Assembly (NCBI RefSeq): GCF_011764585.1
Contig: NZ_AP022853.1
Location: forward strand, 3,381,501-3,445,500
Reading direction: 5' to 3'
DNA: 64,000 nucleotides
From: Sulfurimicrobium lacus
GTDB lineage: Bacteria; Pseudomonadota; Gammaproteobacteria; Burkholderiales; Sulfuricellaceae
Of the stretch, positions 1 to 64,000 are shown piece after piece (positions within the stretch are counted from its first letter, which is position 1; every line of letters begins with the position of its first letter). The translations under genes were made by a program, and so were the position numbers. The notes beneath the pieces were generated by a model. The model saw only the letters and a list, made by a program, of their open reading frames with translations. It did no database searches and was not told where the DNA came from.

Positions 1-201
1 GTGGCCGAGGGTGTGGAAAGCGAAAAACAGCTCATTTTTCTGCGCACTTATCAGTGCCACGAAGTGCAGGGCTATTACTTCTTCCGCCCCCTGCCCGAGA
101 AAAGCATCACCCAGTTGCTGCAACGCCAGTCCGAAAAACATGCTGATTCACCGGCCTGGCGCAATCCGGTTCCGGTGATTTCAGTTGCGAGCAACTTGTA
201 A
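1..201 (+). CDS. EAL-domain protein, C-terminal end only (partial at left edge)
   Basis: The last 66 residues of a cyclic-di-GMP phosphodiesterase-type EAL domain; the gene begins outside the window. An AEGVE motif at the very start and QGYYFFRPLP around residues 23-32 are the two hallmark segments at the end of EAL domains (the final acidic beta strand and the QGYxFxxP strand). A 20-30 residue tail follows. The apparent GTG at base 1 is simply an in-frame valine codon, not a start. Whether the missing part carries GGDEF, PAS or response-regulator domains cannot be told. It lies upstream of grpE in the same orientation but is separated by about 100 bases containing a heat-shock promoter, so it is probably not co-regulated with the chaperones. 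Confidence 0.9.
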   Translation: MAEGVESEKQLIFLRTYQCHEVQGYYFFRPLPEKSITQLLQRQSEKHADSPAWRNPVPVISVASNL

Positions 202-248
202 GAAGCAGCCGCCTCGACGACGAAGACAACAAATAGATTACCCATGCG

Positions 249-276
249 CTTGAAATGGGGAAAAGCACTCCCATAT
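249..276 (+). promoter_or_regulatory. Sigma-32 (heat-shock) promoter for grpE
   Basis: CTTGAAA at 249-255 and CCCATAT at 270-276, 14 bases apart, match the RpoH consensus (CTTGAAA, 11-16 bases, CCCATNT) almost exactly. Transcription would start about 7-10 bases downstream, just ahead of the AAAGGAG ribosome-binding site at 291-297. This fits heat induction of grpE. Confidence 0.8.
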
Positions 277-304
277 CGCTCCCAGTTCACAAAGGAGCCC
301 GTTG

Positions 305-853
305 ATGCAAGACGATCAAAAAACCCCGGACACGGAAGCACAGGCCGAAGCGGCGCAAGCCCCGGCAGCAGATGAAAACGTGGAAATCATGCCGAGTATG
401 GAAGAACTCCTGAAACAGGCCGAACTGGCCGCACAGGAGCATCACGATGCCTGGCTGCGCGCCAAGGCCGATGCGGAGAACATCCGCAAACGCGCCCAGG
501 CTGACGTCGCCAGCGCCCACAAATACGCCGTGGAAAACTTCTCCAACGAGCTGCTCGCGGTTGCGGACAGCCTGGAAGCCGCCTTGAGTGTGGAAACCGC
601 CACGGTCGAAAACTTCAAGAGCGGCGTCGAGCTCACGCTCAAGCAACTGCTGTCGGCTTTCGAAAAAGCCAGCATCGTCGAACTCAACCCGCTGAACGAA
701 AAATTCGACCCCCACAAGCACCAGGCCATCAGCATGGTCGAAGCAGAGGCGCCCGCCAACACCGTGATCACGGTGCTGCAGAAAGGCTACCAGTTGCACG
801 ACCGCATCCTGCGTCCGGCCCTGGTGATGGTTGCCAAAGCACGCGAAGCCTGA
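305..853 (+). CDS. grpE: Nucleotide exchange factor GrpE
   Basis: A 182-residue homodimeric co-chaperone that drives ADP release from DnaK in the cytoplasm. The N-terminal third is acidic and Ala/Glu/Gln rich, followed by the long helical dimerisation region ([13 protein letters not shown] near residues 56-68). The C-terminal beta domain contains [13 protein letters not shown] and ends with [16 protein letters not shown], the GrpE signature. The ATG at 305 is preferred over the in-frame TTG at 302 because it sits 7-8 bases behind AAAGGAG. Normal family length. It precedes dnaK with about 100 bases between, and each gene has its own sigma-32-like promoter. Confidence 0.97.
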
Positions 854-866
854 ATCGGATAAACCG

Positions 867-894
867 CTTGAAAGCCGCGCGTACAACCCCACTT
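867..894 (+). promoter_or_regulatory. Sigma-32 (heat-shock) promoter for dnaK
   Basis: CTTGAAA at 867-873 and CCCCACTT at 887-894, 13 bases apart, match the RpoH consensus with one deviation (C for T in CCCCAT). It lies 58 bases ahead of the dnaK ATG, so dnaK can be induced independently of grpE. Confidence 0.72.
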
Positions 895-951
895 TAGCAG
901 CAAGGGTTTTTAACTCCGCTAATTTATGAATTTGAATACTAAGGAATAATC

Positions 952-2865
<1,914 letters not shown>

Positions 2866-2879
2866 GGAGCAAGGGGCTT

Positions 2880-2978
2880 GAGGTGAGGGATGAGGGGTGA
2901 GGGGTGAGGGTGAAGGCACCGTGCGTGCCTCATCCACGGCCTCTCTCGCCTCACCCCTCTCGCTTCACCCCTCACCAT
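2880..2978. repeat. GAGGGGT/ACCCCTC repeat with G-quadruplex potential between dnaK and dnaJ
   Basis: The spacer carries head-to-tail copies of TGAGGGG on the plus strand (2884-2911) and the complementary CCCCTCA-type units near 2948-2976, so the two halves can pair as an imperfect long hairpin. Four G tracts at 2887-2889, 2894-2897, 2901-2904 and 2908-2910 with loops of 4, 3 and 3 bases satisfy the usual G-quadruplex pattern. No T tract follows, so it is not a standard terminator. A related short array occurs at 45176-45205. Confidence 0.6.
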
Positions 2979-2980
2979 AA

Positions 2981-4102
2981 ATGAGCAAACGCGACTATTA
3001 CGAAATTCTCGGCGTCAACCGCGACGCTTCCGACGACGAGCTGAAGAAGGCCTACCGCAAGCTGGCGATGAAGCACCATCCGGACCGCAATCCGGACAAT
3101 CCCAAGGCGGAGGAGCACTTCAAGGAAGCCAAGGAAGCCTACGAAATCCTTTCCGATGCCAGCAAGCGCGCGGCCTACGATCAGTACGGCCACGCCGGCG
3201 TCGACCAGCAGGCGGGCATGGGCGGCGGCGCAGGCATGGGTGGTTTTGCCGACGCTTTCGGCGACATCTTCGGCGACATCTTCGGCGGCGGTGGCGGACG
3301 CGGCGGACGTTCCAACGTCTATCGCGGCGCCGACCTGCGCTACAACCTGGAAATCTCGCTGGAAGACGCCGCCCGCGGCGCGGAAACCAAGATCCGCATT
3401 CCCACCATGGAAAAATGCGACACCTGCAACGGCTCGGGCGCGAAACCCGGCACCCAGCCGGTCACCTGCACCACCTGCGGCGGACATGGCCAGGTGCGCA
3501 TGCAACAAGGCTTCTTCTCGATCCAGCAAACTTGCCCGCGCTGCCACGGCAGCGGCAAGATGGTGCAAAGTCCCTGCCCCACCTGTCAGGGCGCAGGCCG
3601 TATCAAGCAGCACAAGACCCTGGTGGTCAAGATCCCGTCCGGGGTCGATGAAGGCGACCGCATCCGACTCTCCGGCGAAGGCGAAGACGGCGTCAACGGC
3701 GGCCCGCCGGGTGACTTGTACGTCGTCATCCAGATCAAGCCGCACCAGGTCTTCCAGCGCGATCACGACGACCTGCATTGCGAAATGCCGATCAGCTTCA
3801 CCGTCGCCGCGCTGGGCGGCGAAATCGACATTCCCACCCTGGACGGTCACGCCAAGATCAAGATTCCCGCCGAAACCCAGAGCGGCAAGGTGTTCCGCCT
3901 GCGCGGCAAGGGCATCAAGGGCGTGCGCAGCCAGCACCACGGCGACCTGATGTGCCACATGGTGGTGGAAACGCCGGTGAGCCTGACCGAGCGGCAAAAG
4001 GAATTGCTGCGCGAGCTGGAAAGCATCAACCAGGAAGACGGATCGCGCCACAATCCCCGCGCCAAGTCGTGGATGGACAAGGTCAAAGAGTTTTTCGGCT
4101 AA
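2981..4102 (+). CDS. dnaJ: Chaperone DnaJ (Hsp40, type I)
   Basis: A 373-residue co-chaperone that delivers clients to DnaK and stimulates its ATPase. The J domain (residues 1-70) has the essential HPD triad at 33-35. A Gly/Phe-rich linker (about 75-110) precedes the zinc-binding domain with four CxxCxGxG repeats ([32 protein letters not shown]), and then the C-terminal substrate-binding beta domains. Complete and of normal length. No good Shine-Dalgarno site precedes the ATG at 2981; the immediate upstream sequence is the TCACCCCTCACC repeat. Confidence 0.98.
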
Positions 4103-4104
4103 CG

Positions 4105-4155
4105 ACACGGGCCGGGGTGAGCCGAGCATAGCGCACTCACCCGGCTCGTGTTTTT
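4105..4155 (+). terminator. Rho-independent terminator after dnaJ
   Basis: An ACACGGGCCGGGGTGAG arm pairs with CTCACCCGGCTCGTGT across a short loop with one bulge and one mismatch, followed by a T tract at 4150-4155. It ends the dnaK-dnaJ unit. Confidence 0.85.
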
Positions 4156-4169
4156 AATCGCCCCCGTCC

Positions 4170-4823
4170 ATGTCTGAAGAAAAAAACCTCTGCGTCGTCC
4201 ATGAAGCCATCATCGGCGCCTTCGGCCTGCCGCCCGGCAAGCTTTACGTCAGCATCAAGGGCGACCCCAGCCTGCGCGAAACCGTGCCCCTGCGCCCGCG
4301 CCAGGAAAGCCGCATTGACCGCAGCGCCGACCAGGTGCTTGAAACCTGCGGCTGGCTGCTGCGCAAAACCGGCTGCTACGGTATCTACATCGGCTTTAAC
4401 AGCAGCGAAGTGCGCACCGAATCGGTGTTTAACCCTTTCAATTATGAAATCCACGACGCCGAAACCCTGATCCAGGACGGCTACAAAGAGCGTCACTTCG
4501 TCAAGGTGCCCTACCAGAAGAAGATGAAAATCATCCGCAAGGTCAGGGACTCCGTGCAAACCGGCCCCCTGCGCGCATACCTGCCACCCCACTGGCAAAT
4601 CCTGATGGACCGGCAGCGCAAGGAGTGGCAGCCCATGGACAAGAAGGACATTGAGCGAATCATGCAGTCTTTCAACAAGCTGCGCGAAATAGAGGGCTTC
4701 TATTTGCGCAATGCCGCAGTTTCGCTGGCGCAGGGACTGGTACGCGCCACCTTCAACTGCGATGGGACTTATATCGTGGCGGCGGAATTTTTTCCCCAGT
4801 TCGTTAGGGACATTACGCCGTAG
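4170..4823 (+). CDS. Conserved-looking hypothetical protein, function unknown
   Basis: A 217-residue soluble protein with no signal peptide or membrane segment. I do not recognise the family. It is rich in charged residues and has four scattered cysteines (NLCVV, ETCGW, TGCYG, FNCDG) with no metal-binding spacing. The middle part (FNPFNYEIHDAETLIQDGYK then HFVKVPYQKKMKII) looks like an alternating beta/helix fold, and the C-terminal part is helical. Codon usage matches the chaperone genes around it, so it is probably a resident gene. It starts 15 bases after the dnaJ terminator and is followed by a perfect inverted repeat. The start ATG at 4170 has no clear ribosome-binding site. Confidence 0.75.
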   Translation: MSEEKNLCVVHEAIIGAFGLPPGKLYVSIKGDPSLRETVPLRPRQESRIDRSADQVLETCGWLLRKTGCYGIYIGFNSSEVRTESVFNPFNYEIHDAETLIQDGYKERHFVKVPYQKKMKIIRKVRDSVQTGPLRAYLPPHWQILMDRQRKEWQPMDKKDIERIMQSFNKLREIEGFYLRNAAVSLAQGLVRATFNCDGTYIVAAEFFPQFVRDITP

Positions 4824-4838
4824 GACTCAGCGGGTTCT

Positions 4839-4861
4839 GATGTGACGCAAAGCGTCACATC
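4839..4861. repeat. Perfect 10-bp inverted repeat after the 4170 gene
   Basis: GATGTGACGC (4839-4848), loop AAA, GCGTCACATC (4852-4861). The stem is perfect but no T tract follows, so it may be a Rho-associated 3' end, an mRNA-protecting stem, or a protein-binding site. The rest of 4824-5050 holds the pilA promoter and nothing else I can identify. Confidence 0.6.
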
Positions 4862-4972
4862 CTGACCAGATAGGCGGGCGATTTGGGCGAACCTACCAAG
4901 GGCTGTTGATTTGCCACATGCAAGAACAGTGAATTAAGCAGAAAAGTGCGTCGCAAGCAATTAAATTCAGGC

Positions 4973-4988
4973 TGGCACGCATTATGCT
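4973..4988 (+). promoter_or_regulatory. Sigma-54 promoter of pilA
   Basis: TGGCACGCATTATGCT places GG at 4974-4975 and GC at 4986-4987 with exactly 10 bases between, the invariant spacing of -24/-12 promoters. The predicted start is near 4999, about 50 bases before the pilA ATG. PilS/PilR-activated sigma-54 promoters are the known mode of pilA control in gamma- and betaproteobacteria; no pilSR pair is visible in the window. Confidence 0.82.
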
Positions 4989-5050
4989 AACATCACGGAC
5001 AAACACCTTACGTGTTTTGCTAGTTTCAACAACTCATGAGGAGAAGTACC

Positions 5051-5494
5051 ATGAAACGTGTACAACAAGGCTTTACATTGATCGAACTGATGATCGTTAT
5101 CGCGATTATCGGCATTCTGGCCGCCGTCGCATTGCCGGCCTATCAGGATTACACCGTCCGCGCGAAAGTTAGTGAAGGCATTTTGGCGGCCTCTTCGGCA
5201 CGTACCGCTGTCGCAGAAACCTATGCAAACGCCGGCAAAATGCTGGTGTCCGCCAGCTCCATGGGCGTCCAAAGCCAAAGCTCGAAATACGTGTCTAGCG
5301 TAGACTGGGTAGGCGACAACGCTGACGCCGGCACTGTGACCGTAACGCTGTCGAACGATGCCGGCCTTGCCGCGGCAACTGGCAAAACGCTCCTGATCAC
5401 AGCATCGGGCACTTCCACAACGGGTGCGGTTGCATTTACCTGCAAAAAAGGCACCATCGACGCGAAGTATCTGCCAGGCTCCTGCAAGAATTAA
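5051..5494 (+). CDS. pilA: Major type IV pilin PilA
   Basis: A 147-residue prepilin. A 7-residue basic leader (MKRVQQG) is cleaved before Phe8. The mature N-terminus [27 protein letters not shown] carries the conserved Glu5 and forms the hydrophobic assembly helix. A C-terminal disulfide loop is likely between Cys131 and Cys145 (precursor numbering). The ATG at 5051 is chosen over the upstream in-frame ATG at 5036 because GAGGAG at 5038-5043 is its ribosome-binding site and because of the leader length. A sigma-54 promoter precedes it and a strong terminator follows. PilB, PilC and PilD are encoded at 38.7-42.6 kb. The adjacent GT-C-like gene suggests the pilin is glycosylated. Confidence 0.96.
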
Positions 5495-5514
5495 CCTGTA
5501 CGCCAGATGCTCAG

Positions 5515-5547
5515 AAACCCCGGGGCTTTGCCTTGGGGTTTTTTTTT
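5515..5547 (+). terminator. Rho-independent terminator of pilA
   Basis: AAACCCCGGGGC, short loop, then CTTGGGGTTT and a nine-base T tract (5539-5547). It lies directly ahead of the GTG of the next gene, so that gene is transcribed by read-through or from its own promoter. Confidence 0.88.
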
Positions 5548-5556
5548 GGATAAATT

Positions 5557-7401
5557 GTGACCCATTCATTGTTAATTCTCCGTCAAATTTCCGCTTGGAT
5601 TACCATCCTCGCCTTGACGCTTACCGTCATGCTGCCTGGCCTGCATGGCGAATTTATTTTTGACGACAACCCCAATATTGTCGACAACAGTGCCATTCAG
5701 CTTGAAACCTTAAATTTAGACTCGCTTCACGCCAGCATTTCAGGCCCGACGGCGGGCCCTTTGGGTCGCCCAATCAGCGTTATTAGCTTCGCTCTTACCT
5801 ATTATTTCTTTGGCCTTGACCCGTTCGCATTCAAGGCAATCAATCTCGCCATACACGCCATCAACGGGCTACTTGTTGCTTGGCTCGTAAAGTTACTGCT
5901 GCGCGTATCACCCGGCATTCAAGCCTCGGAAAAAACGATCGTCTGGCTGCCAATCTGGGTCGCAGCCGCGTGGCTGATTCACCCCATTAACGTCATAACC
6001 GTGATGCTCGCCGTGCAGCGCATGGCCCTGCTGTCCGGAATGTTCTTGCTACTGGCGCTTATCTGCCAATTGAAAGCCATGTCGATGCCACAGGGAGAGA
6101 AAAAATCCTGGGCGTGGGTTGCCGCAGGCTGGTTGCTGTTTTGGCCGCTATCAATATTAAGCAAGGAAACGGGGTTGCTTTTCCCGCTTTATAGCCTTGC
6201 CATCATGTTACTGCTCCGATCACCCTCTGTTACGACTCTTCGACGCCCATCATGGGCGATCCCGGCATCGCTTTTATCGCTTCCAATCATAGCAATCACC
6301 ATGCTGATCATTCTTGGCGGGAACTGGCTTGAAAGCGCTTACGCAATGCGCCCATTCACACTGAGCGAGCGCCTTCTGACCGAAGCACGCGTGCTTTGGT
6401 TTTACGCCGCACAAATTATCACGCCCAACTATGCGTCATTTGGACTCTACCTTGACGACTTTTCTTTATCGACAGGGATTCTCCAGCCGCCCACAACACT
6501 GCTCTCGGTCATCGGATGGGGTGCGACCATTCTGGGGATCTGGCTCTTCCGGAACCGCCAGCCATTATTGTGTTTTGGGGTAGCATGGTTTCTCGTGGGG
6601 CACAGCCTCGAATCAACCTTTCTGCCACTTGAAATTGCCCAGGAGTACAGGAACTACATTCCATCTATTGGACTAGTCTTTGCAGTTGGCCACTTGGGCT
6701 TGGCAACCCTGCAAAAGCTGGACTCCGATTATCGCCCTTTGACAATTCGCATGCTGGCGGTTACTTCCATATTGGTTCTTGCATTATTTACTTGGCTACG
6801 GGCGGGCCAGATGGGAAACCCATTACTTGGAACCCAGATGGAAGCGACGCGCCACCCACAATCCGCGCGGGCCAATCACGCTGCGGCACTCGCGCTGATC
6901 AAGGCTGGTTATGGCGGCGCAAGCGACCCTATTGCTGGAAATAATATACGGTTTTATTTGCAGCAATCGGAAATGGCAGACCCATCATTCAAATTCGGCT
7001 ACCTTGGCCTGATCGTCTGGTCATGCGGGTCAGGAAGACCTGTAGAGAAACAATGGCTCGACGGCTTATCGGACCGCCTCGAACATACTCCGTTTGCGCC
7101 GAAGGATTATGCGCTGCCAGACCTTCTTTTCAAACCTTTGATCAGCATGCCGAAGTGCTTAAGCAGGGAAGATGCGACGAAGCTGTTTGTAGCGGGAGCG
7201 AATAATCCAAGTATCCGCAAGTCGCTGCGGGCGCGCTTCCTTGAAACAGCGGCCGACTATGAATTGCTGGCATCCGCCGACCCTCATGCGGCGCAGGGTT
7301 ATTTAGAAATGGCACTAGCACTCTCGCCAGACAACCCTGAACTGAGGCGAAAATTAGAAAGCTTTGATTTCCTGAAACCACACAAAAATAAAGCCCCTTA
7401 A
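5557..7401 (+). CDS. Polytopic membrane glycosyltransferase (GT-C type) next to pilA; candidate pilin glycosyltransferase
   Basis: A 614-residue protein with roughly ten to twelve membrane segments in the first 420 residues and a soluble helical, TPR-like C-terminus. The first periplasmic loop carries GEFIFDDNPNIV: the paired Asp after TM1 is the typical acidic catalytic motif of GT-C enzymes using polyprenyl-phosphate sugars, and the GRPISVISFALTYYFFGLDPFAFK segment resembles TMTC-like membrane transferases. The position directly behind pilA matches tfpW, the D-arabinofuranosyltransferase for pilin in P. aeruginosa group IV strains. Specific homology to TfpW is my inference. Start GTG 5557 has no clear ribosome-binding site. 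The 3' end overlaps the convergent gene by four bases. Confidence 0.7.
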   Translation: MTHSLLILRQISAWITILALTLTVMLPGLHGEFIFDDNPNIVDNSAIQLETLNLDSLHASISGPTAGPLGRPISVISFALTYYFFGLDPFAFKAINLAIHAINGLLVAWLVKLLLRVSPGIQASEKTIVWLPIWVAAAWLIHPINVITVMLAVQRMALLSGMFLLLALICQLKAMSMPQGEKKSWAWVAAGWLLFWPLSILSKETGLLFPLYSLAIMLLLRSPSVTTLRRPSWAIPASLLSLPIIAITMLIILGGNWLESAYAMRPFTLSERLLTEARVLWFYAAQIITPNYASFGLYLDDFSLSTGILQPPTTLLSVIGWGATILGIWLFRNRQPLLCFGVAWFLVGHSLESTFLPLEIAQEYRNYIPSIGLVFAVGHLGLATLQKLDSDYRPLTIRMLAVTSILVLALFTWLRAGQMGNPLLGTQMEATRHPQSARANHAAALALIKAGYGGASDPIAGNNIRFYLQQSEMADPSFKFGYLGLIVWSCGSGRPVEKQWLDGLSDRLEHTPFAPKDYALPDLLFKPLISMPKCLSREDATKLFVAGANNPSIRKSLRARFLETAADYELLASADPHAAQGYLEMALALSPDNPELRRKLESFDFLKPHKNKAP

Positions 7402-10310
7402 CTCACCTCTGTCGCCTGCGTTCCAATCTCCTTGACCTTCTGCCGCCACATATTTCTTAACGCTTCTTCCAAGTTCCGCGCAAAAAGTGGTGCGTCAAAG
7501 AGTGGCGATGCCAGCACTTTTTTGCGCAATTCCAAACGCAGACGCGCCAAACATTCAAGATCCACGGCGTGAGTCAACGCCCGGGCTACGTAACTCTCCT
7601 TATCGTAAGCTATCCAATCCCCCAATCCGGCGCAAGCCAGCAGACTGGCACCTTGGCGGGCGAGCAAAGTGTCCCCGGCAAGCGTTATCGTTGGCACCCC
7701 CATCCATAAAGCCTCGCAAGTAGTCGTACCGCCAGGATAAGGGAAGGTATCCAGAATGATATCGACATCAGCATGTGCCGCCAGGTAATCCGTCCTGGGA
7801 ACCGCTCCCTGAATCGTTACACGCATGGGATCAATCCCCACTTGGGCCAACCGTTGGAGCAATTGATCACGGACAGCCGGTGAGCGCACTTCGTTGTTTT
7901 GAAGCCGCAGCCTGGCTTGAGGTAACGCAGAGAAAATCCGTCCCCACAATGCGAGAACGTCATCATTGATCTTGCTCGTCCTCTGGAAACAGCCAAAAGT
8001 GACATAGCCATTGCGCGTGGCCGGCAAGGGCGTCGGCTCAGAATTTGCGCCTGTTGTTGGAGCAGTAAAACATAGGCGGGTATCCGGCAGATACCACACC
8101 GTCTCGGTAAAGTGACGGCGGTGAGATTCCGGAACCGATATGGGATCCGCCAACAGGTAGTCCATCCCGGGCACTCCAGTGCTGGCGAAATAGCCCAGCC
8201 AACTCACTTGCACTGGGGCTGGTTTCCAGGCAAAAATCGGCAGGCGATTCTTGGCTGTGTGTCCTGCCAGGTCGATAAGAATATGAAGGCCATCGCTGTG
8301 AATTTTTCTGGCAGCGACTTCGTCGCTCAGCCCCACAATGGGAGACCATGCGTTAAACCGGGATTTGATGCGCGCAGTAAGTTCGTCCTCTTCAGGCTGT
8401 GTAGGATATGCCACCAATTCCACTCGGTCTGGATTCAAGTGCGAAAGAATGCTTTCCAAAAAGAAACCTACTGGATGACGCCTCAAGTCTCCTGATACAA
8501 AACCAACCCGCAACGGCCGCGCATCGACATCAATCGGATTGACCAACCAGCGTGAATAGGGCTTAGCCCGAGCCAACACTTTACTTCCATAAAGCCGGGC
8601 CTCAGCCAAATACTGATCTGGCGAACACCCAGAATAGAAACTCAAGCTAAACAGCAGGTTGCCGCGGACCTGCGGATGTTCTGGGTTAAGTGACAGAGCG
8701 TGACGATAGCACGCAATCGCCTCGTCCAGATCACCTTGCGCCTGAAGAGTGTGCCCCAGATTGTTATGTGCTTCGACATAATCCGGTCTGAGCGATATTG
8801 CCCGGTGATAACTCTGAATCGCCTCATCCTGCCTGCCTTGTTCCTGGAGTGCGTTCCCCAGGTTATTGTGAGTCTCGGCCATATTTGGCGTGAGAACGAT
8901 CGCGCGCTGGTAGCACTCGATCGCCTCATTCAATTTGCCTTGCACCTGAAGTGCATGACCCAAATTCGCATGGGATATAGCCAGATCTGGCTTTAGCGAG
9001 AGGACATGCCGATAATGCCAGACCGCCTCGTCCCACTTGCCCTGGAGACGGAGCGCATAGCCCAGATATTCATGCACAACAACGCTATCCGGATTCTGCG
9101 ACAATAACTGTCGGTATCGCGCGATCTCCTCGTCCAGCCTGCCTTGCTCCTGAAGCAACCCAATGAGGTTACGATACGCCTCGGGGAAATCCGGCTTGAG
9201 CGATAGCGTCTTGTGGTAACTTTCAACCGCCTCGTCCAGTTTGCCTTGTTCCTGGAGGGCATATCCCAGGTTATTATGTATTTCGGGAAAATCTGGCTTT
9301 AACAGAAGCGCTTGGCGATACTGTTCGATCGCCTCGTCCAACTTGCCCTGCCTGTGAAGGGTGTGCCCAAGGTTGCCACGTACCGCAGGATCGTTCGGCT
9401 TAAGCGAGAGCGCATGACGATAATGGTCAACTGCCTCATCCAGTTTGCCTTGCGCCTGAAGAACACTTATCAGGTTAAAGTGAGCCTCCGCAAATTGCGG
9501 TTGCAGTGTTAGCGCATGACGATAATTATCAACTGCGTCGTCTAGCCTATCTTGCGCCTGAAGCGCACTCCCAAGATTGTTATAGACCTCAGCGTAATCC
9601 GGCTGAAGGGTTAGTGCATGGCGATAATGCGCAATCGCATCATCTAGTTTCCCTTGGGCCTGAAATACATGCCCAAGATTGCAGTGTGCCTCAACATGTT
9701 CCGGCTGAAGGGACAATGTTTTCAAAAAACAGTCGATTGCCTGGTCACGTTTTGTGTCTTTGACATATAGCGTTCCGAGATAATAGTGAAACTCTGCGTT
9801 ATCTGGATTAAGCGCGACGCCTTTTCTGATTATGTCCTCGGCTTGTTGATATTGCCCGTTCTGGAAGAGCGCATAAAATAACTCACCATAAACCATCTCA
9901 AAACCAGGCTTGAGTTCAATGGCCTTGCTGAAATTTACTATCGCCCCGTTCAGATTGCCTTGTTCCTGCAGGACAGTCGCTAGCAGGTAGTATGCGTCTT
10001 CCATCTCCTGGTTTATTGAAATGGCCTGCTTGAGGTAATGCTCCGCTTCCGCGAAAAGCTTCTGTTCCTTTGATACAAACCCCAGGTTGAGGAAACTTTC
10101 GGCATCACCGGGATTGATCGCAACTGCCCGCCGGTAACATTCTGCCGCCTCTTCGATCTGGCCTTGGGCGAGATACGCATTGCCCTGTTTTTTATGGACA
10201 GCGCTCTCATTCTGCAAGCCGCGCGCCGACGAATCATTGCTTGGTCCCGCCGCAGGCGCATCAGCTGATTTTTCAGGTGCGGGCAAAACCTTCTTGAGCC
10301 AGTTAAACAT
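7398..10310 (-). CDS. TPR-repeat protein with O-GlcNAc-transferase-like (GT41/SPINDLY) domain, long form
   Basis: 970 residues. After an N-terminal MFNWLKKVLP and a low-complexity stretch, about fifteen 34-residue TPR units run to about residue 555, with very regular motifs of the NLGxALQxQGKLDEAxxxYRxALxLxPD type. The C-terminal GT-B catalytic region contains LRVGFVSGDLRRHPVG, LIDLAGHTAKNRLPIFAWKPAPVQVSWLGYFASTG and DIILDTFPYPGGTTTCEALWMGVPT, hallmarks of OGT/SPINDLY-type transferases that glycosylate Ser/Thr on proteins. ATG 10310 is used because the ORF upstream of it only shadows the next gene; its start overlaps the upstream paralogue's stop by 8 bases (translational coupling). Targets are unknown; pili or surface proteins are plausible. 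Confidence 0.9.
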   Translation of the reverse strand: MFNWLKKVLPAPEKSADAPAAGPSNDSSARGLQNESAVHKKQGNAYLAQGQIEEAAECYRRAVAINPGDAESFLNLGFVSKEQKLFAEAEHYLKQAISINQEMEDAYYLLATVLQEQGNLNGAIVNFSKAIELKPGFEMVYGELFYALFQNGQYQQAEDIIRKGVALNPDNAEFHYYLGTLYVKDTKRDQAIDCFLKTLSLQPEHVEAHCNLGHVFQAQGKLDDAIAHYRHALTLQPDYAEVYNNLGSALQAQDRLDDAVDNYRHALTLQPQFAEAHFNLISVLQAQGKLDEAVDHYRHALSLKPNDPAVRGNLGHTLHRQGKLDEAIEQYRQALLLKPDFPEIHNNLGYALQEQGKLDEAVESYHKTLSLKPDFPEAYRNLIGLLQEQGRLDEEIARYRQLLSQNPDSVVVHEYLGYALRLQGKWDEAVWHYRHVLSLKPDLAISHANLGHALQVQGKLNEAIECYQRAIVLTPNMAETHNNLGNALQEQGRQDEAIQSYHRAISLRPDYVEAHNNLGHTLQAQGDLDEAIACYRHALSLNPEHPQVRGNLLFSLSFYSGCSPDQYLAEARLYGSKVLARAKPYSRWLVNPIDVDARPLRVGFVSGDLRRHPVGFFLESILSHLNPDRVELVAYPTQPEEDELTARIKSRFNAWSPIVGLSDEVAARKIHSDGLHILIDLAGHTAKNRLPIFAWKPAPVQVSWLGYFASTGVPGMDYLLADPISVPESHRRHFTETVWYLPDTRLCFTAPTTGANSEPTPLPATRNGYVTFGCFQRTSKINDDVLALWGRIFSALPQARLRLQNNEVRSPAVRDQLLQRLAQVGIDPMRVTIQGAVPRTDYLAAHADVDIILDTFPYPGGTTTCEALWMGVPTITLAGDTLLARQGASLLACAGLGDWIAYDKESYVARALTHAVDLECLARLRLELRKKVLASPLFDAPLFARNLEEALRNMWRQKVKEIGTQATEVS
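8640..10200 (-). repeat. Coding tandem repeat: about fifteen 102-bp TPR units
   Basis: Imperfect 102-base units inside the TPR/OGT gene share segments such as GCCTCGTCCAG and TTGCCTTG (plus strand). Several units are similar enough at the DNA level to allow slippage or recombination, so the number of units may vary between strains. Confidence 0.75.
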
Positions 10311-12213
10311 TATGTTCCCACGAATTAAGTGCATGGGAATGCTGCCACATGCCGTGCAGCGCATCTTCCAGATGCTGCGCAAAACGGCGCGCGTCAAAGA
10401 GAGGCGAGGCGAGTATCTGCTCGCGCAAGCCTGAGCGCAGTTGCGCCAACCGGCTGACGTCGGCCGCGTGGAACAAGGCACGCGCAACGTATTCCTCCTC
10501 GTTGCTGGCGATCCATTCCTCCAGCCCCGCGCAAGCCAACATGCTCGCGCCTTGACGAGCAAGCATGGTATTTCCGGCAAGCGTCAGTGTGGGCACACCC
10601 ATCCACAAGGCTTCGCAGGTAGTCGTCCCGCCAGGATATGGAAAAGTGTCGAGGATAATATCCACTTCAGCGTGCGCCGCCAGATAATTCTCCCTAGGCA
10701 TTGGACCTTCTATGACCACCCTGTGCTGGGCAATCCCAGCTTGAGCAAGGCGGCGCAGCATTTGCTCGCATGCGGCCGGGCAATCCATTTGCTTGCTTTG
10801 CAGCCGCAGCCGGGCCTGAGGCAAGGAGTGGAAAATCCTTGCCCATAAGCCCAGCACTTCATCATTGATCTTGCTCACATTCTGGAAGCAGCCAAATGTG
10901 ATAAAACCCTTTCGCACAGACGGAGGAAGCATCGGAGTCAGCGCAGCACTCGACTCGGGCGGCGTGAAACACAAGCGGGTATCCGGCAAATACCACACCG
11001 TTTCTGTGAACTGCTCCCGCTGAGACTCTGGTACCGATATGGGATCTGCCAGCAGATAATCCATGCCGGGCACCCCGGTACTGGCGAAATAGCCCAGCCA
11101 GTTCACTTGTACAGGAGCAGGCTTCCACGCGAATACCGGCAAGCGGTGGTGGGTCGTATGCCCTGCAAGATCAACGAGAATATGGATACCATCCGAGTGG
11201 ATTTTCTGCGCTGCGGCTTCGTCATTCAGTCCGGCGACAGAGTTCCAGGCGGAGAAATAAGGCTTGATGCGTGAGGTAAGATCATCTTCCTGCGGCTGCG
11301 TGGGATAGGCCACCAGTTCGATCCGGGAAGGATTCAAATGCGCGAGAATGCTTTCCAGAAAATATCCTACCGGGTGGCCCATCAGGTCACCGGAAACCAA
11401 ACCAACCCGTAAGCGTCGGCCGTTTGTTGGGCAAGCAGGCCAGCTTGCGTAAGGCTTGGCTTGAGACAGCACTTCACTGCCATAGTGCTTGGCATCCGCA
11501 AGGTATTGGGCGGGTGAATTTCGAGGATAATAATTTTGAAGAAAAAGCAGGCTGCTCTTTGATCCGACCGCGACAGACTCGGAGTCAAGCGACACGGCCT
11601 TCCGATAACAGTCTATGGCCTCATCTATTTTGCCCTGCTCGATGAATGCCTTCCCCATATTTGAGTACACGACAGCATATTCCGGATCAACTGACAGCGA
11701 TTTCCTGTAGCAAGCGATCGCCTTGTCAAACTTCTTCTCGTGAACGTAAAGGTTCCCCAGGTAACAGTGGAACTCGGCTGATTCCGGATTAAGAGAAAGC
11801 CCTTGTTTAATGACGCTCTTGGCGCTTTCATTTTGTCCGCTTTCAAAAAGCACCTGACACAAGTCACGGTAAACAATCTCAAAGTCTGGTTTGAGCTCAA
11901 GGGTTTTATTGTAATTTTCAGCAGCACCAGCCAGATTTCCACGTTCCTGTGAAAGCGCGCCTAACAGGTAGAATGCATCCTCCAGTTCTGGATTTATTAG
12001 AACCGCCTGCTTGAGACAAGCTTCTGCCTCAGCATAAAGCCCCTGTTCCTTTAGAACAAAACCTAAGTTGAGGAAACCTTCGGCATACTGTGGATTGACA
12101 GCAACCGCTTGCCGGTAACATTCCGCAGCGTCTTGCAATCGACCCTGGGCCAAAAACTCATTCCCGCGCTTCTTGCAAGCCACACTTTCAGTATTCAACG
12201 GATCAGTTTGCAT
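10303..12213 (-). CDS. TPR-repeat protein with O-GlcNAc-transferase-like domain, short form
   Basis: A 636-residue paralogue of the neighbouring 970-residue protein. About six TPR units (residues 1-210) precede the same GT41-like domain, including LRVGLVSGDLMGHPVGYFLE, LVDLAGHTTHHRLPVFAWKPAPVQVNWLGYFASTG and DIILDTFPYPGGTTTCEALWMGVPT. The catalytic halves are close in sequence and the difference lies mostly in TPR number, which sets substrate binding in OGT-type enzymes. ATG 12213 is preferred to TTG 12216. It follows a methyltransferase by 6 bases and overlaps the next gene by 8, so the three form one minus-strand operon. Confidence 0.9.
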   Translation of the reverse strand: MQTDPLNTESVACKKRGNEFLAQGRLQDAAECYRQAVAVNPQYAEGFLNLGFVLKEQGLYAEAEACLKQAVLINPELEDAFYLLGALSQERGNLAGAAENYNKTLELKPDFEIVYRDLCQVLFESGQNESAKSVIKQGLSLNPESAEFHCYLGNLYVHEKKFDKAIACYRKSLSVDPEYAVVYSNMGKAFIEQGKIDEAIDCYRKAVSLDSESVAVGSKSSLLFLQNYYPRNSPAQYLADAKHYGSEVLSQAKPYASWPACPTNGRRLRVGLVSGDLMGHPVGYFLESILAHLNPSRIELVAYPTQPQEDDLTSRIKPYFSAWNSVAGLNDEAAAQKIHSDGIHILVDLAGHTTHHRLPVFAWKPAPVQVNWLGYFASTGVPGMDYLLADPISVPESQREQFTETVWYLPDTRLCFTPPESSAALTPMLPPSVRKGFITFGCFQNVSKINDEVLGLWARIFHSLPQARLRLQSKQMDCPAACEQMLRRLAQAGIAQHRVVIEGPMPRENYLAAHAEVDIILDTFPYPGGTTTCEALWMGVPTLTLAGNTMLARQGASMLACAGLEEWIASNEEEYVARALFHAADVSRLAQLRSGLREQILASPLFDARRFAQHLEDALHGMWQHSHALNSWEHNV

Positions 12214-12219
12214 CAACGA

Positions 12220-12978
12220 TTATTGGCTAAGCTCGGATGGGATTACGTCAGACAGATTGAAAAGGGCCATGGCATCGTCGGTTGGCTTACTCTTGAACGC
12301 AAAGGCTGATATTTCGAGATTCCCTACGCGGACGAATACCACTGGGAACCCAGCGTTGAGCAGACACACTTCTAGTGATTTTTGCGTGAAACCCGTCTTA
12401 TGTGCGAAGAAATCGCAACCGCTCCTCTCGATCTGTTCGCCGTAACCATAAATGACATCGCAGACCGTTATTGGCCCGCAGGGTGCCTGGTACAGAAAAT
12501 CATCTATGTCCAGACCGCGTTGAACCACAATTTGCATCAATTCACCCACATCCGGCACCCGTATATAGGCAAAACCATCATCTTTCAGGACATGAAGGAA
12601 ACCAGCCAGCACCTTCTTGACGTCATGTCGATAGTAATGTTCCAGATTATGTGAACAATAAACGGAATCGTAATCGGCTTCGGGCAAACTCGTCAGATCC
12701 CGAGCATCACATACAACATCCGGCAAGCCTTTCGGGTCGATGTCCAACAAAATATGTTCCCAACCATCATATGGCGCAGGAATCGGAATATCCTTGTTAT
12801 TGCCGCCCACGTTCAGTACTTTCAATTTTTCTGCGGAGGAAATGTCACGACCGCCCGTTGAGTCCTCAGGGAAATTTTGTTGGAGATCGTGATCAATCGC
12901 ACTGGGCTGACCAACATTCCCTCGTTTGATGGATTTATCGAAAAACATCTCTTTAATCAGGCTAAAAAGCACACTCAT
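12220..12978 (-). CDS. Class I SAM-dependent methyltransferase
   Basis: 252 residues. A Rossmann-type methyltransferase core begins at KLKVLNVGGNNKDI (motif I, with NVGG in place of the usual GxGxG), then HILLDIDP (motif II acidic residue), DSVYCSHNLEHYYRHDV and LKDDGFAYIRVPD (post-motifs). This is the type found in glycan gene clusters, where it usually methylates a sugar or acts at a chain end. ATG 12978 follows AAAGAGG by 7 bases; the longer ORF from TTG would place the site too close. First gene of the operon with the two OGT-like genes. Confidence 0.8.
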   Translation of the reverse strand: MSVLFSLIKEMFFDKSIKRGNVGQPSAIDHDLQQNFPEDSTGGRDISSAEKLKVLNVGGNNKDIPIPAPYDGWEHILLDIDPKGLPDVVCDARDLTSLPEADYDSVYCSHNLEHYYRHDVKKVLAGFLHVLKDDGFAYIRVPDVGELMQIVVQRGLDIDDFLYQAPCGPITVCDVIYGYGEQIERSGCDFFAHKTGFTQKSLEVCLLNAGFPVVFVRVGNLEISAFAFKSKPTDDAMALFNLSDVIPSELSQ

Positions 12979-13046
12979 CGCCAACCTCTTTCAGGCCTAT
13001 GTTCCAAGTCAAGGGAGAAAACCACATCGAGTGGCCACTGAAAGCA

Positions 13047-13346
13047 TCAGCATTTCAGCATCAACTCCTTGGTAAAGTGATCCACGAATTCGTCCGCATA
13101 TCCCGCATCTTTTAATGCCCATTTAAAAGCATTCCCCATCTGTGCTTTCTTGTAGATATTCAGCTTGTGCTCAAGTTTGAATCGAGCCATCTGCTGAAAC
13201 ATCTTGTTTACCACTTCCTGTTGTTTTTTGGCTGTAGGCTTGTTTTTGCCACCGGCGTCGCCCGGTGGAATTCTTTCAATATAAAAACGAGCCAGGGATG
13301 CGCCAAATTCCTTGGCCCCACTTGCATTAAACCAACTTAAAACCAT
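13047..13346 (-). CDS. Small hypothetical protein, 99 aa
   Basis: Starting at ATG 13346, which follows AGGAGA by 6-7 bases, the product is a soluble, basic, mainly helical 99-residue protein (MVLSWFNASGAKEFG at the start, HFTKELMLKC at the end). I do not recognise the family. The longer ORF upstream of this ATG crosses the divergent promoter region and has no ribosome-binding site, so it was not used. It is divergent from the GT2 gene at 13496, sharing a 149-base spacer. Confidence 0.65.
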   Translation of the reverse strand: MVLSWFNASGAKEFGASLARFYIERIPPGDAGGKNKPTAKKQQEVVNKMFQQMARFKLEHKLNIYKKAQMGNAFKWALKDAGYADEFVDHFTKELMLKC

Positions 13347-13495
13347 TCCGCTTCTCCTGCTGAATTTGATATCCAACATTACATTAACATTTAATCCTCG
13401 TTCAAGTAACATACATCCTCCTGTGTGCCCCCCCAAGCGCGGAAACACACTTAACTCAACGAGAAAAAACCAATAATATTCTTCTGGATGTCGAT

Positions 13496-14359
13496 GTGAA
13501 ACAAGAACTATTGAGTTTGATTCTCCCCGCGCGCAACGAAGTTGAAAGTTTACGTTGCTTGATACCGACACTCGTGGCAACTTTTCCGGACAGTGAAATT
13601 ATCATAGTCAACGATGGCTCGGACGATGACACGCTGGCTTTATGCGCACAATTTCCCGTGCGAGTTGTCAGCCACCCTTACCCCAAAGGCAATGGGGCGG
13701 CGGTAAAATCCGGCACACGCGCCGCGAGAGGAGATGTGCTGATTTTCATGGATGCCGACGGCCAGCACCAACCGGAGGATATCCCTCGCCTTTTGGAGAA
13801 ATTCGCCGAGGGTTACGACATGGTGGTGGGCGCGCGTCAAGCCGGCTCGCAAGCAGGTGCTCATCGAGCGGTGGCGAACGACGTTTTCAGCCGTCTTGCG
13901 ACCTGGATGGTTGGGCGGCAAGTAGAAGATCTTACCTCGGGTTTTCGAGTGGTGAAGGCCGACAAATTCCGCAAATTCCTTTATTTGCTGCCAAATGGCT
14001 TTTCCTACCCGACCACCATCACTATGAGCTTTTTCCGGGCCGGCTTCAGCGTGGCTTATCTGCCCATCCATACGCCTCGACGCACCACAGGGAAAAGCCA
14101 TATCCAGCCGACGCGAGATGGTTTGCGCTTCCTCCTGATTATCTTCAAGATCGGAACACTGTATTCACCCCTAAAATTATTTTTGCCGATCAGCCTGGCC
14201 TTTTTTTTCTCGGGCTTGGGCTATTATCTATTCACGTTCGTTACAGAGCATCGCTTTACCAACATGAGCGCGCTGCTATTAACCTCTTCCATGCTGATAT
14301 TCCTGATCGGGCTAATTTCAGAGCAGATCACCATGCTGATCTACAAAGACAGTGATTAG
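13496..14359 (+). CDS. GT2 family glycosyltransferase with C-terminal membrane anchor (dolichyl/polyprenyl-phosphate type)
   Basis: 287 residues. The GT-A domain has LSLILPARNEVESL, EIIIVNDGSDDDT (nucleotide-binding Asp) and IFMDADGQHQPEDI (the DxD-type metal site), with the DLTSGFRVVKA acceptor region typical of DPM1-like enzymes. Two membrane helices lie near 220-245 and 258-280. Such proteins transfer hexose from a nucleotide sugar to polyprenyl phosphate at the inner membrane. Start GTG 13496 is the only reasonable one; the ATG at 13494 is out of frame. The 3' end overlaps the following GT4 gene by 8 bases. Confidence 0.87.
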   Translation: MKQELLSLILPARNEVESLRCLIPTLVATFPDSEIIIVNDGSDDDTLALCAQFPVRVVSHPYPKGNGAAVKSGTRAARGDVLIFMDADGQHQPEDIPRLLEKFAEGYDMVVGARQAGSQAGAHRAVANDVFSRLATWMVGRQVEDLTSGFRVVKADKFRKFLYLLPNGFSYPTTITMSFFRAGFSVAYLPIHTPRRTTGKSHIQPTRDGLRFLLIIFKIGTLYSPLKLFLPISLAFFFSGLGYYLFTFVTEHRFTNMSALLLTSSMLIFLIGLISEQITMLIYKDSD

Positions 14360-15563
14360 CAACAAAACCACACCACAAAGAAGAAAGCTGCTGGTACTTA
14401 CATCGACCTTTCCCCGCTGGGAGGGGGACAATGAACCACCCTTTGTGTTTGAACTTTGCCGGCGCCTTAGTGCGAATTTCGATGTTCTAGTGATGGCACC
14501 GCATACTCCGGGTGCAAAAACACGCGAGACGATGAGCGGGTTGACGGTGGTGCGTTTTCGTTATTTTTTCGAGTGGGGCGAAACGCTAGCCTATCAGGGG
14601 GGAATTCTAGCCAATCTTCGCAGCAACCGACTCCGTTACCTGCTTGTCCCCTTATTCATTATTAGTCAGTTGATTGTCCTGATGCGGTTGTCCGCCCGGG
14701 AAAAACCCGACATCGTGCATGCTCACTGGCTGATCCCACAAGGCTTGGTTGCTGTCGCAGCCGGACTGTTTTCCCGCCGCCGCACCGCGCTGCTCTGTAC
14801 CGCCCACGGTAGCGATCTGTACAGCTTGCGGGGGCAGCTACTTTCAGCGCTTAAGCGCGCTGTGATGCTCCGATCAGACAGGGTAACCGTGGTTAGCGGC
14901 GCCATGAAGAGCTACGCGATTTCCCTTGGCGCTGAACCGGATAGCATTTCGGTCATCTCCATGGGTGTGGATATGGCAGATACCTTCACTCCCGCCACGC
15001 ACACGATGCGCCGCAATAATGAATTGCTTTTCGTAGGCAAGCTCACCGCGCAGAAAGGCATAGAGTCGCTTGTGAGAGCCATGCCTCGAATAGTTAAAAC
15101 CCATCCCGACACCATACTTTCTATTGCAGGGAAGGGCCCCGATGAGAAATCCCTGCGCGCACTGGCCGAAGCTCTGGAGATAGCAAAGAACGTAAATTTT
15201 CTTGGCGCCATCCCCAACGAGAAGCTACCCGAACTCTACCGTCGGGCGACAGCTTTAGTGTTTCCCTCCACGACCGAGGAAGGTTTTGGCTTGGTATGCG
15301 TAGAGGCGATGGCTTGCGAATGCCCAGTAATAGCTTCTGATCTGCCTGCCGTGCGGGAAATCCTTCAGGATGGTGAAACCGGGCTGCTATTTAAGCCAAA
15401 TGACAGCGACAAACTTGCCGCCAAGATACTTACCCTGCTGGCTGAACCAGCATTACGTCAAAGCATGGGGCGAGCCGCGAGAGATTCTGTATCACAACGA
15501 TTTGACTGGAAAGTTACCGTCCAGCGTTATGATGATCTGCTAAATGGCCTATTGACGAGCTGA
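14352..15563 (+). CDS. GT4 family glycosyltransferase
   Basis: 403 residues with a GT-B fold. The N-terminal acceptor domain opens with KLLVLTSTFPRWEGDNEPPFV and includes IVHAHWLIPQG. The C-terminal donor domain has NNELLFVGKLTAQKGIESL and the E-x7-E motif within EEGFGLVCVEAMACECPVIAS, all standard for GT4 retaining transferases. It is cytoplasmic and would add a sugar to a lipid-linked glycan. GTG 14352 overlaps the GT2 stop, so the two are translationally coupled. Confidence 0.9.
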   Translation: MISNKTTPQRRKLLVLTSTFPRWEGDNEPPFVFELCRRLSANFDVLVMAPHTPGAKTRETMSGLTVVRFRYFFEWGETLAYQGGILANLRSNRLRYLLVPLFIISQLIVLMRLSAREKPDIVHAHWLIPQGLVAVAAGLFSRRRTALLCTAHGSDLYSLRGQLLSALKRAVMLRSDRVTVVSGAMKSYAISLGAEPDSISVISMGVDMADTFTPATHTMRRNNELLFVGKLTAQKGIESLVRAMPRIVKTHPDTILSIAGKGPDEKSLRALAEALEIAKNVNFLGAIPNEKLPELYRRATALVFPSTTEEGFGLVCVEAMACECPVIASDLPAVREILQDGETGLLFKPNDSDKLAAKILTLLAEPALRQSMGRAARDSVSQRFDWKVTVQRYDDLLNGLLTS

Positions 15564-15632
15564 CCCTGCACTTTTGCGACAAACGTAGAATCAAAGCAGT
15601 CTGACGAACAACACATGCGAGGTCGGCCCGCA

Positions 15633-16052
15633 TCATCCGCCCAGAACAATACGTATGGCGGCCGCCACGCCAATGCCAACCAGGATACCGGCAACGATCT
15701 CGGTGCGGGTGTGCCCCATGCGTTCCCGCAGCCTCTCTCGGGCGTTAGATGATGCCACCAGACTGTTAATCGCAACAGCATGCTCGCCCACTTGCCGACG
15801 CAGGCCGCTCGCATCCAGCACGACAACAAACGCCAAGGTGAGCGCCACGCCAAAAGCGGGGTGACCGACGCCCTCCTTTAACGCAATGAGTGCCGCCATG
15901 CTGCTCACGATAGCGCTGTGATTGCTTGGCAGGCCGCCATATCCTATCAATCCAAATGCCAGTTGCTTTCCCTTAATACTGTTGATCAGAAATTTCATCA
16001 TGCCGGCTACGAGCCAAGCGAGAAAGGGGGTGAGTGCGTACGAGAAATCCAT
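15633..16052 (-). CDS. Divergent PAP2-family membrane protein (DUF212); candidate phosphatase of the D-arabinose donor pathway
   Basis: 139 residues, about four membrane segments, with the DUF212 signature GLIGYGGLPSNHSAIVSSMAAL and HTRTEIVAGILVGI near the C-terminus. DUF212 proteins are distant relatives of PAP2 lipid phosphatases. It overlaps or abuts the UbiA-type phosphoribosyltransferase stop (GTGACTATG junction: either GTG 16058 or ATG 16052 could be the start; ATG chosen). In Mycobacterium the DPPR synthase Rv3806c is followed by the PAP2 phosphatase Rv3807c, so a role in removing the 5-phosphate from polyprenyl-phosphoribose phosphate is a reasonable inference. Confidence 0.78.
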   Translation of the reverse strand: MDFSYALTPFLAWLVAGMMKFLINSIKGKQLAFGLIGYGGLPSNHSAIVSSMAALIALKEGVGHPAFGVALTLAFVVVLDASGLRRQVGEHAVAINSLVASSNARERLRERMGHTRTEIVAGILVGIGVAAAIRIVLGG

Positions 16053-16054
16053 AG

Positions 16055-16939
16055 TCACCCCTGCACCGGTCTAAGCGCCCAGCCACAGGCCACTACCCAG
16101 ATAACAATCGTCAACAGCAACTGCCAGTCAGCCAGCAGTGCATCTGTTGGAGATTCACCCTCACCCATTTCCTCAACCACATACCAGTACCGAAACAGGC
16201 CAAACAGTACGAGTGGAACCGTGACAACCAACTGAGGCTTGGTCGACATCACGAACATGCTATAGAAAATTAGCGCACCGGTGGCGGACATTTCCGCGTA
16301 ATGATTTACTAACGAAACCGAGTATTGTTCAAGCACTTTTCGGCCCTCAGTACCGCTCTGGATCAGTTCCTGTCGACGCTTCAGAGCTGCAAGATAAAGT
16401 GCCAGGCACAGCGTTGTCACAAACATCCAACCTGACACCGGCACGGCCAGGGCTACCGCGCCGGCATAGACACGCAGGACGAAGCTAATCGCGATGGTAA
16501 AAATATCCACTACTGGTTGGTTCTTCAGCGCAAAGGTGTAAGCGACGTTCAGTGCCATATAGGCAGCGATGACAAGCACTACCTTAGGGGCAACGAACCA
16601 GCCCCAGACCAGGAGGCCATAGAATACGACCAACAGGCCCAACGCCATGGGTATCGAAACGATGCCAGAGGCTAGTGGACGGGTTTTGGACTTTTTAGGG
16701 TGGCGACGATCTTGATCGACGTCATGGATATCATTAACGATGTAGGTTGCCGACGACCCCAGGCAGAAAAGCAGGAAAGCCAAGCATGCATGGCCGACCG
16801 CTCCCAGGTTAAGATACTCGCCAGCGAATACCAAGGGCGCCAAAACAAAACTATTCTTGACCCACTGCTTGGGGCGCATCAGCGCGAGCAGTCCACGTAC
16901 TTGAGATAGAGGCGAACGTATTATCACGTTATCATGCAT
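16055..16939 (-). CDS. Decaprenyl-phosphate phosphoribosyltransferase (UbiA family, DPPR synthase)
   Basis: A 294-residue polytopic UbiA-superfamily prenyltransferase. The first Asp-rich motif is NDIHDVDQD (residues 69-77) followed by RRHPKKSKTRPLASG, very close to the mycobacterial Rv3806c signature; the second Asp-rich region is near residue 132 (VVDIFTIAISFVLRVYAG). It transfers 5-phosphoribose from PRPP to polyprenyl phosphate at the inner membrane, the first step to the D-arabinofuranose donor. It is divergent from gtrA-dprE1-dprE2, with the two predicted start codons touching at 16938-16939, and is coupled to the DUF212 gene downstream. Confidence 0.9.
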   Translation of the reverse strand: MHDNVIIRSPLSQVRGLLALMRPKQWVKNSFVLAPLVFAGEYLNLGAVGHACLAFLLFCLGSSATYIVNDIHDVDQDRRHPKKSKTRPLASGIVSIPMALGLLVVFYGLLVWGWFVAPKVVLVIAAYMALNVAYTFALKNQPVVDIFTIAISFVLRVYAGAVALAVPVSGWMFVTTLCLALYLAALKRRQELIQSGTEGRKVLEQYSVSLVNHYAEMSATGALIFYSMFVMSTKPQLVVTVPLVLFGLFRYWYVVEEMGEGESPTDALLADWQLLLTIVIWVVACGWALRPVQG

Positions 16940-17393
16940 GCAACTTGGTCTTTTTTGTTATTTGAACCTCAGTTTATATTCAAAAGTCTTAGTGAAGCTA
17001 GCAATTACATATGCAATTCTGGCATTTATCGCGACGGTGGCGAATATCGGCGTCCAGGACCTCTTTATTCGCGGCTACAGCGGCGCATTTGATGTCCTGT
17101 TCTCGATGGCAGCAGGCACCGGGATCGGACTCGTCGTCAAGTACATCCTCGACAAACGCTATATCTTTCAATTTCGCGCCGACAATGCTATCCATGACGG
17201 ACAGACCTTCACTCTGTACGCACTAACGGGACTTGCGACCACTGTTGTGTTCTGGGGATTCGAGTTGAGCTTCCATCACGTCTTCGAAACGAAAGAGATG
17301 CGCTACTTCGGTGGCATGATCGGCCTAGCAATCGGCTACGTGACGAAATACCACCTCGATAAGCGTTACGTCTTCCGCACCGGGGGCGCATGA
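16938..17393 (+). CDS. GtrA family membrane protein
   Basis: Up to 151 residues with four membrane segments and two repeats of the GtrA end motif (KYILDKRYIFQF and KYHLDKRYVFRT). GtrA proteins are linked to translocation or presentation of polyprenyl-phosphate sugars; Rv3789, next to dprE1 in mycobacteria, belongs to this family. The start is uncertain: ATG 16938 overlaps the divergent gene's start codon by two bases, which leaves no room for a promoter, and GTG 16992 (VKLAITYAIL) is a reasonable alternative. The stop overlaps the dprE1 start as ATGA. Confidence 0.85.
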   Translation: MQLGLFCYLNLSLYSKVLVKLAITYAILAFIATVANIGVQDLFIRGYSGAFDVLFSMAAGTGIGLVVKYILDKRYIFQFRADNAIHDGQTFTLYALTGLATTVVFWGFELSFHHVFETKEMRYFGGMIGLAIGYVTKYHLDKRYVFRTGGA

Positions 17394-18688
17394 GGCTGGT
17401 TTCCTCTTGGGGACGTCTGAGCGCATGCCCGCATGATGTGCTTGTTCTGAACGACCGCAGTAAGGTTTCCAATGTACTGGCCGGACACCATCCCGGCATC
17501 GCCCACGGCATGGGCCGGAGCTATGGCGACGTCTGTCTGAACCCTGAAGGCGTCCTCTGGAACACCACGGGACTCGATCGCTTTATCCGGTTTGATGAAA
17601 ACACAGGCCGGCTGACATGTGAAGCTGGTGTCCTGCTGCGTGATGTTCAACGACTGGTGATTCCTCGTGGCTGGATACTGCCGGTCACACCCGGGACCCA
17701 GCTAGTAACCGTGGGGGGAGCCATTGCCAACGATGTGCACGGCAAGAATCACCATGTACATGGCACCTTCGGCGATCACGTGAAACTGATCAAGCTTGTG
17801 CGCACCGATGGGGAAATCATCGAGTGCGGCCCACAACTGCGATCCGAATGGTTCGCCGCGACAGTCGGAGGACTGGGACTGACGGGCGTGATTGTGGAAG
17901 TAGAAATTCAGTTGAACCGGGCCGCCGGCCCTTGGCTAGAGACCGAGACGATCCCCTATGCCAATCTGGACGAATTCTTCCAATTGGCAGACGACTCAGA
18001 AGCCGAATGGGAGCACACCGTGTCCTGGATTGACTGCGTCTCGCGGCGAGGGGGGCGCGGCCTTTTCATGCGGGGAACCCCCCGTGGCGACTTTGATCGC
18101 CTTGAGCCCCAGGGCCACAAATTGACCATGCCATTGCTACCGCGAATCTCTCTAGTTAATCGACTATCACTGCCGCCAATCAACATGGCCTATTTTTATT
18201 TCAAAAAGTGGCAGGCTGGCCGCACCGTCACGCATTACGAACCGTTCTTTTATCCGCTCGATAACCTGCTAGAGTGGAACCGAATGTACGGCCCCAAGGG
18301 ATTCTTCCAGTACCAGAGTGTAGTGCCTCGTGAGTTCGGCAAGGACGCGCTCCAGGCCATGCTGGAGCAAATCGCGCGCTCTGGCGATGGCTCTTTCCTC
18401 GCTGTTCTGAAGACATTCGGCAACCGCCCGTCTGTGGGGATGATGAGCTTCCCTCGGCCCGGGGTAACCCTGGCGCTGGACTTCCCCAACAAGGGGGCAC
18501 GAACACTCAAGCTGTTCGAACGATTGGATGCCATCGTGCGCGAAGCCCGCGGGCGCATTTACCTCGCCAAGGATGCTCGCATGCCGCGTGATCTTTTCGA
18601 ATCAGGGTATCCGCGTCTCAACGAGTTTTTAAAATACCGCGACCCAGAAATCGGTTCACAGCTATCACGCCGTTTAATGGGGGCCTAA
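17390..18688 (+). CDS. dprE1: Decaprenylphosphoryl-beta-D-ribose oxidase (DprE1-like, FAD-dependent)
   Basis: 432 residues. A PCMH-type FAD domain includes HGMGRSYGDVCLNPEG and GGAIANDVHGKNHHVHGTFGDHV; the His of DVHGKNHH is the covalent or near-covalent flavin site region. The C-terminal oxidase domain includes FFQYQSVVP and SFPRPGVTLALDFP. It oxidises the 2-OH of polyprenyl-phospho-ribose to the keto intermediate. At the position of mycobacterial Cys387 (the benzothiazinone target) this protein has Ala362. ATG overlaps gtrA (ATGA) and dprE2 follows after one base, the order GtrA-DprE1-DprE2 seen in mycobacteria (Rv3789-3791). Confidence 0.92.
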   Translation: MRLVSSWGRLSACPHDVLVLNDRSKVSNVLAGHHPGIAHGMGRSYGDVCLNPEGVLWNTTGLDRFIRFDENTGRLTCEAGVLLRDVQRLVIPRGWILPVTPGTQLVTVGGAIANDVHGKNHHVHGTFGDHVKLIKLVRTDGEIIECGPQLRSEWFAATVGGLGLTGVIVEVEIQLNRAAGPWLETETIPYANLDEFFQLADDSEAEWEHTVSWIDCVSRRGGRGLFMRGTPRGDFDRLEPQGHKLTMPLLPRISLVNRLSLPPINMAYFYFKKWQAGRTVTHYEPFFYPLDNLLEWNRMYGPKGFFQYQSVVPREFGKDALQAMLEQIARSGDGSFLAVLKTFGNRPSVGMMSFPRPGVTLALDFPNKGARTLKLFERLDAIVREARGRIYLAKDARMPRDLFESGYPRLNEFLKYRDPEIGSQLSRRLMGA

Positions 18689-18689
18689 C

Positions 18690-19442
18690 GTGGAAAATAA
18701 GAAAAGAATCGTCATTATCGGCGCCACTTCGGCAATTGCCGAGCACTGCGCCCGGCTCTGGGTCCAAGGCACAACAGTGGAACTCACGTTGGTAGGGCGT
18801 GACGCAACTCGAACCGAGCGCGTAGCGGCAGATCTGCGTGTAAGAAGCCCACAATCGAATATTCGCGTAGTGCAGGCCGAATTCCTTGATCCGATTGCCA
18901 TACAAACGGTGGTAGACGCCATCGCTGGGCATGGCGCAGTCGACGCCGTTTTGATTGCCCACGGCTCATTGCCAGAGCAGAGCCTTTGCCAAGCTGATCT
19001 CACTACATGCCATGAAGCATTGGACATCAATGGCATTTCACCTGTGCTCTACGCCGAAGCCTTTGCCAAACACATGGCTAAAACAGGCCACGGCACGCTG
19101 GCGCTGATCGGTTCCGTCGCAGGTGACAGGGGGCGCAAATCAAACTACGTGTATGGCGCGGCGAAAGGAATGGTTACGCGATACGCGCAAGGTCTGCAAC
19201 ACCGTTTTGCAGGCACTGCCGTCAAGATTGTGCTGATCAAACCGGGGCCAACGGATACTCCGATGACGGCACACCTGAAAAATCAGGGCGCGAAATTGGC
19301 GCCGGTCGAGGATGTTGCAAAAAAGATTGTGGATGCGGTGGAGCGAGGTCAGGCGGTTGTCTACGTCCCAGGAAAATGGAAACTCATTATGTGGGTGATT
19401 AGACACATTCCCGCAGTCATTTTTAATAAAACAAATTTATAA
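18690..19442 (+). CDS. dprE2: Decaprenylphospho-2-keto-ribose reductase (DprE2-like SDR)
   Basis: A 250-residue short-chain dehydrogenase/reductase: cofactor motif VIIGATSAIAEHCARLW (residues 8-24), active-site YVYGAAKG (Tyr-x3-Lys), and VLIKPGPTDTPMT after the catalytic strand. It reduces the DprE1 product to polyprenyl-phospho-D-arabinofuranose. Start GTG 18690 is one base after the dprE1 stop. The pairing with dprE1 and the GATSxIA cofactor motif separate it from generic SDRs. Confidence 0.9.
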   Translation: MENKKRIVIIGATSAIAEHCARLWVQGTTVELTLVGRDATRTERVAADLRVRSPQSNIRVVQAEFLDPIAIQTVVDAIAGHGAVDAVLIAHGSLPEQSLCQADLTTCHEALDINGISPVLYAEAFAKHMAKTGHGTLALIGSVAGDRGRKSNYVYGAAKGMVTRYAQGLQHRFAGTAVKIVLIKPGPTDTPMTAHLKNQGAKLAPVEDVAKKIVDAVERGQAVVYVPGKWKLIMWVIRHIPAVIFNKTNL

Positions 19443-19463
19443 ACACTCTTGTGAATTGCCTGC

Positions 19464-21071
19464 TTATTTGGACTTCGAGACCACCTCTGGCAATGGAAGG
19501 GCGAAAACTTGCACCCCGAAACTCCGGAACTCGGGCAACTCTATAAATGAATTCGCGTTTGCCTTCCGGATCGCTTGTATCGCATTACGCATCTCATTTG
19601 TACTAACCAACAAGACCCCCTGCCCATCCGCCTCTCGGCCCATTTTTGCGAGCATTTCCGCATTCACATTTCCGGGAATGGTCTTCACATTTGCGCCAGT
19701 CAAATGATGTAACAACATAGGCTTGCCATCAAAATATATAGTTTGGCTTGGATAACTTTTTTTCAGCAATTTGAAAAAGTCGTGAAACGCCTGAAATCCG
19801 GGGTTCGCTGTAAAATTGTTGTAATGCACTCCTTCAGACGCCAGAAACATGGGCTCTCCATTTTCAAGCCAGGAACGTAGCGTTTCTTTATACACTGTCA
19901 GGCCATATCCAGCCTGGAAGACAACCCATATCGCTATAGGCAGAAGCACCATCTTGTATTTTTCACTTCTGCCGAGATGTCCCACAATTCCAAGTCCAAA
20001 CAAGAGCAGGAAAGGAAAAGCGACACTCACCAAACGTGTGTCAATTGGATCAAACGCTTTCCATGTACTCAGAAAAACCAGCGCGCCCAAATATGAAACC
20101 AGCCAGACCAAGGGCAGAGTAATCGCGCCTATTTCATACCTATTCTCGACATAAGACCGCTGTTCGGCCTTCCTTATTCTAAAAACATAAATAGCTGCGA
20201 CTACGCTCCCTCCAATTAGCGTGACAAACTGCAACGCATCAAAGTGAAGAAGATGCAAGCCAAACACTTTTCCTAATGCGTGCAAGTTCATCCAGAAAGA
20301 CTGGTCCGAGAGCGCGCGTTGTACTCCGGAAATGGATCCGGTGAGAAGATAATTCCTGACAAAAAGTGGCAACATGGAAAGTAGCATGAGAAGAGACATG
20401 CCGACCACGTACCTCCCCCTCTTGCCTTTTTCCATGCTCAAATAGATTGTCCACAGCAATGGGGGTGCGAAAACAAGGCCGATATACCGTGTATAGCAAG
20501 CAGCGATAAGCGCCAGCACGGCGAAAACAGCGGATACCTGCGCCCTACCCAACTTTACGTCACGCTGCGAAGCAAAATAACCGTGAGCAGCCAATGCATA
20601 GGCCAGCAGCACGAGCGGGACAAACAAGACTTCGCTCCATGCATATGTATACACGGCAAAAACTGGAACCTGCAACATGAGGAACAGGCTTGCCAAAATA
20701 CCGCCAAACACCCCAACAATTTGGGTCGCCAATACAGCAAAAATCAACACCGACAAAGCAAAGAGCAATATCCCAAGATATTTTGCGGCCATTTCCGGGT
20801 CGGCGTCAGTTCCCATAACGCTAGACAATACAACAGGGTATAGAGGTGGCCAGGATGTCATCGGCTTATAAGGGGCGGCCACATCCAAGTCAAAATTAGT
20901 TTCAACGACGCCCAATCCTTGTGAAATATGTTGTGCTACATTTAGGTAATACAACGAGTCTGGCGATGTCGCCGCACCTTTCGGTGTTAGCGTCCATTGA
21001 AATATCACCGCCACAATAACAAGCAGGCAAATAAGCACATATTTGGTTACATTGGATGCTCTATTTAACAT
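19464..21071 (-). CDS. Polytopic membrane glycosyltransferase-like protein (GT39/GT-C type)
   Basis: 535 residues, about ten to twelve membrane segments. The first periplasmic loop has TSPDSLYYLNVAQHISQGLG and later KPMTSWPPLYPVVLS, the Asp-containing pattern of ArnT/PMT-like GT-C enzymes that use polyprenyl-phosphate sugars on the periplasmic side. ATG 21071 follows AAAAGG by about 5 bases and starts a clear signal-anchor; the longer ORF upstream is unlikely. It is convergent with dprE2, so it could use the arabinofuranose donor. Acceptor unknown. Confidence 0.72.
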   Translation of the reverse strand: MLNRASNVTKYVLICLLVIVAVIFQWTLTPKGAATSPDSLYYLNVAQHISQGLGVVETNFDLDVAAPYKPMTSWPPLYPVVLSSVMGTDADPEMAAKYLGILLFALSVLIFAVLATQIVGVFGGILASLFLMLQVPVFAVYTYAWSEVLFVPLVLLAYALAAHGYFASQRDVKLGRAQVSAVFAVLALIAACYTRYIGLVFAPPLLWTIYLSMEKGKRGRYVVGMSLLMLLSMLPLFVRNYLLTGSISGVQRALSDQSFWMNLHALGKVFGLHLLHFDALQFVTLIGGSVVAAIYVFRIRKAEQRSYVENRYEIGAITLPLVWLVSYLGALVFLSTWKAFDPIDTRLVSVAFPFLLLFGLGIVGHLGRSEKYKMVLLPIAIWVVFQAGYGLTVYKETLRSWLENGEPMFLASEGVHYNNFTANPGFQAFHDFFKLLKKSYPSQTIYFDGKPMLLHHLTGANVKTIPGNVNAEMLAKMGREADGQGVLLVSTNEMRNAIQAIRKANANSFIELPEFRSFGVQVFALPLPEVVSKSK

Positions 21072-21161
21072 AAAACCTTTTAAAATGCTGTCTTGACTAA
21101 GAAGTGAGCAACTATATGACAACCGCAGTAATTCAAACAGTCAGTTGGTCAGAATAATCTA

Positions 21162-21177
21162 AGGCCGGTACCGGCCT
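21162..21177. promoter_or_regulatory. Perfect 16-bp palindrome in a divergent promoter region
   Basis: AGGCCGGTACCGGCCT is a perfect palindrome at 21162-21177, inside the 222-base spacer between the divergent GT-C gene (start 21071) and methyltransferase gene (start 21294). It may be an operator or simply a short stem. No matching copy was noticed elsewhere in the window. Confidence 0.4.
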
Positions 21178-21293
21178 GGTGATTTCTTGGTTTTCCACGA
21201 CTTTGTCATCGATGGCATGGCACTTCTTTCCCCTTGTCATCCCATGTACAGGTGCGGACTATCATCAGACTCCCCCATAATTCGAGAGTATCC

Positions 21294-22034
21294 ATGATTC
21301 ACCTGCCCCTAAAAATCCGAAGAGACCCTGTTGGCTTCATCCGCCGAGCATTGTACAAGACCCTGATCGCCCCACTAAAATACCGTACCCAGAACGGTTA
21401 CGATGCAGCCCGGTACTGGCGTGACCGTCTCACGAGATACGGCATGTCACTGAAAGGGGTGGGAGACGAGGGGCTGTCGGAGCAGGATAACCGCGAGATG
21501 TACGAAAATGCAGCAGAGACCTTCCTGAACGTGTGCCGGCAAGAAGGCGTCAACTTTACGTCAGCCCGAGTACTGGAAATCGGCTGTGGTAATGGCTTCT
21601 ATACCCGGCTACTCCAAGAGCATGGCGTCAAGCGCTACTTGGGCTTGGATATCACCGATGCACTATTCCCTGACTTGGCAAGGAGCTTCCCCAGCTTCCA
21701 GTTCATCCGCTGCGACATAACAAACGACCCAATCGATGGAAAGTTTGACTTGATACTAATGATCGACGTGATTGAGCACATTGTCGGGGAAGAGAAACTC
21801 AATTTTGCGATAGCCAACGTACAAAACTGCTTGGCAGAAAACGGCCGGTTTCTGGTCGCTCCGGTCGCCAACCAAGGGAAACGCTCACTGTTCTACGTCC
21901 GGTTCTGGTCGATCGAGGACATCAAGCGAAAGCTTACTAATTGCCTGTTTGGCAAACCGATCCCGTTCCGCTACAGCCACCTCCTGGTCGCAAGAAAGCC
22001 TCCTAAACCCATGGATAAAACCGGTGCGCATTGA
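21294..22034 (+). CDS. Class I SAM-dependent methyltransferase
   Basis: 246 residues. Motif I is RVLEIGCGNGFYTRLL, the acidic motif II is YLGLDIT, and FDLILMIDVIEHI with ENGRFLVAPVAN complete the fold. An N-terminal basic extension of about 70 residues may bind an acceptor. ATG 21294 (MIHLPLKIRRD) is chosen over an upstream in-frame start without ribosome-binding site. Its stop overlaps the next gene's ATG (TGATG), so it pairs with the GT2 gene. Confidence 0.82.
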   Translation: MIHLPLKIRRDPVGFIRRALYKTLIAPLKYRTQNGYDAARYWRDRLTRYGMSLKGVGDEGLSEQDNREMYENAAETFLNVCRQEGVNFTSARVLEIGCGNGFYTRLLQEHGVKRYLGLDITDALFPDLARSFPSFQFIRCDITNDPIDGKFDLILMIDVIEHIVGEEKLNFAIANVQNCLAENGRFLVAPVANQGKRSLFYVRFWSIEDIKRKLTNCLFGKPIPFRYSHLLVARKPPKPMDKTGAH

Positions 22035-23083
22035 TGGAGCATCGAGTAAATGCGCCGTCACAAGGAACAAAGGAACCCATCTGCTCAGTCTGCATCGCCA
22101 ACTACAATGGGGCAGAAGTTATCGCAGATTGTCTGAATTCAGTCTTTGCTCAGGACTGCAATTTCCCCTTCGAAGTCATCGTCCACGACGACGCTTCCAC
22201 CGATGGTTCTATCGACATCGTTCTCACCCACTACCCAAGTGCTACACTCATCGCCAGCGAAAAAAACGTGGGATTCTGTATTAGCAATAATCGCATGGCA
22301 GCTCACGCCCGCGGGGAATATATCCTCCTGCTCAACAACGATGCAGCGCTACTTCCGGACGCGCTAAGCACACTAAAAAAGGATGCGGAAAGGATTGGCG
22401 GGCCGGCCATCCTCGGACTTCCCCAGTACAATTATGAAACAGGCGATTTGCTCGATATTGGTAGCTTATGTGACCCTTTCCTGAATCCAATTCCCAATCT
22501 TGATGCGTCAAGGCGTGATGTAGCCATGGTCTCAGGTGCATGCCTTTGGCTTCCCCATACGCTGTGGGATGAGCTGGGAGGCTTCCCCGACTGGTTTGGA
22601 TCTTTAGCCGAAGATTTGTATCTGTGCTCACTGGCTCGCCTCAATGGTCATTCCGTGCAGACATTAGCGACCTCGGGCTTCCGACATCACGTAGGAAAAG
22701 TCTTGGGGGGTGGAAAAGTAACAGGAGAAAACCGGCTTGTTACCTCCATAAAACGGCGCGCCCTATCCGAGCGCAACAAAAGTTTTGTCATGGCGTTGGT
22801 CTACCCAACCCCGCTGTTCCAACTGATTATTCCCCTGCACCTTATTCTACTTGTACTTGAGGGTGCGACTTTGGCACTGATTAAGCGGGATCAGGCCTTA
22901 TTTCATGACATCTACTGGAACTGCATCAAAGCACTTTGGCAGGAGCGAACCAAGCTCTTTCACCTGAGACATGGCATCCAAGCTAAGAGGGCGATTGGAA
23001 CAAGGGCGTTTTTTTCCGTTTTTAAGTGCCTCCCCCATAAATTGAGGATGTTGCACCGTCATGGACTTCCACACCTGAAATAA
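22034..23083 (+). CDS. GT2 family glycosyltransferase (rhamnosyltransferase-like)
   Basis: 349 residues. GT-A motifs: CSVCIANYNGAEVI at the start, VIVHDDASTDGS for nucleotide binding, LLLNNDAALL (the DxD equivalent), and SGACLWLPHTLWDELGGFPDWFGSLAEDLYLC at the acceptor site, a layout seen in rhamnosyl- and galactosyltransferases of O-antigen clusters. The C-terminus has an amphipathic or membrane-associated helix (FQLIIPLHLILLVLEGATLALI). Start at ATG 22034, overlapping the methyltransferase stop. Confidence 0.85.
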   Translation: MEHRVNAPSQGTKEPICSVCIANYNGAEVIADCLNSVFAQDCNFPFEVIVHDDASTDGSIDIVLTHYPSATLIASEKNVGFCISNNRMAAHARGEYILLLNNDAALLPDALSTLKKDAERIGGPAILGLPQYNYETGDLLDIGSLCDPFLNPIPNLDASRRDVAMVSGACLWLPHTLWDELGGFPDWFGSLAEDLYLCSLARLNGHSVQTLATSGFRHHVGKVLGGGKVTGENRLVTSIKRRALSERNKSFVMALVYPTPLFQLIIPLHLILLVLEGATLALIKRDQALFHDIYWNCIKALWQERTKLFHLRHGIQAKRAIGTRAFFSVFKCLPHKLRMLHRHGLPHLK

Positions 23084-23093
23084 TGCCCTGCAT

Positions 23094-24389
23094 TCAGCGA
23101 ACACCGTTAAATACCCACCTAACAAACCTCCGGATGCGAGGAAATCTTTTCAGCAAACCAACCAGTCGACCGACAAAAACTGCAAAGTGATAGGAAACCA
23201 CCCATCTCAAGTCGCGAAATAATGTCCGTTTTTGACCATCACCAACCGACGGTAAGGCAGCTTTGGAGAACCCTTGTAGTTGGGTCATCCCATTCTTTGC
23301 ACGCAATGTGGCTTCGAGGAACTGGCGCTGATACTTGCGGTCGGGCTCCAGATGGCACCCTTCTGCCCACTCGTTCCAGGCGTTGATAAAAACGAAACGC
23401 TCCTGCCCGGGGAAACGATTCATCGTTTCTCTCAGCGTCTGTGCCAACCAATATTCATAATTACCCGGCGTGCTGTCGCGCACAATTACTCCGCGATTAC
23501 CTGTTCGAGCTGTATTGTCCCATGAAGGGAACACGCCTTTGAAAACATTGTCGTGCCGATATTTCCGTTCCAAGTAGGCCCGTGCAATTTCCTGATATTG
23601 CGCGACGTAACCACGGAAAGGTTCATGAAACATAATCTGGTCCGCGACATTCCGGCACTGTATGTTGTGGGGTGGAAACTCGACCCCACTGTCGAACCCA
23701 AACTGACTGTAATCCTCATTTCCATGAGTCAGCGCCGCGCAGAGATGGATCTCGCCTATACCTATTGACCGGCAATAAGCCCGCCATATTGCAGCCGTCT
23801 TTCTGGCATCAGGCAAGTGTTGCGGCCGGTAGATAATCAGGAAGGGGATTCCGCTGATCCTGATGTAGCGAGAGTCGGAAAAAAACGGAATCAGGCTCTT
23901 GATAAAATTCAGATCGTCGTCGGGCTGGTATCGCTGTGCAATCAGTATTTCATGCTCGGCGGCGTCCCAGCGCCGTGTCCAGTTTTCGTTCGCCCAGCAC
24001 AGACAGAATGGCATATCACTCTCTGAGTCACTGAGCATGTCGTCCAAAGGTTGATTGAGCAATCGGGTGCCGGAAAACCAGTAATAATGATAGCAAAACC
24101 CGTCTATGCCGAATTGCTTAGCCAGTCGTATCTGGTCATGGCGCGTAGCGCGCACACGGAGATCATAGAACCCGAAATCCGTCGGTAGGTGTGGCTGGTC
24201 ATGGCCCTCAAAGAGCGGCTTCGCCTTCGTAACATTTATCCATTCCGTGAAGCCCTTTCCCCACCATGCATCATTTTCAGGGATTGGATGGAACTGGGTG
24301 AGATAGAAAGCAATCAGGCGCGGGCGGATTGAATGGCTGCCGGTGTCCGTCTGCCCATCAGCATTTTCGGGTGTTGTGGAATCGTTCAT
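23094..24389 (-). CDS. WbsX-type glycosyltransferase / GH99-like domain protein
   Basis: 431 residues. RLIAFYLTQFHPIPENDAWW followed by GKGFTEWINV is the diagnostic opening of the Glyco_tranf_WbsX family, with DGFCYHYYWFSG, FCLCWANENWTRRWD and FVFINAWNEWAEGCHLEPD all present. The family is widespread in O-antigen and capsule clusters; a lipid-linked glycan transferase role is assumed. ATG 24389 is chosen; an alternative ATG at 24416 lies one base after the upstream methyltransferase stop and would add nine residues. Convergent with the GT2 gene (10-base gap). Confidence 0.85.
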   Translation of the reverse strand: MNDSTTPENADGQTDTGSHSIRPRLIAFYLTQFHPIPENDAWWGKGFTEWINVTKAKPLFEGHDQPHLPTDFGFYDLRVRATRHDQIRLAKQFGIDGFCYHYYWFSGTRLLNQPLDDMLSDSESDMPFCLCWANENWTRRWDAAEHEILIAQRYQPDDDLNFIKSLIPFFSDSRYIRISGIPFLIIYRPQHLPDARKTAAIWRAYCRSIGIGEIHLCAALTHGNEDYSQFGFDSGVEFPPHNIQCRNVADQIMFHEPFRGYVAQYQEIARAYLERKYRHDNVFKGVFPSWDNTARTGNRGVIVRDSTPGNYEYWLAQTLRETMNRFPGQERFVFINAWNEWAEGCHLEPDRKYQRQFLEATLRAKNGMTQLQGFSKAALPSVGDGQKRTLFRDLRWVVSYHFAVFVGRLVGLLKRFPRIRRFVRWVFNGVR

Positions 24390-24417
24390 GATAGTCAATT
24401 CAATGCAATATCCCATT

Positions 24418-25269
24418 TCAAAACCGGAACCCGATCTGTTCGAGCATTTGGGCAATTCTCTTCCGGGTGCGCAGGCTAAGAAAGGAAAGCACAAACCCCA
24501 GCAACCTGCTACCTCCGGCACCAATGCTAAAAGAGTCCACGGTTGGCGTGGGAATGGGCAATAACTCGAGTTGTAGACTCTTGCCGGGAGCAGAGTGAGG
24601 CACTGCCTTTACCACGACTTGATAAATCGTTCCGAATCTATTGGAAGCGAAAGCCTGTCTGGTACTGGTTGAGAGTTGACGCCATCTGTTAGCGAATTCC
24701 GTCTGTTCGGGCGCTTTTACCACGAAGTCGGCCTCGACGATCTTGAACCCTGCATCGTTGAACAGTCTTTGAATGTTCTTTATGCCAAAGAAGCGAATGT
24801 GGGTCTTGTCGAGCAACCCCCATGGCTGATATTCAAAGTCTCCAGTCAGAAGGCAGGCAACGAGGGCGTTGTGGCCCGCGTGGGGCAGCGAAATGACTAC
24901 ACGGCCATCATCTGCAAGTAGCGATTTCAAACTGCTCAGTGTAGTCCATGGATCATACAAATGTTCCAGCACATCCCCGGCAACAATCACATCGAACTTT
25001 TCAGAACCAGAAAACCTTGCAGGCCACGCCGGATCGTTCAGATCGCAGGGAAAAACTTTCTCGCAAAATTCAGTGACGATTTCGATGGCCTTCAAATCAA
25101 GTTCGAGGGCGGTAACTCGACATTGATTCTCCTTCAACAAACGAGTGATCGACCCCGGTCCTGAACCCAGTTCCAAAACCCGCTTATCGGCACCTACCAT
25201 GCGTATCACCTTGGCGGCGGCAGTGTTGGGATTCACTTTGTATTCGTATTTATGGCGCTGATTTGTCAT
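24418..25269 (-). CDS. Class I SAM-dependent methyltransferase
   Basis: 283 residues. Motif I RVLELGSGPGSITRLLKE, motif II VTALELD, then FDVIVAGDVLEHLYDPW and LLADDGRVVISLPHAGH. The C-terminal 60 residues (ending LEQIGFRF) are a helical extension. ATG 25269 (MTNQRHKYEYKVN) is used. A decayed copy of its first about 45 codons plus leader lies at 26757-26899, so the gene or its ancestor was duplicated. It follows the radical SAM gene in the same direction after 76 bases. Confidence 0.85.
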   Translation of the reverse strand: MTNQRHKYEYKVNPNTAAAKVIRMVGADKRVLELGSGPGSITRLLKENQCRVTALELDLKAIEIVTEFCEKVFPCDLNDPAWPARFSGSEKFDVIVAGDVLEHLYDPWTTLSSLKSLLADDGRVVISLPHAGHNALVACLLTGDFEYQPWGLLDKTHIRFFGIKNIQRLFNDAGFKIVEADFVVKAPEQTEFANRWRQLSTSTRQAFASNRFGTIYQVVVKAVPHSAPGKSLQLELLPIPTPTVDSFSIGAGGSRLLGFVLSFLSLRTRKRIAQMLEQIGFRF

Positions 25270-25345
25270 ATTTATTGAATGCAACCTTATCTATCCTGCA
25301 ATTATCCCGATGATGCGGACTCGAATGCACAGCACGTCGCCGGCT

Positions 25346-26761
25346 TTACCCTTTCGCCTGGGCATGAAGCGTTTCATCCGTCCATTCGATGCCGTCCTCG
25401 GCCATCAAGGAGATCGTTTCTCCATAGAGGTCCTTGAATCGCTTTTGTCTCGAACTGTCGAGGTCATTCGTGAAAAGCATGAATTTCCTGATCAGATCCA
25501 GGTCGATGCTGTCGCCCTTTTCCTCAAGCTCTCGTGCCAGCGTTTCGGCCATCTGGCGATGGGCATGAACCCGCGTAGAGCCGGCATACACCCTTAGTCG
25601 ATCTATGGCGACACGCCGCGCCTTCGGCGGGAGCACCGAAGCGGCAAGAAAGCGCGGAGACCCAAGCGTATTGAAAATCAGCCTGAGTTTCCGGTCGTCA
25701 CAGAAGCGGAATACATCAGTAATATTTAGCGCATTGTAGATATGAAATGTAGGCAGGACATACCGCCTCACATTCTTCATCTCGGCATATTTGTCCAAGT
25801 GCTTAAGAATATCTGCCCACTTTCCAGGATAGCGGATGTATTCAAAATACTCGCCAATCCCGTCGATGCTGATCGAGAACGAAATTTTCCAAAATTCGGC
25901 TATTTTACTGAACAAGGACGGATCGAAGATTGTTCCATTCGTCGTCAGATTGAGAGCCACACGGTCCGGCATGCCCTTGCTGGCAATGTGGTAGATGACG
26001 GGCGCGAGTTGCCGTGCGACCATTGGTTCTCCGCCGATAATCTGAAGACCGGTGATGTACTCCGGGTGCTCCAGAAGCTCTCCGATCAGAAAATCGTGGT
26101 CTTCATACCAGGGAAGTTTCGAAGGGAATCGACTACGCACAAGGCAGTCTTCAATATCGCTTGGCTTTGGGCTAGCGGTGCCATCACCTCCAGAGCACTT
26201 CCCACCATGGAAGCCGACTTTTTCCCAGAATCTATGGACGGGGTCGGCTGCTATCCTCGAGCTGTATTGGCTAAAGCAGGTTCGACACTTCAGATTGCAG
26301 ACATTGCCCAAGTCCAACTGGTAGTCACGGGGCAATGAGTGACTGTGAAACGAGTCCCTCTCAGTGGCCGACTTTAATTGACGGATGGACTTCCCTTCCA
26401 TCAGGAAGATGTCGTTGGCCTCCATTCGCTTGCTACTGCCGCCACGTTCCTCGACCTCCCAGCATTTGCGGCACCCCTCCACCTTTGCGCCCGACACCAT
26501 CGCGCGGCGAATGGTCCGCATGTCCGCAGAGTTCCAGATGTCGACAAGAGAATGTTCATAGACAGTCAACGGGTTGCCGTGGACATCCTTCAAATGCGGC
26601 CCTTGGCAGCAAAGCTGGACAGATCCGTCAATTTTCAGGTTGAGGTGTTTCCAAGGAAGGACGCAAAGCGAATGCTCATCGTGCCGTGCAGCGCGGATTG
26701 CAGGGAACCTCCGTTGAAGCATGCTGATAGCACGAAATAAATAGCTTCTCAGAAGGGACAT
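25346..26761 (-). CDS. Radical SAM protein with N-terminal SPASM/twitch-like cysteine region
   Basis: 471 residues. The core motif CNLKCRTC (Cys155, Cys159, Cys162) binds the [4Fe-4S] cluster that cleaves SAM, followed by GLQIIGGEPMVARQ and LTTNGTIFD. The N-terminal region has CVLPWKHLNLKIDGSVQLCC (33-52) and GCRKCWEVE (97-103), a SPASM/twitch arrangement placed before rather than after the core. Such proteins (twitch-domain radical SAM) occur in glycan clusters; the substrate is unknown. ATG 26761 coincides with the breakpoint of a decayed methyltransferase copy, so its expression signals may be borrowed. Confidence 0.85.
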   Translation of the reverse strand: MSLLRSYLFRAISMLQRRFPAIRAARHDEHSLCVLPWKHLNLKIDGSVQLCCQGPHLKDVHGNPLTVYEHSLVDIWNSADMRTIRRAMVSGAKVEGCRKCWEVEERGGSSKRMEANDIFLMEGKSIRQLKSATERDSFHSHSLPRDYQLDLGNVCNLKCRTCFSQYSSRIAADPVHRFWEKVGFHGGKCSGGDGTASPKPSDIEDCLVRSRFPSKLPWYEDHDFLIGELLEHPEYITGLQIIGGEPMVARQLAPVIYHIASKGMPDRVALNLTTNGTIFDPSLFSKIAEFWKISFSISIDGIGEYFEYIRYPGKWADILKHLDKYAEMKNVRRYVLPTFHIYNALNITDVFRFCDDRKLRLIFNTLGSPRFLAASVLPPKARRVAIDRLRVYAGSTRVHAHRQMAETLARELEEKGDSIDLDLIRKFMLFTNDLDSSRQKRFKDLYGETISLMAEDGIEWTDETLHAQAKG

Positions 26762-26899
26762 TGGTTGTCTTTCAGCAAACTGGGATTGATGCGGCGAGTA
26801 CTGAACTGAGTTCGAGCACGCGCTTACCGACGCTTACCATATGTACCACCTTGGTGTGGGGCTCACCTTATATTCGTATTTTCGACTTTGATTTGTCAT
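26757..26899 (-). pseudogene. Decayed 5' fragment of a methyltransferase gene
   Basis: Read on the minus strand from ATG 26899, MTNQSRKYEYKV matches the start of the intact methyltransferase at 25269 (MTNQRHKYEYKV). A frameshift follows, then KVVHMVSVGKRVLELSS corresponds to KVIRMVGADKRVLELGS. DNA similarity continues to GTTTGCTGAAAGACAACCAA and stops at the ATG of the radical SAM gene. About 25 bases of the upstream leader are also similar. It is therefore a partial, frameshifted duplicate. The rest of 26900-27004 is AT-rich and probably holds the promoter of the next gene. Confidence 0.8.
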
Positions 26900-27004
26900 G
26901 TTCAATGAATGTAACCTTTCCAATCCCGAACTAGTCGGAGCATGCTTCAGGCGCTCTTAATGATAAACTAATATAATTATCTAACACTAACCCATTACTC
27001 AAAA

Positions 27005-28042
27005 ATGCAAGAGCCATTCACTCAGGACATGTTACTCGCCACATCACCCAATGCAGGCGGTACTTCCTTGATTGCACTTGGTACAGCAACAGTTATCGAC
27101 CAGGAAGATACCACTGGGATATGGATTTCAGAAGGGGGGTTATTCCGCAACGTTATTGCAAGCATTCCAGACGACGAAACCCCACATAAGAGAACCATGC
27201 AATTGCAGTCCTTCTCCTCCGTGTCCGGGAAAAAGGTTCTGATGGAAGATGAACAATTCGATTTTCACGACATTTTATATCATGAAAACCGGTTATATCT
27301 GGTTTCCACTGGGACAAATGAAGTTATCACCCTCACGAAGGAGGGCGCAGAAATAAAACGCTACTCATATCCCGGTCACAATGACTCGTGGCACATTAAC
27401 TGTTTGGGGATTTGGGATGGAAGGGTGGTTGTATCAGCATTCGGGGAATTCGACTCGATGCGCGGCTATAAGCATAACAGCACTCATCGAGGTTTCATTA
27501 TGGACCTTGAAAGTGGTCAGAAATTATGGGAGGGTCTCTCTCAGCCCCACACACCAGTGCAGCGTAGCGACAAATATTACGTTTGCAACTCAGAATCCAA
27601 ACAAGTGCTGATTAAGGATCGCTCTGGCAATGTCCAATGCCTCCAATTTGATAGTTATACGCGCGGTCTCGCGTTTGGTAAGGAGTTCATGTACGTTGGC
27701 CTAAGTCAATCAAGAAACGTGGAACATGCCACTGATGGTCCATCAACAGCGCGCATTGTTGCGGTAAACATTTTGACTAACCAGATTTGTGGGGAAATTT
27801 CCCTTCCGTACCTCGAAATCTACGATGTCCGGATTGTCCAGAATGAACATTATTTCGTGCTACCGATGATGTTAGGACTTAATGGAGAAGATCTCAGAAA
27901 GAGGTTGCATGAGTGCTCCTGCAAAGCAGCAGGACTAGCAGCGGGACTCAATCGAATAAAATCCCACATCATTACAGGGAGTATTATTCGCCTCGTGAGC
28001 CGACTAAAAAAGGACAACACATTCGCCAATCCTTCCTGTTAA
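27005..28042 (+). CDS. DUF4915 / TIGR03032-type protein
   Basis: 345 residues with repeated beta-propeller-like blades. HDILYHENRLYLVSTGTNEV, SWHINCLGIWDGRVVVSAFGEF and EGLSQPHTPVQ match the DUF4915 pattern (HDI, HLNxLA, SAFG, GLSxPHSP). The family has no established activity; it is often found with TPR/glycosyltransferase genes. No signal peptide. Base composition is clearly more AT-rich than the housekeeping genes, suggesting acquisition. It stands alone on the plus strand between the methyltransferase relic and the ABC exporter. Confidence 0.75.
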   Translation: MQEPFTQDMLLATSPNAGGTSLIALGTATVIDQEDTTGIWISEGGLFRNVIASIPDDETPHKRTMQLQSFSSVSGKKVLMEDEQFDFHDILYHENRLYLVSTGTNEVITLTKEGAEIKRYSYPGHNDSWHINCLGIWDGRVVVSAFGEFDSMRGYKHNSTHRGFIMDLESGQKLWEGLSQPHTPVQRSDKYYVCNSESKQVLIKDRSGNVQCLQFDSYTRGLAFGKEFMYVGLSQSRNVEHATDGPSTARIVAVNILTNQICGEISLPYLEIYDVRIVQNEHYFVLPMMLGLNGEDLRKRLHECSCKAAGLAAGLNRIKSHIITGSIIRLVSRLKKDNTFANPSC

Positions 28043-28216
28043 TGTCAACTATAGTCCTTCGATGTTTTTGATCTCTAATGTAAGGTACATAAGTGCCAGC
28101 AGCGCGTACACGCAGGAGCATTAGCAGAAGCGCAAGAAAAAGCTCCTGACGAAGGATGAAGAAACATTCATTCACACCACTCGAATTCTGCTTAAGAGAT
28201 TCTGGCACTTGCTGTT

Positions 28217-29446
28217 CTAATAATGCACCCCGCATAGCACCCATTCCGGTTTTAGATCAAGCAACCGCGGAGGTCGGTCAAATTCACGCGAATCCGCTAT
28301 TACAAGAAAAGGGCATAGCCCCTCGCCTGCAAACACAATCCTGAAAGTCTTGTCCCGTATCACAAAACGGATGAAATATCGACCAGGCGCCAATGGAAAC
28401 TGATCCAGCAGGTATTCTACAAGGTGCTCACCCGGCTCTAGTCGGATCGGAACACCTAGTTCGGCTGTCGTTGACGAACTCAGAAATTGCATATCTACGG
28501 CTTGGGTTCCTACAATAAGCTCGGGCTGAGTCAACGACACAAACAGCCTGAACCGAATTCTGACTCGCAAAGGATCGCCGGGACATATCTCCTGAATTTC
28601 CTGTCCATTTGAATCCATAATATTGATATTGAGCAATTCAACCTCGCCAGAGCTGTCAATCTTTGCTCGAGACCAACTCGCAGCAGATGAATTTTCGAGT
28701 TTTATTTCCTCATTTGCCTTTTCACAATACAACTGGCAGACATCGTGTGCTGGCCCGTCGGCCATGATTTTTCCGCTCTGCAGGAAAATCGCCCGCGAAC
28801 AAAATCTTTCTACTTGCCGGAGATCATGACTTACCAAGAGAACTACGCGCTGCCTGTCTGACAGCAGTTGACCAAGTCGTTCAAAGCATTTCCTCTGAAA
28901 TGCCATATCGCCAACGGCGAGCGCCTCGTCCACGACGAGAATATCAGGATCCACGTGAATAGCTGTCGCAAATGCCAAGCGCACAAACATACCGCTGGAA
29001 TAGGTTCTTACAGGCTGATCGAGAAATTCACCAATATCTGCAAAAGCGGCGATGTCGGCAAAACGAGAATCCATTTCCTCTTTGCTCAGACCCAAGATAG
29101 TCCCTTGAAAATAGACATTCTCGCGCCCTGTGAACTCGGGATTGAATCCCGCCCCCAACTCGAGTAGTGCCGAAATGCGCCCATTAACCTCCACCGCCCC
29201 CACGGTCGGCTTGAGAATGCCGCAAATGAGCTGCAGCAGAGTGCTTTTACCCGAACCGTTACGACCGATGATACCAACCGTTTCTCCCCTCTTGATTTCA
29301 AAGGAAACGTCCTGCAAGGCAGTAAATTCCCGGTGAAAGCGAACCCGGCCAAAGGTAAGCGCCTGCTTGATGCGGTCGCCGGGGTGGCCGAAGATTCGGT
29401 ATTTTTTTGTGAGGTTTTTGACCGAGATGGCGATATCAGAGGACAT
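28217..29446 (-). CDS. Polysaccharide ABC exporter, ATP-binding subunit (Wzt-like with C-terminal domain)
   Basis: 409 residues from ATG 29446. The nucleotide-binding domain has Walker A GRNGSGKST (residues 61-69), the LELGAGFNPEFTGRENVY segment typical of Wzt/TagH exporters, signature YSSGM and Walker B DILVVDEALAVGD. Residues from about 265 on form a Wzt-C-like beta-sandwich, which in O-antigen exporters reads the modified chain end (often methylated), so the methyltransferases nearby fit. The start overlaps the permease stop by 11 bases. Confidence 0.93.
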   Translation of the reverse strand: MSSDIAISVKNLTKKYRIFGHPGDRIKQALTFGRVRFHREFTALQDVSFEIKRGETVGIIGRNGSGKSTLLQLICGILKPTVGAVEVNGRISALLELGAGFNPEFTGRENVYFQGTILGLSKEEMDSRFADIAAFADIGEFLDQPVRTYSSGMFVRLAFATAIHVDPDILVVDEALAVGDMAFQRKCFERLGQLLSDRQRVVLLVSHDLRQVERFCSRAIFLQSGKIMADGPAHDVCQLYCEKANEEIKLENSSAASWSRAKIDSSGEVELLNINIMDSNGQEIQEICPGDPLRVRIRFRLFVSLTQPELIVGTQAVDMQFLSSSTTAELGVPIRLEPGEHLVEYLLDQFPLAPGRYFIRFVIRDKTFRIVFAGEGLCPFLVIADSREFDRPPRLLDLKPEWVLCGVHY

Positions 29447-30245
29447 CTGCAAATTCCTCGCGGCTGTGCTGAAAGAAGGCATAGCCGAGAATGGCGGTAG
29501 CCAAACCCATGGCCAGAGCAGTAACCCAGGGAGCCCAAGGAATCGACGCTCCCACGGCGGCAGCCCGTCCAGCCTCTATCACCGCACCGAGCGGATTATG
29601 CAAATAAATGGGGCGCAACACTTCGGGCACAGAACTAACCGGGTAGAACACAGGTGACATAAACATCAGCATCTGCACAAATAGCGGCACGATCTGCGTC
29701 ATGTCCTTGATGAACACTCCCCAGGCGGCGAGGAACCAGGAAAAGCCTAGAGCGAGCAGGAGGATGGGAATGAGCAGAAAGGGGAAAAGCAACACCTGTC
29801 CATGCAGGTTTCCAGTCCAAGCCAGCGCCCCCAGCAAAATGGCGAAATTGAATGCGCCATGAACCAGCCCTGCACCGAGGGGAACCAGGGGCAAAATATC
29901 CACCGGGAAGATGATTTTTTTTACATAGCTGGGGTAGCTGCGCACCGCGGAGGGCGCGCGGGAAACAGCTTCGGCAAAAATATTGAATGCGATCAGGCCG
30001 CTATACAGGATCAACCAGAAGGGCAGACCCTCCTGCTGCTGGGGCCAGCGCGCCTGGAAAACTTGACCGAACACAAAGGCGAAAATGCCCAGCATCAATA
30101 GTGGGCTGAGAAAAATCCATAACACGCCGAACATTGCGCCCCGATATCGCAACAGGACATCGCGCTTGATCAACTGCCCGAGGAGGTAGCGGTTGACATA
30201 AAGCGCGGCGACGATTCGGAAAGGGTTGAAATTACCTGCTGCCAT
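29436..30245 (-). CDS. Polysaccharide ABC exporter, permease subunit (Wzm-like)
   Basis: 269 residues, six membrane segments, ABC2 permease family. YRGAMFGVLWIFLSPLLMLGIFAFVF near the N-terminus and KDMTQIVPLFVQMLMFMSPVFYP near the C-terminus are the usual Wzm/TagG signatures. With the overlapping ATPase gene it would export a lipid-linked polysaccharide across the inner membrane. ATG 30245 used; it follows a 24-codon micro-ORF by two bases. Confidence 0.92.
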   Translation of the reverse strand: MAAGNFNPFRIVAALYVNRYLLGQLIKRDVLLRYRGAMFGVLWIFLSPLLMLGIFAFVFGQVFQARWPQQQEGLPFWLILYSGLIAFNIFAEAVSRAPSAVRSYPSYVKKIIFPVDILPLVPLGAGLVHGAFNFAILLGALAWTGNLHGQVLLFPFLLIPILLLALGFSWFLAAWGVFIKDMTQIVPLFVQMLMFMSPVFYPVSSVPEVLRPIYLHNPLGAVIEAGRAAAVGASIPWAPWVTALAMGLATAILGYAFFQHSREEFADVL

Positions 30246-30247
30246 GC

Positions 30248-30322
30248 TCAATCAAAGTAAGGCGATCTAATCGCGAGATGTTGCGCCAGAGTGGCCTGGA
30301 TCATGGTCTCGATGGTAGTCAT
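30248..30322 (-). other. 24-codon micro-ORF ahead of the Wzm-like gene
   Basis: ATG 30322 to TGA 30248 encodes MTTIETMIQATLAQHLAI and six more residues, ending two bases before the permease ATG. The peptide resembles the first helix of an acyl-carrier-type protein, so it may be a relic or a leader peptide. No ribosome-binding site is evident. Elsewhere in 30323-30393 I see nothing. Confidence 0.25.
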
Positions 30323-30393
30323 TTATCTGCAACTGTGGCTTGAGTGGTTTGAAGAATACCTGATTTAGGGTTTTAAATGCCAACGTTTTGGCT

Positions 30394-31293
30394 TTACCCG
30401 CGCGGATGGTGCACCGCATGCAGCCGCTTCAAGCGTTCCCGCGCAACATGGGTGTAAATCTGTGTAGTGGAAATATCGCTGTGCCCCAACAGCATCTGCA
30501 CCACCCTGAGATCCGCGCCATGATTGAGCAAGTGAGTGGCGAAAGCATGGCGCAGGGTATGGGGCGAAAGCGTGCTGGTCAAACCTGCCTGGGCCGCATA
30601 GCGTTTGATGAGATGCCAGAAAGCCTGGCGCGTCATGGGCTGGCCACGCTGAGTGACGAATACGGCGCTGCTGACCTTGCCACCGAGCAAGGTGGCACGC
30701 CCTTCGGAGAGATACTGTTTGAGCCAGTTTACCGCCTCCTCGCCAAGCGGCACCAGACGCTCCTTGGAACCCTTGCCCATCACTCGTATTACACCCATCT
30801 CAAGGTTCAGCCCCTGCAGCGGCAATGCCACCAGTTCAGACACACGCAAACCGGTGGCGTAGAGGGTTTCCAGCATCGCGCGATCGCGCAGACCCAGACT
30901 CACTGCGCTATCAGGCGCATTGAGCAACGCTTCCACGTCCGCTTCGCTCAGGGATTTCGGCAGGGAACGCGGCAGCTTGGGCATTTCGACCTGCAGGCTC
31001 GGGTCCGCGGCGATTTTCCCCTGACGCAACAGATAACGGTAGAAACGACGGAGACTGGAAAGCGCTCGACTGGTTGTGCGCGCCTTGGCGTGCATCGTGA
31101 ATTGGTAAGAAAGGTAATCGAGAATTTCCAGTCGCCCGGCCTGCAGCAGCTCAGTGTTGCGCTGCCGTTCGAGCCAGATGGCAAACAGGCTTAAATCGCG
31201 GCGGTAACTTTCAAGCGTATTGCGCGCCAGGCCATCTTCCAGCCACAGCGCATCGCAGAATTCATCCAGCAGGTCGGAGTTGGACATGCTCAT
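30394..31293 (-). CDS. xerD: Tyrosine recombinase XerD
   Basis: A 299-residue site-specific recombinase that, with XerC, resolves chromosome dimers at dif. An N-terminal SAM-like core-binding domain (1-105) precedes the catalytic domain with Arg150, Lys174, His245-x2-Arg248, His271 and nucleophile Tyr280 (SPHTLRHAFATH and GHSDISTTQIYTHV). All residues are present. The gene sits behind ogt in the rplS-side operon and its start overlaps ogt by 32 bases (ATG 31293; ATG 31287 is an alternative). Its housekeeping context argues against it being an integrase of the glycan island. Confidence 0.93.
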   Translation of the reverse strand: MSMSNSDLLDEFCDALWLEDGLARNTLESYRRDLSLFAIWLERQRNTELLQAGRLEILDYLSYQFTMHAKARTTSRALSSLRRFYRYLLRQGKIAADPSLQVEMPKLPRSLPKSLSEADVEALLNAPDSAVSLGLRDRAMLETLYATGLRVSELVALPLQGLNLEMGVIRVMGKGSKERLVPLGEEAVNWLKQYLSEGRATLLGGKVSSAVFVTQRGQPMTRQAFWHLIKRYAAQAGLTSTLSPHTLRHAFATHLLNHGADLRVVQMLLGHSDISTTQIYTHVARERLKRLHAVHHPRG

Positions 31294-31744
31294 GTTCCAG
31301 TAACCAGCGCTTGATTTTCAGTGCCCCGCCATCGCTGTGGTTCATGAAGCCTCCCAAGCCATCCTTGCCCAGCACACGGTGACAGGGAATGATCACGGGG
31401 ATGGGATTGGCGCCGCAGGCTTGCCCGATGGCGCGTGGCGCCGAGCCGAGTTGGCTGGCCAGTGCGCCATAGCTTTCGCTCTGCCCGGCCGGAATTTTCA
31501 GCAAGGCTTGCCATACCTTTTGTTGATAAGGTGTGCCGCGAGGAAGCAACGGCAACTCGAAACGAAATTGGGAATCGGCGAGATACGCCTGCAATTGGGC
31601 ACATACCTCCCGCGCAAAAAGGCTCTGTGGCTCCAGCGCCGTGGCTTCCACGGGGAGGAAATCGATCCCCGTGAGTTGTTCGTGATCAGTAAGGATGCCC
31701 AGCACGGCAAAAGGCGTAACCAGCCGTGCCTGGTAAACTTTCAC
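31262..31744 (-). CDS. ogt: Methylated-DNA--protein-cysteine methyltransferase
   Basis: 160 residues. It removes O6-alkyl groups from guanine by suicidal transfer to Cys121 in the motif IIPCHRV (118-124). RAIGQACGANPIP and the helix-turn-helix region are intact. No Ada regulatory domain, so it is an Ogt-type repair enzyme. Start GTG 31744 overlaps the upstream stop as GTGA. Confidence 0.95.
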   Translation of the reverse strand: MKVYQARLVTPFAVLGILTDHEQLTGIDFLPVEATALEPQSLFAREVCAQLQAYLADSQFRFELPLLPRGTPYQQKVWQALLKIPAGQSESYGALASQLGSAPRAIGQACGANPIPVIIPCHRVLGKDGLGGFMNHSDGGALKIKRWLLEHEHVQLRPAG

Positions 31745-32970
31745 GGCTGGCGCTCCTGCAAGTGCAGCAGGTATTCCGTCGCCGGCCCATATTCGCCGCG
31801 ATCCTTCGCCTGCACCGCCAATTCGAAAATCACCTTGCGTCGCAATGCGGAATTATCCAGCCAGGACGGATCGTCCAACAAGCTGAGTGCCAAGTCCGGC
31901 TTATCGGCGAACAGTTGGAAAACCGTGCGCACGAGTCCGGCCCGCATCAGAAGCGCAGTCAGGTGGGATTCGGCATTGGCGCGGACCGTCATGTCCGCCG
32001 ACTGGCGCACCAAATTCGCGAACAGCGCACGCGCAGCCAAGGGGTTTTCCTGCTCAAGCTGTTCCGCCAGTTCCTGCCAGCTGGTATCGTCGCCCAACAA
32101 CAACTGACGCTGATTACCCAAGGCCAGTGCGTAAGCATGGTAACTTTGCCAGAGTTTTTCCGCACTCGTCTGCAACGCCGCAGGAAGGTTCGCATTCTGA
32201 GCAGCAGCCAGCAGATTTTCCTGCGCTTCTGCCTGGCCCGCCGCGTCTTGTTGCAAGGCGGCGGCTTGGGCCAGCACACCCCAATATCCCGCATCGCCGG
32301 ATTTTTTTAATGTCGCCAGGGCCTGCTCGGCGGCCATCGACGGCGTAACCGCCCCGCTGTGCAGCCCGACAAACAAAGCCAGTGGACTGTCGCGCAGTTG
32401 CGGCAGCCAGGCCGTCGCCTCCCCCGCCTTGCCATGAAGCGCCAGCCCTTGTACGAAGCCTCCAATTTCGCTCTGGCTCAGCGGCTGGAAATCTTGCTGG
32501 AAGCGCAATATCGCGAGGTAGGCGTCGTCACCCCGGTTCTGGGAGAAATAGGTGTCGATGACCAGGCGTCGCGCCTCCCGTGACTGGGCGGCATCGAGTT
32601 CTCCTTGCCACAACAGCCGGGCAAGCGACTCGCGCGCTTCATCGTCCTGGTGCAGCGCAACCAGCGCTTGCGCGCTCCGCCACAAGCCATAGTTTCGCAC
32701 CGCGTCTGGTGCGTCAGGCGGCAAATCCCGGGCTTGTTGCAACAGGTCAGGCCAGCGTTTAAGTTGATAGAGCAGGTCCCAGCGCAAGACCTCCCAGGTG
32801 AACCACTGCGCGCGGTCTGAGCTGGCGGTCTGGAGACGTTCTGCAGAAGACAATGCATGTTGCGGCGCACCCAGACGAGCAAGGTTCATGACGGCTTCGG
32901 GCGTAGGACCTGGAGCAGCATGCAGACTAAAAACGGGAAAAACGAAGAGGAAAAAAATGAGATAGCGCAT
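31741..32970 (-). CDS. Secreted/periplasmic helical-repeat (TPR-like) protein, unknown function
   Basis: 409 residues. A short signal peptide (MRYLIFFLFVFPVFSLHA, cut after Ala) is followed by an all-helical solenoid with many Leu/Ala-rich pairs (EARESLARLLWQGELDAAQS, GGFVQGLALHGKAGEATAWL) but no canonical TPR consensus. ATG 32970 is chosen because it starts the signal peptide; the longer ORF upstream shows no such feature. Placed between rplS and ogt on the same strand, possibly in the ribosomal operon. Confidence 0.72.
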   Translation of the reverse strand: MRYLIFFLFVFPVFSLHAAPGPTPEAVMNLARLGAPQHALSSAERLQTASSDRAQWFTWEVLRWDLLYQLKRWPDLLQQARDLPPDAPDAVRNYGLWRSAQALVALHQDDEARESLARLLWQGELDAAQSREARRLVIDTYFSQNRGDDAYLAILRFQQDFQPLSQSEIGGFVQGLALHGKAGEATAWLPQLRDSPLALFVGLHSGAVTPSMAAEQALATLKKSGDAGYWGVLAQAAALQQDAAGQAEAQENLLAAAQNANLPAALQTSAEKLWQSYHAYALALGNQRQLLLGDDTSWQELAEQLEQENPLAARALFANLVRQSADMTVRANAESHLTALLMRAGLVRTVFQLFADKPDLALSLLDDPSWLDNSALRRKVIFELAVQAKDRGEYGPATEYLLHLQERQP

Positions 32971-33065
32971 GGCGCTATTGTAAACGAACTGAACCGTAAT
33001 CGAATCGGTCAGGCAAAGCGGAACATCCCCGCCCCGGAAAACCGGTAGCGGGGACACGGGCACTG

Positions 33066-33443
33066 TTACGCCGCTGCTTGAGGCTTGCGGTTAGGCAGTT
33101 TTTCCTTGATACGTGCCGACTTGCCGGAGCGGTCGCGCAGGTAGTACAGCTTGGCGCGGCGCACGTCGCCGCGGCGCTTGACTTCGATGCTGGCCACCAG
33201 CGGGGAGTAGGTCTGGAAAGTACGTTCCACGCCTTCGCCGGAAGAAATCTTGCGCACGATGAAGGCGGAATTCAGACCGCGATTGCGCTTGGCAATCACC
33301 ACGCCTTCATAGGCCTGCAGACGCTCGCGCGTACCTTCCTTCACTTTAACCTGCACCACGACCGTGTCGCCAGGGGCGAAATCGGGGATGGTCTTGCCCA
33401 GGCGGGCGATTTCTTCCTGCTCCAGTTGTTCGATGATATTCAT
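33066..33443 (-). CDS. rplS: 50S ribosomal protein L19
   Basis: 125 residues; sits at the 30S-50S interface. [43 protein letters not shown] and the conserved [27 protein letters not shown] are intact (motifs described in parts). ATG 33443 follows AAGGAAG by 7 bases. Last gene of rpsP-rimM-trmD-rplS. Confidence 0.98.
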
Positions 33444-33460
33444 GTTTCAACTTCCTTTTC

Positions 33461-34225
33461 TTATGCGGAATCTTGTTCCTGCTGATACTCAGCCAGCAGC
33501 CGAGATTCCTCTTTGGTTAACTGGCGTTTCGCCAGCAAATCAGGACGGCGTTGCCAGGTGCGTCCAAGCGCCTGTTTCAGCCGCCACTTCTGTATCAGGG
33601 CGTGATTGCCGGACATCAACACCTCCGGCACGCTATCGCCCTGATAAACTTCGGGCCGGGTGTAGTGCGGATAATCCAGCAGGCCATTCACGAATGAATC
33701 CTGCTCGGCCGATTCCGCGTCACCCAGCACCCCCGGCAGTTGCCGGATAATACTGTCCATCAGCACCATGGCCGGGAGTTCACCTCCCGACAGCACATAG
33801 TCGCCGATGGAAATTTCTTCATCCACCTGGCGCCGCAACAGGCGCTCATCGACACCTTCGTAGCGCCCGGCCAGCAAAACCAGCCCGCCCGTAGCAACCA
33901 GTTCCATCACCAGGGCATGGTCCAGCATGCGTCCCTGTGGCGAGAGATAAACCACTTTGGGTTTTTCGGCTCCCGCGGCCGTTTGCGCCTGCCGCGCCGC
34001 TGCGATGGCTTTTTCCAGCGGCTCCGCCAGCATCACCATGCCCGGGCCGCCGCCATAAGGCCGGTCATCCACGGTGCGATAGTTGTTGCTGGTGAAATCA
34101 CGCGGATTCCACAACCGCAACTGGTAGCTTTCCCTTTCCTGCGCCCGCCGAGTGATGCCGCTGGCGGTCAACGCCTCGAACATCGGGGGAAACAGCGTTA
34201 CGACATCGAACTGGTATGGATTCAA
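33461..34225 (-). CDS. trmD: tRNA (guanine37-N1)-methyltransferase TrmD
   Basis: 254 residues. A SPOUT enzyme that methylates G37 of tRNAs reading codons starting with C, preventing frameshifting. [28 protein letters not shown] and the knotted SAM site [15 protein letters not shown] are conserved. The start is TTG 34225, one base after the rimM stop: no ATG or GTG occurs upstream in frame and the family begins a few residues before FDVVTLFP, so a TTG start is likely. Confidence 0.97.
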
Positions 34226-34226
34226 C

Positions 34227-34736
34227 TTAGTAATCCAGACCCCAGTCCACCCGGATCGTCCCCGTTGCCTGGTCCACTTCCAGCACGACTTGAGCGATGA
34301 ACGGGATCAAGCGCTCCCGCTCCCCCTGCACCACCAGCACGTCATTGGCACCGGTTTCCAGCAGGCCGCTGACGCTTCCCAGCTTCTGTTGCTCGGTATT
34401 CACTACTTCCAGGCCGATCAGGTCGGCCCAGTAATATTCATTTTCGGCGGCCGGGGGAAGGCTTTTCTTCGGCACCGCAATCTCGCAACCGCGCAAGGCG
34501 ATTGCGGCTTCCCGGTCATTACTGCCGGCCAGATGGGCAACCAGAGCCTTGGGGTGCTCGTCGCATCCCAGCACCTCGTATTCCTGCCATTGACCGTTGC
34601 GACCCAGCCACCACACCGGATAATCCAGCAGGCTGTCGCTATGCTCGGTGTAAGTATGCACTTTCACCCAGCCACGCACACCGAATGGGACACCGACGTG
34701 CCCCATCACGGTCAGGTCATCAGGCTGATGTGGCAC
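34227..34736 (-). CDS. rimM: Ribosome maturation factor RimM
   Basis: 169 residues; binds S19 and assists 30S head assembly. The N-terminal RimM domain has [19 protein letters not shown], and the C-terminal PRC barrel has [12 protein letters not shown] and [15 protein letters not shown] 34736 is the probable start; an internal ATG at 34706 would leave too short an N-terminus. Between rpsP and trmD as in other proteobacteria. Confidence 0.96.
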
Positions 34737-34744
34737 CTAATATA

Positions 34745-34996
34745 TTAGGCGGCCGCAGCGCCCGCGCGCTTGACCAGCTTGGCAACGGCGTCGCTCAATT
34801 GGGCGCCCTTGCTCTGCCAGTAAGCTACGCGCTCGCTGTTGATACGCATGGATTCCTGGCCTTCAGGAGCGACCGGGTTGTAGAAACCCACGCGCTCGAT
34901 GAAACGGCCGTCGCGACGCTCGCGCGAATCAGCCACCACCAGATTGAAGAAGGGACGCTTTTTGGCGCCGCCACGTGCGAGTCGAATAATAACCAT
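34745..34996 (-). CDS. rpsP: 30S ribosomal protein S16
   Basis: 83 residues, the usual size. [36 protein letters not shown] and [14 protein letters not shown] are diagnostic. The ATG at 34996 is used rather than the longer ORF. First gene of its operon, behind a good sigma-70 promoter. Confidence 0.98.
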
Positions 34997-35036
34997 AGTT
35001 TTCAGCCTAACCGTTAAAACTTGAAAAAAGAGCGCG

Positions 35037-35066
35037 ATTTTACGACATTCCCACCCCACATTGCAA
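35037..35066 (-). promoter_or_regulatory. Sigma-70 promoter of the rpsP operon
   Basis: On the minus strand TTGCAA (35066-35061) and TAAAAT (35042-35037) are 18 bases apart, about 40 bases ahead of the rpsP ATG and just after the ffh stop codon. Confidence 0.7.
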
Positions 35067-35071
35067 GGACG

Positions 35072-36424
35072 TTATCGCATTCCCGGCAGCATGCCCTTCA
35101 TGCCGCGCATCATTTTCGCCATGCCGCCGCCCTTGGATAGCATTTTCATCATTTTCTGCGTCTGCTCGAACTGGCTGAGCAAGCGGTTCACTTCCTGCAC
35201 CTGCACCCCGGCGCCCGCGGCAATGCGGCGCTTGCGCCCGGCCTTGAGGATTTCCGGTTTGCGCCGCTCCTGCGGCGTCATGGAATTGATGATGCCTTCC
35301 AGGCGACCGATCGCTTTATCGTCCACCTGTGCCCCGGCCGCAGCCTGGCTCAACTGGCCGGGCAATTTGTCCATCAGGGCGCTGATGCCGCCCATTTTCT
35401 TCATCTGCTGCATCTGCTGCTTGAAATCTTCCAGGTCGAATGACTTGCCAGACTTGAGTTTTTTCGCCAGCTTCTGCGCCTCATCCTGGTCCACGCCGCG
35501 CTGCGCGTCCTCGATCAGCGACAGCACGTCCCCCATGCCGAGCACGCGCGAAGCCATGCGGTCGGGATAAAATGGCTCCAGGCCTGCGACCTTTTCGCCC
35601 ACGCCGACAAACTTGATCGGCTTGCCGGTCACCTGCCGCACCGACAGCGCCGCACCGCCGCGCGAATCGCCGTCCAGCTTGGTGAGGATCACGCCGGTAA
35701 GCGGCAGCGCGTCGCTGAAGGCCTTGGCGGTATTGACCGCGTCCTGCCCCTGCATCGCGTCCACCACGAACAGCGTCTCGATGGGGTCGAGCGCGGCATG
35801 GAGACGCTTGATTTCGTCCATCATCGCTTCGTCGATGCCCAGACGGCCGGCAGTATCGACGATCACCACATCGTGGAAATGCTTGCGCGCAAAATCCAGT
35901 GCGTCGAGCGCGATTTTTTCCGGTTGCTGCCCCACTTCGGAGGGAAAGAAATCCGTTTCCAGTTGCTGCGCCAGGGTTCTCAACTGCTCGATCGCCGCCG
36001 GACGGTAGACGTCGCAACTGGTCAGCAGGACTTTCTTCTTCATCTGCTCGCGCAGGAACTTCGCCAGCTTGCCGGCCGTTGTGGTTTTGCCCGCGCCCTG
36101 CAAACCTGCCAGCAGAATGACTGCCGGCGGGCGCGCCGCCAGGTTGAGTGTGGCGTTATGGTCGCCCATGAGGAGGGTGAGTTCCTGGTACACCACCTGC
36201 ACCACCGCCTGGCCGGGGGTGAGGCTGGACATGACCTCCTGGCCCAAGGAGCGTTCCCTGACCTTGGCGATGAAATCCTTCACCACCGGCAGCGCCACGT
36301 CGGCCTCCAGCAATGCCATGCGCACTTCGCGCATGGCATCCTGGATGTTGGCCTCGGTCAGCCGCGCCTGGCCGCGCAGGGTCTTGATAACGCCGGAAAG
36401 GCGCTGTGAAAGGTTGTCGAACAT
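35072..36424 (-). CDS. ffh: Signal recognition particle protein Ffh
   Basis: 450 residues; with 4.5S RNA it delivers nascent membrane proteins to FtsY. The N domain is followed by the GTPase G domain (GLQGAGKTTTAGKLA, DTAGRLGIDEAMM, TKLDGDSRGGAAL) and the Met-rich M domain ending in GGGMAKMMRGMKGMLPGMR. Complete. Divergent from the CcsA-type gene. Confidence 0.98.
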   Translation of the reverse strand: MFDNLSQRLSGVIKTLRGQARLTEANIQDAMREVRMALLEADVALPVVKDFIAKVRERSLGQEVMSSLTPGQAVVQVVYQELTLLMGDHNATLNLAARPPAVILLAGLQGAGKTTTAGKLAKFLREQMKKKVLLTSCDVYRPAAIEQLRTLAQQLETDFFPSEVGQQPEKIALDALDFARKHFHDVVIVDTAGRLGIDEAMMDEIKRLHAALDPIETLFVVDAMQGQDAVNTAKAFSDALPLTGVILTKLDGDSRGGAALSVRQVTGKPIKFVGVGEKVAGLEPFYPDRMASRVLGMGDVLSLIEDAQRGVDQDEAQKLAKKLKSGKSFDLEDFKQQMQQMKKMGGISALMDKLPGQLSQAAAGAQVDDKAIGRLEGIINSMTPQERRKPEILKAGRKRRIAAGAGVQVQEVNRLLSQFEQTQKMMKMLSKGGGMAKMMRGMKGMLPGMR

Positions 36425-36481
36425 GTTCGTTCCTAGATGCTGATGGTGTAGAATCGGAAAGACTGAATTTTATCCCAAACC

Positions 36482-37297
36482 ATGCCTGATTTATTACCTC
36501 TTTTCCTGACCGCCCTGCTTTATGCCGGACTGAGCGCCTATTTCTGGCGTGTCCTGTGGCAAGGCGACAGCGCCCGCGCCCTGAGTCCCACCCTGGAAAA
36601 GCTGGCCATCCTGGTCCCGCTGGCGCTTCATGGCATGCTGCTGTACCACTCCATTTTCCAGCCCGAGGGGCTGAAACTTGGTGTCGGCCATGCCATTTCC
36701 GCCATTGCCTGGCTGACCGTTGCAGTTTATTGGCTGGCGAGCATGCGCAACGACCTGGAAGGTTTGCAAGGCTTCGTACTGCCTTTCGCTGCCATCAGCC
36801 TCTTCACCCCCCTGCTGCTGCCCGCCACCCACACCCTGCTGCATTCCGAATTGCTGCTGTTCAAAATTCACCTGCACATCGCCATCCTGGCCTACAGCCT
36901 GTTCACCATCGCGTCCTTGCACGCGCTGCTGATGGCACTGGTGGAGCGCCATCTCCATAACCGGCCGCTCTCCACACTGCTGCAGCGGCTGCCGCCCTTG
37001 CTCACCATGGAACACCTGTTGTTCCGCATTCTTTGGGCAGGCTTCACCCTGCTCACTCTGACGCTGGTAAGCGGCATGCTGTTTTCCGAAGAGATATTCG
37101 GTCAGGCGTTGCAATTCAGCCACAAAACACTGTTTGCCCTGATCTCCTGGGGCATTTACGCAGCGCTGCTCGGCGGTCGGCATATATATGGCTGGCGCGG
37201 ACGTACCGCCATTCGCTGGACCTTGAGCGGGTTCGCCGCGCTGCTGATGGCCTACATCGGCAGCAAGTTCGTGCTTGAGATCCTGCTGGGGCGTTAG
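36482..37297 (+). CDS. Cytochrome c assembly (CcsA/YpjD-type) membrane protein
   Basis: 271 residues, eight or so membrane segments. This CcsA/HemX-like family is the usual neighbour of ffh in proteobacteria. HSELLLFKIHLHIAILAYSLF and the late histidine in LQFSHKTLFALISWGIY may ligate haem; the WxWD-type motif of true CcsA is not evident. Precise role (cytochrome c maturation or haem handling) uncertain. A TAGAAT -10-like element lies about 30 bases upstream of the ATG. Confidence 0.88.
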   Translation: MPDLLPLFLTALLYAGLSAYFWRVLWQGDSARALSPTLEKLAILVPLALHGMLLYHSIFQPEGLKLGVGHAISAIAWLTVAVYWLASMRNDLEGLQGFVLPFAAISLFTPLLLPATHTLLHSELLLFKIHLHIAILAYSLFTIASLHALLMALVERHLHNRPLSTLLQRLPPLLTMEHLLFRILWAGFTLLTLTLVSGMLFSEEIFGQALQFSHKTLFALISWGIYAALLGGRHIYGWRGRTAIRWTLSGFAALLMAYIGSKFVLEILLGR

Positions 37298-37347
37298 GCG
37301 CCTGTCATGACTGTGCATCCATTCCATAGCTCAAGGCCCTACGCTTC

Positions 37348-38622
37348 TTGAACGACATACCTTTAGGCGTGCTGATCGGCGCGCTGGCTGTTTTGCTGAT
37401 CGTTTCCGGTTTCTTTTCCATCTCGGAAACCAGCATGATGGCTATCAACCGCTATCGCCTGAAACATCTGGTCAAACAGGGCCATCGTGGCGCAAAACTC
37501 ACGGCTTACCTGCTCGACCATACCGACAAACTGCTGGGCATTCTCCTGCTTGGCAACAATCTGCTCAATGCCGCAGCCGCCGCTCTGGTTACCGTTATTA
37601 CCATTAGACTGTTCGGCGATAACGAATGGTCCCTAACCATCGGCACCCTGGCGGTGACCTTCCTTATTTTGGTATTCAGCGAAATCACCCCCAAGGTACT
37701 GGGAGCGGCCTATCCGGAACGTGTCGCGATTCCCGCCAGTTTCGTGCTCACCCCGCTGCTCAGGCTTGCCTACCCGATCATCTGGTTCGTCAACCTGTTC
37801 GTCAACCTGCTGCTTTGGCTGATGCGTCTTAAACCCAAGAACGCCGAAGCACATTCTCTCGGCCCCGAGGAGTTGCGCACTCTGGTTCTGGAGGCGGGTC
37901 ACTACATTCCGCAGAAGCACCAAAGCATCCTGCTCAATCTGTTCAGTCTGGAAAAAATCACGGTGGACGATGTAATGACGCCGCGCAACCAGATCGAGGC
38001 CATCGACATCGACGCGGCGGCTGAAGAAATTCGCCATCAGCTTTCCACCAGTCACCACACCCGATTGCCGGTCTACCAGGGACAACTGGATAACATCATC
38101 GGCCAGATTCATATGCGCAAGGTGCTGCACCAGACACAGAGCGGCGAACTGGACGCCGAAGCGCTGCGGGAAGTGATGCGCGAACCGTATTTCATCCCCG
38201 CCGGAACCGCGCTTTTTACCCAACTGCAACACTTCCAGGAAACCCAGCGCCGTGCGGGACTGGTGGTAGACGAATATGGCGAATTACTCGGCCTGGTGAG
38301 CCTGGAAGACATCCTGGAAGAGATCGTGGGAGAATTCACTACCCACGCCCCGGCACAGGGAAGCGCCTATCGCCTCCAGGAAGACGGCGGCTGGCTGGTG
38401 GACGGCGGCAGCTTGCTGCGCGACCTTAACCGCAAACTCGCTTTGCAGTTCCCGCTGGACGGCCCGAAAACCATAAACGGCCTGATTCTCGAACATCTCG
38501 AAGATATCCCGGAAGCCGGCATCAGTCTGAAGATTGCCGGTATCGCGCTGGAAATCATTCAAACCCAGGACCGTGCGGTGAAAGTAGTCAAAGTATTCCC
38601 GCCCTCCGGAGCCCCCCAATAA
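37348..38622 (+). CDS. CNNM/CorB-HlyC family membrane protein (DUF21 + CBS pair + CorC_HlyC domain)
   Basis: 424 residues. The DUF21 transmembrane domain (1-190) opens with a membrane helix and FFSISETSMMAINRYRLKHLV; two CBS domains follow (VDDVMTPRNQIEAIDID and YQGQLDNIIGQIHMRKVL, about 205-335), then a CorC/HlyC beta domain. Relatives are Mg2+/Co2+ efflux or Mg2+-handling proteins. TTG 37348 is the only plausible start in frame. No obvious link to the pil genes after it. Confidence 0.9.
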   Translation: MNDIPLGVLIGALAVLLIVSGFFSISETSMMAINRYRLKHLVKQGHRGAKLTAYLLDHTDKLLGILLLGNNLLNAAAAALVTVITIRLFGDNEWSLTIGTLAVTFLILVFSEITPKVLGAAYPERVAIPASFVLTPLLRLAYPIIWFVNLFVNLLLWLMRLKPKNAEAHSLGPEELRTLVLEAGHYIPQKHQSILLNLFSLEKITVDDVMTPRNQIEAIDIDAAAEEIRHQLSTSHHTRLPVYQGQLDNIIGQIHMRKVLHQTQSGELDAEALREVMREPYFIPAGTALFTQLQHFQETQRRAGLVVDEYGELLGLVSLEDILEEIVGEFTTHAPAQGSAYRLQEDGGWLVDGGSLLRDLNRKLALQFPLDGPKTINGLILEHLEDIPEAGISLKIAGIALEIIQTQDRAVKVVKVFPPSGAPQ

Positions 38623-38699
38623 CAAGGCCGTTTGCTTTACAAAAAAACATGCAAGGGGCATCATTAAACTATTCACGTACTCTTGGAGCACCCAATTAG

Positions 38700-40430
38700 A
38701 TGGTCGCAGCTGCGCCTCCCACTAGCCTAAGCGGTCTGGCTCGCTCACTGGTTCAACAGGGCCTGCTTCTTGACGTCGACGCCGAAGCAATCAAGGCCCA
38801 GGCCAAGACCTCCAACATCAGCTTCGTCTCCCAGCTGGTTTTGAGCAACAAACTCGGTGCCGCACAGGTAGCAGAATTCGCCTCGCAGAACTTCGGATTC
38901 CCCCTGCTCGACCTTAATGCGATCTCCGTCGATCACCTGCCCAAGGGCATCATCGATCCCGCGACCATCCAGAGCCGTCGCGTCCTGCCTCTGCACCAGC
39001 GCGGCACGCATCTCTTCATCGCCACTTCCGATCCTACCAATCTGCAGACCATCAACGACCTGCGTTTTCAGACCAACCATACAGTGGAACAGGTGGTGGT
39101 CGAGGACGACAAGCTCGGCAAGCTGATCGAGAAAATCGTCGAATCCAGCGACACGTCGCTGAAGAGCATGTCGATCGAAGACATGGGAGACCTGGAATTC
39201 ACCGACGACGAGACCCAGGAAAAAGCGCGACAGGACGAGAACGCCAGCATTGAAATCGACGATGCGCCGGTGGTCAAATACCTGCAGAAGATACTGATGG
39301 ATGCGATCAACGCCGGGGTGTCGGACATCCACTTCGAGCCTTACGAGAAATTCTTCCGCATCCGTTACCGTCTGGACGGCAACCTGTATGAAGCGGCCCA
39401 GCCGCCGTTGGCGATCAAGGACAAGATTTCTTCGCGCATCAAGGTGATTTCCAAACTGGACATCGCCGAGCGGCGCGTGCCGCAGGATGGACGCATGAAG
39501 CTGGTACTGTCCAAGAACCGCGCCATCGATTTCCGCGTCAGCACCCTGCCTACCCTGTATGGCGAAAAGATCGTCATGCGTATTCTCGATCCCGCCAGCG
39601 CCACGCTGGGCATTGACGCCCTCGGCTACGATCCGGACCAGAAAGAACTTCTGCTCGCCGCCGTGCAGCGGCCTTACGGAATGGTACTCGTAACCGGCCC
39701 GACCGGCAGCGGCAAGACCGTATCGCTCTATACCTGTCTCAACATCCTCAACAAGCCGGGCGTCAATATTTCCACTGCGGAAGATCCGGCCGAAATCAAC
39801 CTGCCGGGCGTCAACCAGGTCAACGTCAACGACAAGGCGGGGCTGACCTTTGCCGCCGCACTCAAGTCTTTCCTGCGCCAGGATCCGGACGTGATCATGG
39901 TGGGCGAAATTCGCGACCTGGAGACCGCCGACATCGCCATCAAGGCGGCACAGACCGGTCACATGGTGCTCTCCACCCTGCACACCAACGATGCCCCTTC
40001 CACGCTGACCCGCCTCATGAACATGGGCGTAGCGCCTTTCAATATCGCTTCGTCAGTCATCATGATCACCGCGCAACGCCTGGCGCGGCGTCTGTGCAGC
40101 TGTAAAATCCCCATCGATATTCCGCGCGAAGCGCTGCTGCGGGCCGGCTTCAACGAGGAAGACCTGGATGGCAGCTGGCAGCCTTACACCCATAAACCAG
40201 GCGGTTGCGACCTGTGCAAGCAAAAAGGCTATAAAGGCCGCCTCGGTATTTATCAGGTTATGCCCATTACTGACGAAATGAGCCGTATCATCATGAAAAA
40301 CGGTACGGCCCACGACATTTCAGACCAGGCGCGGCGCGAAGGTGTGCGCGACTTGCGTTATTCCGGCCTGATCAAGGTCAAATCCGGCCTGACTTCACTG
40401 GAAGAAATCGAAGCCGTGACCAACGAATAA
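38700..40430 (+). CDS. pilB: Type IV pilus assembly ATPase PilB
   Basis: 576 residues. The N-terminal MshEN/GspE-N domain binds c-di-GMP in some relatives. The ATPase domain has Walker A GPTGSGKT (about 332-339), Asp box EDPAEINLPGVNQVNV, Walker B VGEIRDLETADIAIKAAQTGH, and the zinc-binding CSCKIPI with CDLCKQKGYKGR near the C-terminus. It powers extension of the PilA fibre. First gene of pilBCD; pilA is 34 kb away in the window. Confidence 0.97.
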   Translation: MVAAAPPTSLSGLARSLVQQGLLLDVDAEAIKAQAKTSNISFVSQLVLSNKLGAAQVAEFASQNFGFPLLDLNAISVDHLPKGIIDPATIQSRRVLPLHQRGTHLFIATSDPTNLQTINDLRFQTNHTVEQVVVEDDKLGKLIEKIVESSDTSLKSMSIEDMGDLEFTDDETQEKARQDENASIEIDDAPVVKYLQKILMDAINAGVSDIHFEPYEKFFRIRYRLDGNLYEAAQPPLAIKDKISSRIKVISKLDIAERRVPQDGRMKLVLSKNRAIDFRVSTLPTLYGEKIVMRILDPASATLGIDALGYDPDQKELLLAAVQRPYGMVLVTGPTGSGKTVSLYTCLNILNKPGVNISTAEDPAEINLPGVNQVNVNDKAGLTFAAALKSFLRQDPDVIMVGEIRDLETADIAIKAAQTGHMVLSTLHTNDAPSTLTRLMNMGVAPFNIASSVIMITAQRLARRLCSCKIPIDIPREALLRAGFNEEDLDGSWQPYTHKPGGCDLCKQKGYKGRLGIYQVMPITDEMSRIIMKNGTAHDISDQARREGVRDLRYSGLIKVKSGLTSLEEIEAVTNE

Positions 40431-40439
40431 GGATTGACA

Positions 40440-41654
40440 ATGGCACTCGCGAAAAAAATAGCCGTAAAAGAATACAACTTCAGTTGGGAAGCCAAGGACA
40501 AGAAGGGGAAAATCGTCAAAGGCGACATGGTGGCGGCGAGCGAAACCGTCGTCAACGCCAATTTGCGGCGCCAAGGACTGCTTGGGGCCAAGATCAAAAA
40601 ACAAAGGACCCGAGGCGGCAAGATTACCGACAAGGACATCACTCTGTTCACACGCCAGCTTTCCACCATGATGAAAGCCGGCGTGCCGCTGCTGCAGTCT
40701 TTCGACATTGTGGGCAAGGGCCATAGCAATCCGGCAGTGCAGAAACTGCTGCTCGACATCAAGTCCGACATTTCCACCGGCAGCAGCATGAGCCAGGCGT
40801 TCAAGAAATACCCGATATATTTCGACGCGCTCTACTGCAACCTGATCAACGCCGGCGAGCAGGCCGGCATTCTGGACACCATTCTCGATCGGCTGGCCAC
40901 TTACAAGGAAAAAATCCAAGCCATCAAGGGCAAGATCAAGGCCGCTCTGTTCTACCCGATCTCGATCATCATCGTAGCGTTCGTCATCACCGCCGTGATC
41001 ATGATTTTCGTGGTGCCTGCCTTCAAGGAAGTATTCCGCAGTTTCGGCGCCGACTTGCCGGGCCCCACCCTGGTCGTGATGGCCATATCCGACTTCTTCG
41101 TTTCCTATTGGTATCTGATCTTTGGCATTATCGGTGGCGCTTTCTGGTTCTTCTTTTACACCTGGAAACGTTCACGCGCGATGCAGGAAGTGATGGATCG
41201 CCTCTTGCTGAAAGCTCCTATATTTGGGCCGGTCATCGAAAAAGCCACCATCGCGCGCTGGAGCCGTACTCTGTCCACCATGTTTGCTGCCGGCGTGCCG
41301 CTGGTGGAAGCCATGGACTCGGTGGCGGGCGCTGCCGGCAACATTATCTACTACAATGCCACCAAGAAAATCCAGGGCGAGGTTAGCACCGGCACCAGTC
41401 TGACGGTGGCGATGCAGAACACCAACCTGTTTCCCAACATGGTGCTGCAGATGGTCACCATCGGTGAGGAATCCGGTGCACTCGATTCCATGCTCAGCAA
41501 GGTAGCCGATTTTTATGAAGCGGAAGTGGACGATGCCGTGAGTGCTCTCTCCAGCCTGATGGAACCGATGATCATGGTGGTACTCGGCACCCTCATCGGC
41601 GGCTTGGTGGTTGCCTTGTATCTGCCGATCTTCAAACTAGGCGCAGTGGTCTAG
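40440..41654 (+). CDS. pilC: Type IV pilus inner-membrane platform protein PilC
   Basis: 404 residues. Two T2SSF domains (about 70-195 and 275-395), three membrane helices (near 175-195, 220-245 and 375-400), with KDITLFTRQLSTMMKAGVPLLQ and SRTLSTMFAAGVPLVEAM. It couples PilB to pilin extraction. ATG 40440 follows AAGGA by 6 bases; the upstream TTG is discarded. Confidence 0.97.
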   Translation: MALAKKIAVKEYNFSWEAKDKKGKIVKGDMVAASETVVNANLRRQGLLGAKIKKQRTRGGKITDKDITLFTRQLSTMMKAGVPLLQSFDIVGKGHSNPAVQKLLLDIKSDISTGSSMSQAFKKYPIYFDALYCNLINAGEQAGILDTILDRLATYKEKIQAIKGKIKAALFYPISIIIVAFVITAVIMIFVVPAFKEVFRSFGADLPGPTLVVMAISDFFVSYWYLIFGIIGGAFWFFFYTWKRSRAMQEVMDRLLLKAPIFGPVIEKATIARWSRTLSTMFAAGVPLVEAMDSVAGAAGNIIYYNATKKIQGEVSTGTSLTVAMQNTNLFPNMVLQMVTIGEESGALDSMLSKVADFYEAEVDDAVSALSSLMEPMIMVVLGTLIGGLVVALYLPIFKLGAVV

Positions 41655-41667
41655 CTTTTCTTTGCCC

Positions 41668-41692
41668 CGGGTCCGGCAGCAAGCCGGACCCG
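41668..41692. repeat. Perfect 10-bp inverted repeat between pilC and pilD
   Basis: CGGGTCCGGC, loop AGCAA, GCCGGACCCG, with no T tract. It may protect or attenuate the pilBC message before pilD. Confidence 0.6.
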
Positions 41693-41716
41693 CACCCTCG
41701 CATTCGGAATCCACCG

Positions 41717-42589
41717 ATGGAACTGTTGCAACTTCTGCAATCCACCCCTGCCGCCTTTATCGCCTTGTGCGGCGTATTTGGCCTGTTAGTGGGCAGCTTT
41801 CTCAATGTCGTCATCCACCGCCTGCCCAAAATGATGGAGCAGGAATGGCGCGAACAATGCGCTGCGCTGGATGCCGCCACCGAACCGTCTTCCGCTGCGC
41901 CCGGCCCGCGTTACGATCTGGTTGTTCCTCGCTCAGCGTGCCCCAGTTGCGGGCACCGGATCAGTGCGATGGAAAACATCCCCGTTCTGAGCTACCTGGC
42001 CTTGCGCGGACGCTGTTCCAACTGCAAAGCCGCCATCAGCCCGCGCTACCCTCTGGTGGAAGCGCTTACCGGCGGACTCAGCGCCTTTGTCGCATGGCAT
42101 TTCGGCTTCGGTGCTGCGGCATTAACTGCTTTGCTTTTCGTCTGGGCGCTCATCGCGCTTACCTTCATCGATTTCGACACCCATCTGTTGCCGGACAGCA
42201 TTACGCAGCCCCTGCTGTGGCTGGGTCTGCTGGTCAATTTCAACGGCACTTTTACCCCTCTCAGTTCCGCAGTCATCGGCGCGGTTGTGGGATACCTCAT
42301 CCTGTGGAGCGTGTACTGGCTGTTCAAACTTGCGACCGGCAAGGAAGGTATGGGGTTCGGCGATTTCAAGCTGCTTGCTGCGATTGGCGCCTGGCTGGGC
42401 TGGCAGGTGCTGCCGCTCACCATCCTGCTGTCCTCCATGGTCGGCGCAGCAATCGGCATCGTTCTTATCCTTTTCGCCGGCCACGGCCGCCAGGTACCGA
42501 TCCCTTTCGGCCCCTATCTTGCCGGAGGCGGGCTGATCGCCCTGTTCTGGGGTAAAGCGATCACCCAGGCCTACCTCGGCGTAGCCTAG
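41717..42589 (+). CDS. pilD: Prepilin peptidase / N-methyltransferase PilD
   Basis: 290 residues, about seven membrane segments. GSFLNVVIHRLP near the N-terminus; the cytoplasmic zinc-type CPSCGH...CSNCKA pairs; catalytic Asp in FIDFDTHLLPD and the GxGD-type MGFGDFKLLAAIG (about 211-223). It cleaves the PilA and pseudopilin leaders and methylates the new Phe. Stop overlaps coaE start. Confidence 0.96.
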   Translation: MELLQLLQSTPAAFIALCGVFGLLVGSFLNVVIHRLPKMMEQEWREQCAALDAATEPSSAAPGPRYDLVVPRSACPSCGHRISAMENIPVLSYLALRGRCSNCKAAISPRYPLVEALTGGLSAFVAWHFGFGAAALTALLFVWALIALTFIDFDTHLLPDSITQPLLWLGLLVNFNGTFTPLSSAVIGAVVGYLILWSVYWLFKLATGKEGMGFGDFKLLAAIGAWLGWQVLPLTILLSSMVGAAIGIVLILFAGHGRQVPIPFGPYLAGGGLIALFWGKAITQAYLGVA

Positions 42590-43182
42590 TGCTGATCGTC
42601 GGCCTCACTGGCGGCATCGGCTGCGGCAAAAGTGCGGCGGCTGAGATATTCGAGCGACTCGGCGCCACTGTCATCGATACCGACCAGATAGCACACCAAC
42701 TCACTGCATTGGGCCAACCGGCTGTGACTGCTATCCAGAAACAATTTGGAGCAGATTATGTCTTGCCCGATGGCAACCTGAATCGCTCCCGGTTGCGCAA
42801 TCTGGTGTTTTCCGATGCTGTTGCAAAAAAGCAGCTGGAAGCCCTGCTCCACCCCTTGATCAAGGACGAAGTATGCTGCCGCCTGGCCGTGGCACAAACA
42901 CCCTACACCATCATCACAGTACCGCTCCTGCTTGAAACCGGCGCATACCGCGAGCTGGTGCAACGTACCCTGGTGGTGGATTGCGCCGAAGACCAGCAGG
43001 CTTCACGCGCCATGGCGCGCAGCGGATTAAACGAAGAGGAAGTTCGCGCCATCATGGCCTGCCAGGTCAGCCGCTCCGAGCGGCTGCGACTGGCGGATGA
43101 CATCATTGACAACCACGGCGAGCGAAGCGAATTGCAGCAACAGGTAGAACAACTGCACCACCAATATCTGCAACTAGCTTAA
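42589..43182 (+). CDS. coaE: Dephospho-CoA kinase CoaE
   Basis: 197 residues. P-loop GGIGCGKS (8-15) at the very N-terminus, then DTDQIAHQL and TIITVPLLLETGAYREL. Last step of coenzyme A synthesis. GTG 42589 overlaps the pilD TAG. The pilBCD-coaE order is common in beta- and gammaproteobacteria. Confidence 0.97.
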   Translation: MLIVGLTGGIGCGKSAAAEIFERLGATVIDTDQIAHQLTALGQPAVTAIQKQFGADYVLPDGNLNRSRLRNLVFSDAVAKKQLEALLHPLIKDEVCCRLAVAQTPYTIITVPLLLETGAYRELVQRTLVVDCAEDQQASRAMARSGLNEEEVRAIMACQVSRSERLRLADDIIDNHGERSELQQQVEQLHHQYLQLA

Positions 43183-44612
43183 GGCTGTGCCTGCTTGCGC
43201 GTTTCTTTTTCCATTTCGCGCAACTGGCGCAGGCGCGCCTCCGCGATGGAAGAATGGTAAAAATCCCCATCCCTGGCCTTGAGGCCGATCTGCAACTGTA
43301 TGACCGCTTCGTTCAAACTACCCATCAGAACGTAGGCTTCCGCCAGTGCCATATGCTGCTGCAGGTTTTTTCCCAAGGCAGCGTAGGCCTCGGCCTGTAA
43401 CTGGTAGAGTCGGTAGTCACCGCCACGCGCTTTCAACTCTCCGCTGACCAGGCTCAGTGCCTCATTGGGTTGTCGCATCTGCAATTGCGTCTCGGCACAA
43501 ACAAAGATCAAGGCGCGATGATGGGGATAGCGTTTCAGGGCACCTCGGCAGGCGTCCAGAGCAGCGCCCGGCTGATTGGCGGCAAGCTTGATTTGCACTG
43601 CCAACGCATCGAACATCGGGTGCGCCATGACAGGCTTGCGTGCCAAAGCCAGCTCCTTCTCCGCGCCGGCATTGTCCTTTCCGCGCAGCAGCGCCACTGC
43701 CAGACCATAATGTTGCGCCGCTTCATTACTGTATTTCTTGTCCTTCAATGCTGCCTGGAAAATTTTAATCGCCTGCGTCGAAGGTCCCTGTGAAGCCTCG
43801 ACCTTGGCCCGCACCAGTTGAAAATCCAGGCTATCCGGTACCTGGCGATAAGGCAGCGCCTCCACCCGGTTTTGCACATCCGAAATCCGCTCGGTAGTGA
43901 GCGGGTGGGTGCGCAGATAAACCGGCGCGTTGTTTTCATACAGGCGCCCGTATTTCTGCAGCCGCTCGAAAAAGTTTTCCATGGCACGTGGATCGAAACC
44001 CGACCGCTCCAGTGTCTTCAATCCGACACGGTCGGCTTCGCGCTCATGTTCGCGCGTGTAGTCCAACTGGCTCTGGATGCCGGTGGCCTGGGCGGTCGCC
44101 ATGGCCGCGTTGGCGACTTGCGGATTGGAACGCGAGGCGAGTATTGCAACCGCCAGCGCGGCCAGCGAGGTGATAGTGTTTTTCTGCGTGCCGGCAATCA
44201 TGCGCGCCAGGTGATGCTGTGTAACGTGGGCAATTTCGTGGGCCAGTACGCTGGCAAGCTCGGATTCGCTCTGGGCCGAAAGGATCAGGCCGGTATGCAC
44301 GCCGATAAAGCCGCCGGGAAGCGCAAAGGCATTCAGTGTCGCGTCTTTGACTACAAAAAACTCGAAACTGCGGGCCGGGTCCTCACTGTTCGCGACCAGT
44401 CGCGCACCCAGGGAATTAAGGTAATCGGTAACCTCGGCATCGTCCAGCAGCTCGCTGCTGCTGCGAATATCGCTCATGACGGATTCGCCGATGCGACGTT
44501 CCTGCTGCGGCGAGAGGACGGCCTGCGAAGCATCGCCCAGGTCGGGCAGGCCATCGGCAAGAACCCGGGGCAGAAAAACCCCGAGGGCCAGCAGTAAGTA
44601 AATCAATTTCAT
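43179..44612 (-). CDS. bepA: Periplasmic M48 metalloprotease with TPR tail (BepA-like)
   Basis: 477 residues. Signal peptide of about 19 residues (ending VLA-DG), M48 protease domain with zinc motif HEIAHVTQHH (His125, Glu126, His129) and the downstream Glu in READRVG, then a helical TPR region from about residue 280 to the end. BepA is a periplasmic protease/chaperone for LptD and BAM assembly. Its stop overlaps coaE in a convergent TTAA. Confidence 0.87.
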   Translation of the reverse strand: MKLIYLLLALGVFLPRVLADGLPDLGDASQAVLSPQQERRIGESVMSDIRSSSELLDDAEVTDYLNSLGARLVANSEDPARSFEFFVVKDATLNAFALPGGFIGVHTGLILSAQSESELASVLAHEIAHVTQHHLARMIAGTQKNTITSLAALAVAILASRSNPQVANAAMATAQATGIQSQLDYTREHEREADRVGLKTLERSGFDPRAMENFFERLQKYGRLYENNAPVYLRTHPLTTERISDVQNRVEALPYRQVPDSLDFQLVRAKVEASQGPSTQAIKIFQAALKDKKYSNEAAQHYGLAVALLRGKDNAGAEKELALARKPVMAHPMFDALAVQIKLAANQPGAALDACRGALKRYPHHRALIFVCAETQLQMRQPNEALSLVSGELKARGGDYRLYQLQAEAYAALGKNLQQHMALAEAYVLMGSLNEAVIQLQIGLKARDGDFYHSSIAEARLRQLREMEKETRKQAQP

Positions 44613-44665
44613 GGTGATATGATAGCTGCTCCAAACAATAAGTTCACGGTTAAAAGGGAGCAGCG

Positions 44666-45148
44666 GTGAGTCAGTTCACCCATTTCGATGCACAAGGCCG
44701 GGCCCACATGGTGGACGTGGGCGACAAGACGGAAACGCGCCGCATCGCCCGCGCTGCCGGCGCAATCCGCATGCTCCCCGCAACCCTGCAACTCATTCTC
44801 GCCGGCGATGCAAAAAAGGGCGACGTGCTCGGCGTGGCGCGCATTGCGGCAATTCAGGGGGCAAAACGTACATCGGACCTGATCCCCTTGTGCCATCCGC
44901 TCGCCCTCACCAAAGTATCGGTAGAATTCCACGTCAATCAGGCCGATGCCAGCATCGAGTGCATGGTAACCGCGCAAACGCTGGGTCGCACCGGGGTGGA
45001 AATGGAAGCGCTGACCGCCGTTAGCGTGGGCCTGCTCACCATCTACGACATGTGCAAAGCCGTCGACCGGGGCATGCAGATCGGCGCCATTCGTTTACTG
45101 GAGAAACAAGGCGGCAAATCAGGCCACTGGATACGTACAGGCGCGTAA
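44666..45148 (+). CDS. moaC: Cyclic pyranopterin monophosphate synthase MoaC
   Basis: 160 residues. [31 protein letters not shown] and [26 protein letters not shown] are the family motifs, with the catalytic Lys/Asp near the C-terminus ([20 protein letters not shown]). Start GTG 44666 behind AGGGAG. It makes the molybdopterin precursor, needed by the SoeA enzyme encoded 1.5 kb downstream. Confidence 0.97.
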
Positions 45149-45175
45149 AACACATGGTGCCGACCCGACTTTTCC

Positions 45176-45205
45176 CCTCACCCATCACTCCTCACCCCTC
45201 ACGGC
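45176..45205. repeat. CCCCTCA-type repeat array (second copy of the dnaK-dnaJ type)
   Basis: CCCCTCACCC, CTCCTCACCCCTCACGG: three to four units of the same heptamer family as at 2880-2978, in the 66-base gap between moaC and the next gene. A dispersed intergenic repeat is likely. Confidence 0.5.
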
Positions 45206-45214
45206 CTTGACACC

Positions 45215-45616
45215 ATGTTTGAATTTATGTTTTTCGATAACGAATTGCGTCAGCAGTTCATTGATTTCGCGCATGAGCGAGGCGTTGCGTGCGAGGTTGT
45301 GGAAGACAACATGGGCTTGATCGCCGCGGTGCCGGAAGATATTCCGGATACGGTGTCCGACGCCCTCGATAGCTACTACGACGAATTAATGGACCAGCAG
45401 GCAGAACGGGTCGACCAGGCCGATGGAACTTCCACCCACCAGGTCGCGGGCATCCGCGTCACGCTGCAGAACGGCCAGCCCTGCATGATCCGACTCGAGC
45501 CCGCTCTGGCCAACAGGCTGCTTTCCGCCTTCGCCCTGGAAGAAATGCAGACCCTGGTGCAGGCCATCGCGCGCAACCTCGAAAATCCCGACGACGGCCC
45601 TGTCTGCAAGCGCTGA
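45215..45616 (+). CDS. Hypothetical protein, 133 aa
   Basis: An acidic, soluble protein opening with MFEFMFFDNELRQQFIDFA and with GIRVTLQNGQPCMIRLEP in the middle. It looks like a compact alpha/beta protein; I cannot name the family with confidence. Two non-paired cysteines. Co-oriented with moaC and the ArsR-rhodanese gene, 66 and 49 bases away. Start ATG 45215 has weak ribosome-binding support. Confidence 0.7.
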   Translation: MFEFMFFDNELRQQFIDFAHERGVACEVVEDNMGLIAAVPEDIPDTVSDALDSYYDELMDQQAERVDQADGTSTHQVAGIRVTLQNGQPCMIRLEPALANRLLSAFALEEMQTLVQAIARNLENPDDGPVCKR

Positions 45617-45665
45617 CCGCCGCTTGGCAAGCCCGACTAATGAAGCTTGCGGTATACTTGCCGCC

Positions 45666-46340
45666 ATGACTTCAGCACCTGTTTCTCCCAAAAAACACCT
45701 GTTCGAGCACTTCGCCCGCGTTGCCAAAGCCATGGCCAGCCCCAACCGCCTTGAACTGCTGGAAGCGCTGGCGCAAGGCGAACGCAGCGTTGACGCGCTG
45801 GCGCAAGCATCTGGCATGTCTGTCGCCAATACCTCCCATCACCTGCAGGCGCTGCGCGATGGCGGCCTGGCCAGCTCGCGCAGGGAAGGCCAGCAGATAT
45901 TTTACCGCCTGAGCGACGACGCCATCCCGGCCATCATCGCCAGTATTCGCGGCGTGGCTGAGCGCCATCTGGCGGAAGTGGAACGCATCGTGCGCGATAA
46001 CTTCGACAGCCGCGATGATCTCAAACCGCTACGCCGCGACGAACTGATGCGTCTCGCCAGCGCCGGCGAAGCCATGGTGATCGACGTGCGCCCTGCCGGC
46101 GAATATGAAGCCGGCCACGTTCCCGGTGCGGTCAACATCCCCATCGATTCCTTGCCGCAACGCCTGATGGAGTTGCCGCATACCCAGGAGATCGTCGCCT
46201 ATTGCCGCGGCCCTTACTGCATGCTGGCATTCGATGCCGTGGAGCAGTTGCGCAAGTCCGGCTTTCGCGCACGACGCATGGAAGATGGCTTCCCCGAATG
46301 GAAAGCCGAGAAGCTGCCTGTGGAGACCGGACACTCGTGA
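45666..46340 (+). CDS. ArsR-family regulator fused to a rhodanese domain
   Basis: 224 residues. A winged-helix ArsR domain (about 10-95: ASPNRLELLEALAQGERSVDALAQASG and HHLQALRDGGLASSRREGQ) is followed by a rhodanese domain (about 120-218: VIDVRPAGEYEAGHVPGAVNIPID, active-site CRGPYC at 180-185). All cysteines of the protein (180, 185) lie in the rhodanese half, so sensing would be through sulfane sulfur on Cys180. ATG 45666 is only 7 bases after TATACT (45653-45658), which may mean a leaderless transcript. It sits just upstream of soeABC and probably regulates it. Confidence 0.85.
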   Translation: MTSAPVSPKKHLFEHFARVAKAMASPNRLELLEALAQGERSVDALAQASGMSVANTSHHLQALRDGGLASSRREGQQIFYRLSDDAIPAIIASIRGVAERHLAEVERIVRDNFDSRDDLKPLRRDELMRLASAGEAMVIDVRPAGEYEAGHVPGAVNIPIDSLPQRLMELPHTQEIVAYCRGPYCMLAFDAVEQLRKSGFRARRMEDGFPEWKAEKLPVETGHS

Positions 46341-46660
46341 TCCGTTGACTGTCATGCCTTTCCGCACGCCGGGGCCATTTAGATCAAGTCTACTTATTAT
46401 CTGATTAAAAAATTTCAGTTGAGCAAACAGCTGTTTTCTTGATAAATTCCTGTTTTCAGCATGATCGGACTGCGTCCTTTCCTGCAAACCTTGCAGACGC
46501 ATCGCAAGTCACAAATCTCTCGACCCGCCCAGATTCCCCAGAAAGAAGGAAAGAACGGCGCCCGGTTGCTATACCACCCGGCGAGGTGTCGATTTGGTTT
46601 TGAACATTAGAAAATGCTGTTTTGTTAATAGATGGTGCTGCCATCCAAAGTAGGAATCAA
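46341..46660. promoter_or_regulatory. Regulatory spacer before soeA with a 12-bp palindrome
   Basis: 320 bases without a gene, with an AT-rich core (46390-46445). AAACAGCTGTTT at 46425-46436 is a perfect palindrome and a plausible operator for the adjacent ArsR-type regulator. TTGAAC near 46595 with TTAATA near 46620 (19 bases apart) is a weak candidate promoter. A GAAAGGAAGAAAG-like purine run lies near 46541-46555. Nothing else is recognised. Confidence 0.45.
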
Positions 46661-49552
46661 ATGAGCGCTGAAATTCAGTTCGATAATCACGACAAACAGG
46701 AAGTCAAGAATACCACCTGTTACATGTGCGCCTGCCGCTGCGGCATCCGCGTCACGTTGCGCGGCGGCGAGGTGCGCTACATCCAGGGCAACCCCGACCA
46801 TCCGCTCAACCAGGGCGTGATCTGCGCCAAGGGCTCGTCCGGGATCATGAAGCAGTACTCTCCGGCGCGCCTGACCGTGCCGCTGCGCCGCAAGCCGGGC
46901 AGCGAGCGTGGCGCGAACGAATTCGAGGCGATTTCCTGGGACGAAGCGTTCAGCATGATGGAAGAACGCCTGGCGCACATCCGCGCCACCGATCCGAAAA
47001 AATTCGCCCTCTTTACCGGGCGCGACCAGATGCAGGCCTTGACCGGCCTCTTCGCCAAGCAGTTCGGCACCCCAAACTATGCCGCCCACGGCGGCTTCTG
47101 CTCGGTCAACATGGCCGCGGGCATGATCTACACCATCGGCGGCTCGTTCTGGGAATTCGGCGGCCCCGACCTCGACCGCGCCAAGCTGTTCGTCATGATC
47201 GGCACCGCCGAGGACCATCACTCCAACCCGATGAAGATCGCCCTGTCCAAGTTCAAGCGCAACGGCGGACGCTTCATCTCGATCAACCCGGTACGCACCG
47301 GCTATTCGGCCATCGCCGACGAATGGGTGCCGATCCGCCCCGGCACCGATGGCGCCCTGCTGCTGGCGCTGAACCACGAAATCATCCGCCAGGGCCTGTA
47401 CGACCGCGAATTTCTCGTTCAGTACTCCAACGCCGCGGAACTGGTGAATCTCAACGATGCCAGCAGCGAATTCGGCATGTTCGTGCGCACCGAAGTGCCC
47501 GAGGAAGAGGGCTGCTTCGACCCGCAGAACAAGTTGTGGTGGGACAGGAATAGCGACAAGCCGGTGGTGACCCATACCGCGGGCGCCGACCCCTTCCTGC
47601 TGGGCGAATTCAAGCTCAAGGACGGCACGCCGCTCAAGCCCGCCTTTCAGCTTTTGCAGGATCGCGTCAAGGACTACACCCCGGAATGGGCGGAAGGCAT
47701 CACCGGCATCCCGGCTACCACCATCCGCCGCCTGGCGCATGAAATGGGCGTCACCGCGCGCGACCAGCGCATCGAGCTACCCATTGCCTGGACCGATACC
47801 TGGGGCAAGGAACACGAAACCGTCACCGGCAACCCGGTCGCATTCCACGCCATGCGCGGGCTGGCGGCGCACTCCAACGGTTTCCAGACCATCCGTTCGC
47901 TGGCCATCCTGATGTCGCTGCTGGGCACCATCGACCGCCCCGGCGGCTTCCGCCACAAAGTGCCGTTCCCGCGGCCCATCCCGCCCTGCGCCAAGACGCC
48001 CAAGGGTCCGGAAGGCGTGCGTCCGAACACGCCGCTCGACGGCATGGCGCTGGGCTGGCCGGCGGAACCGGACGACCTGTTCGTGGACGAGAAGGGCGAC
48101 CCGGTGCGCATCGACAAGGCGTTCTCCTGGGAGCACCCGCTAGCGGTGCACGGCCTGATGCACAACGTCATTACCAACGCCTGGCGCGGCGACCCTTACA
48201 GCATCGACACCCTGCTGATCTTCATGTCGAACATGGCGTGGAACTCCACCATGAACACCGTCTCGGTGCGCGACATGCTCAACGACAAGCGCGAGGACGG
48301 TGAGTACAAGATCCCCTTCCTGATCGTGTGCGACGCCTTTCACTCGGAAATGACCGCCTTCGCCGACCTGGTGCTGCCGGACACCTCCTACCTGGAGCGC
48401 CACGACGTGATGTCCATACTCGACCGGCCGATTTCCGAATTCGACGGCCCGGTGGACGCGGTGCGCATCCCGATCGTGCCGCCCAAGGGCGACTGCAAGC
48501 CGTTCCAGGAAGTGCTGATCGAACTGGGCACGCGCCTGAAACTGCCGGCTTTCACCCAGAAAGACGGTGCGCGCAAGTATCGCGACTACCCCGACTTCAT
48601 CGTCAACTACGAGACCGAACCCGGTTCGGGCATCGGCTTCCTCGCCGGCTGGCGCGGCAAGGGCGGCGAAAAAACCATGCGCGGCGAACCCAATCCGCGC
48701 CAGTGGGAAATGTATGCCCAGAACGGCGGCTTCTTCCACCACGAACTGCCGCGCTCGTACCAGTACATGCGTAACTGGAACCAGGGCTACCTGGAATGGG
48801 CGCAGCGCAACCGCATCACGCGCTACGCCGAGCCGATCTCGATCCACATCTATTCGGAAGTGCTGCAGAAGTTCCGCCTTGCCGCACAGGGCAAGACGGA
48901 CGGGCGTCAACCGCCGCAGCATCTGAAAAAACGCATCGAAACCTATTTCGATCCTTTGCCGTTCTATTACGAGACCCTCGAGTCCCAGCTCACCGACACC
49001 CAGAAGTATCCGCTCAATGCCATCACGCAGCGGCCGATGGCGATGTACCACTCGTGGGATTCGCAGAACGCCTGGCTGCGTCAGATTCACGCGCACAACT
49101 TCCTCTTCGTCAATCCGAAAACCGCAGCCGCGCAAGGCATCGCCGACGGCGGCTGGATGTGGGCCGAATCCATGCACGGCAAAGTGCGCTGCATGTGCCG
49201 CTTCTCCGAGGCGGTGGAGCCGGGCACGGTGTGGACCTGGAACGCCATCGGCAAGGCCGCCGGCGCATGGGGCCTGGACGCCGATGCCAACGAGGCGAAA
49301 AAAGGCTTCCTGCTCAACCACCTGATCGGCGAGGAACTGCCGGCTCACGATGCCGGCGCCCATCTTTCCAATTCGGACCCGATCACCGGGCAGGCCGGCT
49401 GGTTCGACGTGCGCGTGCGCATCTACCCGGCAGGCCCCGAGGAACCGCAACACACCTCGCCGCAATTCGAACCCCTCAAGCCAGTGCCGGGAATGGCGCA
49501 GAAAAGACCGAACTGGTTTGCCTTCTTTGCCGGCAAAGGAGACTGGAAATGA
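46661..49552 (+). CDS. soeA: Sulfite-oxidising enzyme, molybdopterin subunit SoeA
   Basis: 963 residues. An N-terminal [4Fe-4S] site C20-x2-C23-x3-C27-x27-C55 (CYMCACRC and GVICAKG) opens a complex-iron-sulfur molybdoenzyme of the Phs/Psr/Soe group; the bis-MGD binding regions and MoaC-derived cofactor site follow. No Tat signal is present before the cluster, which separates cytoplasmic SoeA from periplasmic PsrA/PhsA. SoeABC oxidises sulfite to sulfate in the cytoplasm and feeds electrons to quinone. ATG 46661 follows AGGA by 5-6 bases. The stop overlaps soeB as ATGA. Confidence 0.85.
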   Translation: MSAEIQFDNHDKQEVKNTTCYMCACRCGIRVTLRGGEVRYIQGNPDHPLNQGVICAKGSSGIMKQYSPARLTVPLRRKPGSERGANEFEAISWDEAFSMMEERLAHIRATDPKKFALFTGRDQMQALTGLFAKQFGTPNYAAHGGFCSVNMAAGMIYTIGGSFWEFGGPDLDRAKLFVMIGTAEDHHSNPMKIALSKFKRNGGRFISINPVRTGYSAIADEWVPIRPGTDGALLLALNHEIIRQGLYDREFLVQYSNAAELVNLNDASSEFGMFVRTEVPEEEGCFDPQNKLWWDRNSDKPVVTHTAGADPFLLGEFKLKDGTPLKPAFQLLQDRVKDYTPEWAEGITGIPATTIRRLAHEMGVTARDQRIELPIAWTDTWGKEHETVTGNPVAFHAMRGLAAHSNGFQTIRSLAILMSLLGTIDRPGGFRHKVPFPRPIPPCAKTPKGPEGVRPNTPLDGMALGWPAEPDDLFVDEKGDPVRIDKAFSWEHPLAVHGLMHNVITNAWRGDPYSIDTLLIFMSNMAWNSTMNTVSVRDMLNDKREDGEYKIPFLIVCDAFHSEMTAFADLVLPDTSYLERHDVMSILDRPISEFDGPVDAVRIPIVPPKGDCKPFQEVLIELGTRLKLPAFTQKDGARKYRDYPDFIVNYETEPGSGIGFLAGWRGKGGEKTMRGEPNPRQWEMYAQNGGFFHHELPRSYQYMRNWNQGYLEWAQRNRITRYAEPISIHIYSEVLQKFRLAAQGKTDGRQPPQHLKKRIETYFDPLPFYYETLESQLTDTQKYPLNAITQRPMAMYHSWDSQNAWLRQIHAHNFLFVNPKTAAAQGIADGGWMWAESMHGKVRCMCRFSEAVEPGTVWTWNAIGKAAGAWGLDADANEAKKGFLLNHLIGEELPAHDAGAHLSNSDPITGQAGWFDVRVRIYPAGPEEPQHTSPQFEPLKPVPGMAQKRPNWFAFFAGKGDWK

Positions 49553-50280
49553 CCCAACTCGCCCTCGTTATCGACCTTAACGTGTGCGTCGGCTGCCATG
49601 CCTGCGTCACCAACTGCAAGGAATGGAACACTTCCGGCATGGCTGGACCGCTGTCCGACTTCAACCCCTATGGCGCCGACCCGACGGGAACTTTCTTGAA
49701 CCGGGTGCAGACCTTCGAAGTCGGAACCTTTCCCAACACTGAGACGGTGCATTTCCCCAAATCCTGCCTTCACTGCGAAGAGCCGCCCTGCGTGCCGGTG
49801 TGCCCGACCGGCGCCTCCTACAAGCGCAAGGAGGACGGCATCGTGCTGGTGGACTACGACAAGTGCATCGGCTGCAAGTATTGCTCCTGGGCTTGTCCGT
49901 ACGGCGTGCGCGAGATCGACGAGAAGCAGAAGGTGATGAAGAAATGCACCTTGTGCGTCGACCGCATCTACGACATGGGACTGCCGGAGAAAGAACGCAA
50001 GCCCGCATGCGTGCTCGCCTGCCCGACCAGCGCGCGCCTGTTCGGCGACGTGCACGATCCGGAATCGGCCGTGTCGGTGGCGATCCGCGAAAGCAGCGGC
50101 TACCCGCTCATGCCGGAATGGGGCACCAAGCCTTCCAACCACTACCTGCCGCGACGCAAGACGCAGTTGCGCATCCACGACGACGAACTGGTCCGCGCCG
50201 ACAACCCGCTCAAGAAAGAGCGCCTGTTGCCCAAGCCGGACAAGAGCGAACCTTCGCTGGACGATGTGACCTCGTGGTAA
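49549..50280 (+). CDS. soeB: Sulfite-oxidising enzyme, iron-sulfur subunit SoeB
   Basis: 243 residues. Four ferredoxin-like cysteine clusters: CVGCHACVTNC (13-23), CLHCEEPPCVPVC, CIGCKYCSWAC and CTLCVDR with CVLAC, as in DmsB/PsrB-type electron-transfer subunits. It links SoeA to the membrane anchor. ATG 49549 behind AAAGGAG, overlapping soeA. Confidence 0.9.
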   Translation: MTQLALVIDLNVCVGCHACVTNCKEWNTSGMAGPLSDFNPYGADPTGTFLNRVQTFEVGTFPNTETVHFPKSCLHCEEPPCVPVCPTGASYKRKEDGIVLVDYDKCIGCKYCSWACPYGVREIDEKQKVMKKCTLCVDRIYDMGLPEKERKPACVLACPTSARLFGDVHDPESAVSVAIRESSGYPLMPEWGTKPSNHYLPRRKTQLRIHDDELVRADNPLKKERLLPKPDKSEPSLDDVTSW

Positions 50281-50304
50281 TTTGAATAACTGGAGTAATT
50301 GACC

Positions 50305-51285
50305 GTGCATCCTGCTTTTTCCGTGATTTTTCTCACCACCCTGATCGGCGTCGGCCAGGGCTTGTTCCTGGCGCTGTATACCGGCCAGGTGTATGCCCTC
50401 TTCCACGTGCTTTCTGCGCAGGGAGACCGCCAGTTCTATGCCGTAGGCAGCATGATCGCGCTGGCATTCCTGATCGCGGGACTGGTTTCTTCGTTCTTCC
50501 ATCTCGGCCACCCCGAACGCGCCTGGCGCTCCGCCGCGCAGTGGCGCACTTCCTGGCTGTCGCGCGAAGTGATCGTGTTGCCGGGATTCATGGCCTGCGT
50601 GTTCGGTTACGGCGTGGCGCATTATTTCGGCTGGAATGTTCCGCTATTCACGCTGGGCGAAACCTTGCAAGTCGACTTGATCATGCTGATCGGCGCTGCC
50701 GGCACGCTGTTGTGCTTCGCGCTGTTCGTCAGCACAGGCATGATCTACGCCTGCCTGCGCTTCCTGCAAGAATGGCACACCCCGCTCACGGTGATTAACT
50801 TCATCCTGCTCGGCGGCGCATCCGGGTTCGCCCTGGCCGCTGGCTACGCCGCACTCGCGGCGCCGGCATTGACGGGCTTTTACGCAAAGTGGGCACTCAT
50901 CATCACGGTACTCGCCTTTGTTTCGCGCAGTGCATCGCTGGTAAGAAACCACAAGCTCAAGCCGAAATCCACCCTGCAAAGCGCCATCGGCATACGCCAC
51001 AATGTCATTGCACAAAAATCGCAGGGATTCATGGGTGGCTCATTCAATACACGCGAATTTTTCCACGGCAAATCCGCCGCCATGCTGCGCTCGGTGAAAT
51101 GGCTGTTCATTGCCCTGACCTTCGGGCTGCCGTTCGTTTTCCTCACCTGGGGCCTGTCAAGCAGCAACCCCGGCCTGCTGTTGATGGCGTTCTTCGTGCA
51201 ATACGCGGGGCTGATCGCTGAACGCTGGTTCTTCTTTGCTCAGGCCAACCATCCGCAAAATCTTTATTACCAGACGGTTTCCTGA
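50305..51285 (+). CDS. soeC: Sulfite-oxidising enzyme, membrane anchor SoeC (DmsC family)
   Basis: 326 residues, eight membrane segments. HPAFSVIFLTTLIGVGQGLFLALY, FFHLGHPERAWRSAAQWRTSWLSREV and AERWFFFAQANHPQN match DmsC-type quinone-reacting anchors. GTG 50305 has GGAG at a 9-base spacing; the TTG at 50299 is too close. A 24-base gap from soeB. No haem needed in this family. Confidence 0.88.
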   Translation: MHPAFSVIFLTTLIGVGQGLFLALYTGQVYALFHVLSAQGDRQFYAVGSMIALAFLIAGLVSSFFHLGHPERAWRSAAQWRTSWLSREVIVLPGFMACVFGYGVAHYFGWNVPLFTLGETLQVDLIMLIGAAGTLLCFALFVSTGMIYACLRFLQEWHTPLTVINFILLGGASGFALAAGYAALAAPALTGFYAKWALIITVLAFVSRSASLVRNHKLKPKSTLQSAIGIRHNVIAQKSQGFMGGSFNTREFFHGKSAAMLRSVKWLFIALTFGLPFVFLTWGLSSSNPGLLLMAFFVQYAGLIAERWFFFAQANHPQNLYYQTVS

Positions 51286-51365
51286 CGTCAGGCCGACGTG
51301 AACCAGCCCGTGCGCCAAGCAGCCGCCCAGCCAAAAAGATGCAAATATCATTTTTAATTAACGGG

Positions 51366-51393
51366 TTGCATAAAAATCGGAATTTGGTATATT
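51366..51393 (+). promoter_or_regulatory. Sigma-70 promoter upstream of the rhodanese gene
   Basis: TTGCAT (51366-51371) and TATATT (51388-51393), 16 bases apart, about 44 bases before the ATG. AT-rich DNA surrounds it, in contrast to the coding regions. Confidence 0.65.
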
Positions 51394-51436
51394 AGCGATC
51401 TCTAAAGTTCTACCTGATTTAACGCGAGGAGAAACA

Positions 51437-51760
51437 ATGTTCGGTATCCAGGAAATTGACATTAGCGGTCTGGAAAAAATGCGCTCGGAAGGCAAGATAA
51501 AGCTGATCGACGTCCGTTCAGAGGGCGAAGTGGCGCGCGGTTACATCGAAGGCGCAGAACATATTCCGATGCACCTCATTCCCTTGAAGGTGAGCGAGTT
51601 GTGCGCGGACACCCCCACCGTGTTCTACTGCCAGAGCGGTGCACGCTCGGGACAAGTCACCGCATTCCTGTCGCAACAAGGGTTTCGCAACGTCATGAAC
51701 CTGCAAGGCGGCATCATGGCATGGATGCGTTCCGGCCAGATGTTGGCTACTCCAGCCTAA
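51437..51760 (+). CDS. Single-domain rhodanese
   Basis: 107 residues. IKLIDVRSEGEVARGYIEGAEHIPM and the active loop CQSGARSG with Cys65 define a cytoplasmic sulfurtransferase. In sulfur oxidisers the rhd-tusA-dsrE2 cluster passes sulfane sulfur from low-molecular persulfides to TusA. Ribosome-binding site GAGGAGA 6 bases before ATG. Confidence 0.92.
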   Translation: MFGIQEIDISGLEKMRSEGKIKLIDVRSEGEVARGYIEGAEHIPMHLIPLKVSELCADTPTVFYCQSGARSGQVTAFLSQQGFRNVMNLQGGIMAWMRSGQMLATPA

Positions 51761-51767
51761 ATTCAGG

Positions 51768-51796
51768 TTGCAATAATTCCGTAACTCATCTATAAA
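51768..51796 (+). promoter_or_regulatory. Sigma-70 promoter upstream of tusA
   Basis: TTGCAA (51768-51773) and TATAAA (51791-51796) with the ideal 17-base spacer, about 50 bases ahead of tusA. Confidence 0.68.
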
Positions 51797-51845
51797 TAAT
51801 CCCCTTTTTCGTTTGCTTTAATTAACCTTCTGAGGAGAGAACCAT

Positions 51846-52073
51846 ATGAACGCTGATAAAGAACTGGATGCACGCGGCCTGAACTGCCCCCTGCCTATTT
51901 TGCGCGCCAAGAAAGCCCTGGCCGAAATCGGCTCCGGTCAAGTCCTGAAGATTCTCTCTACCGACCCAGGTTCCGTTAAAGACTTCCAGGCCTTTGCCAA
52001 GCAAACCGGCAACGAATTGATGTCGTCCACCGAAGCCGGTGGTGAATACACCTTCTTCATGAAGAAAAAATAA
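51846..52073 (+). CDS. tusA: Sulfur carrier protein TusA
   Basis: 75 residues. LDARGLNCPLPILRAKKAL contains the CPxP motif with persulfide Cys14. Cytoplasmic carrier of sulfane sulfur. GAGGAGAG lies 7 bases before ATG 51846. It sits between rhodanese and dsrE2 genes, the layout of dissimilatory sulfur transfer. Confidence 0.95.
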   Translation: MNADKELDARGLNCPLPILRAKKALAEIGSGQVLKILSTDPGSVKDFQAFAKQTGNELMSSTEAGGEYTFFMKKK

Positions 52074-52139
52074 TAAAAACATATTGCTGCAGAAACAAGC
52101 GTCCGCTAAATCATAATAGCAACGAGGGGTTAAGAAGAG

Positions 52140-52652
52140 ATGGATGACCAAAAGAAACTAACGATTATCGCCACCAAGGGGACTCTGGACTGGGCCTACC
52201 CGCCCTTCATCCTGGCTTCCACCGCAGCGGCACTGGGCTACGAGGCGACGATATTCTTCACTTTCTACGGCCTGCAATGTTTGCGCAAGGACCTGTCCTG
52301 CCTCAAGGTCAGCCCACTCGGCAACCCTGGCATGCCCATGAAGATGCCGTTCGGCCCGCAATGGTTCCGCGACATCAACTGGAATATCCCGAACATCATC
52401 CAGGCCAACGTGCCCGGCTTTGAAACCCTGGCCACTACGCTGATGAAAAAAACCATCGGCAATAACGGCGTGGCGACCATCGCTGAATTGCGTGAACTGT
52501 GCCAGGAAGCCGAAGTCAAGTTTCTGGCTTGCCAGATGACGGTCGAACTGTTCGGTTTCAGTCACAGCGACTTTATCGACGGTATCGAGTATGTCGGTGC
52601 GGCCACCTACTTCGAGTACGGCGGCGAAGCTGATATCAGCCTGTTCATCTAA
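52140..52652 (+). CDS. dsrE2: DsrE2-type sulfurtransferase (DsrE/DsrF/DrsH-like)
   Basis: 170 residues. TIIATKGTLDWAYPPFILASTAAALGYEATIFFTFYGLQ and the conserved Cys47 and Cys131 (KFLACQMTVELFGF) with GGEADISLFI at the end. DsrE2 proteins accept sulfur in rhd-tusA-dsrE2 clusters of sulfur-oxidising bacteria; exact partner unknown. A rho-independent terminator follows. Confidence 0.9.
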   Translation: MDDQKKLTIIATKGTLDWAYPPFILASTAAALGYEATIFFTFYGLQCLRKDLSCLKVSPLGNPGMPMKMPFGPQWFRDINWNIPNIIQANVPGFETLATTLMKKTIGNNGVATIAELRELCQEAEVKFLACQMTVELFGFSHSDFIDGIEYVGAATYFEYGGEADISLFI

Positions 52653-52668
52653 GCGACTGAATGACGAG

Positions 52669-52696
52669 AAAAACCGGCCTTGCGCCGGTTTTTTTT
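52669..52696 (+). terminator. Rho-independent terminator after dsrE2
   Basis: AAAACCGGC, loop CTTGC, GCCGGTTTTTTTT. Ends the rhd-tusA-dsrE2 unit. 52697-52869 then holds a short GC-rich stem (GGCGCCC..GGGCGCC near 52808-52827) and no gene. Confidence 0.92.
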
Positions 52697-52869
52697 CGCC
52701 CCTACAATGGCTTAAGCGGCCGACCAGCCTGTAAAGCCTGCCGCGCGTCACATGACCTGTCCCCAAAAAACGAAATTAAAGGGGATTCCGGCCAGATGAA
52801 CAATCAGGCGCCCCCGTCCGGGCGCCGATCCCGGAAGCCGCCGGGGTCTCGTCATAAATGGAAACCTTG

Positions 52870-53934
52870 ATGAAAACGCTCTCCTTAGTTCGCCTCGCGG
52901 CATTGTGCTTATGCGCCGTGCCGGCCATATCGGGCTGCGAAAAGAACAGCAAGGAGGTCCAGTCAGGACCACCCCCGGCCATCATCACCGTCACCCAGGC
53001 GGTAGCACGCGATGTGCCCGTGGTCGAACGCTCCATCGGTGAAATCGACAGCGTAACCACACCCAAAATCGGCGCCGAAGTTGCGGGCCGCATTACCAAG
53101 GTTTTCGTCGACGTTGGCGATCCGGTCACAAAGGGCCAGTTGCTCTCGGAAATCGACGCGACGGATTATGTCGCCGATGCCAGACGCCTGAAATCCGATG
53201 CCATAACGCAGCAAAAACTCGCCGCGCGCTATCGCGAACTGGCCAAGAAAGGTTTTGTATCCTCATCCAACCTGGAAGGAGTCGAAGCGCAGAACATATC
53301 GGCTCGCGAACAGTACACGCGCGCCGCGAAGAACGTGCTCCGAACCCGCATCGAATCGCCGGTCGACGGCCGCGTGGATAGCCGCTTTATATCCAAGGGC
53401 GACTGGATCGATCTCGGCAAGCCGGTTTTCCAGATCGCCACCAGTCAAGCGCTACGCATCCGTCTGCCGTTTCCCGAAACCATATCGCACCGCATCAAGA
53501 TGGGCCAGACGGTCAAACTGTCCACGCCTACGGCCCCGGGCGAAACAATCAATGGAAAAATCGCTCAGCTACGCCCAACGGTAGGCGCGGATAGCCTCTC
53601 TTTCGATGCCATCGTGGAAATAGACAACCCTGGCGACTGGCGTCCCGGGTCATCCGTTAACGGCGAAGTGCTGCTCGAAACCCATTCGGGCGCAGTTACC
53701 GTTCCCGAGGAAAGCATCGTGCTGCGCCCGGCAGGCGATGTCGCCTATGTTGTAGCTGACGGCAAAGCCTTGCAGCGCGTGGTCAAAACCGGCGTCAAAC
53801 AGGAAGGTTACGTGGAAATAATCGATGGCCTGCGCGTCGGCGAGAGTGTGGCAGTCGACGGCGCAGGCTACCTGACCGATCAGGGGCGCGTGGAGATCAA
53901 GCAGGCAACACCAGCCGCCGAGCCGGCAAAATGA
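52870..53934 (+). CDS. RND efflux periplasmic adaptor (membrane fusion protein), lipoprotein
   Basis: 354 residues from ATG 52870. Lipoprotein signal MKTLSLVRLAALCLCAVPAISGC with lipobox AISGC; then barrel-sandwich and alpha-hairpin domains (GAEVAGRITKVFVDVGDPVTKGQ, IESPVDGRVDSRFISKGDWI) and the beta-barrel and membrane-proximal parts. It links the inner-membrane pump to an outer-membrane channel. ATG 52858 is an in-frame alternative. Stop overlaps the pump gene (ATGA). No outer-membrane factor gene nearby. Confidence 0.93.
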   Translation: MKTLSLVRLAALCLCAVPAISGCEKNSKEVQSGPPPAIITVTQAVARDVPVVERSIGEIDSVTTPKIGAEVAGRITKVFVDVGDPVTKGQLLSEIDATDYVADARRLKSDAITQQKLAARYRELAKKGFVSSSNLEGVEAQNISAREQYTRAAKNVLRTRIESPVDGRVDSRFISKGDWIDLGKPVFQIATSQALRIRLPFPETISHRIKMGQTVKLSTPTAPGETINGKIAQLRPTVGADSLSFDAIVEIDNPGDWRPGSSVNGEVLLETHSGAVTVPEESIVLRPAGDVAYVVADGKALQRVVKTGVKQEGYVEIIDGLRVGESVAVDGAGYLTDQGRVEIKQATPAAEPAK

Positions 53935-56900
53935 CGCTGCCAGAGCTATCGATCAAACGCCACGTACTCGCCTTCATGATGTCGGCGGTGCTGGTACTGC
54001 TCGGCGTCATCAGCTATCAGCGCCTGGGCATCGACCGCTTCCCCAGTATCGAGTTTCCCATCGTCTCCATCACCACGACACAAAAGGGCGCCAATCCGGA
54101 AATCATCGACGCAGCCATCACCAACATCATCGAATCCGCCGTCAACAGCACACCGGGCATCGAACACATCAACTCCACCTCATCCCCCGGCGTGTCGATC
54201 GTCGCCATCACGTTCGATCTGGACAAGAACGTCGACGTGGCGTTCAACGAAGTACAGGCCAAAATCAACCAGATATTAAAAACCTTGCCCAAGGATGCCG
54301 ACCCTCCCGTAGTCGCCAAGGTGGAAACCAACGCCAGTCCGGTCATGTGGCTGGCACTGCAGGGCGACCGCACCCAGCAGCAACTCAACCAATACGCCAG
54401 CCATGTCATCAAGAAACGCCTCGAAACGATAGATGGCGTGGGCCAGGTTCTCATGGGCGGACTCCGCGAACGCACCATTCGCGTCAACATCCTGCCCGAC
54501 CGGTTGGCCGCATATAACGTCACCGCCCAAGACCTGATCAACGCCTTCGACCGCGAACATATCCAACTGCCGGGCGGCTTCGTCACCGGTGCCAAGACCG
54601 AGTACTTGCTAAAACTGGACATGGAGTTCCACAAACCGGAACTGCTCGAGCAACTGATCGTCGCCTACCGCGACGGCGCGCCGATCAAACTGAATCAGGT
54701 TGCCGAGATCGAGGACGGGCTGGCGGACTACCGCCAGATGGCATATTACAACGGCAAACCCACCGTCGGCATCGGCATTGTCAAAGTGGCAAACGGCAAC
54801 ACCGTAGCCATTATCGACGCGGTACAGAAACGTCTCGACAACGAAATCATCCCGCAGTTGCCACCCGGCATGACCATCCAGCTGGCCTCCAACGACGCCA
54901 TTTTCATCAAGGATATGGTCCAGGCGCTGCAGGAGCACCTGATCGAGGGAACCCTGCTGGCCGCGCTGATCGTGTTGATCTTCCTCAAGAGCCTGCGCTC
55001 AACTCTCATTATCGCCCTGGCCATCCCGGTATCGCTGCTCGGCGCAATCGCGGTGATGTATTTTGCCGGTTTTACCTTCAATGCCCTTACCATGCTTGCC
55101 CTGCTATTGCTGATCGGCGTGGTGGTGGACGACGCCATCGTGGTGCTGGAAAACATTTTTCGCCACCGCGAAACCATCGATAAGGACCCCATCAGCGCCG
55201 CCACCTTGGGCAGCAGCGAGGTGGTATTCGCAGTGATGGCAGCCTCCCTGTCGCTGGTCTCGATCTTCGCACCGGTCATTTTCATGGGCGGCATCATCGG
55301 CCAGTTCTTCAAATCCTTCGCGGTAGTCGTGACCTTTGGCGTGCTGGTCTCGCTGTTCGTCTCCCTGACGCTGACCCCGATGCTGTGTTCGCGCTATCTC
55401 AAGGTGGAGAAAAAACATGGCTGGCTTTACAAGCTGCTGGACCGCTTTTTTCATCGCATGGACGACTTTTACCGTGCGATGCTCAACCATGCCCTGACGC
55501 ACCGCTGGAAGATCGTGTTTCTGACCGTAGTCATCGTGCTGGGTTCGAGCTGGTTCTTCGCCAACGTGGGCAAAACTTTTGTGCCGGAAGAGGACGAGGG
55601 GCGCTTCATGGTGCTGGTCAAGGCGCCGCTCGGCTCGAGCATCGACTACACCGATGGCCGGCTCAAAGCCGTCGAAGCAGTGCTGGCAAAGCACAAGGAG
55701 ATCGCCAGCTATTTTTCGGCGATCGGCCTGGGGCAGGCGGGGCAGGTAAACGAAGCTTTTATCTATGTGCGCATGGTCGACCGCAATGAGCGCAAGCTCA
55801 AACAGTACGAGCTGATGCCCATCCTGCGCAAGGAACTGGCACTGGTTCCTGGCGTGCACGCCTTTGCCGCCCTGGTGCCGATTGTCGGGGGGCAGCGCGG
55901 CGAACCGCTGCAATTCGTCGTCTCCGGACCCAACCTGCAGGACGTAGCCAAATATTCCCAGCAACTGCTCGCCAAACTGAGCAACGAGCCGGCCATGGGG
56001 CGCATCGACATGAACCTGCAACTCGATCTGCCACAACTGGTGATGCACCTCGATCGAACACGGGCGATGAGCCTCGGGCTCTCTGCCAGCGAAGTGGCGC
56101 AGGCGGTGAACATGCTCACCGGCGGTATCGATGTAGCGCGCTACAACGATGAACCAGGGAACGGCGAACGATACTTTGTGCGTCTCAAATCCAAGGACGG
56201 CGAAATCACCCAGCCCTCGGATTTGTCCAAGATTTACCTGCGCAGCACCAGCGGCGAACTGGTACGCCTCGACACCGTCGCCGACTTCAAGAAAACCCTC
56301 GGCGCCGCAACCATCGGGCGCATGGACCTGCAGTATGCAGCCCAGTTCTTTGCCACGCCCACCATGCCGCTGGGCGAGGGGGTGACAAAAGTCCAAGCGG
56401 CGGCAGCGGAAATCCTGCCCATGGGTTATAGCGTCAAGATGGTCGGAGAAGCGGAGGAGTTCGGAAAAACCGTGAGTTACATGGTGTTTGCCTTCACGCT
56501 GGCACTGGTTCTGCTCTACATGGTACTCGCCAGCCAGTTCAACTCTTTCATCCAGCCTTTCATCATCATGGTGGCTCAACCGCTCGCCATTATCGGCGGT
56601 GTCATGGCCTTATGGCTGTTCCACCATACCCTGAACATCTATTCCATGATCGGGCTGGTGCTGCTGATCGGGCTGGTGGCGAAAAACTCCATCCTGCTGG
56701 TGGACCTCACCAACCAGCGGCGCGAAGAAGGACTGGGCATCGACCAGGCCCTGCGCGAAGCCTGCCCGATCCGTATGCGCCCGGTGCTGATGACTTCCAT
56801 GACGGTCATCCTGGCCCTCCTCCCCGCAGCGCTGGGCCTGGGCGCAGGCGCCGAGACCAACGGCCCGTTGTCGGTAGCGGTCATCGGCGGCATGATCACT

Positions 56901-57002
56901 TCCACCCTGCTCACTCTGGTGGTGGTGCCGGCGGTGTATTCCCTGGTGGAGGGCGGTCTGGAACGCTGGCGTGCGCGGCATCCGCGTGTTTTGGAAGATT
57001 GA
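53931..57002 (+). CDS. RND family efflux transporter (HAE1/AcrB-type permease)
   Basis: 1023 residues, twelve membrane helices in two halves. The proton-relay Asp pair is in VVDDAIVVLENIFRHRE (about 399-415); FPSIEFPIVSITTTQKGANPE after TM1 and GLVAKNSILLVDLTNQRRE in TM10 are standard. Substrate cannot be deduced from sequence; the HAE1-like makeup suggests organic compounds rather than metals. Confidence 0.95.
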   Translation: MTLPELSIKRHVLAFMMSAVLVLLGVISYQRLGIDRFPSIEFPIVSITTTQKGANPEIIDAAITNIIESAVNSTPGIEHINSTSSPGVSIVAITFDLDKNVDVAFNEVQAKINQILKTLPKDADPPVVAKVETNASPVMWLALQGDRTQQQLNQYASHVIKKRLETIDGVGQVLMGGLRERTIRVNILPDRLAAYNVTAQDLINAFDREHIQLPGGFVTGAKTEYLLKLDMEFHKPELLEQLIVAYRDGAPIKLNQVAEIEDGLADYRQMAYYNGKPTVGIGIVKVANGNTVAIIDAVQKRLDNEIIPQLPPGMTIQLASNDAIFIKDMVQALQEHLIEGTLLAALIVLIFLKSLRSTLIIALAIPVSLLGAIAVMYFAGFTFNALTMLALLLLIGVVVDDAIVVLENIFRHRETIDKDPISAATLGSSEVVFAVMAASLSLVSIFAPVIFMGGIIGQFFKSFAVVVTFGVLVSLFVSLTLTPMLCSRYLKVEKKHGWLYKLLDRFFHRMDDFYRAMLNHALTHRWKIVFLTVVIVLGSSWFFANVGKTFVPEEDEGRFMVLVKAPLGSSIDYTDGRLKAVEAVLAKHKEIASYFSAIGLGQAGQVNEAFIYVRMVDRNERKLKQYELMPILRKELALVPGVHAFAALVPIVGGQRGEPLQFVVSGPNLQDVAKYSQQLLAKLSNEPAMGRIDMNLQLDLPQLVMHLDRTRAMSLGLSASEVAQAVNMLTGGIDVARYNDEPGNGERYFVRLKSKDGEITQPSDLSKIYLRSTSGELVRLDTVADFKKTLGAATIGRMDLQYAAQFFATPTMPLGEGVTKVQAAAAEILPMGYSVKMVGEAEEFGKTVSYMVFAFTLALVLLYMVLASQFNSFIQPFIIMVAQPLAIIGGVMALWLFHHTLNIYSMIGLVLLIGLVAKNSILLVDLTNQRREEGLGIDQALREACPIRMRPVLMTSMTVILALLPAALGLGAGAETNGPLSVAVIGGMITSTLLTLVVVPAVYSLVEGGLERWRARHPRVLED

Positions 57003-57017
57003 ACTGGAAAAGCGATT

Positions 57018-57090
57018 AACCACGGGGCACACGGGGTTGAATCAAGAACAAACCCTGGTTTTCCCCGTACTCCCCCTGTACCCCGTGGTT
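57018..57090. repeat. Long inverted repeat in the convergent RND/kinase spacer
   Basis: AACCACGGGG (57018-57027) pairs with CCCCGTGGTT (57081-57090), and the next nine bases pair with two mismatches. ACAAACCCTGGTTTTC lies in the loop. Likely an intergenic repeat or bidirectional 3' end; no T tract. Confidence 0.65.
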
Positions 57091-57105
57091 CAAATGGATT
57101 TTTAA

Positions 57106-58824
57106 TCAGGTTGAACCAATCAGTTCAAAACACACGCGCCCCGGCAGGTTGCTGGTCATGGACAACTGGTAACCTGCCTGTCGCGCCTGGCGCCCGGCCT
57201 GGTAAAGGCCGATCCCCAAGCCGTTGTCCGATTGCACCGGAGAACTCAGCAGCCTGGCTACCAGGGTTTCGTCCAGCCCGCTGCCATCGTCGCACACGGT
57301 CAGACGCCCCCCGCCTTCGCAGGAAAATCCCACGCGGATGACCAGGTCACGTTCCACCTTGCGCTTCTCCAGCGCGTTCTGCAGCAGGTTGTCCGCCGCG
57401 CTGTCGAACAATTCGCCGGGGATATGGATATGCCGCCCCCCGGACATATCGTAAGCGCCGAACTCGACACGCTCCTGGGCGTAGCGTTGCTGCAGGGATT
57501 CCCACCATGACTGCGCGGAAACGCGTTCCACCGCCTCGACCGCACTCACCTTGGGCGACTTGAGTTTATCCAGCGTCAGTTGCAGGCGCTGCACGATCTG
57601 CGGTAATTGCCGCTGCATCAGTGCCTGCAGCGCCTGCGCCTGTGCCGGATCGCTGCTTTCCACCGCGGCGCACAGGGTTTTCAGCGATTGCAGCAGGTTC
57701 TTCACGTCATGGGTAAGACGCGCGCCGGTTTCGAAGATCGCCTGCGTATAGGCGTTGTATTTCTGCTCCTGCTCGCGCTGCTTGGCCTGGTAAAAATAGC
57801 CCAGCAACTGTGTCAGCAACTTGATATGGAGGATCATCGCCGGACTTAATGCCCAGCGCGTGTAAAGCACCAGGTTGACGCGGTGGAAGGTGAATTCGAC
57901 CGAATATTTCGACACTGCACCGAACTCCCCGCCATTGCCCGGTGCCTGCCATTTTCCGCCGGTCACCCAGGGCAGGGCGGCAATATCGTCGAGCGCCAGG
58001 CGCAGAAATTCCTGTGCATCGTGCTCCTGTTCCGCCAGCGTCGCAAGATTGCGCAACCAGCGTTCAAACGGCAACCCGACGCTCAACAGGTAGCGCGACA
58101 TCAGCTGTCCGCCGCCGGCAAATCCGCCGTGCGGATTCCACAACCAGCTCAGGGCGAACAAGGCGCCGGCGATGACCATCAGCGTTTGCGCCAGCGCCAT
58201 GGGGTAATTGCTCTGGCTGATCACTTTCACCGCGAAACTGCCCAGCACCAGCACCACCACCAGCAGGAACAGCATCAGGCTGTAGAAGAAATCCACGGCA
58301 TAAAAGGGTTTGGCTTGTTGCTTTCCCCACGGCAGCACCGCAATCATCAGCAGCACGAAAAGCAATCCGTAGCGGACCAACAGGTCCAAGGCCAGGTTGC
58401 CCGACACATCGGCAAACAGGTGCGGCACCACCCCCAGCAACAGCATGGTCAGCAGGTAAAGCAGGGCGAGCAAATGTCCCATGCGCTGGCGGCGCCCGGT
58501 CATGCCCACCACGTCGCCGCCAACCAGGCCGACCAGTACGCCCAGCCACAAGGCAGGCGTCCACCAGTTGTTCCACAGCAGGATCAGGGCGCCGCCGCCG
58601 AGCAACACCCACACCAAATGCCGATAGGTCAGCTCCCGCTCGCCACGCCACAACGGCTGCCACAGGAGAAAAATGCCGAAATGCACCAGCAGGGCGGAAC
58701 TCGACCACCAGGTATTCACGCCCCAGGCGAGAGCCGCGTGGAGCGACAACAGCATGCCCGCCAGCAGCCAATGCGGACGGCTAACGATGAGCTGTTGCGC
58801 GTTAATGGAAATATTGCCGTTCAT
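57106..58824 (-). CDS. Membrane sensor histidine kinase
   Basis: 572 residues. About eight membrane segments in the first 230 residues, a GAF-like sensory region (about 245-350), then a kinase core with the H box RLTHDVKNLL (His372), N box DNLLQNALEKR, G1 CDDGSGLD and G2 LGIGLYQAG. No response regulator gene is adjacent. ATG 58824 has a weak ribosome-binding site. Its large membrane part resembles PrsK/PilS-like sensors but assignment is not possible. Confidence 0.85.
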   Translation of the reverse strand: MNGNISINAQQLIVSRPHWLLAGMLLSLHAALAWGVNTWWSSSALLVHFGIFLLWQPLWRGERELTYRHLVWVLLGGGALILLWNNWWTPALWLGVLVGLVGGDVVGMTGRRQRMGHLLALLYLLTMLLLGVVPHLFADVSGNLALDLLVRYGLLFVLLMIAVLPWGKQQAKPFYAVDFFYSLMLFLLVVVLVLGSFAVKVISQSNYPMALAQTLMVIAGALFALSWLWNPHGGFAGGGQLMSRYLLSVGLPFERWLRNLATLAEQEHDAQEFLRLALDDIAALPWVTGGKWQAPGNGGEFGAVSKYSVEFTFHRVNLVLYTRWALSPAMILHIKLLTQLLGYFYQAKQREQEQKYNAYTQAIFETGARLTHDVKNLLQSLKTLCAAVESSDPAQAQALQALMQRQLPQIVQRLQLTLDKLKSPKVSAVEAVERVSAQSWWESLQQRYAQERVEFGAYDMSGGRHIHIPGELFDSAADNLLQNALEKRKVERDLVIRVGFSCEGGGRLTVCDDGSGLDETLVARLLSSPVQSDNGLGIGLYQAGRQARQAGYQLSMTSNLPGRVCFELIGST

Positions 58825-58840
58825 GAGCGACTCTCTGTCT

Positions 58841-58864
58841 CCCTCTCCCGCATGCGGGAGAGGG
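58841..58864. repeat. Perfect 24-bp palindrome (REP-like)
   Basis: The half-site CCCTCTCCCGCA is followed immediately by its exact complement, then CTGGGGTGGGGGGG. Elements of this CCCTCTCC...GGAGAGGG type are dispersed in many proteobacterial genomes. It lies between the divergent kinase and permease genes. Confidence 0.75.
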
Positions 58865-58958
58865 CTGGGGTGGGGGGGTGCATTTTATAATCAAGGGTGA
58901 CACACTTGCCGTGACCGTTTGGATATACTTACGGCGTCCGTTATTCAAGTGGTTACTG

Positions 58959-59726
58959 ATGTCGCGCGCCATTTTCACGATTGCCTATTTCACGTTTCTC
59001 GAAGCCGCCCGTGCACGGCTTACGCGCCTGTTATTGTTGGTTCTGCTGGCGGCCTTCGGCGGCAGCGTGTTCCTGCAATCCATCGCCATCGCCGACAGCC
59101 AGCGCATCCAGACCGCCTTCCTCGCCGCCCTGCTGCGGCCGGCCAGCGTGTTCGTGCTGAGCCTGTTCATCATCAGCAGCCTGTCGCGCGAATTCAACGA
59201 AAAAGGCCTGGAACTCATTCTATCATTGGATCTTCCGCGCGCCAGCTACGTCATCGGCAAACTGCTCGGCTTCATGGGAATCGCCCTGCTGTTCGCCGCC
59301 GCCATCTCCCTGCTGCTCGCCGCCTTCGCCCCGCCGGGGCAGGTCGCGCTGTGGGGCATCTCGCTGCTGTGCGAGCTGTGGATCATGACCGCGCTGAGCG
59401 TGTTCTGCATTTTCACCTTCAGCCAGATCATGCCGGCGATGAGCCTGGTGCTGGGTTTTTACCTGCTGGCCCGCGCGATGAGCGCCATCCAGCTCATCGG
59501 CCACACGCCGCTCAATGAAAGCGGCCTGTCCCAGCAATTCATGGTTCACGCGATCGACGGCATCGCGCTGTTTCTCCCGCGCCTCGACATTTTCACCCAG
59601 ACGGCATGGCTGGTGAACGCCACCGGCAGCTGGCCCCAGCTTGGACCCATAGTGGCGCAAACCGCCATTTACCTGGCGCTGCTGACTGCCGGGGCGCTGT
59701 TCGACCTGTCGCGCAAGAATTTCTGA
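58959..59726 (+). CDS. ABC-2-type transporter permease, orphan
   Basis: 255 residues, six membrane segments. SRAIFTIAYFTFLEAARARL at the start and FIISSLSREFNEKGLELILSLDLPRASYVIGKL are typical of ABC2 permeases with a conserved cytoplasmic loop. No ATP-binding gene is adjacent. ATG 58959 is chosen; the longer ORF includes no membrane segment upstream. TATACT at 58923-58928 is a possible -10. Stop overlaps the next start (TGATG). Confidence 0.82.
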   Translation: MSRAIFTIAYFTFLEAARARLTRLLLLVLLAAFGGSVFLQSIAIADSQRIQTAFLAALLRPASVFVLSLFIISSLSREFNEKGLELILSLDLPRASYVIGKLLGFMGIALLFAAAISLLLAAFAPPGQVALWGISLLCELWIMTALSVFCIFTFSQIMPAMSLVLGFYLLARAMSAIQLIGHTPLNESGLSQQFMVHAIDGIALFLPRLDIFTQTAWLVNATGSWPQLGPIVAQTAIYLALLTAGALFDLSRKNF

Positions 59727-60466
59727 TGAGCGAACGTTCCATTGCCGCCGTGCCGCGCACGATACTCTCCATGTTGGCGCTCGCGCTGGCCGCGCAAATA
59801 TTCTGGCGCCTGCAAGCCCCGCCGCCCACGGCGAACGCCCACGCCCTGCCGCCGGCCCCCAGTTACCAGGCGGCATCGGTGACGAGTTTCGGCGAAACCA
59901 TCCTGGCGTCGCAGTGGCTGGCGCTATATCTGCAGGCTTTCGACAACCAGCCGGGCATCAGCATCCCTTTCCTCGACCTCGACTACCGGACCGTCACCGG
60001 CTGGCTCGGCCGCATGCTCGAACTCGACCCGCGCGCCCAGTATCCGCTGCTCATGGCCAGCCATCTCTACGCGCAGGTGCCCGACCTCGGCAAAGAGCGG
60101 CAGATGCTCGATTTCACCTACCGGGAGTTTTTCGCCGCGCCAAACCAACGCTGGCAATGGCTGGCCCACGCCGCCATCATCGCCAAGCACCGTCTCAACG
60201 ACCCCGCCCTGGCCCTGAAATATGCCCAGGCCATCGCGAGATACGCAACCGGACCGGACGTGCCCCACTGGGCACAGCAGATGCCGATCTTCATCCTCGA
60301 AGACATGGGCGAAACGCAAAGTGCAAAAATTCTGCTGGGCGGGCTGCTCGCCAACAACACGCTCACCGACCCGCACGAAATCCATTTCCTGACCGAACGC
60401 CTGAACGCGCTGGAAGCGCAATCCGTCGACAAATCATCACCGCTGTTGAAAAAACAACGCAACTAG
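59726..60466 (+). CDS. Membrane-anchored helical-repeat protein, unknown function
   Basis: 246 residues. An N-terminal anchor (residues 13-29, SMLALALAAQIFWRL region) and a helical solenoid resembling TPR (LLMASHLYAQVPDLGKERQ, ALKYAQAIARYATGPD). Translationally coupled to the permease gene, followed by pseudopilin-like genes. I do not recognise a family. Confidence 0.7.
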   Translation: MSERSIAAVPRTILSMLALALAAQIFWRLQAPPPTANAHALPPAPSYQAASVTSFGETILASQWLALYLQAFDNQPGISIPFLDLDYRTVTGWLGRMLELDPRAQYPLLMASHLYAQVPDLGKERQMLDFTYREFFAAPNQRWQWLAHAAIIAKHRLNDPALALKYAQAIARYATGPDVPHWAQQMPIFILEDMGETQSAKILLGGLLANNTLTDPHEIHFLTERLNALEAQSVDKSSPLLKKQRN

Positions 60467-60565
60467 CCCGCGCAAACCCTTTCAGGCTACAATTCACCGC
60501 GGAAAAAACAGGCACACATTTTGCTCATTCACACTCAACAATAGATATTGAGGAATCAACACAAA

Positions 60566-61321
60566 ATGAAAAACCAACAACAAGGCTTCACCCTGATCGA
60601 AATCGCCATCGTGCTGGTGATTATCGGCCTGCTGCTGGGCGGGGTGCTCAAGGGCCAGGAACTGATTACCAGCGCCCGGGTACGGAACATGATTTCACAG
60701 CAGGACGGTATCAAAGCGGCTTATTTCGGGTTTCTCGACCGTTATCGCGCGCTGCCAGGTGATTACGCCCAGGCCCAGGCCGTCGCGAACATCAAGGGCG
60801 TCACCGCCGGTGGCAACGGCAACGGCCAGATCGAGGCCGGCGCCGAGTCCATCCTGGCTTGGGACCACCTGAGCCATGCGGGCTTCATCAACGGCTCCTA
60901 CGCCTCGGACGGCTCAATTACCACCGACAGCGACGCCACAACGCCGAAAAACCCGTACGCCGGATATCTGCAACTGATTTACGACAACGTCTACAGCGAC
61001 GCTGGTACCGCCTCGATGCGCCACAACCTCAAAACCGGCATCCAGGTGCCGGTAAACATCCTGGCCGAGGTCGATCGCAAGATCGATGACGGCAACCCGC
61101 AGGGTGGCGCATTCCGTTTCTCCGTCTATCCCGGCGGCACCACCAACCCACCGACCGCTGCGACCTGTATTGACACGACGACCACTCCAGCGAGCTGGAA
61201 GGTAGCCGGGGAGCAAAATAACTGCGGCGCAGCCAGCATCTTTATAAGGAAATTCACAACTCGCAAAAAACCCGCAGCAGCGGGTTTTTTGTTGCCCGAA
61301 CCAGCACAGGGACACGGATGA
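60566..61321 (+). CDS. Prepilin-type (pseudopilin-like) protein with read-through C-terminus
   Basis: 251 residues as read. Leader MKNQQQG before FTLIEIAIVLVIIGLLLGGVLKGQELI gives a PilD-processed pseudopilin. Conserved with the next gene: YRALPGDY, WDHLSHAGF, DRKIDDGN. The paralogue ends NCGAAVIL; here NNCGAASI is followed by 25 extra residues encoded across a terminator hairpin (61265-61290). One base fewer in the TTT at 61241-61243 would give a stop right after NNCGAASIL, so a 3' frameshift or sequence error is likely. ATG 60566 follows GAGGAA. Confidence 0.8.
   Translation: MKNQQQGFTLIEIAIVLVIIGLLLGGVLKGQELITSARVRNMISQQDGIKAAYFGFLDRYRALPGDYAQAQAVANIKGVTAGGNGNGQIEAGAESILAWDHLSHAGFINGSYASDGSITTDSDATTPKNPYAGYLQLIYDNVYSDAGTASMRHNLKTGIQVPVNILAEVDRKIDDGNPQGGAFRFSVYPGGTTNPPTAATCIDTTTTPASWKVAGEQNNCGAASIFIRKFTTRKKPAAAGFLLPEPAQGHG
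61265..61290 (+). terminator. Rho-independent terminator, inside the read-through ORF
   Basis: AAAAAACCCGC, loop AGCA, GCGGGTTTTTT. It follows the probable original stop of the upstream pseudopilin gene by about 18 bases and precedes the next one by 28. Confidence 0.88.
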
Positions 61322-61995
61322 AAAGCGCCTCAGCAGGTTTCACCCTGATCGAAATGGCCATCGTGATGGTCATCGTCGGCTTGCTGCTGAGCGCCGTGCT
61401 GAAGGGGAACGAGCTGATCACCAACGCGCGCGTGAGAAACGTCATCGCCCAGCAGGCCGAGATCAGGACGGCGTTCTACGGCTTCCAGGACCGTTACCGC
61501 GCGCTGCCGGGCGACTATCCGGGAACCAGCGCCGACCACAACATCCCGGACGTGCCAGCCGCCATCGGAGGAAACGGCGACGGAAAGCTTCTGAACGCGG
61601 ACAGCAACGAACAGACCATTGCCTGGGAGCATCTGTCGCATGCCGGGTTCCTCAACGCCAGTTACAGCATGTCGAGCCCCACCGAGGCATTGAGCGAAAC
61701 CAACACGCCGAGAAACATCTACAACGCCTACCTGCAACTCGCCCAGAACAGCAATTTCGCCAATGCTGCGGGGTCCACCCCGCTCAATGTCAAAACCGGC
61801 AACGCCATTCCGCCCGACGTTCTGGCGGAGATCGACCGGAAAATCGACGATGGCAACGCCGACCGCGGCACCTTCCGCTTCAGCTCGTTCAGCGCCTCGG
61901 GCACGGCGCCGAGCGACAGCCAATGTTTTTCCGCCGCCGGAAGCTGGAACATCGCCAGCGGCAGCGTGAATTGTGGCGCCGCAGTCATCCTCTGA
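61318..61995 (+). CDS. Prepilin-type (pseudopilin-like) protein
   Basis: 225 residues. Leader MKSASAG before FTLIEMAIVMVIVGLLLSAVLKGNEL; then YRALPGDYPG, AWEHLSHAGFLNASY, DRKIDDGNADRG and a C-terminal pair of cysteines (QCFSAAG and NCGAAVIL). A clear paralogue of the preceding protein. Probable minor pilin or secretion pseudopilin; no secretion genes nearby. Confidence 0.85.
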   Translation: MKSASAGFTLIEMAIVMVIVGLLLSAVLKGNELITNARVRNVIAQQAEIRTAFYGFQDRYRALPGDYPGTSADHNIPDVPAAIGGNGDGKLLNADSNEQTIAWEHLSHAGFLNASYSMSSPTEALSETNTPRNIYNAYLQLAQNSNFANAAGSTPLNVKTGNAIPPDVLAEIDRKIDDGNADRGTFRFSSFSASGTAPSDSQCFSAAGSWNIASGSVNCGAAVIL

Positions 61996-62038
61996 GTCTC
62001 GTACGTATCCGTGCCCCATCACATGGCAGAATCTTAGT

Positions 62039-62079
62039 GTTATCATTCAAATCGAACAAATCCTGAATAAAATGATAAC
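62039..62079. repeat. Inverted repeat in the leader of the 62083 gene
   Basis: GTTATCATT (62039-62047) and AATGATAAC (62071-62079) are perfect complements 23 bases apart, just ahead of the ATG at 62083. Possible operator pair or leader stem. Confidence 0.5.
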
Positions 62080-62082
62080 CGC

Positions 62083-62547
62083 ATGCAATTCAATGAATTA
62101 AACGATAACCAGCGGCGCCTGCTGGTCAATTCCATACAGACATACGACGCTTGGCGTGATGTGGCGTTACGCCATGCACGTTACAAGGGCGGCATGACGT
62201 GGAAGACCGTCAAGGGCAAGCAGTATCTTTACAAAATCCTGGATCGCTTCGGCCATGCCAAGAGCCTGGGCGCCAGATCGCCGGAAACCGAGGCGATTTA
62301 TAACGATTTCGTTTCTGCCAAAGCCAGCCTCACTTCCCGCCTCAAATCCCTTGAGGAAAAACTGGCGGAGCAGGCCAGGTTCAATCGGGCGGGGAGAATC
62401 GGCAGGCTGCCAAATATGATAGGTGCGATCATCGCTCAATTGGACCGCCATAATCTGATGGGCAATAACCTGATCATTATTGGTACCAATGCGCTTTATG
62501 CCTATGAAGCCATGGCTGGAAGTAGGGAGGTAGGAGAAACAGGATAG
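62083..62547 (+). pseudogene. 3'-truncated nucleotidyltransferase-fold protein (GSU2403-like)
   Basis: 154 residues. NDNQRRLLVNSIQTYDAWRDV, RFGHAKSLGARSPETE and IIGTNALYAYEAMAG match the N-terminal half of the GSU2403-type nucleotidyltransferase-fold family. Family members continue with the Asp-rich catalytic strand (TxDIDLLxD type) for another about 150 residues; here SREVGETG and a stop follow. The gene is therefore probably cut, at the edge of phage DNA. It may be expressed but should lack catalytic residues. Confidence 0.65.
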
Positions 62548-62687
62548 TAAAAATGGCGGTAAATTGGCCTCGAAGCCCCGTCGTTAAAGGAAAGTTGCCA
62601 GAAACACAAAATTCATGATTTCCGGACGGGCGGGGTGAAAAACTACGGGAATTCTTGGAGAAAAATAAGGTTAATACAGTAGAGCAT

Positions 62688-62703
62688 TAGGGTATTTACC
62701 CTA
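62688..62703. repeat. Short palindrome in the host-phage junction spacer
   Basis: TAGGGTA, TT, TACCCTA. It lies in the 177-base spacer 62548-62724, between the truncated host gene and the first phage gene; the remainder shows no gene. Confidence 0.35.
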
Positions 62704-62724
62704 GTTTGAAGAGCGTTTATTAGG

Positions 62725-63246
62725 TCATCGAACCCGATTTAATACAGCAGTCAGATGATCTACGGTGACATCGCTCACCAGCTGCTGGTCAGATGTCGGA
62801 AAACCGACCAACTGACGGTCAGGCAAGCCGGGGTGATTCACCCGCTTGCGGTACATGCCTCCAAATTTGAGCGCCTTCCCTTTCTTGGCAGTGATCGTAT
62901 ATGGATCGCTGCCGCCGTGATGAATTCCGGCCAATTTACCATCGCGCTCTCCATCAAAGCCAAGCCTCAAGGTGTCCCCAAGAACCTGGTATTGGAAGCT
63001 TTGTAGCATACGACCTGTTTTATTGAGCGGGCCACCTTTGCGGCCACCTTCGGCCAACGTGGATGGCGCCAGTTCTTTCCATGCGGTTCCATCCGGCGCT
63101 AGCCCTTGGCTGTGGCGTTCCCTATTTACGATCAGGAGTGATTCGCCGATACCACCCAGCATCTCGGCCGGCGTGGCGATCTCTCTACGAACAGCCTCAA
63201 GGGCGCGGTCTAAATGGTCGGCTTGAAATTCGACGGTAAATTGCAT
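62725..63246 (-). CDS. Phage virion morphogenesis protein (Mu gpG-like)
   Basis: 173 residues. Phage_tail_S/gpG family: SLLIVNRERHSQGLAPDGTAWKELAPSTLAEGGRKGGPLNKTGRMLQSF is the recognised pattern (described in parts), with QLVGFP near the end. ATG 63246 follows AAGGACAC; the longer ORF has no site. It follows the minor head gene in the Mu order F-G, after which the phage module stops. Confidence 0.85.
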   Translation of the reverse strand: MQFTVEFQADHLDRALEAVRREIATPAEMLGGIGESLLIVNRERHSQGLAPDGTAWKELAPSTLAEGGRKGGPLNKTGRMLQSFQYQVLGDTLRLGFDGERDGKLAGIHHGGSDPYTITAKKGKALKFGGMYRKRVNHPGLPDRQLVGFPTSDQQLVSDVTVDHLTAVLNRVR

Positions 63247-63307
63247 ATAGTGTCCTTGCGGTGACGTCAGAATGCGCTTCGGCGCAACTGCACCATATCT
63301 GATCCGC

Positions 63308-63331
63308 AAACCCGGCCGCTGCGCCGGGTTT
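63308..63331. repeat. Inverted repeat at the 3' end of the phage minor head gene
   Basis: AAACCCGGC, loop CGCTGC, GCCGGGTTT. T-rich on the plus-strand side; overlaps the minus-strand stop codon at 63330-63332. Could act as a terminator in either direction. Confidence 0.5.
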
Positions 63332-64000
63332 ATTTTTTGTAAACGAGCCGGCCCTTGCGCTGCCTGTCGAAATAGCCCAGCTTACTGGTTGTAAACGTAG
63401 TCGCGCCGCTCCAGCCGGCCCTTGACCACTCGAAAACAGATATCGCGAACTTGCCCGAGCCATCGATATCGAAGGCACGCAGATAGCGCCGCTTCAATCG
63501 CCAGTTTCCGGGCTCCGATGCATCCTTTTCCCAGTCCCACCAAATTTCATCCGGCTCGATAATCGACATGGCCATCAGGTTGATGTAGCGCAAACGGTCG
63601 ATCTTGTCCGGCTCGGCCAGCCACTTGAAATTGTCCCCGCCCTTATCCTCACCTTTGATGAACAGCGCCTTGGAAATGGCCAGGGTGCTGCCGGCCGCGT
63701 CGGTGAATGCGACACCTTGATCAAGCGTGGCGCCAAACACGTCCAGCAGGTCAGTCACCGCGACTACCGGCGCCGTACTGGCGGGCAGGACGATGTCGGC
63801 GGGAACCGTCGTCGGAATGGGCAGCGCCGGGGGCTTGAAACCTGTCGGCCACGGTGTGCCGCGCTCTTTCAGCGCTGCGTTGTAGCCCGTCAGGGGCGGA
63901 ACTGTATGCGGTTCCAGCCAGGCCTTGCCGGGGTTATAAGCGAAGCCGGGGTCAATGCCTACCGGGGTGCGAACGGTGCGCGGATTGCTGCCATTTTTAC
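63330..64000 (-). CDS. Phage minor head protein (Mu gpF-like) with C-terminal PBECR2-type nuclease fold, 5' end beyond window
   Basis: The frame is open from the stop at 63330 to the right edge, so this is the C-terminal part (about 222 residues). At the edge VGIDPGFAYNPGKAWLEPH is the typical late motif of SPP1/Mu-type minor head proteins. The last 110 residues (EPDEIWWDWEKD, RRYLRAFDI, VFEWSRAGWSGATTF, YFDRQRKGRLVYKK) fit the PBECR2 barnase/EndoU/colicin-E5/RelE-like nuclease fold often fused there. The GTG at 63758 is an internal codon, not the start. Confidence 0.8.
   Translation of the reverse strand, partial: KNGSNPRTVRTPVGIDPGFAYNPGKAWLEPHTVPPLTGYNAALKERGTPWPTGFKPPALPIPTTVPADIVLPASTAPVVAVTDLLDVFGATLDQGVAFTDAAGSTLAISKALFIKGEDKGGDNFKWLAEPDKIDRLRYINLMAMSIIEPDEIWWDWEKDASEPGNWRLKRRYLRAFDIDGSGKFAISVFEWSRAGWSGATTFTTSKLGYFDRQRKGRLVYKK

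Follow-up and report, generated by a model that had tools for sequence, protein, structure and literature searches.

The window, a 64,000-nt stretch of the Sulfurimicrobium lacus genome (contig NZ_AP022853.1, positions 3,381,501 to 3,445,500), carries a cassette of five genes in two divergent units, with a gene for a multi-spanning membrane protein beside it and a glycan export pair further along:

15633–16058, minus strand: DUF212 (divergent PAP2) protein, 141 aa, PF02681
16055–16939, minus strand: UbiA-family polyprenyl-phosphate 5-phosphoribosyltransferase, 294 aa, NF008978
16992–17393, plus strand: GtrA protein with probable GTG start at 16992 (longest frame 16938–17393), NF037976 and PF04138
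17390–18688, plus strand: DprE1-like FAD oxidase, 432 aa, closest to DprE1 by profile and structure
18690–19442, plus strand: DprE2-like short-chain reductase, 250 aa, closest solved relative DprE2
19464–21122, minus strand: 10-TM protein, 552 aa (TM count by hydropathy)
28217–30251, minus strand: Wzt-like ATPase (Wzt_C domain) plus ABC-2 permease, a glycan export pair that closes a low-G+C stretch

Open reading frames and Pfam domains (DUF212, UbiA, GtrA, FAD_binding_4 and adh_short) agree on the positions that a preliminary description of this DNA had given for the five genes, and the two tight junctions it had noted are borne out: GtrA and DprE1 overlap in an ATGA at 17390–17393, and the GTG start of DprE2 sits one base after the DprE1 stop codon. 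The 4-base overlap of DUF212 and UbiA reads GTGA, and an alternative ATG start of DUF212 lies two codons inward (16054–16052). The longest GtrA frame begins next to the start codon of the divergent UbiA gene; the GTG at 16992 is probably its true start, since a relative in locus L136 begins with MMKLA, and about 50 bp would therefore separate the divergent units.

The low-G+C stretch has a G+C content of 0.515 compared to 0.588 in the remainder of the window, and none of the 21 other genomes of the family has a UbiA relative of the same kind (best E 6.6e-5). Both observations would fit a transferred glycan locus that survives only as a relic without expression. However, all five frames are open, their junctions are tight and the active-site residues are intact, and we consider such a relic very improbable. 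The stretch ends with the export pair (ABC_tran, E 1e-24; Wzt_C, E 4.3e-11; ABC2_membrane, E 3.3e-24), which may belong to an acceptor glycan system.

The homology to an Rv3806c-type phosphoribosyltransferase, DprE1 and DprE2 that had been proposed from the sequence is supported by profiles and solved relatives, and a GtrA protein is present as well. UbiA (PF01040, E 5.6e-21) passes the curated decaprenyl-phosphate phosphoribosyltransferase profile NF008978 (214.8 bits, cut-off 207) and falls below the cut-offs of two sister profiles (217.8 vs 234 and 167 vs 474 bits). Its closest solved relative is 8j8j (E 1.9e-40), the NDxxDxxxD motif is retained, and the 294-aa protein is without a HAD domain. 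GtrA scores 177.3 bits against NF037976 (cut-off 50) and matches PF04138 with an E of 5.2e-9; we propose it as flippase or carrier partner.

For the oxidase (FAD_binding_4, E 1.6e-19), the top NCBIfam family is DprE1 with 341.5 bits, which misses the cut-off of 500, and the runner-up family reaches 60.8; mycobacterial DprE1 is the closest solved relative (E 9.5e-71). Among the compared active-site residues, whose roles we presume, Y60, H132, K134, Q334, Q336 and K418 are retained and N385 and C387 are replaced. The reductase (adh_short, E 1.5e-24) keeps the YxxxK motif and the serine. For this protein the refuting outcome named in the preliminary description, a best match to another SDR family, applies in part: DprE2 is the closest solved relative (E 1.5e-25, runner-up 2.8e-15), but the unnamed SDR family PRK07102 (244.2 bits) scores above the DprE2 profile (161.4 bits, cut-off 250), and both miss their cut-offs.

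We compared this cassette with the loci of the best 80 of at least 576 confirmed DprE1 relatives; L001 and L002 from the S. lacus genome itself lie outside the 80. A DprE2 relative adjoins DprE1 in all of these 80 best loci. The scores of DprE1 and DprE2 under the curated cut-offs, the closer match of DprE2 to an unnamed SDR profile and the two changed DprE1 positions could reflect a shifted specificity, with polyprenyl-phospho-ribose or another pentofuranose as product, and a different SDR from Citrobacter O2 has been published as an epimerase that turns ribose into xylofuranose (PMC11127046). The wide margin of DprE1 and DprE2 over other solved relatives and their constant pairing speak against this, and we hold a shifted product to be quite improbable. 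It is also opposed by a related cluster in G687, a genome that we take to be possibly P. aeruginosa PA7. This cluster has the same divergent order as the window, with identities of 72% for DUF212, 67% for UbiA, 58% for GtrA and only 43% and 42% for DprE1 and DprE2; a 559-aa protein with 9 TM segments follows co-directionally, whereas the 10-TM gene of the window is convergent. The D-Araf acceptor of PA7/Pa5196 is reportedly the type IV pilin. For Pseudomonas paraeruginosa (P. aeruginosa PA7, Pa5196), the cluster of D-Araf genes is published (Harvey et al. 2011, cited through PMC11127046 and PMC12369383).

The DUF212 protein matches PF02681 with an E of 7.8e-33 (113.8 bits, cut-off 26.5). K22, P44-S45-N46-H47, R111, R113, H116 and E120 are invariant in 24 of 24 DUF212 proteins and form a PAP2-like pattern, K ... 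PSxH ... R-x4-H-x3-E, a correspondence to PAP2 that we assume. In all 24 proteins the two loops with these residues carry 7–10 K+R, compared to 0–1 in the other non-membrane segments, and these loops are predicted to face the cytoplasm. The PAP2 profile PF01569 gave 20.4 bits, under its cut-off of 27.2, and we rejected an orthology of DUF212 to Rv3807c on this score; among the 24 relatives, 8 match PF01569 at E 0.01. Structure prediction, suggested in the preliminary description, yielded an AF2 model (pLDDT 82.6) but no PAP2 fold match: Foldseek against the PDB found no match (best E 0.97), a DUF212 profile search against PDB chains nothing convincing, and hhalign against one canonical PAP2 protein gave a probability of 0.6%. 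Since these comparisons found no match, the phosphatase reading rests on context and residues, not on fold.

Of the 80 best DprE1 loci, 35 encode a UbiA–HAD fusion, 40 an unfused UbiA and five (L017, L030, L037, L047 and L050) no UbiA. The HAD domain PF12710 was found in 35 of 35 fused proteins and in none of 39 scanned unfused ones, the window protein counted and L052 and L078, with a stop within the UbiA match, excluded. DUF212 is present in 0 of the 35 HAD-fused loci; it lies directly downstream of UbiA on the same strand in 21 of the 40 unfused loci, at a spacing of −19 to +176 bp in all 21. A Fisher p of 1.3e-7 for the exclusion of DUF212 and HAD is only indicative because the loci are related, and a test of the exclusion with independent pairs on the DprE1 tree, with three pairs on well-supported branches, has no power. 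All five genes occur together in 17 of these 80 best loci. In the other 19 unfused loci DUF212 is absent, also by profile search; two of their contigs end less than 400 bp from UbiA, and in 18 DUF212-less loci read by eye a PAP2 gene was seen only in L072, where it is convergent with UbiA.

In a further genus (25 genomes), examined after the idea had formed, unfused UbiA has DUF212 next to it in 7 of 7 cases and fused UbiA in 0 of 4, one of which (G686) carries a separate UbiA/DUF212 remnant elsewhere. Within the class DUF212 is rare (4 of 274 genomes) and has UbiA adjacent in three of the four; class genomes with a UbiA of at least 57% identity are without DUF212 in 5 of 8 cases. G553 has a good DUF212 gene about 600 kb from its sole UbiA match, and in G125 a broken copy lies 1.1 Mb from UbiA.

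The HAD/no-HAD state requires 2 changes on the UbiA tree, for which L078 was too short, vs 12 on the DprE1 tree, and L003 shares 79% identity with both DprE1 and DprE2 of the window, yet its UbiA is HAD-fused. Thus, a near-identical DprE1/DprE2 pair occurs with either front end. DprE1/DprE2, rather than UbiA, as partner of DUF212 was rejected: on a Marivivens plasmid, where DprE1 was not found, the UbiA and DUF212 genes share one base, and in G136 and G137 UbiA followed by DUF212 lies beside a DprE1 of only 40–43% identity. The DUF212 family overall is not specific to the pathway, because it is also present in our Bacillus, Synechococcus, Thermus, Deinobacterium, Thermotoga and Lactococcus controls.

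With the DUF212/HAD exclusion and the adjacency to UbiA, the genome comparison supports the earlier suggestion that DUF212 is the phosphatase. On these comparative grounds it most likely takes the 5-phosphate off polyprenyl-phospho-ribose, the job of the HAD domain elsewhere. Alternatively, the donor pathway could hold with a general cellular phosphatase at the 5-step, and DUF212 could, e.g., recycle or protect the polyprenyl carrier for UbiA. The 19 of 40 unfused loci without DUF212 and the lack of a PAP2 fold match (Foldseek, hhalign) would fit this, as would the published looseness of this step in the D-Araf donor pathway: according to PMC5964476, Rv3807c is non-essential and the other DPA genes are essential, and Nod-factor arabinosylation is reduced but persists after deletion of noeN, the gene proposed for the 5-phosphatase (PMC5080398). 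ORF15 with an inactive HAD domain also retains some activity (PMC11127046). However, none of the 80 best loci has both DUF212 and HAD, and in the further genus the two were likewise not seen together beside UbiA; a carrier-recycling role is disfavored because it would not predict this exclusion; the invariance of the PAP2-like residues also argues for a phosphatase. We regard the general phosphatase as unlikely.

The five genes very probably serve to build lipid-linked D-arabinofuranose, a sugar most familiar from the cell wall of the tuberculosis bacterium. The best explanation of the cassette as a whole, and in our view quite a likely one, is that the five-gene module makes this donor with DUF212 as 5-phosphatase. 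UbiA would join the 5-phosphoribosyl unit of PRPP to polyprenyl phosphate, which gives polyprenyl-phospho-5-phosphoribose. DUF212 would be a small membrane phosphatase of PAP2-like kind, its active site facing the same side of the membrane, and would take off the 5-phosphate. DprE1 would then oxidize C2 with FAD, and DprE2 would reduce it with NAD(P)H under inversion to give polyprenyl-phospho-D-arabinofuranose. GtrA may assist the passage of the donor across the membrane, and D-Araf would be transferred to a surface glycan or pilin by a GT-C enzyme, for which the 10-TM protein encoded at 19464–21122 is a candidate. The carrier lipid is probably undecaprenyl rather than decaprenyl phosphate, following the reasoning in PMC11127046, so that the mycobacterial decaprenyl donor of the preliminary description is not expected here. 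Beyond this locus, DUF212 of Pseudomonadota likely includes a dedicated, cytoplasm-facing polyprenyl-phospho-ribose 5-phosphatase; DUF212 and fused HAD would be at least two interchangeable solutions before the same DprE1–DprE2 pair, and without DprE1/DprE2, as on the Marivivens plasmid, DUF212 would complete a ribofuranose donor.

Like the mycobacterial DPA pathway (Rv3806c, Rv3807c, Rv3790, Rv3791 and Rv3789), the cassette has homologues of the phosphoribosyltransferase, DprE1 and DprE2 and a small transporter-like protein, but DUF212, below the PAP2 cut-off, takes the place of an Rv3807c-type PAP2 phosphatase; the mycobacterial decaprenyl carrier, arabinogalactan and Emb/Aft transferases are not expected or not seen in the window. 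Kelly et al. 2024 (PMC11127046) describe three-component pentofuranose systems in Citrobacter O1/O2. These share with the scheme proposed here a UbiA-type polyprenyl phosphoribose synthase, 5-dephosphorylation, flipping and a GT-C transferase, which in Citrobacter is of family GT136, but they employ a HAD phosphatase fused to UbiA and a MATE flippase where the cassette has DUF212 and GtrA. DprE1/E2 homologues also occur in Araf-containing O-antigen systems (PMC11127046). The rhizobial noeC(N)HOP genes follow the same donor logic (PMC2443382, PMC5080398); NoeN is probably not a close relative of DUF212, since our DUF212 search of 72,556 plasmid records matched five, none of them rhizobial. The pathway in a Gram-negative bacterium is no surprise, since it has been published for O antigens, for rhizobial Nod factors and for the group IV pilins of P. 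aeruginosa (PMC11127046, PMC12369383, PMC5080398, PMC2443382). What our analysis adds is the proposed role of DUF212.

To our knowledge, DUF212 is a widespread family without known function. If our reading is true, it supplies a dedicated enzyme for the step left loose by gene deletions. The pattern of DUF212 or HAD, never both in the sets examined, provides a first functional hypothesis for DUF212 in these bacteria that can be tested by one reaction, and unfused UbiA with DUF212 could serve as a marker for locating pentofuranose donor loci.

The 10-TM gene converges on DprE2 with a gap of 21 bp and encodes a candidate arabinofuranosyltransferase. Its product matches no Pfam family at E 0.1 and nothing in the PDB, the AF2 model from four sequences is unusable (pLDDT 44), and by BLAST it is unrelated to the 559-aa protein of G687 (E 0.26). 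No ORF starts within 200 bp after DprE2 in 30 of the 80 best DprE1 loci, which are therefore outside our count for this position (23 of 50). Relatives of the 10-TM protein are found in 5 of 274 class genomes, including S. lacus itself, which is the only one among 22 genomes of the family. The donor module travels as a unit, next to a multi-TM gene that varies, and probably moves horizontally.

A DprE1 search of genome contigs returned at least 576 confirmed relatives, the best 80 of which were used as loci. These best 80 come from Beta-, Gamma- and Alphaproteobacteria, Desulfovibrio, an Acidobacterium and Actinomycetota; all 80 carry a DprE2 relative and 17 carry all five genes of the cassette at 15633-19442. 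The preliminary description had read this cassette as a pathway for a D-arabinofuranose (D-Araf) donor. The five ORFs are present there in two divergent units and correspond to DUF212, UbiA, GtrA, FAD_binding_4 and adh_short in a Pfam scan. With NCBIfam models, the UbiA protein exceeds the cut-off of one curated decaprenyl-phosphate phosphoribosyltransferase model (214.8 bits, cut-off 207) and does not reach two further curated phosphoribosyltransferase models. The top family of the oxidase is DprE1 (341.5 bits, cut-off 500; second family 60.8), and for the SDR the unnamed family PRK07102 gives 244.2 and DprE2 161.4, neither above cut-off. By solved structure, the oxidase is nearest to mycobacterial DprE1 (E 9.5e-71), UbiA to the decaprenyl-phosphate phosphoribosyltransferase 8j8j (E 1.9e-40) and the SDR to DprE2 (E 1.5e-25). 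The pathway call is very probably correct. Among residues that we take to be the known DprE1 active-site positions (counted along the printed chain of the aligned structure), Y60, H132, K134, Q334, Q336 and K418 are retained, and N385 and C387 are replaced by T and A.

Such a pathway call is ordinary for this gene set. More useful is the evidence, gathered across loci, genomes and residues, for DUF212 as the probable phosphatase of the pathway, as the description had proposed. UbiA in the best 80 of at least 576 loci is HAD-fused in 35, unfused in 40 and missing in 5. The fused proteins, mostly ~470–520 aa long (a few frames are longer), have the HAD domain at their N-terminus (PF12710 in 35/35); none was found in the 39 unfused proteins scanned (window counted, two broken ones left out). 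In 21 of the 40 unfused-UbiA loci, a DUF212 gene follows UbiA directly in the same orientation (spacing -19 to +176 bp), and a profile built from the DUF212 alignment found no extra copies in these best 80 loci. Fisher p for the association between UbiA type and DUF212 is 1.3e-7, to be read with care as the loci are related. Unfused UbiA without DUF212 occurs in cassettes of alphaproteobacterial type (loci L035, L039, L040, L042, L044, L051, L054, L056, L058, L061 and L064); in L044 and L056 the contig ends <400 bp from UbiA.

Pairing was also seen in genome samples. DUF212 was found in 4 of 274 genomes of the class, adjoining UbiA in three; UbiA relatives were found in 66, and five of the eight class genomes having UbiA at ≥57% identity lack DUF212. 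In the phylum sample, 3/398 genomes had DUF212 above cut-off; beyond the window, it adjoins UbiA in genome G326 and does not in G553. Pooling both samples, the pair is present in four of six distinct DUF212 genomes. Among 25 genomes from the genus of G326, probably Pseudomonas, 11 carry UbiA; DUF212 accompanies all seven unfused and none of the four fused proteins. One of these four, G686, has an apparently intact HAD-UbiA cassette and a remnant elsewhere in its genome:

L152 (fetched locus) 1498-1869: one 169-aa frame, UbiA start (63 aa, 41%) running into a DUF212 piece (62 aa, 45%)

In genome G687, the cluster resembles the window cassette in its order of DUF212 and UbiA. DUF212 relatives are present in 5 of 72,556 plasmid records. 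The top one, from Marivivens sp. JLT3646, overlaps the top UbiA match by one base; a plasmid-only search, lacking a positive control in the same record, found no DprE1. This locus is a candidate for a ribofuranose donor system in which DUF212 would serve as the phosphatase:

L141 (fetched locus) 4258-9417, plasmid NZ_CP018573.1: UbiA-DUF212, preceded by genes for a 119-aa protein (EamA-type) and a 12-TM protein of 740 aa

PAP2 enzymes share the residue order K ... PSxH ... R-x4-H-x3-acid. The residues invariant in 24/24 DUF212 proteins (K22, P44-S45-N46-H47, R111, R113, H116 and E120) follow this order. The loops holding them contain 7–10 K/R per protein, compared to 0–1 in other non-membrane segments (24/24); under the positive-inside rule, this charge distribution predicts an active site facing the cytoplasm. 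This would be the side of PRPP and of DprE1 and DprE2, which are placed there because they lack signal sequences. A PAP2 fold was not confirmed by Foldseek of the model, profile search of the PDB or hhalign to one canonical PAP2. We found no link between DUF212 and this phosphatase step in the paper listings covered; Harvey 2011 could contain one.

Fused and unfused proteins separate on the UbiA tree with full SH-aLRT support, except that L027 groups with the fused ones and yet lacks a HAD domain. On the DprE1 tree, the fused/unfused label needs 12 changes, three forced by well-supported branches, indicating that the front end was exchanged behind closely similar DprE1 proteins. In L003, UbiA is HAD-fused, and DprE1 and DprE2 are each 79% identical to those of the window. 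The cassette itself appears to be an accessory acquisition, because 21 other genomes of the window's own family yielded no good UbiA relative (best E 6.6e-5). It sits within a stretch whose G+C content is 0.515, compared to 0.588 in the remaining window. Other window genes have few homologs in DprE1 loci: most of the 84 compared have none, and the commonest, an ABC ATPase (28217-29482), occurs in 11. DprE1-DprE2-GtrA-UbiA is also found in Microbacteriaceae (Subtercola, Leucobacter, Rathayibacter; L069, L072, L073, L076, L078, L081), which are actinobacteria not known to have mycolic acids; the UbiA match of L078 contains a stop.

Among 50 loci (from the best 80 of at least 576) with an ORF ≤200 bp after DprE2, 23 have one of ≥350 aa with ≥6 TM, 19 on the same strand and four convergent, compared to 41/457 other ORFs of ≥150 aa, as counted by simple hydropathy on greedy ORFs. 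A Pfam scan of nine of these and the 552-aa 10-TM window protein (19464-21122, minus strand) gave a plausible family, PMT_2, in L028 only. Together with position, this suggests a constant donor module and a variable multi-TM slot, which the window protein, by its position, would fit in convergent orientation. One multi-TM family of 570–712 aa (L007 3830, L019 13119, L021 12086, L026 15668, L027 12047, L029 12064, L066 12119) lies mostly directly 3′ of DprE2, several members having VPxWDMW close to the start; the L027 member, the one scanned, had no Pfam match. These are possibly arabinosyltransferases. A 614-aa window protein (5557-7401; 7 TM by hydropathy, no Pfam family) might be a second GT-C enzyme.

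For Citrobacter, PMC11127046 describes a polyprenyl phosphoribose synthase that carries a HAD domain, together with a MATE flippase and a GT-C; it also notes DprE1/E2 homologs in Araf-containing systems and cites the P. aeruginosa D-Araf pathway. The genes noeCHOP and noeN are described in PMC2443382 and PMC5080398. Around the window cassette, two TPR-GT41 proteins, WbsX and a Wzt/Wzm-type exporter suggest a surface polysaccharide as acceptor:

7398-12216, leftward: two adjacent TPR genes with Glyco_transf_41 (OGT-like) domains
25346-28042, within the glycan region: Radical SAM/SPASM protein and DUF4915 protein

P. paraeruginosa pilins bear D-Araf, according to PMC12369383. A type IV pilin could also serve as acceptor here, given genes of type II/IV-secretion type:

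38700-41654 and 60548-61321: T2SSE-type ATPase, T2SSF-type membrane protein and prepilin-like protein
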